64,000 bases of DNA from Colwellia sp. (lineage in GTDB: Bacteria; Pseudomonadota; Gammaproteobacteria; Enterobacterales; Alteromonadaceae), in the NCBI GenBank assembly GCA_013215465.1, contig JABSOW010000006.1:141425-205424 (forward strand). The letters are read 5' to 3'. How positions within the stretch are numbered: the stretch's first letter is position 1; every line of letters starts with the position of its first letter. The notes beneath the pieces are model-generated. The model saw nothing but the letters and a program-made list of their open reading frames with translations, had not been told where the DNA came from and ran no database searches. A program made the translations under genes and the position numbers. Of the stretch, positions 1-64,000 are shown one piece after another.

Positions 1-1775
1 ACATTATTGATCGCTCATTGTGTCATATTGTCGAAACAAAACTTACTAACGATCTTATATGTAAAGTACTTATACAGCCTATTGCTGTACTTTCCCAGCG
101 CGATTTACGTGTAGGTTTTTCTCAATTTGAGGACATTATTGAGACGGTAGATGTTCAAGTGAAATCAAACCTCAGCTTGGGCTTTAGAACTTTCCTTACA
201 AAATGGGGAGGCAAAATAAACAATGAGATAGAGATAAAACACTGCGGGTTCAAATCAAGGTTCAGCGCAAAAAAAGAAATGAATGCACCTAAATTAATTA
301 TCCCTATTGATGATGATGGTGTTGAATTGAAAAGCCCTATCTTAAGCAACCATCAGTCCTCATTCGAGCTAAAAAAAGAAGTTAATGAGTATTATGAAAT
401 ACCTATTGTTGAATTACTCGAAGCCGCTACTTCAGAAATAGGTTTATATAAGAAACTAGTTAAAACATTCAACCAATATACTTCTGTTGACCAAAATGGA
501 AATTATAAATTAGCTATTTCTGATGAAATATCATCTTTCATCGAAGAAAGTCAGAAAACTCAAGCAAAAGGCGTACTGAAATCAAAAACTAAAGCCCTGA
601 TCGATAGTTACTCACAAGAGCAATTACTTGGTGCGTATGTTAGAGCACAAGTTAACGCGGGAATTGATGAACATATCTATTGCAACGGTAAAAACTTACT
701 CATACTCGATTATATAAAGCACTGGTTTCACAATACGGGCCCAAGCATGATGAACTATTTTTGGCATAGTGTGCTTTTACCCAAAAGCATATTATTAGTT
801 TGTTTTACTCGGTTAATTATAAGAACTACGTGGAACAAAGATGTTGTTGCTACGCTAAAGCGCGATGATTTTCCTGAGGAAATCCCTGATGGCGAATTCA
901 AAATAAGTGGATTTAAAGAAAAAGTAGATAAGCCTACTTTTGTCATTACCATTGAGCCTCACGAAACAGAGATTCGTGAAGCTATAACGATGTTACTTCG
1001 ACATTACGATAACATGTTAGAACTCGGTTTATCCCCTGAATCACTTTGGGATACTCCTACTTCAACCAACCTTTCCTTTTTAAGTAAAATGAACATTGAC
1101 AGATTTTGTGATCATCACGGACTATCAAAATTTACGATAGAGCTACTAGCAAAACATCAAATAAACTTAAGAAATGGTATCGATGGTAGTTTAGCTAATT
1201 CACAAACAGAGCGTAACCATGCAAACAGTGGAGTGACTGCTGGTTACTTAACTCACCCTATCGCGATGATCGAATATGAAGCTAATAATGCAGATTTTCA
1301 GCGACGATTCGAAACAACCATTCAATACCGTCATTCAGGAGAAAAGTACTTAAAAAAGTACGGATTAGATAAAGATAATATTGATGAAAACCTTATTGTT
1401 TCAGCCAAGGTTTCTGATGACGATGATTTACCCGACTGGTTTCTTCTCCCTGATGGATCGACTTGTTCAAATATTTTTGCCCCAATTGACAAAGGTAAAC
1501 AAGACAACCTTTGCCAAGGCAGAAAATGCCATCAAGGGGGAGGTTGTGAATTTAATCAGATTAATTTGGGAGATGAAGAGTTTTTGCAAACACTTCAACA
1601 GCAAGAGTTCTTTAGCGCACGTGGTGAAGCACTGTTATCTAAACATGGTAAAGAATACTTCGATGAGTATATTGCCCCAGAAATGCGCTTTGTATTCGGC
1701 CTAGTAAGATACGTAGAACATTCAAACCCTACATTTTATAAAACTACAAAAGGTAGATTGAACAATGCCAACTAA
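1..1775 (+). CDS. Integrase/recombinase-like protein, first gene of mobility module, 5' end open to window edge (candidate GmtY/GmtZ-type)
   Basis: Frame is open from base 3 with no upstream stop, so the TTG at 18 need not be the start. C-terminal Cys cluster (CSNIF..NLCQGRKCHQGGGC) and 'LRNGIDGSLANSQTERNHANSGVTAGYLTHP' resemble a degenerate tyrosine-recombinase C-terminus. Followed by an overlapping integrase ORF. Confidence 0.55.
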   Translation, partial: IIDRSLCHIVETKLTNDLICKVLIQPIAVLSQRDLRVGFSQFEDIIETVDVQVKSNLSLGFRTFLTKWGGKINNEIEIKHCGFKSRFSAKKEMNAPKLIIPIDDDGVELKSPILSNHQSSFELKKEVNEYYEIPIVELLEAATSEIGLYKKLVKTFNQYTSVDQNGNYKLAISDEISSFIEESQKTQAKGVLKSKTKALIDSYSQEQLLGAYVRAQVNAGIDEHIYCNGKNLLILDYIKHWFHNTGPSMMNYFWHSVLLPKSILLVCFTRLIIRTTWNKDVVATLKRDDFPEEIPDGEFKISGFKEKVDKPTFVITIEPHETEIREAITMLLRHYDNMLELGLSPESLWDTPTSTNLSFLSKMNIDRFCDHHGLSKFTIELLAKHQINLRNGIDGSLANSQTERNHANSGVTAGYLTHPIAMIEYEANNADFQRRFETTIQYRHSGEKYLKKYGLDKDNIDENLIVSAKVSDDDDLPDWFLLPDGSTCSNIFAPIDKGKQDNLCQGRKCHQGGGCEFNQINLGDEEFLQTLQQQEFFSARGEALLSKHGKEYFDEYIAPEMRFVFGLVRYVEHSNPTFYKTTKGRLNNAN

Positions 1776-4104
1776 TATTAATTACAAATTTTTAAACGTC
1801 TCTGAGATGGAAGAAATATCTGATAGTTTTACAGACCAGGTAACTGAAAACGCAAAAGAATTAGAGTTAATTGTATCTGATGAAAAACTATCTATCGATG
1901 GCACAATACTAAAGTATCACTCAGTTGTTGAATCTACGAGACAAGAAGGTTCTATAGATTTAGCGAATATATGGCTTCCAGGTGCGCCCGGATGGGAACA
2001 TCCTGTCCCACTGTTATTATATCCAAACCTCTCGAAAGCTATAATAGAAGTGGTAGACAAGTATGCGTGTAATGCATCCCATACGCCTACTTTTGCTAAA
2101 ACAGGGTTGCCGTCCCAATTCAATGTAGCATCACAATTTGTCGAATGGGCGTGCTTAAATGGTCACTTTCAATTGCAAGAAATTAGCAAAAAACGATTTA
2201 TTGAATTTAATAATAAAATCAGCGAGGGTGGAATTAATACAATATTAGATCTCCCAACCCGGATAGATCAATTTATTGACAATTTAATTGTAAACGATGA
2301 GCTAGATTCATTTTTAATTAAAGATGGTGACACTGAAAATTCAGCAGTAACAAGCTTAAGAGTATCCCTAATAGCAAAGAGCATTGGTTCCGTCAGCTTA
2401 GAGAACCAAGTTTCGAATGATTTATATAAAAAAGTCTATGAGTATTTACAATCTAACGACATAAAAGTAAATAAAAAATTTGCAAATAAAGGAGGTGTCT
2501 TTCCAACTCAAGCATCAGAAAGCTCGCTGGGTAATTGGTTTAGCACTTGGAATCGATTTGCAAACATAGATAATTCAGATCATTTACCTTTTGTCCCTTT
2601 TCCAAAGCCAAGCTACCTTGCAAAAAAGCTAGGGAAAGTTTCGAGCAGAACTAACAATTTGGAAATTGAGCATGTCATTAAACTTCTTGGTACTTCTCAC
2701 AAATGGTTATATGAATATTCACCAAAAATAATTTCGATTGTGAAGGATATTAAGAAGGAAAAAGATAGGTTACTCAAAGATGGTGCAAACACTAGATATA
2801 TTGCTGAGACACTTATTCCTCAGTTTATTGAACAATCGGCCAAGGTAAAAAAGTTAGAAAAGCAGCTTTCAATTAACATCCATAAAACTAGTTTAACTTC
2901 ATCAAAAAATACTGATGAGGATCTTTCTATTACAGAAATCATCACGCTGTTAATGTCGGCTTGCTATTTAATACTTCAAACTTATAACGCAAGAAGACAA
3001 GCTGAAATACAAGATCCGCGTATCGGGGTTCAAGAAGAATACTTCCGTTGTAAAAGCAAAAAATATAATTGGTATCAGGCTTGTTTTTATAATGAAAAGC
3101 ACGGAGAAAGAAGGTGGTACACCTTAAACAATGGTAGTGCCAAAGCTTTGAAGTGCTTGATAGATCTAAAAAACGCTTGGGAAGGGGAAAATGCAGAAGG
3201 TTTATTTAATGTTCCTACATTTAGGCTTACAGAGGAAGGAAATTTCAAACATTACAAATACCATTTCAACAAAGGGAAAGGATCAAAAATTACTGGCAAT
3301 GCCTTTTTAAAAATGGCAATAGGTGATGCCAGCAATGACATCGGTAGTCACATGTTTCGAAGAATTTACGCGATTATCTATCATTATCAGTACAAGAATG
3401 CAGACTTGCTCGCATTATGCTTCCAGATGGGGCATGTCGATCCGACTCAAACAATGATATATGTTACCGACCCTAACTCTCGTGAATTACACGAGCAACT
3501 TCATCATAAAGTTAAATTAACAAAAAATGAAAATGCCGAATCGACTATAGCAATAAAAGAAGAAAATAAAGCATTAGATAAAGTCATTGATGAAGTAGGT
3601 GTTGAAACCACCTCAAAAGACCTATTAAACCTTATGATGGGCACTGAGAAAATGGCCGGAAAATATACTTCATACCTTAAAAAAGTTTATCGAGTGTTAC
3701 AACGTAGTGTTAAATTTGGATCTTACATCGATAAAAAATATGGGCATAATTTCAATAAGCTAAGTCAGAAGGAACAAAGCGACGAAATGGCAAACGTTCT
3801 GCATAAGAAAGGTCATAAACATAACCCAAAACCTCATGCTACATGCCATAAGAAGAGTGGCGATATTAAGATAAAAAAAGCCCCATGCGAGCCTCTAAAA
3901 TGTAAGGGATGTCCATATCAAGAGGTTAGAAGTATTCAATTGAAGATAATGACAGATGATCTACTTGATTTAAAAAAGCAACAATCTGACTTTAGATCTT
4001 TACCGATTCAAAAGCTTAGAGCTAAAGAGCAAGTTAAAAAATTAACTAGCCTAATTGAAAACTACCAACGCTCCATGGCTAAAAGCCAAGCAATATTCAA
4101 CTAG
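1765..4104 (+). CDS. Large tyrosine recombinase/integrase with C-terminal Cys cluster (candidate GMT integrase)
   Basis: C-terminal motif 'SHMFRRIYAIIYHYQYKNADLLALCFQMGHVDPTQTMIYVTD' (HxxR...GH...Y); Cys-rich tail 'CHKKSGDIKIKKAPCEPLKCKGCPYQ'; overlaps upstream ORF by 11 nt. Confidence 0.75.
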   Translation: MPTNINYKFLNVSEMEEISDSFTDQVTENAKELELIVSDEKLSIDGTILKYHSVVESTRQEGSIDLANIWLPGAPGWEHPVPLLLYPNLSKAIIEVVDKYACNASHTPTFAKTGLPSQFNVASQFVEWACLNGHFQLQEISKKRFIEFNNKISEGGINTILDLPTRIDQFIDNLIVNDELDSFLIKDGDTENSAVTSLRVSLIAKSIGSVSLENQVSNDLYKKVYEYLQSNDIKVNKKFANKGGVFPTQASESSLGNWFSTWNRFANIDNSDHLPFVPFPKPSYLAKKLGKVSSRTNNLEIEHVIKLLGTSHKWLYEYSPKIISIVKDIKKEKDRLLKDGANTRYIAETLIPQFIEQSAKVKKLEKQLSINIHKTSLTSSKNTDEDLSITEIITLLMSACYLILQTYNARRQAEIQDPRIGVQEEYFRCKSKKYNWYQACFYNEKHGERRWYTLNNGSAKALKCLIDLKNAWEGENAEGLFNVPTFRLTEEGNFKHYKYHFNKGKGSKITGNAFLKMAIGDASNDIGSHMFRRIYAIIYHYQYKNADLLALCFQMGHVDPTQTMIYVTDPNSRELHEQLHHKVKLTKNENAESTIAIKEENKALDKVIDEVGVETTSKDLLNLMMGTEKMAGKYTSYLKKVYRVLQRSVKFGSYIDKKYGHNFNKLSQKEQSDEMANVLHKKGHKHNPKPHATCHKKSGDIKIKKAPCEPLKCKGCPYQEVRSIQLKIMTDDLLDLKKQQSDFRSLPIQKLRAKEQVKKLTSLIENYQRSMAKSQAIFN

Positions 4105-4115
4105 AGGTTTTTGTA

Positions 4116-4835
4116 ATGACTAATAATAAATCAAGTACTGAACCTCAACGTGAAGAAGCATTCAAACGTCTTGAACAGAAAATATCCATATTAGAAGATT
4201 GGATTAAAGATGGTATTCCTTTCGAGCTTAAAGGTGGAAATAAACAAATAAATAAAAAAGAGAAAATCGTTCTTGAGTTTTTCCCTACCAGTATTAGCGC
4301 TTTAAGAGGCTGGAACGGTAGCAAAAATAGTAAAGATGCCGTAAAGAGATACAAAATTCCGAAATATCAAACTTCAGCAGGTGTATGGAAGGCAGCTCCT
4401 AAGCGCATAACTAATCGCGTCGAGAATGAAGGTGAGTCTGAATCTTTATTCGAATGTTTGAAACTCAAAGCTAAATTTCAAAGTGATAACAAGAATAAAA
4501 GCAAGATTAAAGAATTAGAAGAGTTACTCGCGATAAGCCAGATGAATCACAAAGGGCTAGCTGATGAGTTGATTCAACTTCGGCTGGACAATATTTATTT
4601 AACCGAAGAACTGCATACTTCTGAAAATGTAATTAAAGGTACAAAGTCCACTATAAAAACACAATTCAAATGGAAAGATGAACTATTAAAACAAGCACAT
4701 AATAAAACCTCTCAACTTAAAATAGAGAATGGCAAACTCAAAAAAATTCTAGCTGAACATGAAATTTCATACGATGTCGATCCTGTTGAACCGTCAATAA
4801 TTAATTTTCCAGGTAAAGTAAATCGTGACAAATAA
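4116..4835 (+). CDS. Conserved mobility-module protein with coiled-coil C-terminus (candidate GmtX-like)
   Basis: ORF of 239 aa directly after the integrase with an 11-nt gap; heptad-rich C-terminal half. Confidence 0.5.
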   Translation: MTNNKSSTEPQREEAFKRLEQKISILEDWIKDGIPFELKGGNKQINKKEKIVLEFFPTSISALRGWNGSKNSKDAVKRYKIPKYQTSAGVWKAAPKRITNRVENEGESESLFECLKLKAKFQSDNKNKSKIKELEELLAISQMNHKGLADELIQLRLDNIYLTEELHTSENVIKGTKSTIKTQFKWKDELLKQAHNKTSQLKIENGKLKKILAEHEISYDVDPVEPSIINFPGKVNRDK

Positions 4836-5265
4836 AATTAAGACACCTTCTCAGGAAGTTGGAAAATTGAGTGTTAAGAAATTAGAGGATTGGTTAAAGA
4901 CATCACCTGAAATCCCTATTCATAATCGAAAAATGAATAAGACAAAAATTTGTCGTATGCATGGCATTACTAAATCAACTATAGACTCTAATTCAGGTCT
5001 TGAAAGGTTATTTTCTGATGATGGACCGATTGCACTGCTTGTTCAGGAGCAGCTAAACAACACGATACATAGACAAGAAACTTCAGCTAATGAAACAGCA
5101 TCAGAAGGTAATGATACTGTCCTACCGACTGAAGAATTAACTCAAAAAATTGATGAGTTAAAACAAACAATTGACTCTATTCATTTGGACTTAGCTTCTG
5201 AAGAGTATTTAACTTCTACAGGCCGTTATATTCCTAAGCTTTATTTAAAAACGATTGAAGATTAG
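4825..5265 (+). CDS. Small hypothetical protein of the mobility operon
   Basis: 146 aa, overlaps preceding ORF by 11 nt; followed 12 nt later by the helicase gene. Confidence 0.5.
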   Translation: MTNKIKTPSQEVGKLSVKKLEDWLKTSPEIPIHNRKMNKTKICRMHGITKSTIDSNSGLERLFSDDGPIALLVQEQLNNTIHRQETSANETASEGNDTVLPTEELTQKIDELKQTIDSIHLDLASEEYLTSTGRYIPKLYLKTIED

Positions 5266-5277
5266 CGTGATGTTAAA

Positions 5278-7506
5278 ATGAAAATACAAAACATATCATT
5301 TGATGACGAAGTAAAAAAACTTTCGGGGATTGTTACTCATATTATCCATGTAGCCCATGATAATCGTGGTGTTTCTGCTATTTTTCGGCTCAAACGTGAA
5401 AAAAGCAAGTTTCAAGCTGTCGCTGAGTTTGGAACAATTAATTCACACCCTAGAATTGGAGATATTTGGGAACTAGCAGGAGAACATAAAACAGATGAAA
5501 AATACGGCTCTCAATTTTCAGTTTTTCATGCAAAAAAAGTTAATCCTAGTTCTTCAACACCATTACCCATAATGCTTGATTACCTTGCTTATAATACTAA
5601 TTTTGTTGGTATTGATACGTATTGGGCATCCAAATTAAAGAAAAAATTTCGCGATTCATTATTTGATGGTCTGAATAAAGCTGATGTTCACACACTTATT
5701 TCTGATAAAAAATTAAAGATGCCAAAAATTAAGGCTCAATCTTTAATTGATGGATGGAGAAAAAACACTTACGAAGATAGGCTAGTTGATTTTTTATCGA
5801 GCAATAAATTACCTACCTCTCTATCAGGGAACATAATTCACTACCTCGGTTATAATGCTATTGAGTTAATTACTGATAACCCTTATCTGCTGTGTCTGTT
5901 GATGCCAGTAGAGTCTGTTTCAAAGACATGGAAAAAATTAGACAAAATAATTACTAAAAATTTTAACATTGCGAGTAATAATAAAAAAAGAGCGGTTTCT
6001 TTTGTTGAGTCAGTTTTATATAACGCATTTGATGTGAATGGACATATGGCGCTACCAATAGAGCATGTGCAAAGTGCTTTAAAGGATGTAGATATAAAAT
6101 TAGATTTGGATAAGCTCAATAGGGATACCGGGCCATTTAAAACCCTACACGTAAATAAAAAGAACAATACCGTACAAATACTCGGTCATCATGTAATAGA
6201 AAAAACAATTTCTTCGTTATTAAATAAACGACTTTATTTTAACTCAGGTAAAGTATTAGATAGAGTTGATGATTTTATTTCTAGTTATATAGAAAATAAT
6301 AATATTCAATTAAATCCGGAACAAAATATCGCCATAGTTAATGCGTTAACAAAAAACCTATCTGTTATTCATGGAAAAGCATTTACTGGAAAATCTACTG
6401 TTGTTAATGCCATCATTGATAATATGTTAAAACATAACGAAAGGTTTTGGTTGATATCCCCTTCATTTAGCAATGAAGCTAATTCTCTATCTGGTGGTGT
6501 GCATGCTGAATCAATCCATAGATTTATTTCAAAGGCCCATAAAAGGAACTTAAAACAACTTCTTTCAAATTCTGTTGTTATTATCGATGAAGCACAATCA
6601 ATTGATATGTTAACTCTTTATAAGCTGCTTAAAGTGGTTCCTATCAATTCCAAAGTTTGCTTTATTGGTGATAAATATAAACTTTCCCCGATTGGGCCAG
6701 GTAACTTTTTTACGCAAATTTCAACTATTCAGAATAACGTAATAACCGAGCTAGTAAAAAAGTATTCTATTGAAGAAAACAATGAATTTAGTCATTTAAA
6801 CGCATTGTTATTTTCTCAAGGTACTGTATCAAATTTAGATATAAATCATTTTGAAATCGAAACACATGCTGTTGTTAGTATTTATGATATACCTGATAGA
6901 GATCACGCTACTCTAAGTAATATAACAGCAAACATTTGGTTTGAAGTTGATCAGTTACGAAAGCACAGCACACAGATCATATGCACCAGTAATCCTGTTC
7001 GTGAGTTAATAAATACACAAATTCAGCAAGTTAAATATCATAAGCAAGACTTTGACAAAATTAAGGTAGAAGATAAAGAATTTTATCTAGGTGATGCTGT
7101 TATATTCAATAAAGCTGATCAATATTTAGGTGTTAGCAATGGCACGATGGGCGTTGTAAATGAGGTGTTCAAAAGTCCTCAGTTATTCGGTGGTAGAGAA
7201 TGTTTACTCAGTGTTGAAATTGAAGGAAATGCAATAGCATTAACTAAATCAGATATTGAAAATATTAACCTTTCCTATGCTATTACAGCTTATAAAATTC
7301 AGGGACATCGATTTAAGAATACAATTATTCTTGTCGATAACCATTTTTTAATTAATAGGTCATGGCTATATACGGTAATCAACTCTACTGAACAGTCTTT
7401 AATTTTTATTGGTGATAGAGCTTCTTTAACCGCATCATTCAATGAAATAGACACTGATTTACAACGATATTTTGGTACTCCAATTACTTTAGTGGGTGAA
7501 CAATGA
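5278..7506 (+). CDS. RecD/TraA-like superfamily 1B DNA helicase
   Basis: Walker A 'HGKAFTGKSTVVNAI', Walker B 'VVIIDEAQSIDM', 'FIGDKYKLSPIGPG', C-terminal 'LSYAITAYKIQGHRFKNTIILV' (UvrD_C_2-like). Confidence 0.85.
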   Translation: MKIQNISFDDEVKKLSGIVTHIIHVAHDNRGVSAIFRLKREKSKFQAVAEFGTINSHPRIGDIWELAGEHKTDEKYGSQFSVFHAKKVNPSSSTPLPIMLDYLAYNTNFVGIDTYWASKLKKKFRDSLFDGLNKADVHTLISDKKLKMPKIKAQSLIDGWRKNTYEDRLVDFLSSNKLPTSLSGNIIHYLGYNAIELITDNPYLLCLLMPVESVSKTWKKLDKIITKNFNIASNNKKRAVSFVESVLYNAFDVNGHMALPIEHVQSALKDVDIKLDLDKLNRDTGPFKTLHVNKKNNTVQILGHHVIEKTISSLLNKRLYFNSGKVLDRVDDFISSYIENNNIQLNPEQNIAIVNALTKNLSVIHGKAFTGKSTVVNAIIDNMLKHNERFWLISPSFSNEANSLSGGVHAESIHRFISKAHKRNLKQLLSNSVVIIDEAQSIDMLTLYKLLKVVPINSKVCFIGDKYKLSPIGPGNFFTQISTIQNNVITELVKKYSIEENNEFSHLNALLFSQGTVSNLDINHFEIETHAVVSIYDIPDRDHATLSNITANIWFEVDQLRKHSTQIICTSNPVRELINTQIQQVKYHKQDFDKIKVEDKEFYLGDAVIFNKADQYLGVSNGTMGVVNEVFKSPQLFGGRECLLSVEIEGNAIALTKSDIENINLSYAITAYKIQGHRFKNTIILVDNHFLINRSWLYTVINSTEQSLIFIGDRASLTASFNEIDTDLQRYFGTPITLVGEQ

Positions 7507-8852
7507 ATAAAGAAATTTTAGAAACCAAAGTAAAATATGATCGGAAAGAGTATTACGTTTACCAAGATGTGAATGGTGAAGTGCTGTGGGCACCTATCGA
7601 TTTTCTCATTGAAGAAGATAAAGATAAAAATATAAGCACCATATCAACTTATAGAAAAGCAATTAGAAGGCTATTCAAATATATAAACACAAGAGAAAAG
7701 GATCTCACTTGGCTAGAAATTAACGATTACCATATTGAAAAATTTAGAGATTGGTGCCTTGAAGAAACTAAAGCAGATCCTCGTCATCGGGGTAGTGATA
7801 ATACCGCAAAACAGACAGTAAACCATGATTTTTTGATGCCAATTTATGCATTTTATTTTTGGGTACAAAAGCAAGGAAAATATCACCCGAACATCTTAGG
7901 GTTGAATACTGAGAAGAAGTACTCTTATCAGATAACTTCTGCGCTTTTGCAAAAAGAAATGGCTATTTCTAAGAATGAGAAGCCTAATAATACTCTTCTT
8001 TATCCAAAGTTATTTAAAGATTGTGATAAGAAAAGCCGAAAACAAGAATCAGCGGACGAATATGACTGGAATGAACTAATTAATCACATTATTAATAATT
8101 ACCGTGGCTATGAAAGAGCCTCTCTTCTACTTATTTTAAAAATAATAAATGATACTGGTGGAAGACCAATTTCAATAAGTAGTCTTTTACGTATTCAGTT
8201 TACTAAAGAAGCCACAAATAAGATCTTTTTTGATAATAAAAAATCTACATTTGATGTTGTTCCCGCAAAGGCAAAACAAGGGAATACGATGCCTATAAAA
8301 TTTCCATATACCATATGTAGTGCGATTCAAACATTTATTGAGGATGAACTAAACCCATTTGTCGATAGAAATAACCTTTCATCCTACGATGGACATTTAT
8401 TTATAAGTCCAAGAAATTTTACTCCACTAAGTGCTGCTAATATTATCAAAATATTTAGTGAAATAACGACAGAATTAGAATGGCCGAAAGGAAAATCTAT
8501 TTATTCTTTTAGACATAAATTTGCACAAGAAAGCCACGATAAAAACTTGGAAATAGCCATTGAGCAAGGTTTTTCTGCCGATGAACCCTCTGTTGCATTG
8601 AAAACGCAAAATGATATGACTCATAAAGCGAAGGGGTCTCTTGATAGCTACGTTGATGATAGAGTGAGAATGGGAAAAGATACCGAAGCTAATAAAAGAG
8701 AACTTAGAATTAAGGAATTAGAATCAGATAAAACACGCTTGGCATTAGAAACTCAAAAATCAATGGAATTAGCTGAAGAGCAACACAAACTAAATGAAGA
8801 AATGGCTATAGAAATAGCACGATTGAAAAAAGAACTAGCACAAAAAAAGTAA
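7503..8852 (+). CDS. Tyrosine recombinase/phage-type integrase with C-terminal coiled coil
   Basis: 'TGGRPISISSLLRIQF' and 'IYSFRHKFAQESHDKN...MTHKAKGSLDSYVDD' (R..HxxR..Y pattern); start overlaps helicase stop by 4 nt (ATGA). Confidence 0.7.
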   Translation: MNKEILETKVKYDRKEYYVYQDVNGEVLWAPIDFLIEEDKDKNISTISTYRKAIRRLFKYINTREKDLTWLEINDYHIEKFRDWCLEETKADPRHRGSDNTAKQTVNHDFLMPIYAFYFWVQKQGKYHPNILGLNTEKKYSYQITSALLQKEMAISKNEKPNNTLLYPKLFKDCDKKSRKQESADEYDWNELINHIINNYRGYERASLLLILKIINDTGGRPISISSLLRIQFTKEATNKIFFDNKKSTFDVVPAKAKQGNTMPIKFPYTICSAIQTFIEDELNPFVDRNNLSSYDGHLFISPRNFTPLSAANIIKIFSEITTELEWPKGKSIYSFRHKFAQESHDKNLEIAIEQGFSADEPSVALKTQNDMTHKAKGSLDSYVDDRVRMGKDTEANKRELRIKELESDKTRLALETQKSMELAEEQHKLNEEMAIEIARLKKELAQKK

Positions 8853-8955
8853 ATTTTTAGGTTTGCTAAGTCAAATGTCATTCTTCTTTATAACTTCATT
8901 ATTCAACAATTTTACATCTTGGCGAGCCAAGATAAACTTTCTATTTATATAAACT

Positions 8956-9525
8956 CTAGGGCTGTTTTTTGACTTTCTTAAGTGTTCTATGAACTGTCGC
9001 CCTGCTCACATTGTACGTTCTTGCCAGCGAAGATATCGATTCACCACTCTCTTTTGCTTTAAATAATTCTTGAGATTGTTTTTCTGAAAGTGCAGGCATC
9101 CGACCAAGGTGCTTCCCTTTAGCTTTAGCTGCTTCTCTGCCCTCTGCTGTTCTAGATTTAATAAGATCTCTTTCTAGTTGAGCAAAGACGCCACATAAAT
9201 TAATCATTGCAGTCGAGAACGGATTATCATTACCAGTATTAAGCGAGCCATCAATAATATTTAGTGTAGCTTTTTTCTTATGGATATTGTCAATTGTATC
9301 AAGTATCGATTTTAAGGATCTTCCCAGTCGGTCAAGGCGAGTAACAATAACTTCATCCCCCTCTCGAATAAATTCAATCAACTCCCGAAGCTTTTCATCA
9401 TTTTTAATGGAAACACCAGATTGCTTTCCATTAAATATTTTTTCGCAACCAAAATCTTTCAACTGTTTAAGCTGAATACTTAAATCTTGTTCTTGAGTTG
9501 AGACTCTAGCAAAACCAACTTTCAT
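8956..9525 (-). CDS. Serine recombinase, resolvase/invertase family
   Basis: N-terminal 'MKVGFARVSTQEQDLSIQLKQL', 'VIVTRLDRLGRSLKSILD', 'AQLERDLIKSRTAEGREAAKAKGKHLGR', C-terminal HTH 'SISSLARTYNVSRATVHRTLKK'. Confidence 0.95.
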   Translation of the reverse strand: MKVGFARVSTQEQDLSIQLKQLKDFGCEKIFNGKQSGVSIKNDEKLRELIEFIREGDEVIVTRLDRLGRSLKSILDTIDNIHKKKATLNIIDGSLNTGNDNPFSTAMINLCGVFAQLERDLIKSRTAEGREAAKAKGKHLGRMPALSEKQSQELFKAKESGESISSLARTYNVSRATVHRTLKKVKKQP

Positions 9526-9547
9526 ATTAACCTGTACTTAAGTTATA

Positions 9548-9609
9548 ACTTTCGTACACCTTACAAACTCAATGTACGAAAGTCAATAAAAAACATTAAG
9601 TACATGTAC
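9548..9609. promoter_or_regulatory. Candidate res/operator site of the serine recombinase
   Basis: Perfect 11-bp inverted repeat ACTTTCGTACA (9548-9558) / TGTACGAAAGT (9573-9583), plus palindrome GTACATGTAC (9600-9609), directly upstream of the resolvase start. Confidence 0.55.
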
Positions 9610-9754
9610 GCAATGATAATGCATATATAGTACACAAAAAATGGTTATCTGAATCTTTGTAACAAAAATCAATTGATATGTTTATTTTATTAAAAATAAT
9701 TTTTATTCACTATTTAAAAATAAAAAACCAAGTATTCCAAGTAATTAACAATAA

Positions 9755-9781
9755 TTATAGGTATACAATGAATACCTATAA
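9755..9781. promoter_or_regulatory. Inverted repeat (candidate operator) upstream of kfrA-like gene
   Basis: TTATAGGTAT-acaatga-ATACCTATAA, perfect 10-bp arms. The same architecture, TAGGTAC-acatcgc-ATACCTA, lies at 12332-12352 upstream of the chimeric integrase. Confidence 0.55.
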
Positions 9782-9840
9782 GCCATTGATATCTAAGAAT
9801 TTAATTTTGACTTACTTCAAAGGTTAGATTATATTCCCAG

Positions 9841-9894
9841 TTACTTACTTAGTTACTTAGTTACTTAGTTACTTAGTTAGTTAGTTAGTTAGTT
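9841..9894 (+). repeat. Tetranucleotide tandem array (TTAC/TTAG units)
   Basis: ttac ttac ttag ttac ttag ttac ttag ttac ttag ttag ttag ttag ttag tt: 13 consecutive 4-nt units, ending about 15 nt before the ATG at 9910. Confidence 0.95.
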
Positions 9895-9909
9895 AAAAGA
9901 GGATAACTT

Positions 9910-10896
9910 ATGAATGATGTTGTAAAAGAAAAGAATAAAATGGGTCGGAAGGTCACTTTAACACCCGATAAAATCATTGAGACTATAAAAGAGCTTCAAA
10001 ATGATAAGCGAGATGTTACACCTTGTACTATACGAAAAAGTATAGGCTCCGGTGGCCTAGGTAATATTAGTAGTGTTTTGCAATCTTATTTAAAAGAGCA
10101 ACGTGGAATATCTCTATCTGAAAGCGAACCCCAAGAGACTCACATATTACCTCCAGCTCTTGAAGATAAATTAAATATGATACTAAGTGATCTTTCTCAG
10201 CAACTAAATAATTTTTCATTAGAAAGCGATCAGTTAGCAACTAATATTGCAGAGAAAAAAGCAAGATCTGCCTATGAAAATATAATTCAACACAATCAAC
10301 AAATAAATGGTGAGCTAACTCTAACCATCAAAATTTTTGATGAAATTGAAGTCAAAAATGATGAAATGACTGAACAAATAACAGAAATTCAAATAATGCT
10401 TGAAAATGAACAAATTAAATCATCAGCTTTAGATGCAAGTTTAAGTAAAGCTAATGACGAATCAACTAGGTTAAACCTACTGGTATCAGAGACAAAAGTT
10501 AGCTTATCTACGTCAGAAACAAAAAATAAATCTCTTGAAAAATTGATTACAAAAGCTGAAACAAGATTAGAAGGTTCAATAACGGATAAAGAAATTGCAG
10601 TTAAAGAATCGATTAAAACAATTACTCAACTCACTCAAATTGAATCCGAACTATTACACGCTAAAGAACATATTTCACAACTACAAACAGGCATCACACA
10701 AGTAAAATCTGAAGCGAAAGAACAAGTATCTGAAATACAAAATATCAACTCAAATTTAATGACTGAGTTAAACGAAAGTAAGGAGAAGCTAATATCAACT
10801 ACGACAACTCTTTCAGCCCAAAAAGAACTAATGAATGAAAAAGATAAAAGAATAGTAGATCTTGTAAATCAACGTAAAGCACCAGTAAAAAGCTAA
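9910..10896 (+). CDS. KfrA-like DNA-binding coiled-coil protein
   Basis: N-terminal 'GRKVTLTPDKIIETIKELQNDKRDVTPCTIRKSIGSGGLGNISSVLQSYLKEQ' resembles the KfrA N-terminal domain; remainder is a long heptad-rich coiled coil. RBS agaggata upstream. Confidence 0.75.
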   Translation: MNDVVKEKNKMGRKVTLTPDKIIETIKELQNDKRDVTPCTIRKSIGSGGLGNISSVLQSYLKEQRGISLSESEPQETHILPPALEDKLNMILSDLSQQLNNFSLESDQLATNIAEKKARSAYENIIQHNQQINGELTLTIKIFDEIEVKNDEMTEQITEIQIMLENEQIKSSALDASLSKANDESTRLNLLVSETKVSLSTSETKNKSLEKLITKAETRLEGSITDKEIAVKESIKTITQLTQIESELLHAKEHISQLQTGITQVKSEAKEQVSEIQNINSNLMTELNESKEKLISTTTTLSAQKELMNEKDKRIVDLVNQRKAPVKS

Positions 10897-10900
10897 TTTA

Positions 10901-11398
10901 ATGGATATCATTATGTATACAATTGAAGATATAAATAAAATGAAATACTCAACAGAAACTTCAGCTTATAACATCATTGGCGATAAAATAAATGGCATTG
11001 CTGGGATCTATAAAATTGGTATTGAAGCGCTTGGTGAAAAAGGAGGAGTTCAAATTGGAATTTCTTGTTATAGAGAACATAGAGGTCCGTCGATTCATTT
11101 TTCAACAAATAAAATTAATAATGTATTTCTCACTGAAGTTCCAAATGGATTAATGATGACAGTGTCTTGTAACTTAACAGTCGAAATAGGGAGTTGGAGC
11201 TATGTAAGAGCAACTTTTTCAAGACTAATTTACAATATTAACTATACATCTCTGCGCTATATTACTGAAATTAAGAACATAATAGATGACCACATAATTA
11301 TTGATGAGATAATGAAAACAATAATCACTGGAAGGCTATTTTTCATAAGCGCTGATAACTTACTCAAACATAATATCGATGAAAAAGTAATAACTTAA
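10901..11398 (+). CDS. Hypothetical protein
   Basis: 165-aa ORF immediately after the kfrA-like gene; start could be 10913 (MYTIEDINKMKY). Confidence 0.5.
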   Translation: MDIIMYTIEDINKMKYSTETSAYNIIGDKINGIAGIYKIGIEALGEKGGVQIGISCYREHRGPSIHFSTNKINNVFLTEVPNGLMMTVSCNLTVEIGSWSYVRATFSRLIYNINYTSLRYITEIKNIIDDHIIIDEIMKTIITGRLFFISADNLLKHNIDEKVIT

Positions 11399-11542
11399 CC
11401 ACTTGCCAACTACAATATTTAAACTTAAGTAGCTAATTCCGCAGTCTACTGCGGTGATTCAATAAATACGACTGCATAACCTAAAGGTTAAGTACTATTT
11501 TGCAGGTAATACTGCTTTTCCAATGAAATAGGATTACTCACA

Positions 11543-11839
11543 ATGAAGAACTATGCCTCTTATTCTCCACTGTTTACAACTCTTTATGATGAAACTCAGC
11601 CTGTAGGTAATATAGGCAGAGGTTGTCATTATTCAATACTCAGAGCGGCACAATCTCTAGACCTAAAGCTTGAGCCTGAAATACAAATCACAGCTCAGGA
11701 TTTTTGTGTTATTTGGGACGAAGATCATGATGACCGAATTATGGATGTAATAGAGGAGCTTTATATTCAAAACCTGTTAGCGCCAATTCTATTTATTGGT
11801 GAGCGAAAAGGCAGTGTGACGGTGATCTTAGATAAATAG
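11543..11839 (+). CDS. Hypothetical protein, 98 aa
   Basis: ORF with acidic composition; preceded by a dyad-rich leader. Confidence 0.5.
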   Translation: MKNYASYSPLFTTLYDETQPVGNIGRGCHYSILRAAQSLDLKLEPEIQITAQDFCVIWDEDHDDRIMDVIEELYIQNLLAPILFIGERKGSVTVILDK

Positions 11840-12331
11840 TTCTATGATGATAAAACTTTACATTCATATTTTAAAAGTCAGCTCATGATGATAGTGGAAA
11901 GCCAAAACGATCCCTGGTCGTCGAAAATAGGTTACTTTGATATGGACACTGGGGTGATCAACGCTGATTCTTTGATTCTTTGATTCATGACTCAACTCCA
12001 AGAGTGGTTATCTACCTTCGCCACATAGTCAGCCTTTGGGTTCTAGGGTTAAAAGAGTATAAAGTGCCTACATGTTGGCGTCATGATGATCCACCTGTAG
12101 AGCAACATCTAAACCTATACCCAGACCAAACTCTTGTCGAAGATGAACAGATCCCATTTTAGACACCAAGCCCCGAAATGACTTTATGTTGGCTTCTTTT
12201 GAAGGCAACCGGGGGATATTGTTAAATTACATCAATATTTGATCCAGTGTGCTATTACCGTGTTAGATGATAGAAACACAACTCCTAGAATGATTTTTTC
12301 TGATTGTAAATATAAAAAACATTAAGACCTA

Positions 12332-12352
12332 TAGGTACACATCGCATACCTA
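12332..12352. promoter_or_regulatory. Second copy of TAGGTA-type operator
   Basis: TAGGTAC-acatcgc-ATACCTA; same arm sequence and 7-nt spacer as 9758-9778. Confidence 0.45.
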
Positions 12353-13010
12353 AGTGGTTGTTTAAACTAACTTATACCAATAAATTAATATTGGTTTATA
12401 TAAAATAACAGACTATAGTCCTACTTAATTAACAAGAGGAAAACTTATGAAAGATGTAAAAAAAGAAAAAAAGAAATTGGTCGAAAAAACAATTTTTACA
12501 CCAGATAAAAATAGTACGACTATAAAAACTCATCAAAAAGAAGGCAGTAATATTATTCCGTACATTACTAAATTACTTGAAAAATTATTATCTTCAGGTA
12601 AAGAACAAGTACACGATATTTGTTTTTTTATGCTTAATACTGGCTTTCGTTTTACTGAAATAATAGATATCAAATTTTCTGACATTGACTTTACCACGGC
12701 TACATTAAAAATCGGAGTAGCTAAAAGTAGTCTACCCAAAGAAGAAAAAGTTAACATAAAGCTAAATCATAAATCTTTAACACTATTAGCAAAAATTCGC
12801 GATCAATATCCAAACAATACGTGGGTATTTCAAGCAAAAAATAGTAATAAAATAAATAAAAAGCCTCGGAGTTTGAGCCGACAGGTTGTGATTAATACAA
12901 TTAAGCAAGCTAATCAGTATTTGGAGCAGAAGCTAAGTTTCCCCCTGTGTCAGGATTGTTGTCGCCTCAATTAATTTTATAAATAAACAGAGGGCGGTAA
13001 GTTTAAGTTA

Positions 13011-13511
13011 GTGGATTATCAAAGGTATTCAAGTCAATTTAAAGAAGCAATATTAAACAAGCTTAGTCAAAGTGGCTTATCAGTCAGAAAGTTTGCAGAG
13101 CAAGAAGGCATTAATATTTCAACAATGTATAGTTGGCAAAAGCAATTTAATACCTCAGGTTTAAACGTGTCAAAAGTAAGTTCATCAGATAAATGGTCAA
13201 GTGAGGAAAAGTTTGCAGTTGTATTGGAAACCGCAACACTGTCGGCAGTTGAGTTAAGTGAGTATTGTCGAGTTAAAGGTTTATATCCTGAGCAAATAAA
13301 AGCATGGAAACAAGCCTGTATCGCAGGCAACACAGCTACTAAGCAGGTAAAAAGAGCAAAGACTACGCCAGAGCAAAAGTCTGACAAAAGTCGTATTAAA
13401 GAGTTAGAGCGTGAACTGCGCAGAAAAGAAAAAGCCTTAGCAGAAACAGCGGCATTGCTTGTATTAGGAAAAAAGTTCGATGCCTATTGGAAGGAAAAAG
13501 AGGGCAGCTAA
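13011..13511 (+). CDS. IS3-family transposase OrfA
   Basis: HTH 'MDYQRYSSQFKEAILNKLSQSGLSVRKFAEQEGINISTMYSWQKQF'. Confidence 0.9.
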   Translation: MDYQRYSSQFKEAILNKLSQSGLSVRKFAEQEGINISTMYSWQKQFNTSGLNVSKVSSSDKWSSEEKFAVVLETATLSAVELSEYCRVKGLYPEQIKAWKQACIAGNTATKQVKRAKTTPEQKSDKSRIKELERELRRKEKALAETAALLVLGKKFDAYWKEKEGS

Positions 13512-14551
13512 TTTCGCTGACCGATAGGCAAAATCATGCACAGTTGGTCGGCACAGCCGTAGCGTCGGGTGCGAGGCAAGATAAGGCCTGTGAAGTGATT
13601 GGTTTCTCAACAAGAACTTTACAGCGTTGGCGAATAGATGGGGAAATTGGCGCAGATAAAAGGCCAACAGCAACTAGATCTGAGCCTGGGAACAAACTGA
13701 GTAAAGCTGAAAGACGAGCAGTGATTGATGTTTGTAACAGCGAAGAGTTTGCCTCATTACCGCCAAGCCAGATTGTACCGATACTCGCCGATAGAGGTGA
13801 ATATATCGCCTCTGAGTCGAGTTTTTACCGCCTATTAAACGCTGAAAACATGTTGCATCACCGAGGTAAAGCTAAGCCGCGAAATATCCATAAAAAGCCA
13901 ACAAGTTATACGGCTAAAAAAGCGAAGGAAGTGTGGAGTTGGGATATCAGCTACATGCCTACAACCGTGATAGGCAAACACTATTACCTGTATATGATTG
14001 AAGATATTTACAGCCGTAAAGTAGTGGGCTGGGAAGTTCACTACAACGAAACAGGTGAGCAAGCGGCAGCACTACTAGAGCGTAGTGTTTGGGCAGAGAA
14101 ATGCTTGAAGAAAAACTTAGTATTGCACTCTGATAATGGAGCACCTATGAAGAGTCTGACGATGCGAGCTAAGATGTACGATTTAGGTGTTGTTACCTCA
14201 CGCAGTCGCCCCAGGGTAAGTAACGATAATCCGTACTCAGAATCACTGTTTAGAACGGTAAAGTATCATCCTCGTTGGCCTAGTGAAGGTTTCAAATCGT
14301 TAGATGAAGCCAGAAAATGGGTAAAAGAATTTGTTTATTGGTACAACAATGAGCATCGTCATAGCAGGATAAAATTTGTAACACCGAGCCAGAGACACGA
14401 TGGTCTTGATGTTGGGATACTGGCGAAGCGAAAAGAGTTATATCAGACAAAAAGAAATGAGCATCCTGAGCGATGGTCAAAAGAAGAAAGAAACTGGCAG
14501 CCAATAGGTGTTGTGGAGTTAAATCCAGAGCAACATAAAGAAGCTGCTTAA
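13487..14551 (+). CDS. IS3-family transposase OrfB (DDE integrase)
   Basis: 'VWSWDISYMPT...YLYMIEDIYSRKVVGWEVH...LHSDNGAPMKS...SRPRVSNDNPYSESLFRTVKY...YNNEHRHSRIKFVTPSQRH'. It lies in the -1 frame relative to OrfA with a 25-nt overlap and an A-rich stretch (aaggaaaaagag). Confidence 0.93.
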   Translation: MEGKRGQLISLTDRQNHAQLVGTAVASGARQDKACEVIGFSTRTLQRWRIDGEIGADKRPTATRSEPGNKLSKAERRAVIDVCNSEEFASLPPSQIVPILADRGEYIASESSFYRLLNAENMLHHRGKAKPRNIHKKPTSYTAKKAKEVWSWDISYMPTTVIGKHYYLYMIEDIYSRKVVGWEVHYNETGEQAAALLERSVWAEKCLKKNLVLHSDNGAPMKSLTMRAKMYDLGVVTSRSRPRVSNDNPYSESLFRTVKYHPRWPSEGFKSLDEARKWVKEFVYWYNNEHRHSRIKFVTPSQRHDGLDVGILAKRKELYQTKRNEHPERWSKEERNWQPIGVVELNPEQHKEAA

Positions 14552-14724
14552 CAATTTAGGCGACAACTGTCTTGAAAAACACCGGTTTCAATAGCTTCAG
14601 ACAAGCTTATACAACATCTTACTTTCGCGATATGCATGATATTAAAAATACTTTAGGCCATGAATGTATTAACACGACATTAAAGTATATAAAAAAATAG
14701 CGCTATATTATTTATTAATGAAAT

Positions 14725-14755
14725 GAATGGTCAATTTACAATAGTTTGACCATTC
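14725..14755. repeat. Perfect 10-bp inverted repeat downstream of split integrase
   Basis: GAATGGTCAA (14725-14734) / TTGACCATTC (14746-14755), 11-nt loop. Confidence 0.7.
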
Positions 14756-15063
14756 CTATAGAGTACATGTACAAAGGTGCTTATGAGAATACTGTAGGAC
14801 GATTCACTCGATGGACAGCTAACACAGTCACACCTGAAGAGAATATTATCAAAGATGCCCACAGAGCATACAGTGAACTTATATTTCATGAAGCATGGTA
14901 TGAATTTGATTTTGCCTACTGGCTTAAAAAGGTATGGGTCGAACCCAAGCTGTTTACCTAACGTGGATCTAACCAAAGATTCAATAAAAACTACAAAAGC
15001 CCTATACAACCTTCAAGGCGATACGGATACGTGGATCTAAATAAATTTCACGAATTATAAAGT

Positions 15064-15100
15064 AAAAAAAGCCTACATAATAATGTAGGCTTTTTCGTTT
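15064..15100 (+). terminator. Rho-independent terminator-like hairpin
   Basis: AAAAAGCCTACAT-aata-ATGTAGGCTTTTT followed by T-rich tail; may act bidirectionally. Confidence 0.75.
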
Positions 15101-15191
15101 TATTACTACAAATTTTCATTTGAATTTTTAATCTTCAATCAAAATTAACAATATATTATTTTTAATTTTTACATAGGTTAAAACTTAATAT

Positions 15192-16073
15192 TTAATTAAG
15201 CTTATATCCCGGTGCTAATAACATTGTTTCAATAGTCGAATCAATTTTTTCTGGATATTTTAATGCTAGTTGATATTCCATCCCTTTAAGGGAGTAATCT
15301 GTACTGCAATCAACATTCCAACGCCTCAGTACATACCCTAAATTAGCTTTTCTTAGCGATATTAATCTGCTACCACAAGTCATTCCATAATCGATCTCTA
15401 TAGTTTCTTTGTTTAAAATATTAGGATGTGGAATTAATTCAATTTCAATAAATTCGTTCCAATACTTATCGTTACTCGAAAGTTCATGTTCCAAGGCAAA
15501 ATCTATTGTCATTTTAGCTTTTTCAATGCGAGTAACAACGAAATCTGTAAACCGTTCACGTTTTCTATCCCACGCTCTTACATGCCATCTTAGCCCTGTA
15601 TCAACCAGAGAAAAGGGAATTATTTCTCTGGTTGTTTTTCCACTACTCACTGAATTATAAGTTATCTCAACTACTCTATTTAATTTCATAGCCCTAGTTA
15701 AAATAGATACGATTTTTATGTCTGGCTGATTCAATTGATGTGGCGTATCACATTGTAACCCTGATACTTCATAACCCTTTAATCCGTCCCCAAACCCCTC
15801 TGCCAAGGTAGATAACACTCTATTAGTTGAATATTCAAATATAGGTTTAAATTTTTCTGCTGGAACGTAACATCTATTTCTAGTGTCATATTGTAAATTA
15901 TTTGGAGCCAAATCATTGTACTTGGTAAAGTCTCTTGTTGCGGCAGCATCCTTTATGCCAAACCTTGTAATCAAGTCCTTTCTTCCTGCGCTTCCAAAAA
16001 AATAAGCCTTAAATTCAATATGGGCAAGCCGTTCTTTTTGAATTTTTGTTAGCTCTTGAATTAACTTATTCAT
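15192..16073 (-). CDS. WYL-domain transcriptional regulator, BrxR/CapW-like
   Basis: N-terminal wHTH-like 'FGSAGRKDLITRFGIKDAAATRDFTKYNDLAPNNLQYD', then WYL-like 'RVVEITYNSVSSGKTTREIIPFSLVDTGLRWHVRAWDRKRERFTDFVVTRI'; divergent from a defence-like operon. Confidence 0.85.
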   Translation of the reverse strand: MNKLIQELTKIQKERLAHIEFKAYFFGSAGRKDLITRFGIKDAAATRDFTKYNDLAPNNLQYDTRNRCYVPAEKFKPIFEYSTNRVLSTLAEGFGDGLKGYEVSGLQCDTPHQLNQPDIKIVSILTRAMKLNRVVEITYNSVSSGKTTREIIPFSLVDTGLRWHVRAWDRKRERFTDFVVTRIEKAKMTIDFALEHELSSNDKYWNEFIEIELIPHPNILNKETIEIDYGMTCGSRLISLRKANLGYVLRRWNVDCSTDYSLKGMEYQLALKYPEKIDSTIETMLLAPGYKLN

Positions 16074-16132
16074 TATTTAATTCCAAATTTGTATCAATGA
16101 ATTAAATATAGACCATACAATTGATTTAGTAA

Positions 16133-16172
16133 ATACATTTGGTTGACATCATCAAATGTATGATGGTAAAAT
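16133..16172. promoter_or_regulatory. Operator/promoter between WYL regulator and MBL operon
   Basis: Inverted repeat ATACATTTG (16133-16141)-N11-CAAATGTAT (16153-16161) overlapping TTGACA (16143-16148) and TAAAAT (16167-16172) with 18-bp spacing. Confidence 0.6.
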
Positions 16173-16262
16173 TTAACCTTAATTAAGGTAGGGATATATA
16201 GGTGTTTTGCTGTTGCCTTTTATTCATAATTTTTAAAATTAATTATTTTAGAGGTAAATAGC

Positions 16263-17414
16263 GTGACAGATTCAATACCAAACAAAGGCGTTACTTTTTG
16301 GCCTGTAGGGAATGGAGACTCAACAACAATCTCAATTTCTGAACAAGTAAAAATTCAAATAGATTTACATCATATGGTTGCTGCTGAAGATGATGATGAA
16401 GAATATTATCCAGTAGTAGATCATCTTACCGAAGGTTTACCAAAAATAGATGGTACACCTTATTTATCTGTATTTGCGCTAACTCACCCTGACAAGGATC
16501 ATATTCAAGGTTTTGATAAACTTCTTGAACAAGCAACTATTGGTGAGTTGTGGTTAACACCCAGAATTTTTATTGATGAAGAATTATCTAAAGAAGCTGA
16601 AGATTTTTTTAATGAAGCTGACAGAAGACTTAAGTTGGCCATAAAAAATAATGGGCAACTAGAATCAGGTGATCGTATAAGAATTTTTGGTTACAACACT
16701 ATATTAGATGATAAAAAGTTTAATGGATTTCCAGAAGAACTCTTAACATTACCCGGTGATGAACTTTCCTTAGTAGATGGAAAAGATATGAGTGGTGAAT
16801 TCAGTGCGTTTATACATTCCCCATTTAAAGCTGAAGAGGAAGAAGATCGAAATGACAGTAGTCTCGGTATGCAAATTACTCTTGGAGACGAAGAAGACAA
16901 TATTAAAGTCCTTATTTTCGGTGACCTTGCCCATGAAGGCTTGAGAAAATTAATTGATATATCTAAAGCTAATGATAATGAAGATAAGCTTGAATGGAAT
17001 ATATTGTTAGCCCCTCATCATTGTTCAAAGTCAATTATGTATACCAAAGATGAGAATGATAACAATGTGTTTCAACAAGAGATGATGGATGATCTAGCAA
17101 ACTACTGTCTTGATACAGGTTATATTATAAGTAGTTCTAAATCTGTGCCATCTTCGAACAAAAAAGGTGATAATCCTCCTCATGTCATCGCTAAAGATCG
17201 ATACGAGGAAATAGTTTCAAATGACTTTTTATGTACACATAATGAAGAATCTGAAGACGCAGAGCCAATTGTATTTGAAAAAACAGATGATGGCCTTAGT
17301 TTAAATGGCGAACATATAAGCAATACAAGTTGCAAAGATCTTGGTGCAAGTATTAGTGAAGCAAGGAGTAGTGGTACACCACCAACTAATACTGCCGGAT
17401 TTGGAGTGTTATAA
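16263..17414 (+). CDS. Metallo-beta-lactamase-fold protein (ComEC-type MBL domain)
   Basis: 'GVTFWPVGNGDSTTISI...IDLHH', 'ALTHPDKDHIQGF' (HxxxDH), 'LIFGDLAHEG', 'LLAPHHCSKS'. Start GTG 16263. Flexible C-tail '...SGTPPTNTAGFGVL'. Confidence 0.85.
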   Translation: MTDSIPNKGVTFWPVGNGDSTTISISEQVKIQIDLHHMVAAEDDDEEYYPVVDHLTEGLPKIDGTPYLSVFALTHPDKDHIQGFDKLLEQATIGELWLTPRIFIDEELSKEAEDFFNEADRRLKLAIKNNGQLESGDRIRIFGYNTILDDKKFNGFPEELLTLPGDELSLVDGKDMSGEFSAFIHSPFKAEEEEDRNDSSLGMQITLGDEEDNIKVLIFGDLAHEGLRKLIDISKANDNEDKLEWNILLAPHHCSKSIMYTKDENDNNVFQQEMMDDLANYCLDTGYIISSSKSVPSSNKKGDNPPHVIAKDRYEEIVSNDFLCTHNEESEDAEPIVFEKTDDGLSLNGEHISNTSCKDLGASISEARSSGTPPTNTAGFGVL

Positions 17415-17415
17415 C

Positions 17416-19755
17416 TTGCACTCCAGCGGACAAGACAAAGCTATAGCTCAACTTAAACGAATAGAAAGTGCTTCAGATACAGGCTTTAGAGTTGTTAAAG
17501 TCTATGCTCAAACTGAAGATAGCTCGTATTTGTTTATTTTAGTTGAAATTAATTGCTCTAATATTAAATCATCTACTGATGGGTTGCAGTTAAAGAGCAG
17601 GGAAAAGTTTGTTCTTCGAGTTCGAGACAACTTCCCTTTTTCATATCCGACAGTATATGTAAGTCACAATAGGTTTAATGGGTTTTCTCATGTCCAATGG
17701 GTTAGACATTTATGTTTATATTTATCACCATTAACAGAATGGAATATTAGTGATGGCATGTATGGCTATATTGAACGATTACATCAATGGTTAGTTAGAG
17801 GGGCAAAAAATAGTCATGAGCTAGATGGACAACCATTGCATCCACCTGCTGTTTATCCAGGCAGTAAAGATTTACCTAGTGTGATAATTAGAAATGACAC
17901 GCCTTCATTTGAAGGACCTTTCTGGCTAGGTTTTGCTGTTATGGAAAATATAAACGAAAAGAGGGTTGATCTAGTCGGTTGGCAACAAGGTCTTCAAAAA
18001 CCTGTTTCTGGTTTTTTATCACCTGTAATTCTACTAAGTGAAAACTTTCCTTTTGAATACCCTAATAAAGCTGAAGATCTTTTTAAACAAATAGAACTAT
18101 TAGGTGTAAAAACTGAAACAGTTCATGCATTGTCTTTATTCTCTTCTCTAGTAAATAATAATGAAACGCCACTGTATTTAATTGTTGGTTCGCCAATGAG
18201 AGGTATAAAGCATCAAAAAACATTTCAACACTTATCAGTTTGGTCAATAGATGAACTAACTAAAAATGCGATTGGAATGGAAATTCAATGTGCTGATTTA
18301 TTAACAAAAAAGGTTGACGATGAGTTCACTGCCAATGTTAAAAAATTAAGTATTGAGTGTAAAGAGCAATCGATGTCAGCACTAAAATCAGCAGATATGA
18401 GATGGTGCTCAGTTCAAGAAGATAGGAGCGAAGTGACAATAAGAAGAGATAATAATACTTCGGCTAATGCTTATTCTAATAAGGCCATCGCCTTATGGGG
18501 ATGTGGAGCTTTAGGTAGTTATATTGCAGAAATATTGGTACGTTCAGGGGCAACACACCTTATATTAAGAGATAATAAAAAAGTAACCCCCGGAATATTA
18601 GTTAGGCAAAACTATGAAGATGCTGATATTGGAAATTGGAAATGCGATAGTCTGAAAAACAGACTTCTTCGTATAAACCCCAAAGTTACTATCGAAACTG
18701 ATAATGATGATATATCTAGTTCATTCAATACATTAGCTGAATTAAGTGAAGATGAGAGCAATCCATATGATCTTATTATTGATGCAACAGCTTCTAATTT
18801 TGTTCACCTATCTTTAGAAGAATATTTGAAAGGGGTTACTCCAAACGTTGCTTTAGCCTCTGTAATCATTGGAGCTAAAGCAAGTAGTGCTCTATTTAGT
18901 TATTTTCCTTCTGTAAAAAGTGGTGCAATTTCAGATGCTTTGAGAAAGTCTAAAATTAAAGCATTAAAAACGAAAAACATGGGGAATTACGCTAAAGAAT
19001 TTTGGCCCAATCAAGCCGACTTCTTAAATTTTCAGCCAGAGCCGGGCTGTTCAGACCCTACTTTTATAGGATCATCAATAGATATGATGATCCTAGTCGG
19101 GAGAGTAATGGATTTATTAGGTAAATCATTAGTTTCAGCTAAATCGTCATCTACTCATATGCTGTCTAAAAATCCATCAGAAGATAAAGATTTTTTCTTA
19201 GAACATTCCGAAGATTTAATAGTAGATTTACCTGATAATTATCAGGTTAGATTTGATCGTAAAGTTATAAAAGATATATATAAAGTCATTTCAAAATCCA
19301 AAAGAAGTGGTAAAAAAGTTTGTGAAACTGGAGGGCTTTTGTTTGGACAAATCGATCATGCAAGTGAAATTGTTTGGATTACCGAGATAATGGGACCTCC
19401 TAAAGATAGTATATCTCTTCCCGAAAAATTTGTTTGTGGCACGAAAGGTACTAAAGAGTTTAATTCTCAATCCTCTATAAAAACTCAAGGCTCAGTGCAT
19501 TATATTGGAATGTGGCATACACACCCCGTAAGTTCAGCAGTACCGAGCTTTATAGATATGCAGGGTATGGCTGGGATAATGTGTAATGACGGTTTTGCTG
19601 CTGAATCTCAAATGCTATTAATTATTGGTCATAGCAGCAAAAACCCAGAATTTGGTATTTATCAGTTTTCAACATCTGATATTCAATCAATTAATAGTGG
19701 AGAATTAGAAATGAAATTTAAACATAACGGAACAATAGTAAAGGAGAAAAAGTAA
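17416..19755 (+). CDS. E2-E1(ThiF)-JAB fusion protein (bacterial ubiquitin-like conjugation/deconjugation enzyme)
   Basis: E2-like N-terminus ('FPFSYPTVYVSHNRFNGFSHVQWVRHLCLYLSPLTEWN'), E1 adenylation domain ('IALWGCGALGSYIAEILVRSGATHLILRDNKKV'), JAB/MPN ('GGLLFGQID...IGMWHTHPVSSAVPSFID', with HxH...D). Likely TTG start at 17416 with SD-like GGAG at 17403-17406; the ORF-track start at 17341 is inside the MBL gene. Confidence 0.85.
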   Translation: MHSSGQDKAIAQLKRIESASDTGFRVVKVYAQTEDSSYLFILVEINCSNIKSSTDGLQLKSREKFVLRVRDNFPFSYPTVYVSHNRFNGFSHVQWVRHLCLYLSPLTEWNISDGMYGYIERLHQWLVRGAKNSHELDGQPLHPPAVYPGSKDLPSVIIRNDTPSFEGPFWLGFAVMENINEKRVDLVGWQQGLQKPVSGFLSPVILLSENFPFEYPNKAEDLFKQIELLGVKTETVHALSLFSSLVNNNETPLYLIVGSPMRGIKHQKTFQHLSVWSIDELTKNAIGMEIQCADLLTKKVDDEFTANVKKLSIECKEQSMSALKSADMRWCSVQEDRSEVTIRRDNNTSANAYSNKAIALWGCGALGSYIAEILVRSGATHLILRDNKKVTPGILVRQNYEDADIGNWKCDSLKNRLLRINPKVTIETDNDDISSSFNTLAELSEDESNPYDLIIDATASNFVHLSLEEYLKGVTPNVALASVIIGAKASSALFSYFPSVKSGAISDALRKSKIKALKTKNMGNYAKEFWPNQADFLNFQPEPGCSDPTFIGSSIDMMILVGRVMDLLGKSLVSAKSSSTHMLSKNPSEDKDFFLEHSEDLIVDLPDNYQVRFDRKVIKDIYKVISKSKRSGKKVCETGGLLFGQIDHASEIVWITEIMGPPKDSISLPEKFVCGTKGTKEFNSQSSIKTQGSVHYIGMWHTHPVSSAVPSFIDMQGMAGIMCNDGFAAESQMLLIIGHSSKNPEFGIYQFSTSDIQSINSGELEMKFKHNGTIVKEKK

Positions 19756-20465
19756 TGAAATTTGATACGTATACCCTAAAGGGCAGAATAGTTCCTGCTT
19801 TCTTTTCAATAATAATTCCAATAATGATCTTTAATCACTTTTATACCAGTGAAGAATTTTCAAAATTTGTTGGAGAGGTTATGGGAGCAAAATTGGTATC
19901 CAATTTAACAATCTCATCTATTTGCTTAATTTTTCTTTCTCAATTTGGGAGAGTTCTTGGTAAAAATGTATTTGAAAAGAATATTTTTAAAGAAGAGAGG
20001 TTCATGCCAACAACTAATTTTTTGCTGTTTTCTGATGATACATATAGTGATCAACATAAATTAAAAATTCGCGACAAAATGGCGACTGATTTTAAATCAA
20101 CAATACCTTCTAAAGAGGAAGAAGCTAATGATATCAATCAGTCAAGAATGATAATTGTAGAGTTAATGGCTTTAGTTAGAAGCAAACTGAAAGGAAATAC
20201 ATTTCTTTTGCAGCACAATATTGAGTATGGAGCTATGAGGAATGTGATTGGTGGTTCTATTCTTGGTGTCCTCTTATCTATTGGGAATATTATTTTTTTC
20301 AAGTATGCGATGGTAAATGAACTAGCTGTGAATATTAGTATTGTGACTTTAATTGTTTATGGATTACTCATAGTTTTGAGTAAAATTTTAATTGAATTTT
20401 ACGGAAAAAGTTACGCAAAAATTTTATTTCGTGAATATTTATCTTTGGACTCAAAAAGTAAATAG
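19755..20465 (+). CDS. Membrane protein (predicted 3-4 TM helices) in the MBL/E2-E1-JAB operon
   Basis: Hydrophobic segments 'IVPAFFSIIIPIMIF', 'LTISSICLIFLSQF', 'NVIGGSILGVLLSIGNIIFF', 'LAVNISIVTLIVYGLLIVLS'; ATG overlaps the upstream stop (taatg). Confidence 0.75.
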   Translation: MKFDTYTLKGRIVPAFFSIIIPIMIFNHFYTSEEFSKFVGEVMGAKLVSNLTISSICLIFLSQFGRVLGKNVFEKNIFKEERFMPTTNFLLFSDDTYSDQHKLKIRDKMATDFKSTIPSKEEEANDINQSRMIIVELMALVRSKLKGNTFLLQHNIEYGAMRNVIGGSILGVLLSIGNIIFFKYAMVNELAVNISIVTLIVYGLLIVLSKILIEFYGKSYAKILFREYLSLDSKSK

Positions 20466-20469
20466 ACCG

Positions 20470-20787
20470 TTATTTTTTAGCATATTTATTAAAATAAATT
20501 ATTTTTTCAATATCAACGACACCTTTTGCTAAGCCTAGTCTCATAGCGGGAGTGTCGTTGTATTTTTCTGAAAGTTGGCAATAGTTATAGAAAACACGAA
20601 AAATATCACCTAACTTCTGATACATCTCTGGATTATAAGGACTATAGCCATTCCATAATCGACCTTGATTAGAGCCAGATGAGAAAGGTCTTTCAAACAT
20701 ATTAACTCTACGTCTAATTTGCATGAAAAACCTGTCTATGGTGTTAGTTGGCATGCAAAACTGATCCGCTTTAGCGTTTATTGGCAA
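20470..20787 (-). pseudogene. C-terminal fragment of a DDE/integrase-type transposase
   Basis: 'RRRVNMFERPFSSGSNQGRLWNGYSPYNPEMYQKLGDIFRVFYNYCQLSEKYNDTPAMRLGLAKG' resembles an IS transposase C-terminus; no catalytic region upstream. Confidence 0.6.
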
Positions 20788-20965
20788 ATAACATTGACCC
20801 TACGCATTTCCATTCAACTCAATATTTATCATGACCACAGAGCATCTAATGATATTTAGTTCATCACAAATAGTGGTTCAGTTTTAGTTGCCAATTAACA
20901 ACATTAATAACAAAACCTGATATGCAGAAATTCTATGGATGAGTAAATTTCAAATAGGAAACGTG

Positions 20966-21142
20966 TTATTGGGATAAGTTTCTGTGGAGATAAAAGCCTT
21001 GCAGTAAATTAAGCTCAGTTGAATTACTCCAAGCATCCAATAAGTTTTTAAACTCATCAAGCTCGTCTTTAGATACGGTTTCAACCAGTGCTTTTTCAGA
21101 AAGAGAGTTTAAGCGTTCAAGGTCAATTTGATTCATGTTCAT
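20966..21142 (-). CDS. Small acidic hypothetical protein (58 aa) downstream of SRAP gene
   Basis: MNMNQIDLERLNSLSEKALVETVSKDELDEFKNLLDAWSNSTELNLLQGFYLHRNLSQ; below the supplied ORF-track size cutoff; same strand as the umuDC-SRAP genes. Confidence 0.5.
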   Translation of the reverse strand: MNMNQIDLERLNSLSEKALVETVSKDELDEFKNLLDAWSNSTELNLLQGFYLHRNLSQ

Positions 21143-21215
21143 CATCCATGATTAGTAGAATGTTAAGTATAGATTAGATTTAAAATTTGCGTTAAAAATT
21201 ATCCCTTGAAGTATT

Positions 21216-21782
21216 CTAAGCACCTAGTTGAATATCAATAAATTTCTCATTAACATGATTCATTAAAGGCACTAGTTGTTCTATTGAGGAACCAAACCAG
21301 TAATCTTTATCTTCGGGTAATATCAACACAGGCATTCGTTTATGATATTGAGCACACTTTTCATTGGGGGCAGTTGTTAACGTCACAAGCTCAGTCATTT
21401 CATTCTTAAATAAAATACCAGCCATATACAAAGGTACTTTGTCTACTTGCTCAAAGAAGTATTTAACCTTTTTACCATCTTCTGTACGCCACTCGTACCA
21501 TCCATTACACGGTACTAAGCAACGTTGATATTGAAAGGATTGTTTGAAAGTAGGCTTGATGGCAACAGTTTCAGATTGCGCGTTGATGATAAGTTTTTTT
21601 GACCACTTGGGCTTTATTCCCCAGTTTGCATTGATTTGTTGGTAGCCGTTTTCTGCTGTCGTGATAGTTGATACAGTTTGACTTGGACTAAAATTTGTAT
21701 TCGTTGCAACATCAAATTGCGTATTGAATAAGTTGCTAACAATAGTGCTTATTTTATTATCTACATGAAATCGACCACACAT
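21216..21782 (-). CDS. SOS response-associated peptidase (SRAP/HMCES/YedK family)
   Basis: N-terminal MCGRF with catalytic Cys2; 'NANWGIKPKWSK', 'RCLVPCNGWYEWRTEDGKKVKYFF', 'AQYHKRMPVIL'-type motif. Confidence 0.93.
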   Translation of the reverse strand: MCGRFHVDNKISTIVSNLFNTQFDVATNTNFSPSQTVSTITTAENGYQQINANWGIKPKWSKKLIINAQSETVAIKPTFKQSFQYQRCLVPCNGWYEWRTEDGKKVKYFFEQVDKVPLYMAGILFKNEMTELVTLTTAPNEKCAQYHKRMPVLILPEDKDYWFGSSIEQLVPLMNHVNEKFIDIQLGA

Positions 21783-21791
21783 ATTTAGCTC

Positions 21792-23048
21792 TCAACATTG
21801 AATTTTCGGAATATCTGACCATTTACTAGTATATCCAGGCGATAAAAAACTTCGCCTCATTTGCCATTTCTCTCTTTGGCCAGCCGCTGCAACTTCGATT
21901 ATTCCATTGCCATATCGATTATTAATATGATCATAACACTGCATTAGTTCTGGATTATTCACACTAACATTAAACATATCATGTTGCTGAAATTGACTGT
22001 TTTCTAGCTCAATTGCACCAACACCACATCGATAAAAATTTACACCATTTTGAAAAATATTATCAAAAACAAATGAAATCCCCGCAGCAATTTTAAGGGT
22101 GTTATCTGTCGCAACGGGAAACTCGTAAATGAGTGATTTTTTATAATAATTATCATCGTGAGGAGAGCTTGAAGCAAACACTAACAGCCGTTTTATGAGA
22201 GAACGTTGCTTTCTTACTTTGCGAGCAACAATACATCCGTGACTAGTTATGGCCGCTTTAAGTGAATTATACTCAGTAATTCGTTGACCAAAACTTCTTG
22301 TAGAAAAGATCTCTTTTTTATCTTGTCTTACTTCATCCCAATTTAAACATTGCATGCCATTTAACTCATTTACTGTTCGCTCAACAACTACTGAAAACTT
22401 ACTTCGCATTGCTTTTGGTGATTGATTAGCTAGCTCCCAAGCGGTTTTTATCCCTAAAATATTGAGACGTTTACCTAATTTTGAGCCAATGCCCCACACA
22501 TCGGTTAATGACATTCTCTCTAATATTTCATTTCGTGAACAATCATCATTGATAACAGCAACACCGTTATACCCAGCAAGCTTTTTAGCCGCATGGTTCG
22601 CAGCTTTTGCTAACGTTGGTGTAGTACCAAAACCAACGCCAACTGGTAATCTAGTTTCTCTCCAAACAGCTCTACGTATTTCGTGCCCATATTGATGCCA
22701 ACCTTTAATGAGAGAATCGTAATTTTTAAAATGAAGAAATGATTCATCGATAGAATATACATACTGATTATCACAAAAACGACTAATGACATTCATCATT
22801 CTTTCACTTAAATCGGCATATAACTCATAGTTTGATGAACGAACAACTACGTTATGTTTTGCTAGAAAATTCTTAATTTGAAAATATGGTATAAATTTTG
22901 AAATACCAAGCTTTCGAGCGATAGGATCTACTGCACAGATGCAGCCATCGTTATTAGTTAGAACAACAACAGGCTTGTTTCTTATACTTGGGTCAAAGAC
23001 TTTTTCAGCGCTAGCATAATAGCTAACAGCATCGACTAATGCATACAT
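21792..23048 (-). CDS. umuC: Y-family DNA polymerase V catalytic subunit
   Basis: 'MYALVDAVSYYASAEKVFDPSIRNKPVVVLTNNDGCICAVDPIARKLGI', 'YSIDESFLHF', 'LPVGVGFGTTPTLAKAANHAAKK'. Confidence 0.95.
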   Translation of the reverse strand: MYALVDAVSYYASAEKVFDPSIRNKPVVVLTNNDGCICAVDPIARKLGISKFIPYFQIKNFLAKHNVVVRSSNYELYADLSERMMNVISRFCDNQYVYSIDESFLHFKNYDSLIKGWHQYGHEIRRAVWRETRLPVGVGFGTTPTLAKAANHAAKKLAGYNGVAVINDDCSRNEILERMSLTDVWGIGSKLGKRLNILGIKTAWELANQSPKAMRSKFSVVVERTVNELNGMQCLNWDEVRQDKKEIFSTRSFGQRITEYNSLKAAITSHGCIVARKVRKQRSLIKRLLVFASSSPHDDNYYKKSLIYEFPVATDNTLKIAAGISFVFDNIFQNGVNFYRCGVGAIELENSQFQQHDMFNVSVNNPELMQCYDHINNRYGNGIIEVAAAGQREKWQMRRSFLSPGYTSKWSDIPKIQC

Positions 23049-23449
23049 GCTAGTAACGCTCTTAATTTTCGATGAAGTCTAAAAGAGCATGTGACAACTC
23101 CTTCAAGCTGAAATTCATCTTCAGGTGAGATTGAAACAGGCTGATACTTTGGAGAGGCAGAGAGCAATCTAGCAAATTTTTTATCTATATATTTACAAGT
23201 AAAGCAGCCATTGTAATTTGCGACAATCACATCGCCATCTTTCACTTCTTCAGATCGATCCACTAGTAACAAGTCACCATCAAAAATTCCAGCCTCAACC
23301 ATTGATTCACCTTGAGCTAAACCAAAAAACGTTGCATCCGGGTTTGAAATCAAAAGCTTATCTAACGATAAACCTAGTTCTTTATATTCTGCGGCTGGAG
23401 ATTCAAAGCCTGAGATGCCTGCTTCGATTAAAATGGGAATAAATTTCAT
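23036..23449 (-). CDS. umuD: Translesion polymerase V autoproteolytic subunit UmuD
   Basis: 'GFESPAAEYKELGLSLDKLLISNPDATFFGLAQGESMVEAGIFDGDLLLVDRS' (S24 family; A-E cleavage region, GESM Ser). Confidence 0.93.
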   Translation of the reverse strand: MKFIPILIEAGISGFESPAAEYKELGLSLDKLLISNPDATFFGLAQGESMVEAGIFDGDLLLVDRSEEVKDGDVIVANYNGCFTCKYIDKKFARLLSASPKYQPVSISPEDEFQLEGVVTCSFRLHRKLRALLACMH

Positions 23450-23463
23450 TAAAACACCAGTAA

Positions 23464-23479
23464 CTGTACAAAAACACAG
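23464..23479. promoter_or_regulatory. LexA box upstream of umuD
   Basis: CTGTACAAAAACACAG matches CTG-T-N8-A-CAG; 15 bp upstream of the umuD start. Confidence 0.85.
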
Positions 23480-23633
23480 TATACTTTAATGGTGATATTT
23501 TTGAAAGTATCAGATTACTAAATATGCATGATTAAAATATCAGCTTCATTCATTAGAAAAATAGGAGCTACACTGCAAAGCAGTGGTGTAACTGAATATT
23601 AATAGCTAATAATCAAATATTCAATATGGACAA

Positions 23634-24521
23634 TCATTTGGAATGATCATATTGCTGCTGAGCTAATTTTGCTGAATTTATTGCCCGTTCAAAAAAGTCA
23701 TCCGTTCTTTTTCTTGAACAAAGGATGTTTTCATCAACGTACTTTTCAATCTCGATGAATAGCCCTCTAGAACCATGCCACCAATCAATCGTGTACACTT
23801 TCTTTCCATGGCGGATCTTCACTTTTATTTCATGCCTTGGCTCTTTTGGATAAAACACAAAAATAGGAGAATTATATTCACTTGCTCCCAATGTAAGCCA
23901 ATGCACATATTTAGCGGGTGCTTTGATCACTCTCTCAGCCACATGGCTGCGCTTCGGGGCATACTTCCACTTATCAGGATTAACATAAATATTCAGCCCA
24001 AAGCTTGCTAACTTGACACCGTTTATTGCTACATATCCCTGTTCTAGCTCAACAGGAAGTAAACCAAAATCTTTTTTTACAAATGAATCTATCGAATTGT
24101 GGTGGTGATACCAAGATAATGAATTAACAATGCTTCCCCACTCAGGGTGCTCTGGATCGATATAACCAGGAAATGAATCAGGTGGTCTGTGGTAATAGTA
24201 ATTAAGATTCTCTGGGTAGTTTAGTTCCCAGGAGCAAGCTACAGCATACTCAGGATAATAATCTTCATGCTCCCAATGCCATACTCCATCAGGGGAGAGT
24301 AGAACTCTATCATAATCACAAATCATCGCCCCTTTGGACTCAAAATATAGTTCAAAAATCGGATTTAGAATACCAACTGGCCTACCCATAGTGTCTTGTT
24401 CAATGCATTCTACACTTTCAGGTATATGTAAATGAAATTCAGGTTTATTAATTGTAAACATCCCTTTAGTTAAATTCCAACTTGCTTTAGTTAATAGGTT
24501 CTTTGTATATACTGTAATCAA
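23634..24521 (-). CDS. Hypothetical protein
   Basis: 295-aa ORF rich in W/Y/H; start overlaps the end of the upstream 171-aa ORF. Confidence 0.5.
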   Translation of the reverse strand: MITVYTKNLLTKASWNLTKGMFTINKPEFHLHIPESVECIEQDTMGRPVGILNPIFELYFESKGAMICDYDRVLLSPDGVWHWEHEDYYPEYAVACSWELNYPENLNYYYHRPPDSFPGYIDPEHPEWGSIVNSLSWYHHHNSIDSFVKKDFGLLPVELEQGYVAINGVKLASFGLNIYVNPDKWKYAPKRSHVAERVIKAPAKYVHWLTLGASEYNSPIFVFYPKEPRHEIKVKIRHGKKVYTIDWWHGSRGLFIEIEKYVDENILCSRKRTDDFFERAINSAKLAQQQYDHSK

Positions 24522-25002
24522 TAGTGCTTATAGTTTTTTCTAAAAATATTATTGAGTTGTGATATAGAAGTAGCATTTCATGATCAAAAAATACCGCCAC
24601 CCTATTTAACATATTAAAGGTTGCAGCAATTTCTGGCTTGTTACCCTCATATTTTCTTATAGTTCTAGAGCATGGTTTTTTTGAAAATTTCAAATGGCGA
24701 TCAAGAATGTCGGTTGAGGGAGTGTAATTGTGGCCGAATAGCTTTAACTTGGTGGCCTTTAATATAGCTCTAATTCTTGAAGGAGTTAAACTCATTCGTA
24801 AAGCTATTTCTTTGGTTGTTATATTGAAATAAAAGAGTAAAACAACGATCAAGTTTCGTGCGGCACTTTGTTCTGAACTCCCTTTCCATTTAATTATATT
24901 AGGTTTTGGGTAGTCATTGTTCCAATAACAATATGGAGGTATTTTAAAAGCCTCATTAATTTCTAATTTTTTTAAACACTTTGGTTTTATATAATTGAGC
25001 AT
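24487..25002 (-). CDS. Hypothetical protein with possible HTH
   Basis: 'FYFNITTKEIALRMSLTPSRIRAILKATKLKLFG' resembles a sigma-r4-type HTH. Confidence 0.45.
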   Translation of the reverse strand: MLNYIKPKCLKKLEINEAFKIPPYCYWNNDYPKPNIIKWKGSSEQSAARNLIVVLLFYFNITTKEIALRMSLTPSRIRAILKATKLKLFGHNYTPSTDILDRHLKFSKKPCSRTIRKYEGNKPEIAATFNMLNRVAVFFDHEMLLLYHNSIIFLEKTISTIDYSIYKEPIN

Positions 25003-25374
25003 ACTTTATAATTTACTCCAGTATCTATTGTTTAATTTCATCAATGATAACTTCATTGGACTCAATAACTTTGACGGTACAGATAAAGCGGCTGTTCGAG
25101 AATATTCACTTTGCTTTAGCCCCATAAAATGAATCATAGGCATTATGGCAATGTCAGCAAAAGCTGAAATAGATACTAGGGTTGCAAAGTTGAACACTAA
25201 TATTTTAGATTTAAACATAATCAGTCACTTCCATGTCATTTGATAATCATACATTCTAATATGTACAAATAATAAGCAACATCTATTTTATGAATCCTAG
25301 CTTAATACCTTTAATTACTAATAAGCATGATAGATTAGATATTTAATCCTCATATGTCTGTAAGAATAACTTAA

Positions 25375-26109
25375 TTATTTTCGAGATGATAAAAGTGTCA
25401 CTAAATTATGGCTTAATCTATCTAAAACAGATTGTGTTTCCATGTCCCATTGCTGATTTAAATACTCGATGACTAGATTGACGTTTGAAGGGAATAGTAC
25501 TTTTCCGTCTACCTTAGCAAACGGCCCATCAGTTTCGAGTAACACCCTATCCTGAGGTAACCAAGAAATAATTTTCTTTCCTCTTGATGATTGCAACATT
25601 GCTGGCCCTATAGAAAAGTAGCAACCTAACTCAGCAGCCTTAAATACTTGTTTTTTAGTTGCCAAGAACCAGTGCAAAATAGGGGTTCCAGATTTTGGGA
25701 ACTGGTTCAAACAATCTAAGATTTGCTCTACTGCATTTAAACTATGAATTGTTAGTATTTTATCGTCGAATTCTTCACATTTATTTAATATATGCTTAAA
25801 AACGGATAATTGAACATCCAAGTGTTCCTTATATCCACTAGAGCCATCAAGACCTATTTCACCAATATATCTAGTTTGATCAACTAACTTATCAAATAAT
25901 ACAAGCTCATTTTCTCTTTGATGCGCTAACTGAGGATGTAAGCCTAATGCTGTTTTGCAATGATTTAAGCCTTCAGTTAACTTAACAGTACCTTCCCAAG
26001 CAGAAGGTACTGTCGTAACAGATAGAACATAGTAATTTGATTGCCTTATATCATTCAATATCTCTTGATGATTAGGATATAAATCAACATGGCAATGCAT
26101 GTCCATCAT
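25375..26109 (-). CDS. qatD: QatD, TatD-family metal-dependent hydrolase of the Qat anti-phage system
   Basis: 'MMDMHCHVDLYPN', 'YIGEIGLDGS', 'ILHWFL', 'LLETDGPF' (TatD motifs); last gene of the qat operon. Confidence 0.92.
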   Translation of the reverse strand: MMDMHCHVDLYPNHQEILNDIRQSNYYVLSVTTVPSAWEGTVKLTEGLNHCKTALGLHPQLAHQRENELVLFDKLVDQTRYIGEIGLDGSSGYKEHLDVQLSVFKHILNKCEEFDDKILTIHSLNAVEQILDCLNQFPKSGTPILHWFLATKKQVFKAAELGCYFSIGPAMLQSSRGKKIISWLPQDRVLLETDGPFAKVDGKVLFPSNVNLVIEYLNQQWDMETQSVLDRLSHNLVTLLSSRK

Positions 26110-27461
26110 TATGTTTTTTCCGACTTCAGAAATATTTCAACTTCTTTTAAGCCACGCTCTATTGTTGATTCTAATTGATTTCTGATCGTAATATCTTCTG
26201 GGATCGGACCGCTTTGTCGCAACCATGACTTATAATTTTTTGCTTTATTTTGTCTGATAATCGCAGTAGATAAGGCTTGAAGATCATCACGAGTATCTTT
26301 CTCTTTCATTAAGCCCTTAAGTCTTTTAGTTTTGTACGGGGCATCCACCGTAAACCCGGAATGATGCACAGAAGCTCTTCGAATTATACAAGGAACACAA
26401 TGTCCACACTGCTTATTTTCACGATGCCAATGACTACATGAAACGCTTAAGGGTATAGCTTTTTCTATTGCTTTTTGATCAACACACTCAGCTAACATTT
26501 CACCTTTTGTTTTAAATTGATATGGATTGACGAATTTCACATGAAATCCAGCATCTTTAAGGAGTCCTTCCAATCGACTTAGAAAATGAGGATGCGTTGT
26601 GCGAGTGCTATGACTGCCAATTCGTCTTCTCGTTAATGGTGGATTTATTGATATATAGCCATTTTCCGGCACGATGATTGTAGAAATATCAGAGTCATTA
26701 TTAGCACTTCTTAATGCTGAAATACCAAGTACAGACATAGCGAGAAAGTTAAAACTTCGTCCGCGCATTGTTACATCAGTTTTATCTTTTAATCGATCAA
26801 TAAGATGAGGAGATATAGAATAAGATAATTCGCCAAATGGCGGGGTTAATAATGTTTTAATTTTTTCTTGTTTAGCACCATCACCTCGGTAAGCATGACT
26901 TACTAATAATGGTTTATAATCCGACTTTCCATTAAGTATGTCTATTGCACCTACCGCACTATCTAAGCCACCAGAAAATAAACAAATAGCATTTAAACCT
27001 TTCAGGCTCCTAGCTTTTGCTTTGGCTTTGTCACTTTTTTTAGGTTTTGGCATTCGCATCTTTGTTTTTATAAATGTGAACATCCATTGGTCACCTGTCA
27101 AAAAATTCAAAATTGAACTTAATTCTTCAGCCAAAAAACCCCACATATTTACATTGGATACAGGAACGTGTAAGTGCATTTGTCTAGCCCAAGCGTTTGC
27201 GGCTTTATCTCTCAATTCAAAGGTGTCCGCTGCGGTAACTGCTGTTGCAATGGTAAGTAAGTCAATGGCATCACCATCAACATAAACACCAAGATCACGC
27301 ACAGTGTCCATTAAAGCTCTAGAAGCCAAACTGTTTTTACTACTGTCATATTGATGAGTATTATAAATTTGAACTGGATGACAGCCTTCTGAAAATTCAG
27401 GTAATTTAGCCGGATCGTTATTAAAATAAAAATTAGTCATCGAAACTCTCCCACTCGTCAA
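26109..27461 (-). CDS. qatC: QatC, QueC-like enzyme of the Qat anti-phage system
   Basis: PP-loop 'AICLFSGGLDSAVGAIDIL'; 'CGHCVPCIIRRASVHHSGF'. Start probably 27440 (MTNFYFNND). Confidence 0.92.
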   Translation of the reverse strand: MTSGRVSMTNFYFNNDPAKLPEFSEGCHPVQIYNTHQYDSSKNSLASRALMDTVRDLGVYVDGDAIDLLTIATAVTAADTFELRDKAANAWARQMHLHVPVSNVNMWGFLAEELSSILNFLTGDQWMFTFIKTKMRMPKPKKSDKAKAKARSLKGLNAICLFSGGLDSAVGAIDILNGKSDYKPLLVSHAYRGDGAKQEKIKTLLTPPFGELSYSISPHLIDRLKDKTDVTMRGRSFNFLAMSVLGISALRSANNDSDISTIIVPENGYISINPPLTRRRIGSHSTRTTHPHFLSRLEGLLKDAGFHVKFVNPYQFKTKGEMLAECVDQKAIEKAIPLSVSCSHWHRENKQCGHCVPCIIRRASVHHSGFTVDAPYKTKRLKGLMKEKDTRDDLQALSTAIIRQNKAKNYKSWLRQSGPIPEDITIRNQLESTIERGLKEVEIFLKSEKT

Positions 27462-28317
27462 CAGTCATTGAAATTGCATCTATTTGAATTTTTGTAATAT
27501 TGTCTCTGGTGATATTACTTGGGTTTCCATTAGTCACGATATCCATTTGCTCTTGTGCAATCACTTTTATTAATTCCCTTAATTCTTCTTCCATTCTGTG
27601 ATGTTTGCTTGGAGGTTCAACATGAAACCAAGCTCTACCCATTCCTGTAACGACATCCTGAAATATGAGATCGGTTAAATAGCATGAAATAGTTTCTTGT
27701 ATAACTTCATCAGTAAAGCTTTCAGGTTCGAAATCATTAGTATCAGGTAACGCTTCTTCTAAAGCATAATCGAGTGCTATTCGAATAGCATCGGCATCAG
27801 CATTATCAGGCGCTAGGTGAGATGCAATTTTATCAATTGCTTGATCTGTCGTTAGACCTTTCAAATCTCCAAGTGATAATTTTTGGTGATTTACTGTAAC
27901 GCTATCACCGCGCATAATACCAAGTAACCCTGTACCAGCGGTAATACCACTTGCTAACCTTCTACTTGTCCCTTTACCTCCACCTGACGACTTCTTAGCA
28001 TAGCTTTTTAATGATTTTCTTAAATTGGATGTAGTGCCGCCTGACTGAGCATACTTTCCAAACGCTAATCTGGCACTAGCAAATCGATTAGGCTGAGCTG
28101 GTATATGGGCAGGGCCAGGAATTTCACTTTGAACCTGAGCATTATCTATTTCGTTACTATCATTATCTTGTGAGCCATCGGCATCACTTTGATCTGTATT
28201 AATATCCCCATCACTACCTGATGAAGGCTCTATTGTTATTGTGTCGCCTTGTTCTGCCCATGGCGGAACAAGTGGACTTTGGTTATTTGGACCAAGAGAT
28301 GAAGCCGAAGTACCCAT
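27433..28317 (-). CDS. qatB: QatB of the Qat anti-phage system
   Basis: 'MGTSASSLGPNNQSPLVPPWAEQ' N-terminus typical of QatB; between QatA and QatC with overlapping junctions. Confidence 0.9.
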   Translation of the reverse strand: MGTSASSLGPNNQSPLVPPWAEQGDTITIEPSSGSDGDINTDQSDADGSQDNDSNEIDNAQVQSEIPGPAHIPAQPNRFASARLAFGKYAQSGGTTSNLRKSLKSYAKKSSGGGKGTSRRLASGITAGTGLLGIMRGDSVTVNHQKLSLGDLKGLTTDQAIDKIASHLAPDNADADAIRIALDYALEEALPDTNDFEPESFTDEVIQETISCYLTDLIFQDVVTGMGRAWFHVEPPSKHHRMEEELRELIKVIAQEQMDIVTNGNPSNITRDNITKIQIDAISMTVDEWESFDD

Positions 28318-37978: not shown

Positions 37979-38803
37979 ATGTCAAATCTTAAAACTCAGA
38001 GACAAGAAGAAAGACTCAAATACATCGATTTATGTGCTTATGTCATGGGATTCGTTAATAGAAAAATATTAATGAATCGCTTTGATGTAAAAGAAGCTTG
38101 GGCAACAAACGATTTCAAAACCTATCAAGTTAGATCTAATGAAGGGTTAATATATGACCATGGACTGAAAGCCTATAAACCCATTGATTCATTCATACCA
38201 ATTTTCAAACATGAGTCATCTACTGCAATTCAACTTCTCAGCAATGGTAGTCAAACAATAGTTTGCGAACCTAGTTTTGCAAGTAAATCATATAGTTGTA
38301 TAATTCCTACTGTTGTACTAAAACTCAATACCATTTATCCTATTCTTAGAGCGATCAGTTTAAATAAACAAGTTGAAATAGAGTATTTTTCACGTTCAAC
38401 GGGAAAAACCAAAAGAAAATTATCACCACACTCATTAATAAAGACTGGTTGTTTCGTTTACGTCAGAGCATTCGATCATAAAGAAGATGAACACAGAACA
38501 TTCAAGCTTAGTCGTGTATTCACTGCTCAATTTGTAAACCAAAAGCCTGAGGCGCATGAAACTATTGAAATGGATAATGACTGGAACACACAGGTAAAGT
38601 TAACAATTGGAATCAATAGCAACGGTATTGAAAAAGAAACAATCAAATTTGACTATGGCTTTGAATCTGATTCAATAGAAATAGAATTAAAAAAAGCTAT
38701 CGTTCCTTTCTTTCTAATGGATTGGAACATTGCACCTATTAATTATCCTAAATTACCAGTAACGCTTTTCCCGTTAAAAGAAATAAACAATCAGGATGTA
38801 TAG
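37979..38803 (+). CDS. WYL-domain transcriptional regulator, BrxR/CapW-like (second copy type)
   Basis: 'CAYVMGFVNRKILMNRFDVKEAWATNDFKTYQVRSNEGLIYDHGLKAYKP...KQVEIEYFSRSTGKTKRKLSPHSLIKTGCFVYVRAFDHKEDEHRTFKLSRV', same architecture as 15192-16073. Confidence 0.85.
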   Translation: MSNLKTQRQEERLKYIDLCAYVMGFVNRKILMNRFDVKEAWATNDFKTYQVRSNEGLIYDHGLKAYKPIDSFIPIFKHESSTAIQLLSNGSQTIVCEPSFASKSYSCIIPTVVLKLNTIYPILRAISLNKQVEIEYFSRSTGKTKRKLSPHSLIKTGCFVYVRAFDHKEDEHRTFKLSRVFTAQFVNQKPEAHETIEMDNDWNTQVKLTIGINSNGIEKETIKFDYGFESDSIEIELKKAIVPFFLMDWNIAPINYPKLPVTLFPLKEINNQDV

Positions 38804-38852
38804 CTTAATACACCGATATTAAGAAAATATTATATATGGCAAAAATTCTACT

Positions 38853-40337
38853 CTAAATTTTCTGAACACATGATGAAACTAGAAAATTCATTGGTGAACT
38901 ATTAGAAAAATAGTTAAGAGCATAATTTCGTTCACTTGCTTGTAATGTTCGAGAACCTATTGCTGAAGACCAGGATAACCAATCTGATTGTCCTGTCTTT
39001 AAGTATTCATCTCTTATCTCTTTCAATCCAAAACCTTGCTCTGGAATTTCGAGTATTTTTGCTCTTGATATCTTATAGTCAACTGATAGCTCAAACACTT
39101 TAATTAAAGATTCTCCATACAGATTTTTACCTGTCAAATAATCCTCTAATATAGCTCCTAGCCAAAACAACTGATATTCAAGGAAATTAGTTCCAGAGTT
39201 AAGGTAATCATAAATCACCTTAGATAAACCATTTTTATCTGTGATGCCCGCACATACCGAGTGTATATGTTTAATTAGATTGGGAAATCTATTTAATAAA
39301 ATAGGCAGAAGTTCAAGTAAGCTATCACTATGTGATCTCAAGAATCCCAGAATTAAATCAGCATCAGATTCTTCTAAATCATCATTTTTTAGGAGGTTCA
39401 ATAAACTATCAACCTGATCTTTGCTTAGTGACAAAACCTCCTCTGTTTCTGTTTCTATCAGCTCTACACCTGAAGCTGTATGTACTTCTTCATAATCAGT
39501 AACAATCTCTTTTAAAGACTTACGTATATCACTCAGTGTGCCCTGTAAATCACCTACCTTGTTGTCATAGTATGTTTTAGCAGGGTTAATATTTAAGGCA
39601 AACTTACCTAAAAGCTGCTGTATTTTAATGAAATCTTGTTTCAGTACATCAGGATTGTTATCAAATAAAGTAAAATCATCCATAAATCTCACTACTTGAG
39701 AAGATTTTAATGTGCCTGTTAAGTCCACTACCTTGAGGAATTCATTACCGATCATTTTGCACGGATAAATCCCATGAGGCAAAAAATCAACACTTCTTCC
39801 AGAATTTATTTCTCTAAAATATTTTCCTGCGGCATTACTATCTATCTCTGATACAGCATCTTTTCCGCTAAACCAATGAGATAAGTCGTGGTGATATATG
39901 CTATTAAAATATGATGCGACATCGAACTGAATACTATGTTGATAATCACCAGCACACTTATTTAAGTGTTTATTATATTCAGCATAGGCTTCATGGACGG
40001 GGATAAAAGTTCCGTTAACGAACCTATACCCAAAACTTCGACGAGTATCACTAACCTGTGATCTAAAAATTGATTTGTTACGAAAAACTAAATCATATAT
40101 AAAATATTCAGCAACGGGATCTAACTTTACTGTTCTTCTAAGATGACCTCGTGGTTTTGTAGCGTATACTTTTTGTTGAGAAAGAAAGTTATCTCCCCCA
40201 TGAGCGTCATTTAAAACTTTCTGATAAATATAGTCAGAAATTTCGTTTCCGTGGTATTGGGCCATTATCAAGTTTGTTTTCAATGGAAATAATGTAGATT
40301 TAAAATCCTTTTCTATAAACTTTAATGTACTGGTCAT
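38853..40337 (-). CDS. Reverse transcriptase of the unknown-group/DRT/Abi class
   Basis: RT motif A-like 'SIQFDVASYFNSIYHHDL', catalytic 'VVRFMDDFTLF', 'FALNINPAKTYYDN', then a long helical C-terminal domain. Not associated with maturase or transposon genes. Confidence 0.8.
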   Translation of the reverse strand: MTSTLKFIEKDFKSTLFPLKTNLIMAQYHGNEISDYIYQKVLNDAHGGDNFLSQQKVYATKPRGHLRRTVKLDPVAEYFIYDLVFRNKSIFRSQVSDTRRSFGYRFVNGTFIPVHEAYAEYNKHLNKCAGDYQHSIQFDVASYFNSIYHHDLSHWFSGKDAVSEIDSNAAGKYFREINSGRSVDFLPHGIYPCKMIGNEFLKVVDLTGTLKSSQVVRFMDDFTLFDNNPDVLKQDFIKIQQLLGKFALNINPAKTYYDNKVGDLQGTLSDIRKSLKEIVTDYEEVHTASGVELIETETEEVLSLSKDQVDSLLNLLKNDDLEESDADLILGFLRSHSDSLLELLPILLNRFPNLIKHIHSVCAGITDKNGLSKVIYDYLNSGTNFLEYQLFWLGAILEDYLTGKNLYGESLIKVFELSVDYKISRAKILEIPEQGFGLKEIRDEYLKTGQSDWLSWSSAIGSRTLQASERNYALNYFSNSSPMNFLVSSCVQKI

Positions 40338-40652
40338 AATCTTCCTTATAGATCTAATAATTCCTAACCGAACACTAGTTCATTAATTTAATTAGCTAAA
40401 TTAATGAAATGAATAAACATATTCAACTTTACTCAAAGAGAAAACACCCAACTTGAGGAGGCAAGCCACATAGAAAATCACGCTGCTTGCTGTGAGGATT
40501 AAATATTTAATAAAAAACAAACTAAGCAACATGTAGGTGATACATCTTCATCAGATCTTATAAATTTCTTAAGTTCACTGCGCGGGTAATCATAATCAAC
40601 TTTAAAATTTTCGTCTTCTGTGAAATCCCATTTGTACACACAAGCAGGTGTG

Positions 40653-40690
40653 ATTACTAACTAATAATTGTTAATTTATTAGTTAGTGAT
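40653..40690. repeat. Long AT-rich hairpin upstream of RT gene
   Basis: ATTACTAACTAATAA-ttgttaat-TTATTAGTTAGTGAT: 15-bp arms with one mismatch. Confidence 0.8.
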
Positions 40691-40779
40691 TTTACAGTGA
40701 CTTAATCATTTTCTTATTGAGTTAATTAACTTTTTCTCATAATCTAGTTAACATCTTCTCATAGTTAAGCATAAAAATA

Positions 40780-40926
40780 ATGATTTCAAAACTTATATTA
40801 CTATTTGTTACATTGACAGTTTCACTGTCATCATTTGCTACTGTTGTTTTATCTATTAACACTGAGTTTTTTTGGGATTCCAAACTGCCGCATGATGGAC
40901 AAATTTTCGTTTTGATAATTTATTAA
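40780..40926 (+). pseudogene. Truncated secreted endonuclease/exonuclease/phosphatase-like protein
   Basis: MISKLILLFVTLTVSLSSFATVVLSINTEFFWDSKLPHDGQIFVLIIY*: signal peptide then a 'NTEFFWD..PHDG' start typical of secreted EEP-family nucleases, then stops. Confidence 0.35.
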
Positions 40927-41502
40927 ACCGTTTGCAGAGCATTCCTTAGGTAGGGTATCTATTTTCCTAACAACTAAAGGAAACAAAGTTCTAAACTCTA
41001 ACAACCCTTTTTTTCTATCAATAGACACTCCATCTTCCTGCATTTCGGTTGTTATAAAATGGTTTAAAAGGCAGAAGTCATCCGTGATGTCGTAAACGAT
41101 CGGCTTTGTGAGTATGGTTAAGTCAATAACATAGCCATATCAGTTGGATTTCCATATATCATTAGCTAATGATGAATAGCTAATTAGAAGCATCCAAATT
41201 ATGATTAGCCTCTGTATCAGTGCTTGAAGAGAAATAGCTTTAAAGTCCCTAATAAATGATCGTTTATTTTTTAGTAATTCACATATCAAATCCATTTAAC
41301 GTAAGTCTCTTAAATGTTTTTCGACAGTCCGTTGGTCGCTCAAAACAGCCCGTGGGCTACTTCAATTGTTTGTCAAACTAACAATACATGATTATATTGT
41401 TGAAATACAAATTTTAGCAATTATGACCGACTATAGTGAGCTTTTGTGAAACTAGGGCAATGTTAACCGAAACTTTCTGCTCGCTTGTGAGGCAGGTTCA
41501 CA

Positions 41503-41580
41503 GCTCATATCGGCACGGAGCACTTTACCTCGATATGACAGTGATTTTAAGCGGCTCATATCGGCATGAAGAAATTTACC
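41503..41580. repeat. Pair of imperfect 27-bp direct repeats
   Basis: GCTCATATCGGCACGGAGCACTTTACC (41503-41529) and GCTCATATCGGCATGAAGAAATTTACC (41554-41580). Confidence 0.85.
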
Positions 41581-41669
41581 ATAGTGAATATTAATGAGTA
41601 TATTTTAGCAAAAAGTGAATAAGCTAAGTGTCATATACCCTCCTTATAAATTCGTTAATATCTTTTTGA

Positions 41670-42194
41670 TCACTGATGGCCGTCACCATCTTTTTGCTTA
41701 ATGATATCTTCACGTTCAACCATGAAATCTTTAGATACGACATCTACTTCGTTAATATATGAATCCCAACTTTTTCCTTCGTAATTGAAAATCAAGTCAA
41801 TTAGTTGATAAAGCTCACTTCCAGCTTGTGAAAGGTGCTTAGCATCCCAGAGTTGATCGAGACGCTTTAACGCAACATCTAACTCATCTTTATTTATTAT
41901 TTTATTTGCTGACAAAATATCTTTTACATCAATTCGTGAATCACTATTATGCTTTTCATCATTAGGTTCAATTACATTTAAGCTATCACCACACATATCT
42001 GCAAAACAGTGCTGACATAAATCAATGCTAAATTGATTACCATCACCGTGAATTGAACCATAACCGCAGCGGTGACTAACACTTATGAACTCATGGAAAA
42101 TAGAATCATCTGGGATTGCTTGCTCACCGCAAGCGTCACATATTAATTTAGAGATAACTTTAACAACCTTGTCTTCAAAATGTTTCATGATCAT
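41670..42194 (-). CDS. Zinc-ribbon-containing hypothetical protein
   Basis: 'LICDACGEQAIPDDS...SHRCGYGSIHGDGNQFSIDLCQHCFADMCGD' (paired Cys). Confidence 0.6.
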   Translation of the reverse strand: MIMKHFEDKVVKVISKLICDACGEQAIPDDSIFHEFISVSHRCGYGSIHGDGNQFSIDLCQHCFADMCGDSLNVIEPNDEKHNSDSRIDVKDILSANKIINKDELDVALKRLDQLWDAKHLSQAGSELYQLIDLIFNYEGKSWDSYINEVDVVSKDFMVEREDIIKQKDGDGHQ

Positions 42195-42196
42195 TC

Positions 42197-42607
42197 TCAG
42201 TTATCTAATTGATTTTGTAATAGGATTAGTTTTTCTTTGTTCTTTTTTGCAGACAATAAAACAAAACCAGCTTCGTTCAATAAAATGCATCGTTTCAGTG
42301 GATGATCATCATTATTTAATCGTCTTAAAATTGAAGTTAAATCACGTTTAAACTTCGAAAGCCTCAAAAACTGGCAACTCAAATTAAACATTTCACAATT
42401 GTTTTTTTTCATTTTTAATTCAATCACATCACCAACCTCTAGATAATCCCCAAGCTTTCCTCGTGGCATCGGCAGCAATACATTAGCGTCACCCTCACTT
42501 TCTAAAGTTAACGTAAAATCTAATTGAAACTCGATCATTTTGACTTCAAAAGATTTATTGAGATCATCGATTGAGGTTATTGTTGCTCTTTGATTATTAG
42601 CTTTCAT
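42197..42607 (-). CDS. Hypothetical protein
   Basis: 136-aa ORF, 2-nt gap to downstream ORF. Confidence 0.55.
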   Translation of the reverse strand: MKANNQRATITSIDDLNKSFEVKMIEFQLDFTLTLESEGDANVLLPMPRGKLGDYLEVGDVIELKMKKNNCEMFNLSCQFLRLSKFKRDLTSILRRLNNDDHPLKRCILLNEAGFVLLSAKKNKEKLILLQNQLDN

Positions 42608-42618
42608 TTGATCATCAC

Positions 42619-42960
42619 TTAATGTAACTTTTCTGTATCTTCGCGTTCTAGTTTCTCTCTTGCTTCAATGACTTCCTGAGGTGAAAGCAGAAGGTGGCGC
42701 ATTACAACAAATTCTGATAATCGCAATTCAAAATGGTTCGGCTCAGCATCGATCACATAACAACTATTACTTTTTGTAATAAACTCAAGATTATTTTGAG
42801 ATTTAATTTTAGATGTTATTATTCGTTGGCCTTCATCAAATCTAAACGTTTGATCTTCAATAGAAACACCATAAAGTAATTTTCCAAGGAATATTTTTTC
42901 ATCGTTATGAAAGTCGTAAACAGATAAAATTGTCGAGTCTGTTAGATATGTTTTTCTCAT
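42619..42960 (-). CDS. Hypothetical protein
   Basis: 113-aa ORF overlapping upstream stop by 4 nt. Confidence 0.55.
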   Translation of the reverse strand: MRKTYLTDSTILSVYDFHNDEKIFLGKLLYGVSIEDQTFRFDEGQRIITSKIKSQNNLEFITKSNSCYVIDAEPNHFELRLSEFVVMRHLLLSPQEVIEAREKLEREDTEKLH

Positions 42961-43997
42961 AATGCATTCTCAAGCCTATCGGAATGAGAAAAAGGTCTTA
43001 TAGTCATTAAGTAATATGATTTGTTGAAAACAGTCGGAAATTTACATGCATCACCACGAGATAAAATTGAATCTTGAACCCATTGATTTCCCGATGAATA
43101 ACTACATTCATCTCCTTCCGCTTTATCGAGAAATATGCATTCTATAACTAATTGTTCATATCCTATGTTTATAATAAATATCTGTTTTTCTTTAGTATCT
43201 TTAATTTGAATGTTTATATTTATACATTTATCATTAGCAGAAATAGATAAATGAGGAGAAAGAGTAAAACCATAAACAAAGTAATTCTGATTCTTTATTT
43301 TAAAAAAACAAGGATGTTTTTCAATGTTAGATGACTCAATATTTGATAAACAATTAATGCTATCTATCAGCCAGTTTCGATGATCATCAATCTGCATTTT
43401 TTCTTCATGAATATTAATCGATGATTCTTCTATTTGAACTAAATTTGTTTTAAGTGACTTCTTTAAATCATCAAGCGAGCACTTATCATAATTAACTTTT
43501 GTTGCGATCAATCGAAACGGTATTTCATTTATTAAAAGGTCACTGCTTAAAACAGCCTGTTGATCTTGTAACGAATCAAAACATGGTTGCCAATTTAAAT
43601 TAAGATGATCACAATTAATAATATATTTAGACTCATCATCCAGACCGAATAATTCATAAAGATTTGAGATTAATTGAATCTTAGTCATATTTATAATGAT
43701 CATCGACTCTAGACGAGTCGCCATGTTTTCTATTTCTTCATGAAACGCATCGATTAAGAATCCATCTTCGATTTCATTAATCATTAAATATTCAAGATTT
43801 CGATGCTCTAATATTACTGAATAGATCTCTTCATCAGAACTTTGCAGAAGTAGTTCACATAAATCACTGTAATTTGTAAAATTATAAATAGCTTGTGCTA
43901 AAGGTTCTTCACCAAATTTTGGAGGTAAATTGAATGATTTTTCGAGAAGTGTTGATTGAAGCTCTAACTTATAGAGTAATTGTGATTTTGAGATCAT
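42957..43997 (-). CDS. Hypothetical protein
   Basis: 346-aa ORF, first of a tightly packed four-gene set. Confidence 0.6.
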   Translation of the reverse strand: MISKSQLLYKLELQSTLLEKSFNLPPKFGEEPLAQAIYNFTNYSDLCELLLQSSDEEIYSVILEHRNLEYLMINEIEDGFLIDAFHEEIENMATRLESMIIINMTKIQLISNLYELFGLDDESKYIINCDHLNLNWQPCFDSLQDQQAVLSSDLLINEIPFRLIATKVNYDKCSLDDLKKSLKTNLVQIEESSINIHEEKMQIDDHRNWLIDSINCLSNIESSNIEKHPCFFKIKNQNYFVYGFTLSPHLSISANDKCININIQIKDTKEKQIFIINIGYEQLVIECIFLDKAEGDECSYSSGNQWVQDSILSRGDACKFPTVFNKSYYLMTIRPFSHSDRLENAL

Positions 43998-44096
43998 TTG
44001 TTTTTATCCATTGTTTGCGATCAAAATATTGACCTACTCGCCAATTTCGATCTGTTTTATGAATAAAAATTTTCACGGATGCGCAGCTTCATCGTT

Positions 44097-44121
44097 CATA
44101 TTAAACTGTCAGTTTAATATG
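44097..44121. promoter_or_regulatory. Perfect 12-bp-arm palindrome (candidate operator or recombination site)
   Basis: CATATTAAACTG-t-CAGTTTAATATG, 1-nt centre, 100 bp upstream of the 42957-43997 ORF start. Confidence 0.8.
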
Positions 44122-44226
44122 TGTAGGCATAGGCAGTCCGTACCGCCTTTTTTCCTAATATATATGACAATAAAACGATTGTAAAGGGGAGGCGAATTGT
44201 ACGTATGTGTATAATTACAAAGAGAA

Positions 44227-44595
44227 TTACTTGATTTTACTTTTAAAATCAGAAGGTTCTATTCCAAAAATGGAAATGATGATATCTGTTATTTCTTTAT
44301 TTAATTTCTGATCATTAAATTTAATCTTAAATCTGCTAATAATAATGCTCATATTATTATCAAGTAATTTAAAAAGGAGAATATCAGCTTTTGGATGAAG
44401 TGCTGCTAGCAGCAGATATTCATTATCAAATGACTCTGCAATTACCGAAGATCTTAAATCGCCCCAACTTTCGCAGTCATAAACAGTAATGGAAAGAGAT
44501 TCTTGGGCACGGCCCAGGGGAATAGATAATTTTTTTGATAAACGTTTTGCTTGTCGTTTAATATTTAAAATTAATTCGTCATTATTAAGTGACAT
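44227..44595 (-). CDS. Small hypothetical protein with AKRL.KxLxIPLGxAQExLA-type N-terminus
   Basis: 'MSLNNDELILNIKRQAKRLSKKLSIPLGRAQESLSITVYDCESWGDL'; true start likely MSLNND (44595), not the ORF-track start. Confidence 0.55.
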   Translation of the reverse strand: MSLNNDELILNIKRQAKRLSKKLSIPLGRAQESLSITVYDCESWGDLRSSVIAESFDNEYLLLAALHPKADILLFKLLDNNMSIIISRFKIKFNDQKLNKEITDIIISIFGIEPSDFKSKIK

Positions 44596-45230
44596 TTTTT
44601 TCACCAATATAAAAATACAACAACAGCAAGTCCACGCACTTGTCATTGTGTAAATTTTATTGGGGAATATTCGCTATGCGAATTATTTTATACGTTCAAA
44701 GTAAATCCATTTCGTTCGCTATAGTGGGAACTGGCCTCTCTGAAGCGGCCTTGCTTTCAATATTTTTATAAAAAGCACATCATATTATTGCATTAAATTC
44801 TCTATGAAGTAACACGAAAAACATATTTAATAATCTAGCGACTAATTCATTCCTAAAAACAAAAACAGCCAGCAATAAGGTGTCACCTTAATGTTATTTA
44901 CCAAAATAATTAGTTCGTATTTTTATCGAGAACTCAATGAAACAAAATATATATTATTGAGTTTAATTTAATTGATATCGAAATGAATAGTCACTATTGC
45001 GTAGCTATACATAATGATCTGAATATATTGAGGATCACTTTGTGTGCTTTATATTAGCTAACGTTGACGAAATCAGTTTTGATACTTATTTCTTGACCGC
45101 AAATAGTAAATTACGGTTATAGGTAGAGAACATCATCAGCGTCCACTCTAAGCTCAAAGCCGCCAGTGGCAAGTCATATTGAAAGGCTATAGATCATAAG
45201 TAGATGTATGCATGAAGAAAGTATCCATAA

Positions 45231-47549
45231 TTAGTCTGTGATCATCAATGCTGGCCAAAATGCAGGATTAATAGCAAGTAAATTACAATTATTCTTTTTC
45301 ATAATTCCAGACACTAGTTGCATATTATAATTAAAATCATATATGTACTTAGCTTCATCATTAATGGTTAAACCAATAAAACCATACCATAAAAGTAAAT
45401 CTATAATTTTATTACAATGAGATTCCTCAACACCAAACTCAATCAATGTTATATTTACTTCCTCTATCGTTAAGCGAGGTTTAGAACTGATGAATGCATA
45501 TAAAACATCATCAATATCTTTTTCTATATCGCTAATCTCATACCCAATATCAGATAACAGATCGGTAGAGTATGCATTAAGTCCTTTTTCTAAATCTTTA
45601 GTTTCTATAGCTTCGTGGTTTAAATTTATTGCAAAGCTTTTACACTGGCTGACAAGGTTAAGTAAAAATCTCGGTCTCATTAGAGATCTATCTATTAAGT
45701 ATTGAGAAGTTTCCTCTCCTTTATAATGACTAACGCAGATTTTAGGCCATAGTGCCTCAAACCTTTCGTCACTATTTAAATCATTTGAGACAATTCTTAA
45801 ACGAAGTAATTCTCTTAATAAATCTGGGTCTGTCCAATCAAGTAAAACCTTAGCTTCTTTTCCTCGATCAGATGTTTCTCTTACTAATAATTCATAAACA
45901 TCGTTTCTCAAAAATATAATGGTAAATACTTCAACTTTTGATTTAGAAAATTGTCGTTGAATTTTTTTTGTTGCGTCTATTAATGCTCTAATTATCAGCA
46001 AGTCTTCGTGCTCTAATCCACTTGTAGGCCAACCTTTATCTATATTATCGAAAAGTAACCAACACACATCTTTATTAGACATATATTCAATGATTAATGA
46101 AGATAGTTCTTTAACATCGTGACAATAAAGAAGTTCTGTAAGTTTTGATGATGACAACCTTACACCTTTTTTGTCACTATATTTTGAAGTGTATTCTGAA
46201 GTTATTTTTTCCATTAAAGAACTCATTCTTTCAGAAAAGTCGCCTTCAGTATCATAACCTTCAGTATGATATAGATCTGCTAATTTTCTATATGGTTCAT
46301 ATAAATGGTGATTATTCAGGTGGTTTTCTCTATCAGATTCTAATATTTTATAACAGATCTCTAATAAAAGAACATACTCCCAAAATGCCATTATAGTATG
46401 CTGAAAAGTACCTTCTTCAAGAAATGACAATATCAATTCTTTAAATTTAATTAATTTATAGCCATCAGGTTTTAAATCTAGAACAATATTGCCCATTTTT
46501 GCTCTTTCTTGATCTCTTACTTGTAAAAAAATCGCTGATTTTCCTGAGCCTTTTCTCCCCACTACAATATTCGCTTCACCACGTATTGATTTCAGAAATT
46601 GATCTGTTTGTAAGTAATACTGTTCCAATGTTCGCATTTCATTTTCTGCCGAACTTGAACCTAAGTATAAAGACTGTAAAAAAGTTTCATTTGCATCTTT
46701 TGAAATTTTCACTTCTTTTTGAAAAGACTCTGCAACACTAGCCGCAAATTCTGAGATTTGATAGTCTATATCTTTTGGGTGATTACAATGTTTTACAAAA
46801 TCCCTGTAATCAATTGGTACTGGCGTTTCGCCAAACTGAAGTAAACTATGTGGCTTGTTCATTCCTCTAGCTAGACCAGCAATAAATGAGCCTCGCATAT
46901 TATTAAGTGCGGCTCCAACAGCATTGTCACTAAGTAATGGAATTACCACTCCATATGATTGTGCTACTTGCTCAATAGCTTCATATGCAGAAAGCCTAGA
47001 CTGTTCATGTGGATCAAAAGATCTAAACATTAATTTCGCTTTCTTTACTCTCGCCATTATTTGAGTTGCAAAGTCAGTCTTATGAGGCCCTACTAGTAAA
47101 TAAACAGGTGATCTGACATTTAGTTTATGAAACGTATTTAAAGGCGACTCAGGAATTGAGTTGTTTATAAAATTAGCTAACTCAGATGAGTTTTGATAAG
47201 TTTGAAATCCAAGTGTGTCAAATATACCAACATTGTTAATAGTTAAATCTGATTCAGCGATGCTTGAGTTTTTAACTATTAATACTCTTTTATTCTTACC
47301 AATGGCGTAAGCTATTTCATAAGTTACATTAAAGTTCAGAATAGATATGTCCGCTACAAGGAAATCTGCTTCGTCAATACTTGATAATACTTCTTCTGAT
47401 ATGAAGTGCCCTGGTATATCTAAGGATTTCCAAGATGTTACAGTAGTATCTGTAGATATATTTACTTTTGAAACTGCGGCTTCTATTGTTTGCCCAATTT
47501 CAGGTGGATTGCCTGCATAAGCAAAAAATCCAGTATGATTAGATGGCAT
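45231..47549 (-). CDS. TIR-like/nucleotide-hydrolase-like N-terminus fused to a P-loop ATPase (Sll1717-like)
   Basis: N-terminus 'FFAYAGNPPEIGQTIEAAVSK...ISEEVLSSIDEADFLVADISILNFNVTYEIAYAIGKNKRVLIVKNS'; second Rossmann-like region; 'EANIVVGRKGSGKSAIFLQVRD' Walker A; 'DVCWLLFDNIDKGWP' Walker B-like. Confidence 0.75.
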   Translation of the reverse strand: MPSNHTGFFAYAGNPPEIGQTIEAAVSKVNISTDTTVTSWKSLDIPGHFISEEVLSSIDEADFLVADISILNFNVTYEIAYAIGKNKRVLIVKNSSIAESDLTINNVGIFDTLGFQTYQNSSELANFINNSIPESPLNTFHKLNVRSPVYLLVGPHKTDFATQIMARVKKAKLMFRSFDPHEQSRLSAYEAIEQVAQSYGVVIPLLSDNAVGAALNNMRGSFIAGLARGMNKPHSLLQFGETPVPIDYRDFVKHCNHPKDIDYQISEFAASVAESFQKEVKISKDANETFLQSLYLGSSSAENEMRTLEQYYLQTDQFLKSIRGEANIVVGRKGSGKSAIFLQVRDQERAKMGNIVLDLKPDGYKLIKFKELILSFLEEGTFQHTIMAFWEYVLLLEICYKILESDRENHLNNHHLYEPYRKLADLYHTEGYDTEGDFSERMSSLMEKITSEYTSKYSDKKGVRLSSSKLTELLYCHDVKELSSLIIEYMSNKDVCWLLFDNIDKGWPTSGLEHEDLLIIRALIDATKKIQRQFSKSKVEVFTIIFLRNDVYELLVRETSDRGKEAKVLLDWTDPDLLRELLRLRIVSNDLNSDERFEALWPKICVSHYKGEETSQYLIDRSLMRPRFLLNLVSQCKSFAINLNHEAIETKDLEKGLNAYSTDLLSDIGYEISDIEKDIDDVLYAFISSKPRLTIEEVNITLIEFGVEESHCNKIIDLLLWYGFIGLTINDEAKYIYDFNYNMQLVSGIMKKNNCNLLAINPAFWPALMITD

Positions 47550-48069
47550 TATTATTCCTTCAAGTTAAAATTAAGGTCGCAGAATACGTATTTTAATTAT
47601 TTATAATCCCTTAAATAGGTAATTTAATCAATTAAATAGTATCTATTTTTTGAGATGAAACTAAAAGGACTAAGGTTACCTAATTAGTGACTACAACCAA
47701 GTAAATTACGGGAATTGAACTTAATTATTCCTCCTTTCTATGCTTACCTAGAAATAGTGTCGATGCAATTATGTGAACGGCCCGCTGTGGTGGCTTTGGC
47801 GACTGCCAAGCTGAATGACTCATTGACAAAAATCATCGCAATAAAACTGATGCCCTTATTTATGGAAGAACGTCCGCTATCAGGAAACTGCTAACGTAAT
47901 GTGTTTTAAATCCATTTCCGCTGTAGATCAATCCATATTAAAATTTTAGTGAAAATTATCAAATGCTAACTTCCGCACTTTGGCATGAGTTGGCCTAATC
48001 AACTTTACTCAAATCTTGAAGTTTGCTTAAGAACAAACTAGAGTTAAAAAGTAAACAAAAGGAATTGTT

Positions 48070-48249
48070 ATGACAAAATTACCCCCTATTATACTTATCT
48101 GTACTTGGTTAGATATTGCCGCCAACGATCATTACCCTGAAGCTCAGCAGATGGCATTTGATAAGCTCAATTTATATTTTGACGATTATATAGATGCAGA
48201 AGATTATGTTGAGGCATTAGCTATCAACTTAATACCACAAGCGGTTTAG
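48070..48249 (+). CDS. Small hypothetical protein (59 aa)
   Basis: MTKLPPIILICTWLDIAANDHYPEAQQMAFDKLNLYFDDYIDAEDYVEALAINLIPQAV; RBS aaagga upstream; just under the ORF-track cutoff. Confidence 0.5.
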   Translation: MTKLPPIILICTWLDIAANDHYPEAQQMAFDKLNLYFDDYIDAEDYVEALAINLIPQAV

Positions 48250-48541
48250 TTTTTGGCACTAAGCATACTTGGTGTCAATGCTCCCAAAGTGGTAACAGTG
48301 ATCATAAGAGATCAATCTCAAACATTATCTGTAGTCACATATTTTGTTATCGTGAACATAACCCACCAACAGGTTTTATTGAGCTTGCTCAAGGGATTCA
48401 TAATTATAATAATTATAATAATTATCGTACACAGTTGTTTTTTTGCCTTGAGTTTAATAAATCTCAACATAAATAGTAAAACTGTTGATACTTGAAATAA
48501 CTAAGTTGTAATGCTTTATGATTATGTAAAGAAGAAAAGTA

Positions 48542-48700
48542 ATGACAATACAAAAAATAGAATCTGAAGATGATTTACAGCTCGCTCTTGCACGAATCGA
48601 GAAAATCTGGAATGTAGCAGAATAATCAGTTGAGTTAAATTTTTAGCGACTTTAGTTAGTGGCTATGAAGAAAAAGGAATTTCCAACGAACGTAAAGGTT
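48542..48700 (+). pseudogene. Relic of a HigA-family antitoxin
   Basis: MTIQKIESEDDLQLALARIEKIWNVAE* then, in another frame, LATLVSGYEEKGIS: matches the HigA N-terminal pattern (ALARIExLW ... LATLVxxYEEK). Confidence 0.6.
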
Positions 48701-48924
48701 AGTAGTTACATTGTAACTGTACAATGAACAAATAGAATTATTTCACGCTTGCGTGAGTGGAAATATAATTGATGATATTTCTTGTGCTTGTGACTTAAAT
48801 ACCTTCAGTTGAGCTATACATGTCAAACCTCTATTAAATTTTATCTATGATAAGTATACACATAAAAATTCAAAAATGAACTATCAAGAAAGAATTGACT
48901 GAGCTTGCCTCCGGGGATATTTAT

Positions 48925-49108
48925 ACTTTTAGATAGACGTTTTGCTTGTCGTTTAATATTCGAAGGATAGCGACATTATTTCACCAATACACAAACAGCA
49001 ATATCAAGCCCACAGTGCTTAATATCGTGTCAGTAAATTGGAAAATTTGATTTGTTATCAGAGTAAACTATTTGGCTCGTTTAGTGGGAGCTGGCCTCTC
49101 TGAAAGGC
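48925..49108 (-). pseudogene. Degenerate second copy of the 44227-44760 gene start and upstream region
   Basis: Shared 'cgttttgcttgtcgtttaatatt', 'tttcaccaata', 'tagtgggaRctggcctctctgaa' in the same order as 44545-44750. Confidence 0.65.
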
Positions 49109-49168
49109 CATAACTTAGGTAGTAAGCTATGGCTATTATTACATATTTTTATCAATATTGAATAACGT

Positions 49169-50554
49169 TTAAAAGTTCTTTTCAGTAAATTCAGCTAACG
49201 AACTTCGTTCTACTTCATCAAATATTAGTACACTTCCCTTTTCATAGTTACGATAAATATTCACCGCAGCACTAGCACCGCTCGACGCTGGTGTAACAAA
49301 CCTATCATCAATCTGTGCAAGATTCCCAAGTACAATTGTGCGACAATTTTTCCCTCCTCTTGAGAGCATACCTTTCATTTGCGCTCTGGTCATGTTTTGT
49401 GCTTCATCTATAATAAGAACAGCATCATCAATTGAACGACCTCTAAAATAGGCCATACTGGTGAATTCTATGTTTGCTCGGTCAATGATATGTTCCACAG
49501 TCGCACGAGTACTCTTTTCGTCTTCATCGTCATGTGCATGCATAGAAATCAAAGCATCGGTGATACCAGCGAGTAATGGCATGGACTTTTCTTTCAAATC
49601 GCCTGGTAAAAACCCCGGATCATCGTCCATAAAATCTCTACTACGAACTACAACGATTTTTTTATACTGTTTCAATTCGATCACTTGGTGTAATCCAGCC
49701 GCGATCGCTAAAAAAGTTTTTCCGGAACCTGCCGGACCAAGGATGATATTTAAATCAAAATCAGGATCTACAAGTTGATCTAAAGCTATAGCTTGTCGTG
49801 GATTTTTAGGAAGTATTCCCCAAATTTTTTCAGGTTTTTTTTGAAGTAGTGTTGTAAATACATGCTCATCTGTAACTTCGCAAATTTTCCCCATATGACC
49901 AATTTCATCATACCAGTACATATTTTTTTGTGCTTCATCGTTGAAAATATTGCGATTAAAACGATATAACTTTCCACTCATCGCGAAGTCTTTTTCTTCT
50001 TCACATCGGTCAAATAAATCTCCAGTAAATGACTGGACTCCTGTATAAAGTAAATCAATATCCGAAATTTGATTATCAACTAAAACATCTTCAGCATCTA
50101 CGCCAATGGTTCGCGCTTTGAGTCTCATGTTGATATCGCGACTAACAATCGTAACGTCTTGCTTAAGCTCATTCTGCATATGAAGTGCGTAATTGATTAT
50201 ACGATTGTCCGCATCACTGCCGATCGCATGCTTCAATTCTTTTGCAAAATCTAACTGTGTATCTATGCCTATAAACAATTTCCCGCGTTTTGCTGTTTCA
50301 GTACACGGTAACTGAATACCCTTTTCCATTTCTTCACTGGAATGACCGTTAATAATATCTTCTAGCATTCGAATAACAAGACGTGCATCTTGGCTAACAT
50401 TTTTATCAGTACGCTCTTTCAGATTATCTAGTTCTTCAAGCACTGTTAGACATATATATATATCATCTCTATATGCTAAGAGACTCTTAGGATCGTGAAC
50501 TAATGCTGATGTATCAAGTACTCTGGGGTTACGGTTTTCATTTGAATTTTTCAT
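49169..50554 (-). CDS. PIN-domain + PhoH-family NTPase (YlaK-like)
   Basis: PIN N-terminus 'RVLDTSALVHDPKSLLAY'; 'NIILGPAGSGKTFLAIAAGLHQV'; 'DDAVLIIDEAQNMTRAQMKGMLSRGG'. Confidence 0.92.
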   Translation of the reverse strand: MKNSNENRNPRVLDTSALVHDPKSLLAYRDDIYICLTVLEELDNLKERTDKNVSQDARLVIRMLEDIINGHSSEEMEKGIQLPCTETAKRGKLFIGIDTQLDFAKELKHAIGSDADNRIINYALHMQNELKQDVTIVSRDINMRLKARTIGVDAEDVLVDNQISDIDLLYTGVQSFTGDLFDRCEEEKDFAMSGKLYRFNRNIFNDEAQKNMYWYDEIGHMGKICEVTDEHVFTTLLQKKPEKIWGILPKNPRQAIALDQLVDPDFDLNIILGPAGSGKTFLAIAAGLHQVIELKQYKKIVVVRSRDFMDDDPGFLPGDLKEKSMPLLAGITDALISMHAHDDEDEKSTRATVEHIIDRANIEFTSMAYFRGRSIDDAVLIIDEAQNMTRAQMKGMLSRGGKNCRTIVLGNLAQIDDRFVTPASSGASAAVNIYRNYEKGSVLIFDEVERSSLAEFTEKNF

Positions 50555-50724
50555 TATTGATTTACCTCAAGATTGTTAATTTGTGCGTTCTTGCTGGTTA
50601 AATCCATATGTTCAGTTTCTAGTTCTTTCTTTCTGATTAAAGATCTATACTTTTCTCGTCTTATCTTCTTTTTGTTTAGCTTATCTAAATAATCATTAGT
50701 TAAATATACGTTTAGTGAACTCAT
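50554..50724 (-). CDS. Small basic protein (56 aa) translationally coupled to phoH
   Basis: MSSLNVYLTNDYLDKLNKKKIRREKYRSLIRKKELETEHMDLTSKNAQINNLEVNQ*; stop overlaps phoH ATG (taATG). Confidence 0.4.
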   Translation of the reverse strand: MSSLNVYLTNDYLDKLNKKKIRREKYRSLIRKKELETEHMDLTSKNAQINNLEVNQ

Positions 50725-50757
50725 ATTATTCCACCTAAAACTCTAATTATTTTGTTG

Positions 50758-51753
50758 TTAAACATAATATTCTCCTAACATTCTATTTGAAGAAATATTA
50801 ATAGAATTAAATAGTGAAGAATTTAAACTATACTTATTCTTGAAAAACTTAGCTAAGAGCTTTATATTTACTGAGGTCTGCACAAATATTGATATTATTG
50901 TTGACGTAATACCTGTTTTACCTGAGCCCGCGGGGCCTAGAATAATATTTAAATCAAAGCAGGGATCTACAAGTTGATTTAATGCAACCGCTTGTCGTTG
51001 ATTTTTAGGGAGTATTCCCCAAATTTTTTCCTGCTTTCTTTGCAGTAGTGTGGTAAAAACATGCTCATCATTAACTTCGGTGATCTTGCCAATATGACCA
51101 ATTTCATCATACCAGTACATATTTTGTTGTACTTCATCATTGAAAATATCACGATTAAAGCGATATAATTTTCCCGACATAGCAAAGTCTTTTTCTTCTT
51201 CGCATCGATCAAATAAATCCCCGGTAAAAGCTTGAACACCAGTATAAAGTAGATCAATATCAGCAATTTGATGATCAACTAAAACATCTTCGGCATCTAC
51301 CCCTATTGTTCTTGCTTTCAAGCGCATATTAATATCACGACTGACAATGGTGACATCTTGCTTCAACTCATGTTGGAGATGCAGCGCATAATTAATGATC
51401 CTGTTATCTGCATCGCTACCGATACCGTGTTTTAACTCTTTGGCAAAATCTAGCTTAGTATCTATGCCGATAAACAATTTCCCTCTTTTAGCTGTTTCGG
51501 TAGACGGTAATTCAATACCATTTTCCATCTCAGCTGCTGAATGGCCATTAATGATGTCTTCAAGCATGCGAATAACAACGCGAGCATCCTGACTAACATT
51601 TTTATCCAGTCGCTCCTTTAGGTTATCTAATTCTTCTAAAACGGTTAAACAAATATAGATATCATCCTGATAGGCTAATAAGCTCTTTGGATCATGCACC
51701 AAAGCCGAGGTATCAAGTACACGTGGATTTCTGTTTTCATTAGCGTTTTTCAT
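50758..51753 (-). pseudogene. Truncated tandem duplicate of the PIN-PhoH gene
   Basis: First about 280 aa nearly identical to 49169-50554, then diverges immediately after the P-loop 'LGPAGSGKT' into unrelated residues. Confidence 0.88.
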
Positions 51754-52249
51754 TAGAGGTTCACCTCAAGGTTATTTTTACTTAATTTATTATCGCTGGT
51801 TAAAACCATAAGTTGTAAAAGGAAAACATTTGGGCTGTGAACTAAACTAGGCGATGTTAAAACACTAATTGTTTTATCATTAGGCATAACTTTCCCCTAA
51901 ATTATTATCTGAACAGATATTAATATAATGAGAAATTGAGTTACTGGGATCATGTGCTTGAATAGATAAAAAGACGGAGGGTTTAGTTAGTAAGATATTA
52001 GCATTGAGGATATAAACAATTTTTTCTTCACTCATCTAAGCATCTCCAGCATTAATGATAAGAAAACTGTGCAACAAACCATGAACGTCAGCTACCTTTT
52101 AACAATGGCAGTTTATTTAGCTGTTCACAAGAAAAAATGCCCAAATGTCGGTTTTTTAGTAAAGCTAACTATGATTATTAATCACTAACAGTTACTATAG
52201 CGCCGTTTTTTTCATGTTAATTTTTTAAGTTATTTTGGAGTTCTATTAT

Positions 52250-55162
52250 ATGCCATTTCAACCCGGCCAACGTTGGATCAGTGACAGTGAATCAGATCAA
52301 GGATTAGGAACAGTTACTGGTATAGAGCATCGATTTGTTAACATTGTTTTTACTGCCACGGGGGAGTCACGTCAGTATGCAAAAGCCAATGCGCCATTAA
52401 CCCGTGTTATTTTTAATGAAGGCGATCTTATTCCAAGTCATGAAGGCTGGAAGTTAAAAGTTGAATCAAGCAGCGAAGAGCATGGTATTTTGACTTACCA
52501 TGGCATACGACAAGACACCCTAGAAGCGACTTCTTTAAAAGAAGTGATGATAGATCACTTTATTAAATTTAATAAACCACATGATCGCTTACTCAATAGT
52601 CAAGTAGACCGACTTGATTGGTTTCGCCTACGCAAAGACTGCTTACGCCACCAATATGAACAGCAACAATCAGAATTAATGGGCTTAACTGGCGGACGGG
52701 TAAGCCTTATTCCTCACCAATTGTATATTGCCGATGAAGTAGGTAACCGCTTTGCACCTCGGGTGTTACTTGCCGATGAAGTCGGTTTAGGAAAAACCAT
52801 TGAAGCCGGATTGATCATTCATCAGCAACTGGTTAGTGGTAGAGCCAAGCGTATTTTGATCATAGTACCTGAATCATTGATGCATCAATGGTTAGTGGAA
52901 ATGTTACGTCGTTTTAATCTTAAATTTAGTATTTTTGATCATGATCGTTGTGTTGAAACAGCAGGAGAAGATGAGTGTAACCCGTTTAGCAGCGAGCAAT
53001 TAGTCTTAGTAAACCTAGGGTTTATCACCGACAACCCCAAATGGTATGAAGCGCTAATAAGCGAAGATTGGGATTTAATGGTGGTAGATGAAGCCCATCA
53101 TTTAAATTGGCAACAAGACAAGCCAAGTATAGAATATCAATGTATTGAGCAATTAGCACAAGTAATTCCAGGGGTATTACTACTGACGGCGACACCAGAT
53201 CAATTAGGCCATGAAAGTCATTTTGCTCGCTTGCGTTTACTTGATCCAGACCGCTTTTATGATTATGAAAAATTTATTGAAGAAGAGTCTCATTATAGTG
53301 AAGTGGCCGATGCTGCTAATGCGTTAGTTGAAAAAGAGCAATTAACTAATGAACAAGAAAGTACTTTAACAGCCTTATTAAAAGAATCGGATATTAGTGA
53401 GATGTTAACCACACTTAATAGCGATAATTGTGCTAATCAAACAGAAGTACGCCAACAGTTATTAAAACAACTGCTTGACCGACATGGTACCGGTCGTATT
53501 TTATTTAGGAACTCGCGCAACACCATTAAAGGCTTTCCGGCACGAGAAATACACCCTGCGCCACTTACTATGCCTGAACAGTACCAAGATACCATCAATG
53601 AGTTTATGCTTAGCGGTTGCCCTGAAACCATAGCAAACTCTAAACAAGCTAAGTATATTTTCACGCCAGAAATGCTTTATGGCCTTGATCATCAAAGTGA
53701 AAAATGGACAGACTTTGATCCGCGTGTAGATTATTTAATTGAGTTATTAAAGTCATTAAAAAAAGAGAAAGTGTTAGTCATCTGCGCTCATGCACAAACC
53801 GCCATAGATTTAGAAGCGGCATTACGCATTAAAGAAGGCATTCGCGCCGCAGTATTTCATGAAGGTTTGTCTATTTTTGAACGGGACAAAGCCGCCGCTT
53901 ATTTTGCCCAAGATGAAGATAGCGCCCAGTTATTACTGTGCTCTGAAATTGGTAGCGAAGGGCGAAATTTCCAATTTGCTCATCATTTAGTGTTATTTGA
54001 TTTACCCAGTAACCCTGACTTATTAGAGCAGCGTATTGGTAGACTTGATCGTATCGGACAAACTGAGATTATTCGATTACATGCACCGTACTTTGAAGAT
54101 TCAGCGCAACAGCTATTGTTTGACTGGTATCAGCAAGGAATGCAAGCGTTTGAGCATACTTGTATTACTGGGCGAGTAGTATTTGAAGCCTATGGTGAGC
54201 AGTTGTTATCATTAGCGTTAACCGCACAACAAGCCTCATCAGCAGCAGCGCAGTTAATTAATGATAGTTGGCAAAAACATTGTAAAATTAAAGCCGAGCT
54301 AGAATCTGGCCGAGATAAATTACTTGAACTCAATTCATCGGGTCAAGGTCGCGCCCATGAGTTAGTAGAAAAAATAGAGCGCAATGACCGAAAAATTGAT
54401 TTACCTCAATTTATGTTTCAAGTTTTAGATATTTTCGGCGTTCAGCAAGATGACAAAGCCGACAATTCCATTGCCCTGAATCAAAGTGAGCATATGCTTA
54501 ATAGCAACTTTCCTTGTTTACCAGAAGATGGCACCACCATAACCTTTGATCGTAATACCGCGTTAATGAATGAAAATTATCAATTATTAACTTGGGATCA
54601 TCCCATGGTGCGTGGCGTGTTAGATTTAGTGCTTAGCGATGAAATTGGCAATGCCAGCATTGGCTTATTAAAAACTGAAGCCTTACCTGTTGGTACTTTT
54701 TTTCTTGAATGTTTATTCACGGTAGAGGCTACAGCGCCAGCTCATTTACAGCTTGGCCGATATTTACCAACCACACCTATTCGTATCTTAGTTGATAAAA
54801 ATGGTAATGATCTTGGCAATAAAGTCAGCGAAGCAGTGTTAGATAAGCAACTCACGCCGGTTAAAAAGCTAATGGCTCTACAGTTAATTAAGGCATTAAA
54901 AACGCAAATAGCGCCGCTAGTGACTAAAGCCGAAGCCCATGGAGAACAACAAATTTCGGCCATTCAAGCAAAAGCCTTAAAGAGCATGCAAAGTAAACTC
55001 GGGCAAGAGCAACAAAGATTAACGGCATTGAAGGCCATTAATCCCAGTGTTCGCCAAGCAGAAATAGACTTTCTTGCCCATCAACAAGATGAATTAAGCC
55101 ATTACATCGATAAAGCTCAGTTAACTTTTGAAGCTGTGCGTATGATAGTGGTAACACATTAA
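52250..55162 (+). CDS. rapA: RNA polymerase-associated ATPase RapA
   Basis: 'MPFQPGQRWISDSESDQGLGTVTGIEHRFVNIVF', 'RVLLADEVGLGKTIEAGLIIHQQ', 'MVVDEAHHLNW', 'LVLFDLPSNPDLLEQRIGRLDRIGQ'. Start set to ATG 52250. Confidence 0.96.
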   Translation: MPFQPGQRWISDSESDQGLGTVTGIEHRFVNIVFTATGESRQYAKANAPLTRVIFNEGDLIPSHEGWKLKVESSSEEHGILTYHGIRQDTLEATSLKEVMIDHFIKFNKPHDRLLNSQVDRLDWFRLRKDCLRHQYEQQQSELMGLTGGRVSLIPHQLYIADEVGNRFAPRVLLADEVGLGKTIEAGLIIHQQLVSGRAKRILIIVPESLMHQWLVEMLRRFNLKFSIFDHDRCVETAGEDECNPFSSEQLVLVNLGFITDNPKWYEALISEDWDLMVVDEAHHLNWQQDKPSIEYQCIEQLAQVIPGVLLLTATPDQLGHESHFARLRLLDPDRFYDYEKFIEEESHYSEVADAANALVEKEQLTNEQESTLTALLKESDISEMLTTLNSDNCANQTEVRQQLLKQLLDRHGTGRILFRNSRNTIKGFPAREIHPAPLTMPEQYQDTINEFMLSGCPETIANSKQAKYIFTPEMLYGLDHQSEKWTDFDPRVDYLIELLKSLKKEKVLVICAHAQTAIDLEAALRIKEGIRAAVFHEGLSIFERDKAAAYFAQDEDSAQLLLCSEIGSEGRNFQFAHHLVLFDLPSNPDLLEQRIGRLDRIGQTEIIRLHAPYFEDSAQQLLFDWYQQGMQAFEHTCITGRVVFEAYGEQLLSLALTAQQASSAAAQLINDSWQKHCKIKAELESGRDKLLELNSSGQGRAHELVEKIERNDRKIDLPQFMFQVLDIFGVQQDDKADNSIALNQSEHMLNSNFPCLPEDGTTITFDRNTALMNENYQLLTWDHPMVRGVLDLVLSDEIGNASIGLLKTEALPVGTFFLECLFTVEATAPAHLQLGRYLPTTPIRILVDKNGNDLGNKVSEAVLDKQLTPVKKLMALQLIKALKTQIAPLVTKAEAHGEQQISAIQAKALKSMQSKLGQEQQRLTALKAINPSVRQAEIDFLAHQQDELSHYIDKAQLTFEAVRMIVVTH

Positions 55163-55265
55163 TTAAAAGTTATCAGCAAGAGCAGTAGCGAGTAGCGAAG
55201 TACTAAACTCTCAGCAGTTTCACTTCAACACTCGCCATTTAAAACTTTGAGCAAAGCGAGACAAT

Positions 55266-55949
55266 ATGAGCGCAAACCCTGATTTTATTTACCAGCCACC
55301 AATGAGTCCTTATCTAGATATTATTTTTCAAGATGAGGATATTGTCGTACTCAATAAAGGTAGTGGTTTGTTGAGTGTGCCAGGGCGCTTACCTGAGCAT
55401 CAAGACTGTTTACAAAACCGTGTGCAACGTGTGTTGCCCACCGCCACCATTGTTCATCGTTTAGATATGGCAACATCTGGTATTCTCATCATGGCATTAA
55501 ATAAACCTGCCCATGTGGCCATAAGCCGTCAGTTTGAGCAACGACAAACTAAAAAAAGTTATATTGCCCGTGTTTTTGGTAAAGTGGCTGAAATAGAAGG
55601 CAGTGTAGATTTACCGTTAATTTGTGATTGGCCCAATAGGCCAAAACAAATGGTTGATCATGAAAATGGTAAACAATCACTGACTAATTACAGTGTACTT
55701 AGTTACTCTACATTGAGTTCAGGTGATGAAAGTACTTTAATGGAGCTTAGACCGGTTACCGGACGCTCTCATCAATTACGAGTGCACATGCTAGCGTTAG
55801 GCCATCCTATTTTAGGTGATCGACTTTATGCCCATGAAAAAGCATTGACGATTAGCCCAAGATTACAGCTTCATGCCAGAAATTTAAGTTTAACTCACCC
55901 GGTTACTGGCGAATTACTCTGTTTTGTTAGCCCTTGTCCATTTGATTAG
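55266..55949 (+). CDS. rluA: Pseudouridine synthase, RluA family
   Basis: 'IVHRLDMATSGILIMALNK', 'LRPVTGRSHQLRVHMLALGHPILGDRLY'. Confidence 0.92.
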   Translation: MSANPDFIYQPPMSPYLDIIFQDEDIVVLNKGSGLLSVPGRLPEHQDCLQNRVQRVLPTATIVHRLDMATSGILIMALNKPAHVAISRQFEQRQTKKSYIARVFGKVAEIEGSVDLPLICDWPNRPKQMVDHENGKQSLTNYSVLSYSTLSSGDESTLMELRPVTGRSHQLRVHMLALGHPILGDRLYAHEKALTISPRLQLHARNLSLTHPVTGELLCFVSPCPFD

Positions 55950-56051
55950 CAATAATTGATCAATGGGGTTGCTAGTATTAAGGCTTTAGTATTAATACTT
56001 TTAATGCTAAAGCCGATACCTGTGTATAAATAACAAACCAAAGGAAGTAAT

Positions 56052-56978
56052 GTGCAAGCGCAACTCAAGTTAATACTCACCATAATACTATTTACTTGCA
56101 CAAGCTTCACGGTTCTTGCCCAAGAAGATAAGCAAGATGAAGTTAAAACGAAGGGAGAAAATAAAAAAGAAAGCTCAAAAGAAAGCCAGGAAAAAAGTAA
56201 TGCTACAATTCCCTCACCGGTTTCAATAGAAAAACAACATAAAGCAGACCTAAGCCACTATTTTCCCACTAATAGGGTTGCCCCTATTTTAGCAGGCCCC
56301 GATGATTACCTTACCTTGGTTAATGAAAATACCAGTGTAAATAACAAAGGCGTAGCGATTTTACTACCCGATTGGCAACAAGGAGCAGTTAACCCAAAAG
56401 CACTTAATTTTTTACGAACAGCATTACCCAAACAAGGCTGGACTACCATCAGTATTCAACCAGCAAATAAACCTAGCAACTTTCCCTCTACCGCGCTTAC
56501 AGTTAGTGAACAACAACAAGCTAACAAAAAAATCATTGATGAATACAAAACTAAGTTGAGTGCGTTAATTAACGCGGTACTGACTAAAAGTAAAGACTAT
56601 CCCGGCATTGTTATTATCATCGCTCAAGGAAACCATGGCGCTATGTTAGTTGATATTTTTGAGCAACAAAGCAGTGCTACGCCTAACGCCTTAATATTAT
56701 TAAGCAGTTATTTATTAAATAGTAATGAATTAATAGATGAAACCAATACTGATTTTGCAAAAACATTAGCCTATAGCGAATACCCTATCTTGGATTTATA
56801 CCTAAAATACGATAATCCCATTGTGCTAGATAAAGCAGCACAGCGCTTAGCCATGGCAAAGCAAGAATTAAAAGTTTATTATCGCCAACGACAAATCAAC
56901 AATAATGCAACTGGTTATTACCCTGAACAAGAGTTACTTATTCAAATAAATAGTTGGTTAAAATCTATCGGTTGGTAA
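56052..56978 (+). CDS. DUF3530-like exported alpha/beta-hydrolase-like protein
   Basis: Signal peptide, 'GVAILLPDWQQGAVNPKALNFLRTALPKQGWTTISIQPP'-type region, 'YPGIVIIIAQGNHGAMLVDIF'. Start is GTG. Confidence 0.7.
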   Translation: MQAQLKLILTIILFTCTSFTVLAQEDKQDEVKTKGENKKESSKESQEKSNATIPSPVSIEKQHKADLSHYFPTNRVAPILAGPDDYLTLVNENTSVNNKGVAILLPDWQQGAVNPKALNFLRTALPKQGWTTISIQPANKPSNFPSTALTVSEQQQANKKIIDEYKTKLSALINAVLTKSKDYPGIVIIIAQGNHGAMLVDIFEQQSSATPNALILLSSYLLNSNELIDETNTDFAKTLAYSEYPILDLYLKYDNPIVLDKAAQRLAMAKQELKVYYRQRQINNNATGYYPEQELLIQINSWLKSIGW

Positions 56979-57034
56979 AAACAGTTAAGATACGAGCAAG
57001 GAAAGTTACGAATAACGTGTAGTAGTTCAAACTT

Positions 57035-57318
57035 GAACTGACACTTTGAATTCTCCTGGGCCTTTTTTAAAAATTTTTTTTCCATACGCAATTGTTTTTT
57101 TTCTTTACGATGTTTCATTAATTCACTGCGTTTATCACCACTTAAACCCGTACTTGTCTGCTTCTCTTCAAACTGCTGCTTCCAGCCATAAAGTAAATTA
57201 GCTCGGCTCCCTAAAGACTGTGCTGCATCAGGAACTGTGTAGCCTTGATTGATAAAAAAGCTACAGTTTCTTCTTTAAATGCTTTATTGTAAGTTTTGTA
57301 TTGTCGTTTTTGATTCAT
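57035..57318 (-). pseudogene. IS3-family OrfA relic (frameshifted)
   Basis: Reverse strand: MNQKRQYKTYNKAFKEE[shift]QGYTVPDAAQSLGSRANLLYGWKQQFEEKQTSTGLSGDKRSELMKHRKEKKQLRMEKKFLKKAQEN. Confidence 0.8.
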
Positions 57319-57611
57319 AAACACCTCTATTAACTAGGATATTATCCTTTATCAAAGTGTCCTATGCCATTAAACCAGAACAATTATTCTTGGGATAATT
57401 AGCTAGACAGTTATTTTAAGTTTACTACAGGAAGGCTTAAACGAAATTAAGCTATTAAAAGAGAAAGATTACATACCTGTTGGAGAGAAGTAATAAAATG
57501 GATTCTTATAAGATTATTTTCAAGGGTGAAATTAGGGAAATATCAGGCTAAATTAATTGGCCTCCCTGAATCTAAACCAGCTAATAACAACCCATGAACT
57601 AAGTTGGGTTA

Positions 57612-57845
57612 ATGTTTTTTAACAAAAAAATTTATATACCCGAAGGAGAAAAGATTCTTATCAAAGGAGGTGTCGTGATAAAAGGAAATAAAAGTGCCCA
57701 TGATTTTATTAATCAATTGAGGGGAAGTTATACCAGTTCGCAGAATCCAAGTTGTAACCTATCCTATAGTGATTATTTGTCTGCTGGCTATATAAACATA
57801 CAGCCCCTAGTGTTTTTTAGGTTATCTAACGGAGTTAAAAAATGA
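57612..57845 (+). CDS. Hypothetical protein, 77 aa
   Basis: ORF whose stop overlaps the start of the downstream lipoprotein. Confidence 0.35.
   Translation: MFFNKKIYIPEGEKILIKGGVVIKGNKSAHDFINQLRGSYTSSQNPSCNLSYSDYLSAGYINIQPLVFFRLSNGVKK

Positions 57846-64000: not shown

Follow-up and report, generated by a model that had tools for sequence, protein, structure and literature searches.

The Colwellia operon described here is probably (a likelihood of about 0.6, judged from sequence comparisons) a CBASS-like abortive-infection system of the 6A-MBL type, in which an MBL-fold protein would take over from the CD-NTase both as sensor and as the protein that is conjugated, with a membrane protein as the predicted effector. 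The core of the operon is not new: the MBL protein and the single polypeptide with E2, E1 and JAB domains that follows it correspond to the NCBIfam "anti-phage 6A-MBL system" (NF058524 and NF058523), both being over the cut-off, and Iyer et al. 2006 (PMC1779556) described this core as their operon type 6a, which mostly has two genes. The view of the initial annotation that the combination has no name is thus not supported, as two of its three genes make up a system of that composition already named. The gene of the membrane protein is in no model; the NCBIfam models cover MBL and cap2_3 only, to which the window (the whole 64,000-nucleotide stretch of DNA analysed) adds this third gene.

Comparison of related loci suggests that three features are to be added to this core, namely an effector slot, a conserved glycine tail on the MBL protein, and a membrane protein family linked to MBL proteins with or without E1/E2/JAB. 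The slot, the association with patatin and the conserved tail are absent from Iyer et al. 2006 and from the NCBIfam models, the two sources compared. The name "6A-MBL" was not found in a literature search, and the tail or the effector slot may have been published before.

Gene organization and the divergent repressor

The four genes announced by the initial annotation, i.e. a BrxR/CapW-like repressor gene diverging from a tight operon encoding MBL, E2-E1-JAB and a multi-TM protein, were all confirmed in place. This order recurs across phyla in the neighbourhood survey and is therefore far beyond chance. The first gene (15192..16073, minus strand) encodes a CapW/BrxR-type WYL transcriptional repressor of 293 residues, which matches PF13280 (E=1.1e-12) and aligns over its full length with solved BrxR/CapW chains in phmmer (best 7qfz, E=3.2e-80; CapW 9c5g, 3e-32), a homology that covers both the wHTH and the WYL domains. 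A perfect 9-bp inverted repeat, ATACATTTG-N11-CAAATGTAT (16133..16161, unstranded), is a candidate operator for this repressor and extends over the -35 box of the region's best promoter match, a candidate promoter TTGACA-N18-TAAAAT (11/12) with a TG preceding the -10 hexamer (16143..16172, plus strand); the weaker promoter-like sites of this region do not exceed the number expected by chance. The full-length sequence match and the divergent gene are shared with CapW/BrxR, and the palindrome across the candidate promoter may be a further common trait. However, CapW sites in the literature are palindromes of about 20 bp overlapping the promoter -10 (PMC9122588), whereas the candidate palindrome covers the -35. 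WYL control is present here, but it is seldom seen in the family, with 1 case among the 80 related loci.

The MBL-fold protein (383 residues, GTG start at 16263; 16263..17414, plus strand) scores 289.8 bits against NF058524, whose curated cut-off is 220. It has the invariant motifs THPDKDH, GD221 and HHCS, and its metal-site residues H75, D77, D79, H80, D221 and H252 are all intact. Its stop at 17414 is adjacent to the co-directional gene of the E2-E1-JAB fusion (Cap2-Cap3 type, 779 residues; 17416..19755, plus strand), the start of which was moved from the mechanical ORF start at 17341 to a TTG at 17416 by alignment to a Rhizobium homologue (MRSEGQ... versus LHSSGQ...). Prok-E2_A (PF14457), ThiF (PF00899) and Prok-JAB (PF14464) are all above the Pfam cut-offs in this protein, while its score against NF058523, 326.1 bits, is only just over the curated cut-off of 320. 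The catalytic residues are intact (E2 C101/H93; E1 G363xGxxG/C546; JAB E638, H702xH704, S712 and D715) and are kept in 68-69 of 69 homologues. The earlier proposal of a defence operon that uses ubiquitin-like conjugation and is controlled by a CapW/BrxR-type repressor is supported.

The C-terminal tail of the MBL protein and the known conjugation systems

The last residues of the MBL protein (about 363-383, codons at 17348..17411, plus strand) consist of a variable linker and a conserved tail, which ends in PPTNTAGFG-VL in the window and has the consensus ...P-x3-VGFG followed by 0-6 residues in related MBLs. The glycine, Gly381, is present in every one of the 44 non-redundant homologues, and a G[FY]G motif lies at most seven residues from the end in 38 of these 44 proteins versus at most 3 in shuffled tails. 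Furthermore, none of the 54 E2-E1-JAB and 70 patatin C-termini taken from the same loci as controls has this end motif. Conservation by chance is rejected on the basis of the shuffles and the control proteins, and so is conservation through overlap with the next gene, since the tail remains conserved in loci L063 and L155, where the downstream gene begins past the stop of the MBL. In the AlphaFold model, residues 377-383 are disordered (pLDDT < 50). The other 6A-MBL clade has MBL end motifs of its own (PRAG, xHG and STYG), and where the membrane family accompanies an MBL in the absence of E1/E2/JAB, this MBL displays neither a conserved glycine tail nor such end motifs. Because 1-6 residues follow the invariant glycine in most homologues, conjugation through it would need processing.

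These data suggest a parallel with type II CBASS, where cGAS is conjugated through its C-terminal glycine. Indeed, the conjugation of cGAS was proven by following up the same observation, a C-terminal Gly/Ala conserved only beside Cap2/Cap3 (PMC10097602). The tail evidence thus favours a role of the MBL protein as modifier or target of conjugation. The initial annotation had left this protein as either effector or target; the latter role is favoured, and that of effector would pass to the membrane protein, or to patatin elsewhere.

The likeness to type II CBASS extends to the E1-E2 and JAB enzymes, probably to an effector that attacks membranes and can be exchanged, patatin phospholipases being among those used, and to a partner with a conserved C-terminal glycine, here the MBL protein with its 0-6 residues past the glycine. 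In contrast to type II CBASS, an MBL stands in the place of the CD-NTase, E2, E1 and JAB are joined in one protein, and residues follow the glycine. The effector would be a membrane protein of an unnamed family in the window and patatin in sister operons. No CD-NTase was found among the operon ORFs and no SMODS-family match in the whole genome, which rules out a canonical type II CBASS. Bil and Bub systems encode ubiquitin-like modifiers. They are ruled out as well, the operon containing no ubiquitin-like gene and the membrane protein being all-helical; the earlier statement, which set the operon apart from Bil as well as from a canonical type II CBASS, therefore stands. Bil (ISG15-like) and Bub share with it a bacterial E1/E2/JAB conjugation machinery, often controlled by CapW or CapH and CapP (PMC13373217), but the conjugated partner in the window operon is predicted to be the MBL protein.

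The slot following E2-E1-JAB and the membrane protein family

Among 80 related loci, the slot 3' of E2-E1-JAB is occupied by a patatin phospholipase in 42, by a patatin fused to E2-E1-JAB in 23 and by the membrane family in 3, while in nearly all the remaining ones the sequence stops at the contig edge. No operon with both patatin and the membrane family as third gene was found among the related loci. When the membrane family is placed on the MBL tree (86 proteins), at least three changes on strongly supported branches are required, and effectors have therefore been exchanged repeatedly. Altogether, this suggests that the slot is an effector slot with exchangeable content, and the idea that the membrane protein is a plausible membrane effector gains from its sharing this slot with the patatin phospholipase of sister operons. 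Many of the copies on E. coli and Klebsiella plasmids have no third gene downstream, which may mean that some of these systems can do without the effector or that the MBL itself is the toxic part.

The membrane protein of the window (236 residues; 19755..20465, plus strand), the start of which shares one base with the preceding stop, has four hydrophobic helices arranged 2+2 around a soluble middle of about 100 residues. No family match was obtained in Pfam, NCBIfam, PADLOC or PDB sequences. A structure search returned no solved relative, MotA/ExbB/TolQ-like chains being the best matches (E about 1, not significant), and a stator-like or channel function is thus not claimed. The family comprises 25 members with invariant Y6, R11, P14, P22, R66, Y158, G159 and N163, and adjoins an MBL gene in about 25 of 27 distinct loci; it occurs together with E2-E1-JAB in 16. 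No relative of protein P0004 was found in viral contigs (single-sequence query), nor any of P0003 or P0004 in phage records. A second membrane family of about 220 residues, which ends near RFVxNVLA and has the same helix layout, occupies the same slot; profile comparison shows no homology between the two. With hhalign (E=4e-5, 70 percent probability), a small membrane protein from Vibrio (L044) and another in G698 come out as possible remote relatives, a relationship that is not claimed here. The MBL-membrane two-gene pairs, for which we know of no established name, have the same membrane family next to an MBL but differ from the window operon in that E1/E2/JAB are missing and the MBLs lack the conserved glycine tail.

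Proposed mechanism, alternatives and significance

Judging from its relatives, the CapW/BrxR-type repressor would hold the operon low until ssDNA arising from infection or damage frees it. JAB would remove the last residues (V-L) of the MBL protein and expose Gly381, which could then be adenylated by E1 and moved from the E1 Cys to the E2 Cys for conjugation of the MBL to a target or to itself; the required residues are present, and JAB may also reverse this conjugation. The conjugated or infection-triggered MBL would activate the membrane protein to which it is genetically linked, either directly, on contact, or through a product formed at its metal site, and the membrane protein would presumably harm the inner membrane, like the patatin phospholipase in sister operons, and cause death before phage release.

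Alternatively, the MBL could be an effector nuclease akin to the MBL domain of ComEC that cuts phage or host DNA, with E2-E1-JAB as regulator and the membrane protein as anchor or immunity partner. The ComEC domain is the closest solved fold to the AlphaFold model (E=2.1e-12), the metal-binding motifs are complete, PADLOC gives a weak similarity to LmuA and other defence MBLs, and the E. coli two-gene copies have no evident downstream effector. Nevertheless, we consider this unlikely, as a nuclease effector leaves unexplained a third slot in which a phospholipase, a classical killing effector, and a membrane protein replace each other. It is less probable still that the membrane protein comes from an independent MBL-membrane module and acts as conjugation target or membrane sensor and not as killing effector. 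MBL-membrane pairs without E1/E2/JAB do exist in Bacillus, Rhodococcus, Microvirga, Acinetobacter and others, and locus L096 holds a patatin-type 6A-MBL operon plus a separate pair of this kind; however, in the 16 loci mentioned above the membrane protein is inside the E2-E1-JAB operon, mostly exactly in the slot of patatin, and its conserved polar residues and 2+2 helices suit a regulated channel-like protein equally well as a sensor. As for a general stress or housekeeping protein modification, the absence of demonstrated phage protection by the related Bub operons (PMC13373217) would agree with it, but the NCBIfam family is named anti-phage and the related loci are patchily distributed and include copies on plasmids and in a defence island that also carries Drt5 and Qat genes, which makes this last reading very improbable.

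Returning to the CBASS-like 6A-MBL system, a broader and more tentative proposal, to which we give slightly less than even odds, is that the MBL enzyme is itself a ubiquitin-like modifier, i.e. a folded, non-beta-grasp precursor with a short extension past its conserved glycine, which JAB would mature and E1-E2 would charge for conjugation, and that an older, more widespread immune module of MBL and membrane effector, itself able to work alone, gained the conjugation unit.

If true, the trick of cGAS, an immune enzyme conjugated via its own C-terminal glycine, would extend beyond CBASS as a general design, and a second, unrelated enzyme fold would fill the role of conjugated immune enzyme. An orphan operon type of 2006 would become a model with named residues (Gly381, E1 C546, E2 C101 and JAB E638). 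Finally, the new membrane protein family and the two-gene MBL-membrane module, which are spread over Pseudomonadota, Bacteroidota, Cyanobacteriota, Actinomycetota and Bacillota and are missing from the profile libraries searched, would be candidate immune effectors.

Composition of the operon and its genomic setting

The four genes predicted by the initial annotation were confirmed at their positions: a WYL repressor gene (15192-16073, minus strand) and, divergent from it, genes for an MBL protein (16263-17414), an E2-E1-JAB fusion (17416-19755) and a membrane protein (19755-20465), all on the plus strand. The repressor is homologous to BrxR and CapW over its full length, and the best promoter match 5' of the MBL gene has a perfect inverted repeat over its -35 box. 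The MBL motifs THPDKDH, GD and HHCS are invariant or nearly so among 75 homologues, and the closest match to the structure model is the MBL domain of ComEC. In the middle protein, Prok-E2_A, ThiF and Prok-JAB domains each score above the Pfam cut-offs; the Cys and His of E2, the ATP motif and Cys of E1, and the JAB residues (E/HxH/S/D) are kept in 68-69 of 69 aligned relatives. The membrane protein, with four hydrophobic helices in a 2+2 arrangement, matches no known family.

In NCBIfam (June 2026), the MBL and the fusion are assigned to the "anti-phage 6A-MBL system" as "6A-MBL_enzyme" (289.8 bits against a cut-off of 220) and "6A-MBL_cap2_3" (326.1 bits against 320). This label corresponds to operon type 6a of Iyer et al. 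2006 (PMC1779556), in which an E2-E1-JAB triple module adjoins an MBL, usually as two genes; the core of the operon is therefore an already named system. PADLOC of 2023 recognised the operon at domain level only, and the membrane gene is included in no model. The sources consulted describe neither a form with a membrane effector nor the effector slot or the MBL tail presented below. The same genome holds a second 6A-MBL locus (contig C78, L042:5571-10938), ordered MBL2 - membrane protein - MBL - E2-E1 - JAB, with a relative of the window membrane protein and with JAB and E2-E1 encoded by separate genes.

By ORF reading, an IS3-type transposase pair (13011-14551, plus), itself preceded by an integrase fragment (12447-12974), lies immediately upstream of the operon. 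The defence island starts at 18-8852 (plus) with a RecD2-like helicase, a tyrosine recombinase and large proteins without family matches (none in Pfam or NCBIfam for the two largest), possibly its mobile-element module. Downstream lie a Qat-like operon (25375-30113, minus) encoding QatA (PADLOC, 667.8 bits), a QatB-like protein, QatC (385.8 bits) and a TatD nuclease; a divergent Wadjet-like cluster (30462-37898, minus) with an MksE-like protein, an SMC-like ATPase without a match in PADLOC, a weak Toprim match and a small membrane protein; a second WYL-domain gene (37979-38803, plus), divergent from the adjoining gene for a Drt5 antiviral reverse transcriptase (38853-40337, minus; NF041750, 664 bits, above cut-off); and a Sll1717-family P-loop ATPase (45231-47549, minus) with an N-terminal extension of ~290 aa and weak similarity to the anti-phage protein DS41_1.

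The third gene as a probable effector slot

With the window-type MBL as query, 85,488 species genomes yielded 80 loci, and their comparison shows the third gene of 6A-MBL operons to be exchangeable and membrane-directed, a probable effector slot. It is occupied by a patatin-like phospholipase gene in 42 loci (divergent and upstream in one of them, L087) and by the window membrane family in three; in 23 others a patatin is fused to the C-terminus of E2-E1-JAB (1129-1183 aa). Among the remaining 12, the contig ends there in nine, a different small membrane protein is encoded in L044, and two have neither. Representative patatins score above the Pfam cut-off, and no operon among the loci examined has a patatin and a member of the window membrane family together in the slot; L096 has a patatin-fused operon and, about 3 kb away, a distinct MBL-membrane pair. 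On a tree of 86 MBLs, whose details are unsure owing to some long branches, the membrane-protein state needs five changes, at least three on strongly supported branches. Even the operons most closely related to that of the window differ in the slot, a MAG copy (74% identical) having the same membrane family and a Vibrio copy (76%) a small membrane protein of a different kind.

The slot in the other 6A-MBL clade is filled by the window membrane family (Emticicia, Nostoc, Sinorhizobium, Sphingobium, Methylocystis, Sagittula), by a second membrane family or by a patatin. This second family (L147:4409-5089, L148:8823-9494, L152:4230-4874, L166:6959-7594), located in or near the slot, is unrelated to that of the window, with members 31-43% identical and the same 2+2 helix layout. 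Plasmid copies from E. coli and Klebsiella lack a downstream partner and encode a 172-aa membrane protein adjoining the WYL gene, a position taken on Acinetobacter plasmids by the window membrane family. In Methylocystis (L175:1-932), an HTH gene and an ImmA/IrrE peptidase gene precede the operon in place of WYL, as in CapH+CapP-type control.

The membrane proteins form a real family, since Y6, R11, P14, P22, R66, Y158-G159 and R162-N163 are invariant or nearly so in a 25-member alignment. About 25 of 27 distinct loci carry an MBL gene as immediate neighbour or within the same operon; E2-E1-JAB is present as well in 16 of the 27. Only L154, a decayed fragment, and L180, a Staphylococcus plasmid where an MBL fragment lies nearby, depart from the MBL linkage. 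Because most loci were retrieved with the membrane protein itself as query, the link is not a product of the search, and the family belongs with MBL genes. MBL-membrane pairs without E1, E2 or JAB (L034, L036, L143, L170, L172, L179, L181, L183), found among others in Bacillus, Rhodococcus, Microvirga, Runella and Acinetobacter, constitute a candidate unnamed defence module; they span several phyla, often with restriction or toxin-antitoxin genes nearby.

The MBL tail and a proposed mechanism

The last ~25 residues of the MBL comprise a variable linker, P-x3-V-G-F-G and 0-6 further residues. Gly381, near the end of the 383-aa window protein, is invariant across 44 non-redundant homologues (70% identity cut); within seven residues of the end, G[FY]G occurs in 38 and [FYH]G in 43, against a mean of 0.24 and a maximum of 3 in shuffled tails and none at the ends of 54 E2-E1-JAB proteins and 70 patatins from the same searches. 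Mean conservation falls to 0.32 across the linker (341-365) before climbing to 0.56 across the tail (366-383), which is disordered in the structure model (pLDDT below 50 at 377-383). The C-termini of other 6A-MBLs carry motifs of their own (PRAG, xHG, STYG), with Gly 0-8 residues before the end, and MBLs paired with the membrane family without E1, E2 or JAB have unrelated C-terminal sequence. The same pattern was described for the cGAS of type II CBASS, whose C-terminal Gly or Ala is conserved solely where the operon includes Cap2 and Cap3, thioester formation and conjugation then being proven (PMC10097602). The MBL is thus probably the conjugated protein, and the extra residues after Gly suggest that JAB matures a precursor.

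The membrane protein is probably the effector. In the scheme that we favour, to which we assign a probability of roughly 0.6 as a whole, single-stranded DNA would release the CapW/BrxR-type repressor, JAB would trim the MBL, and MBL conjugation would lead to activation of the membrane protein, whose damage to the membrane would end in cell death.
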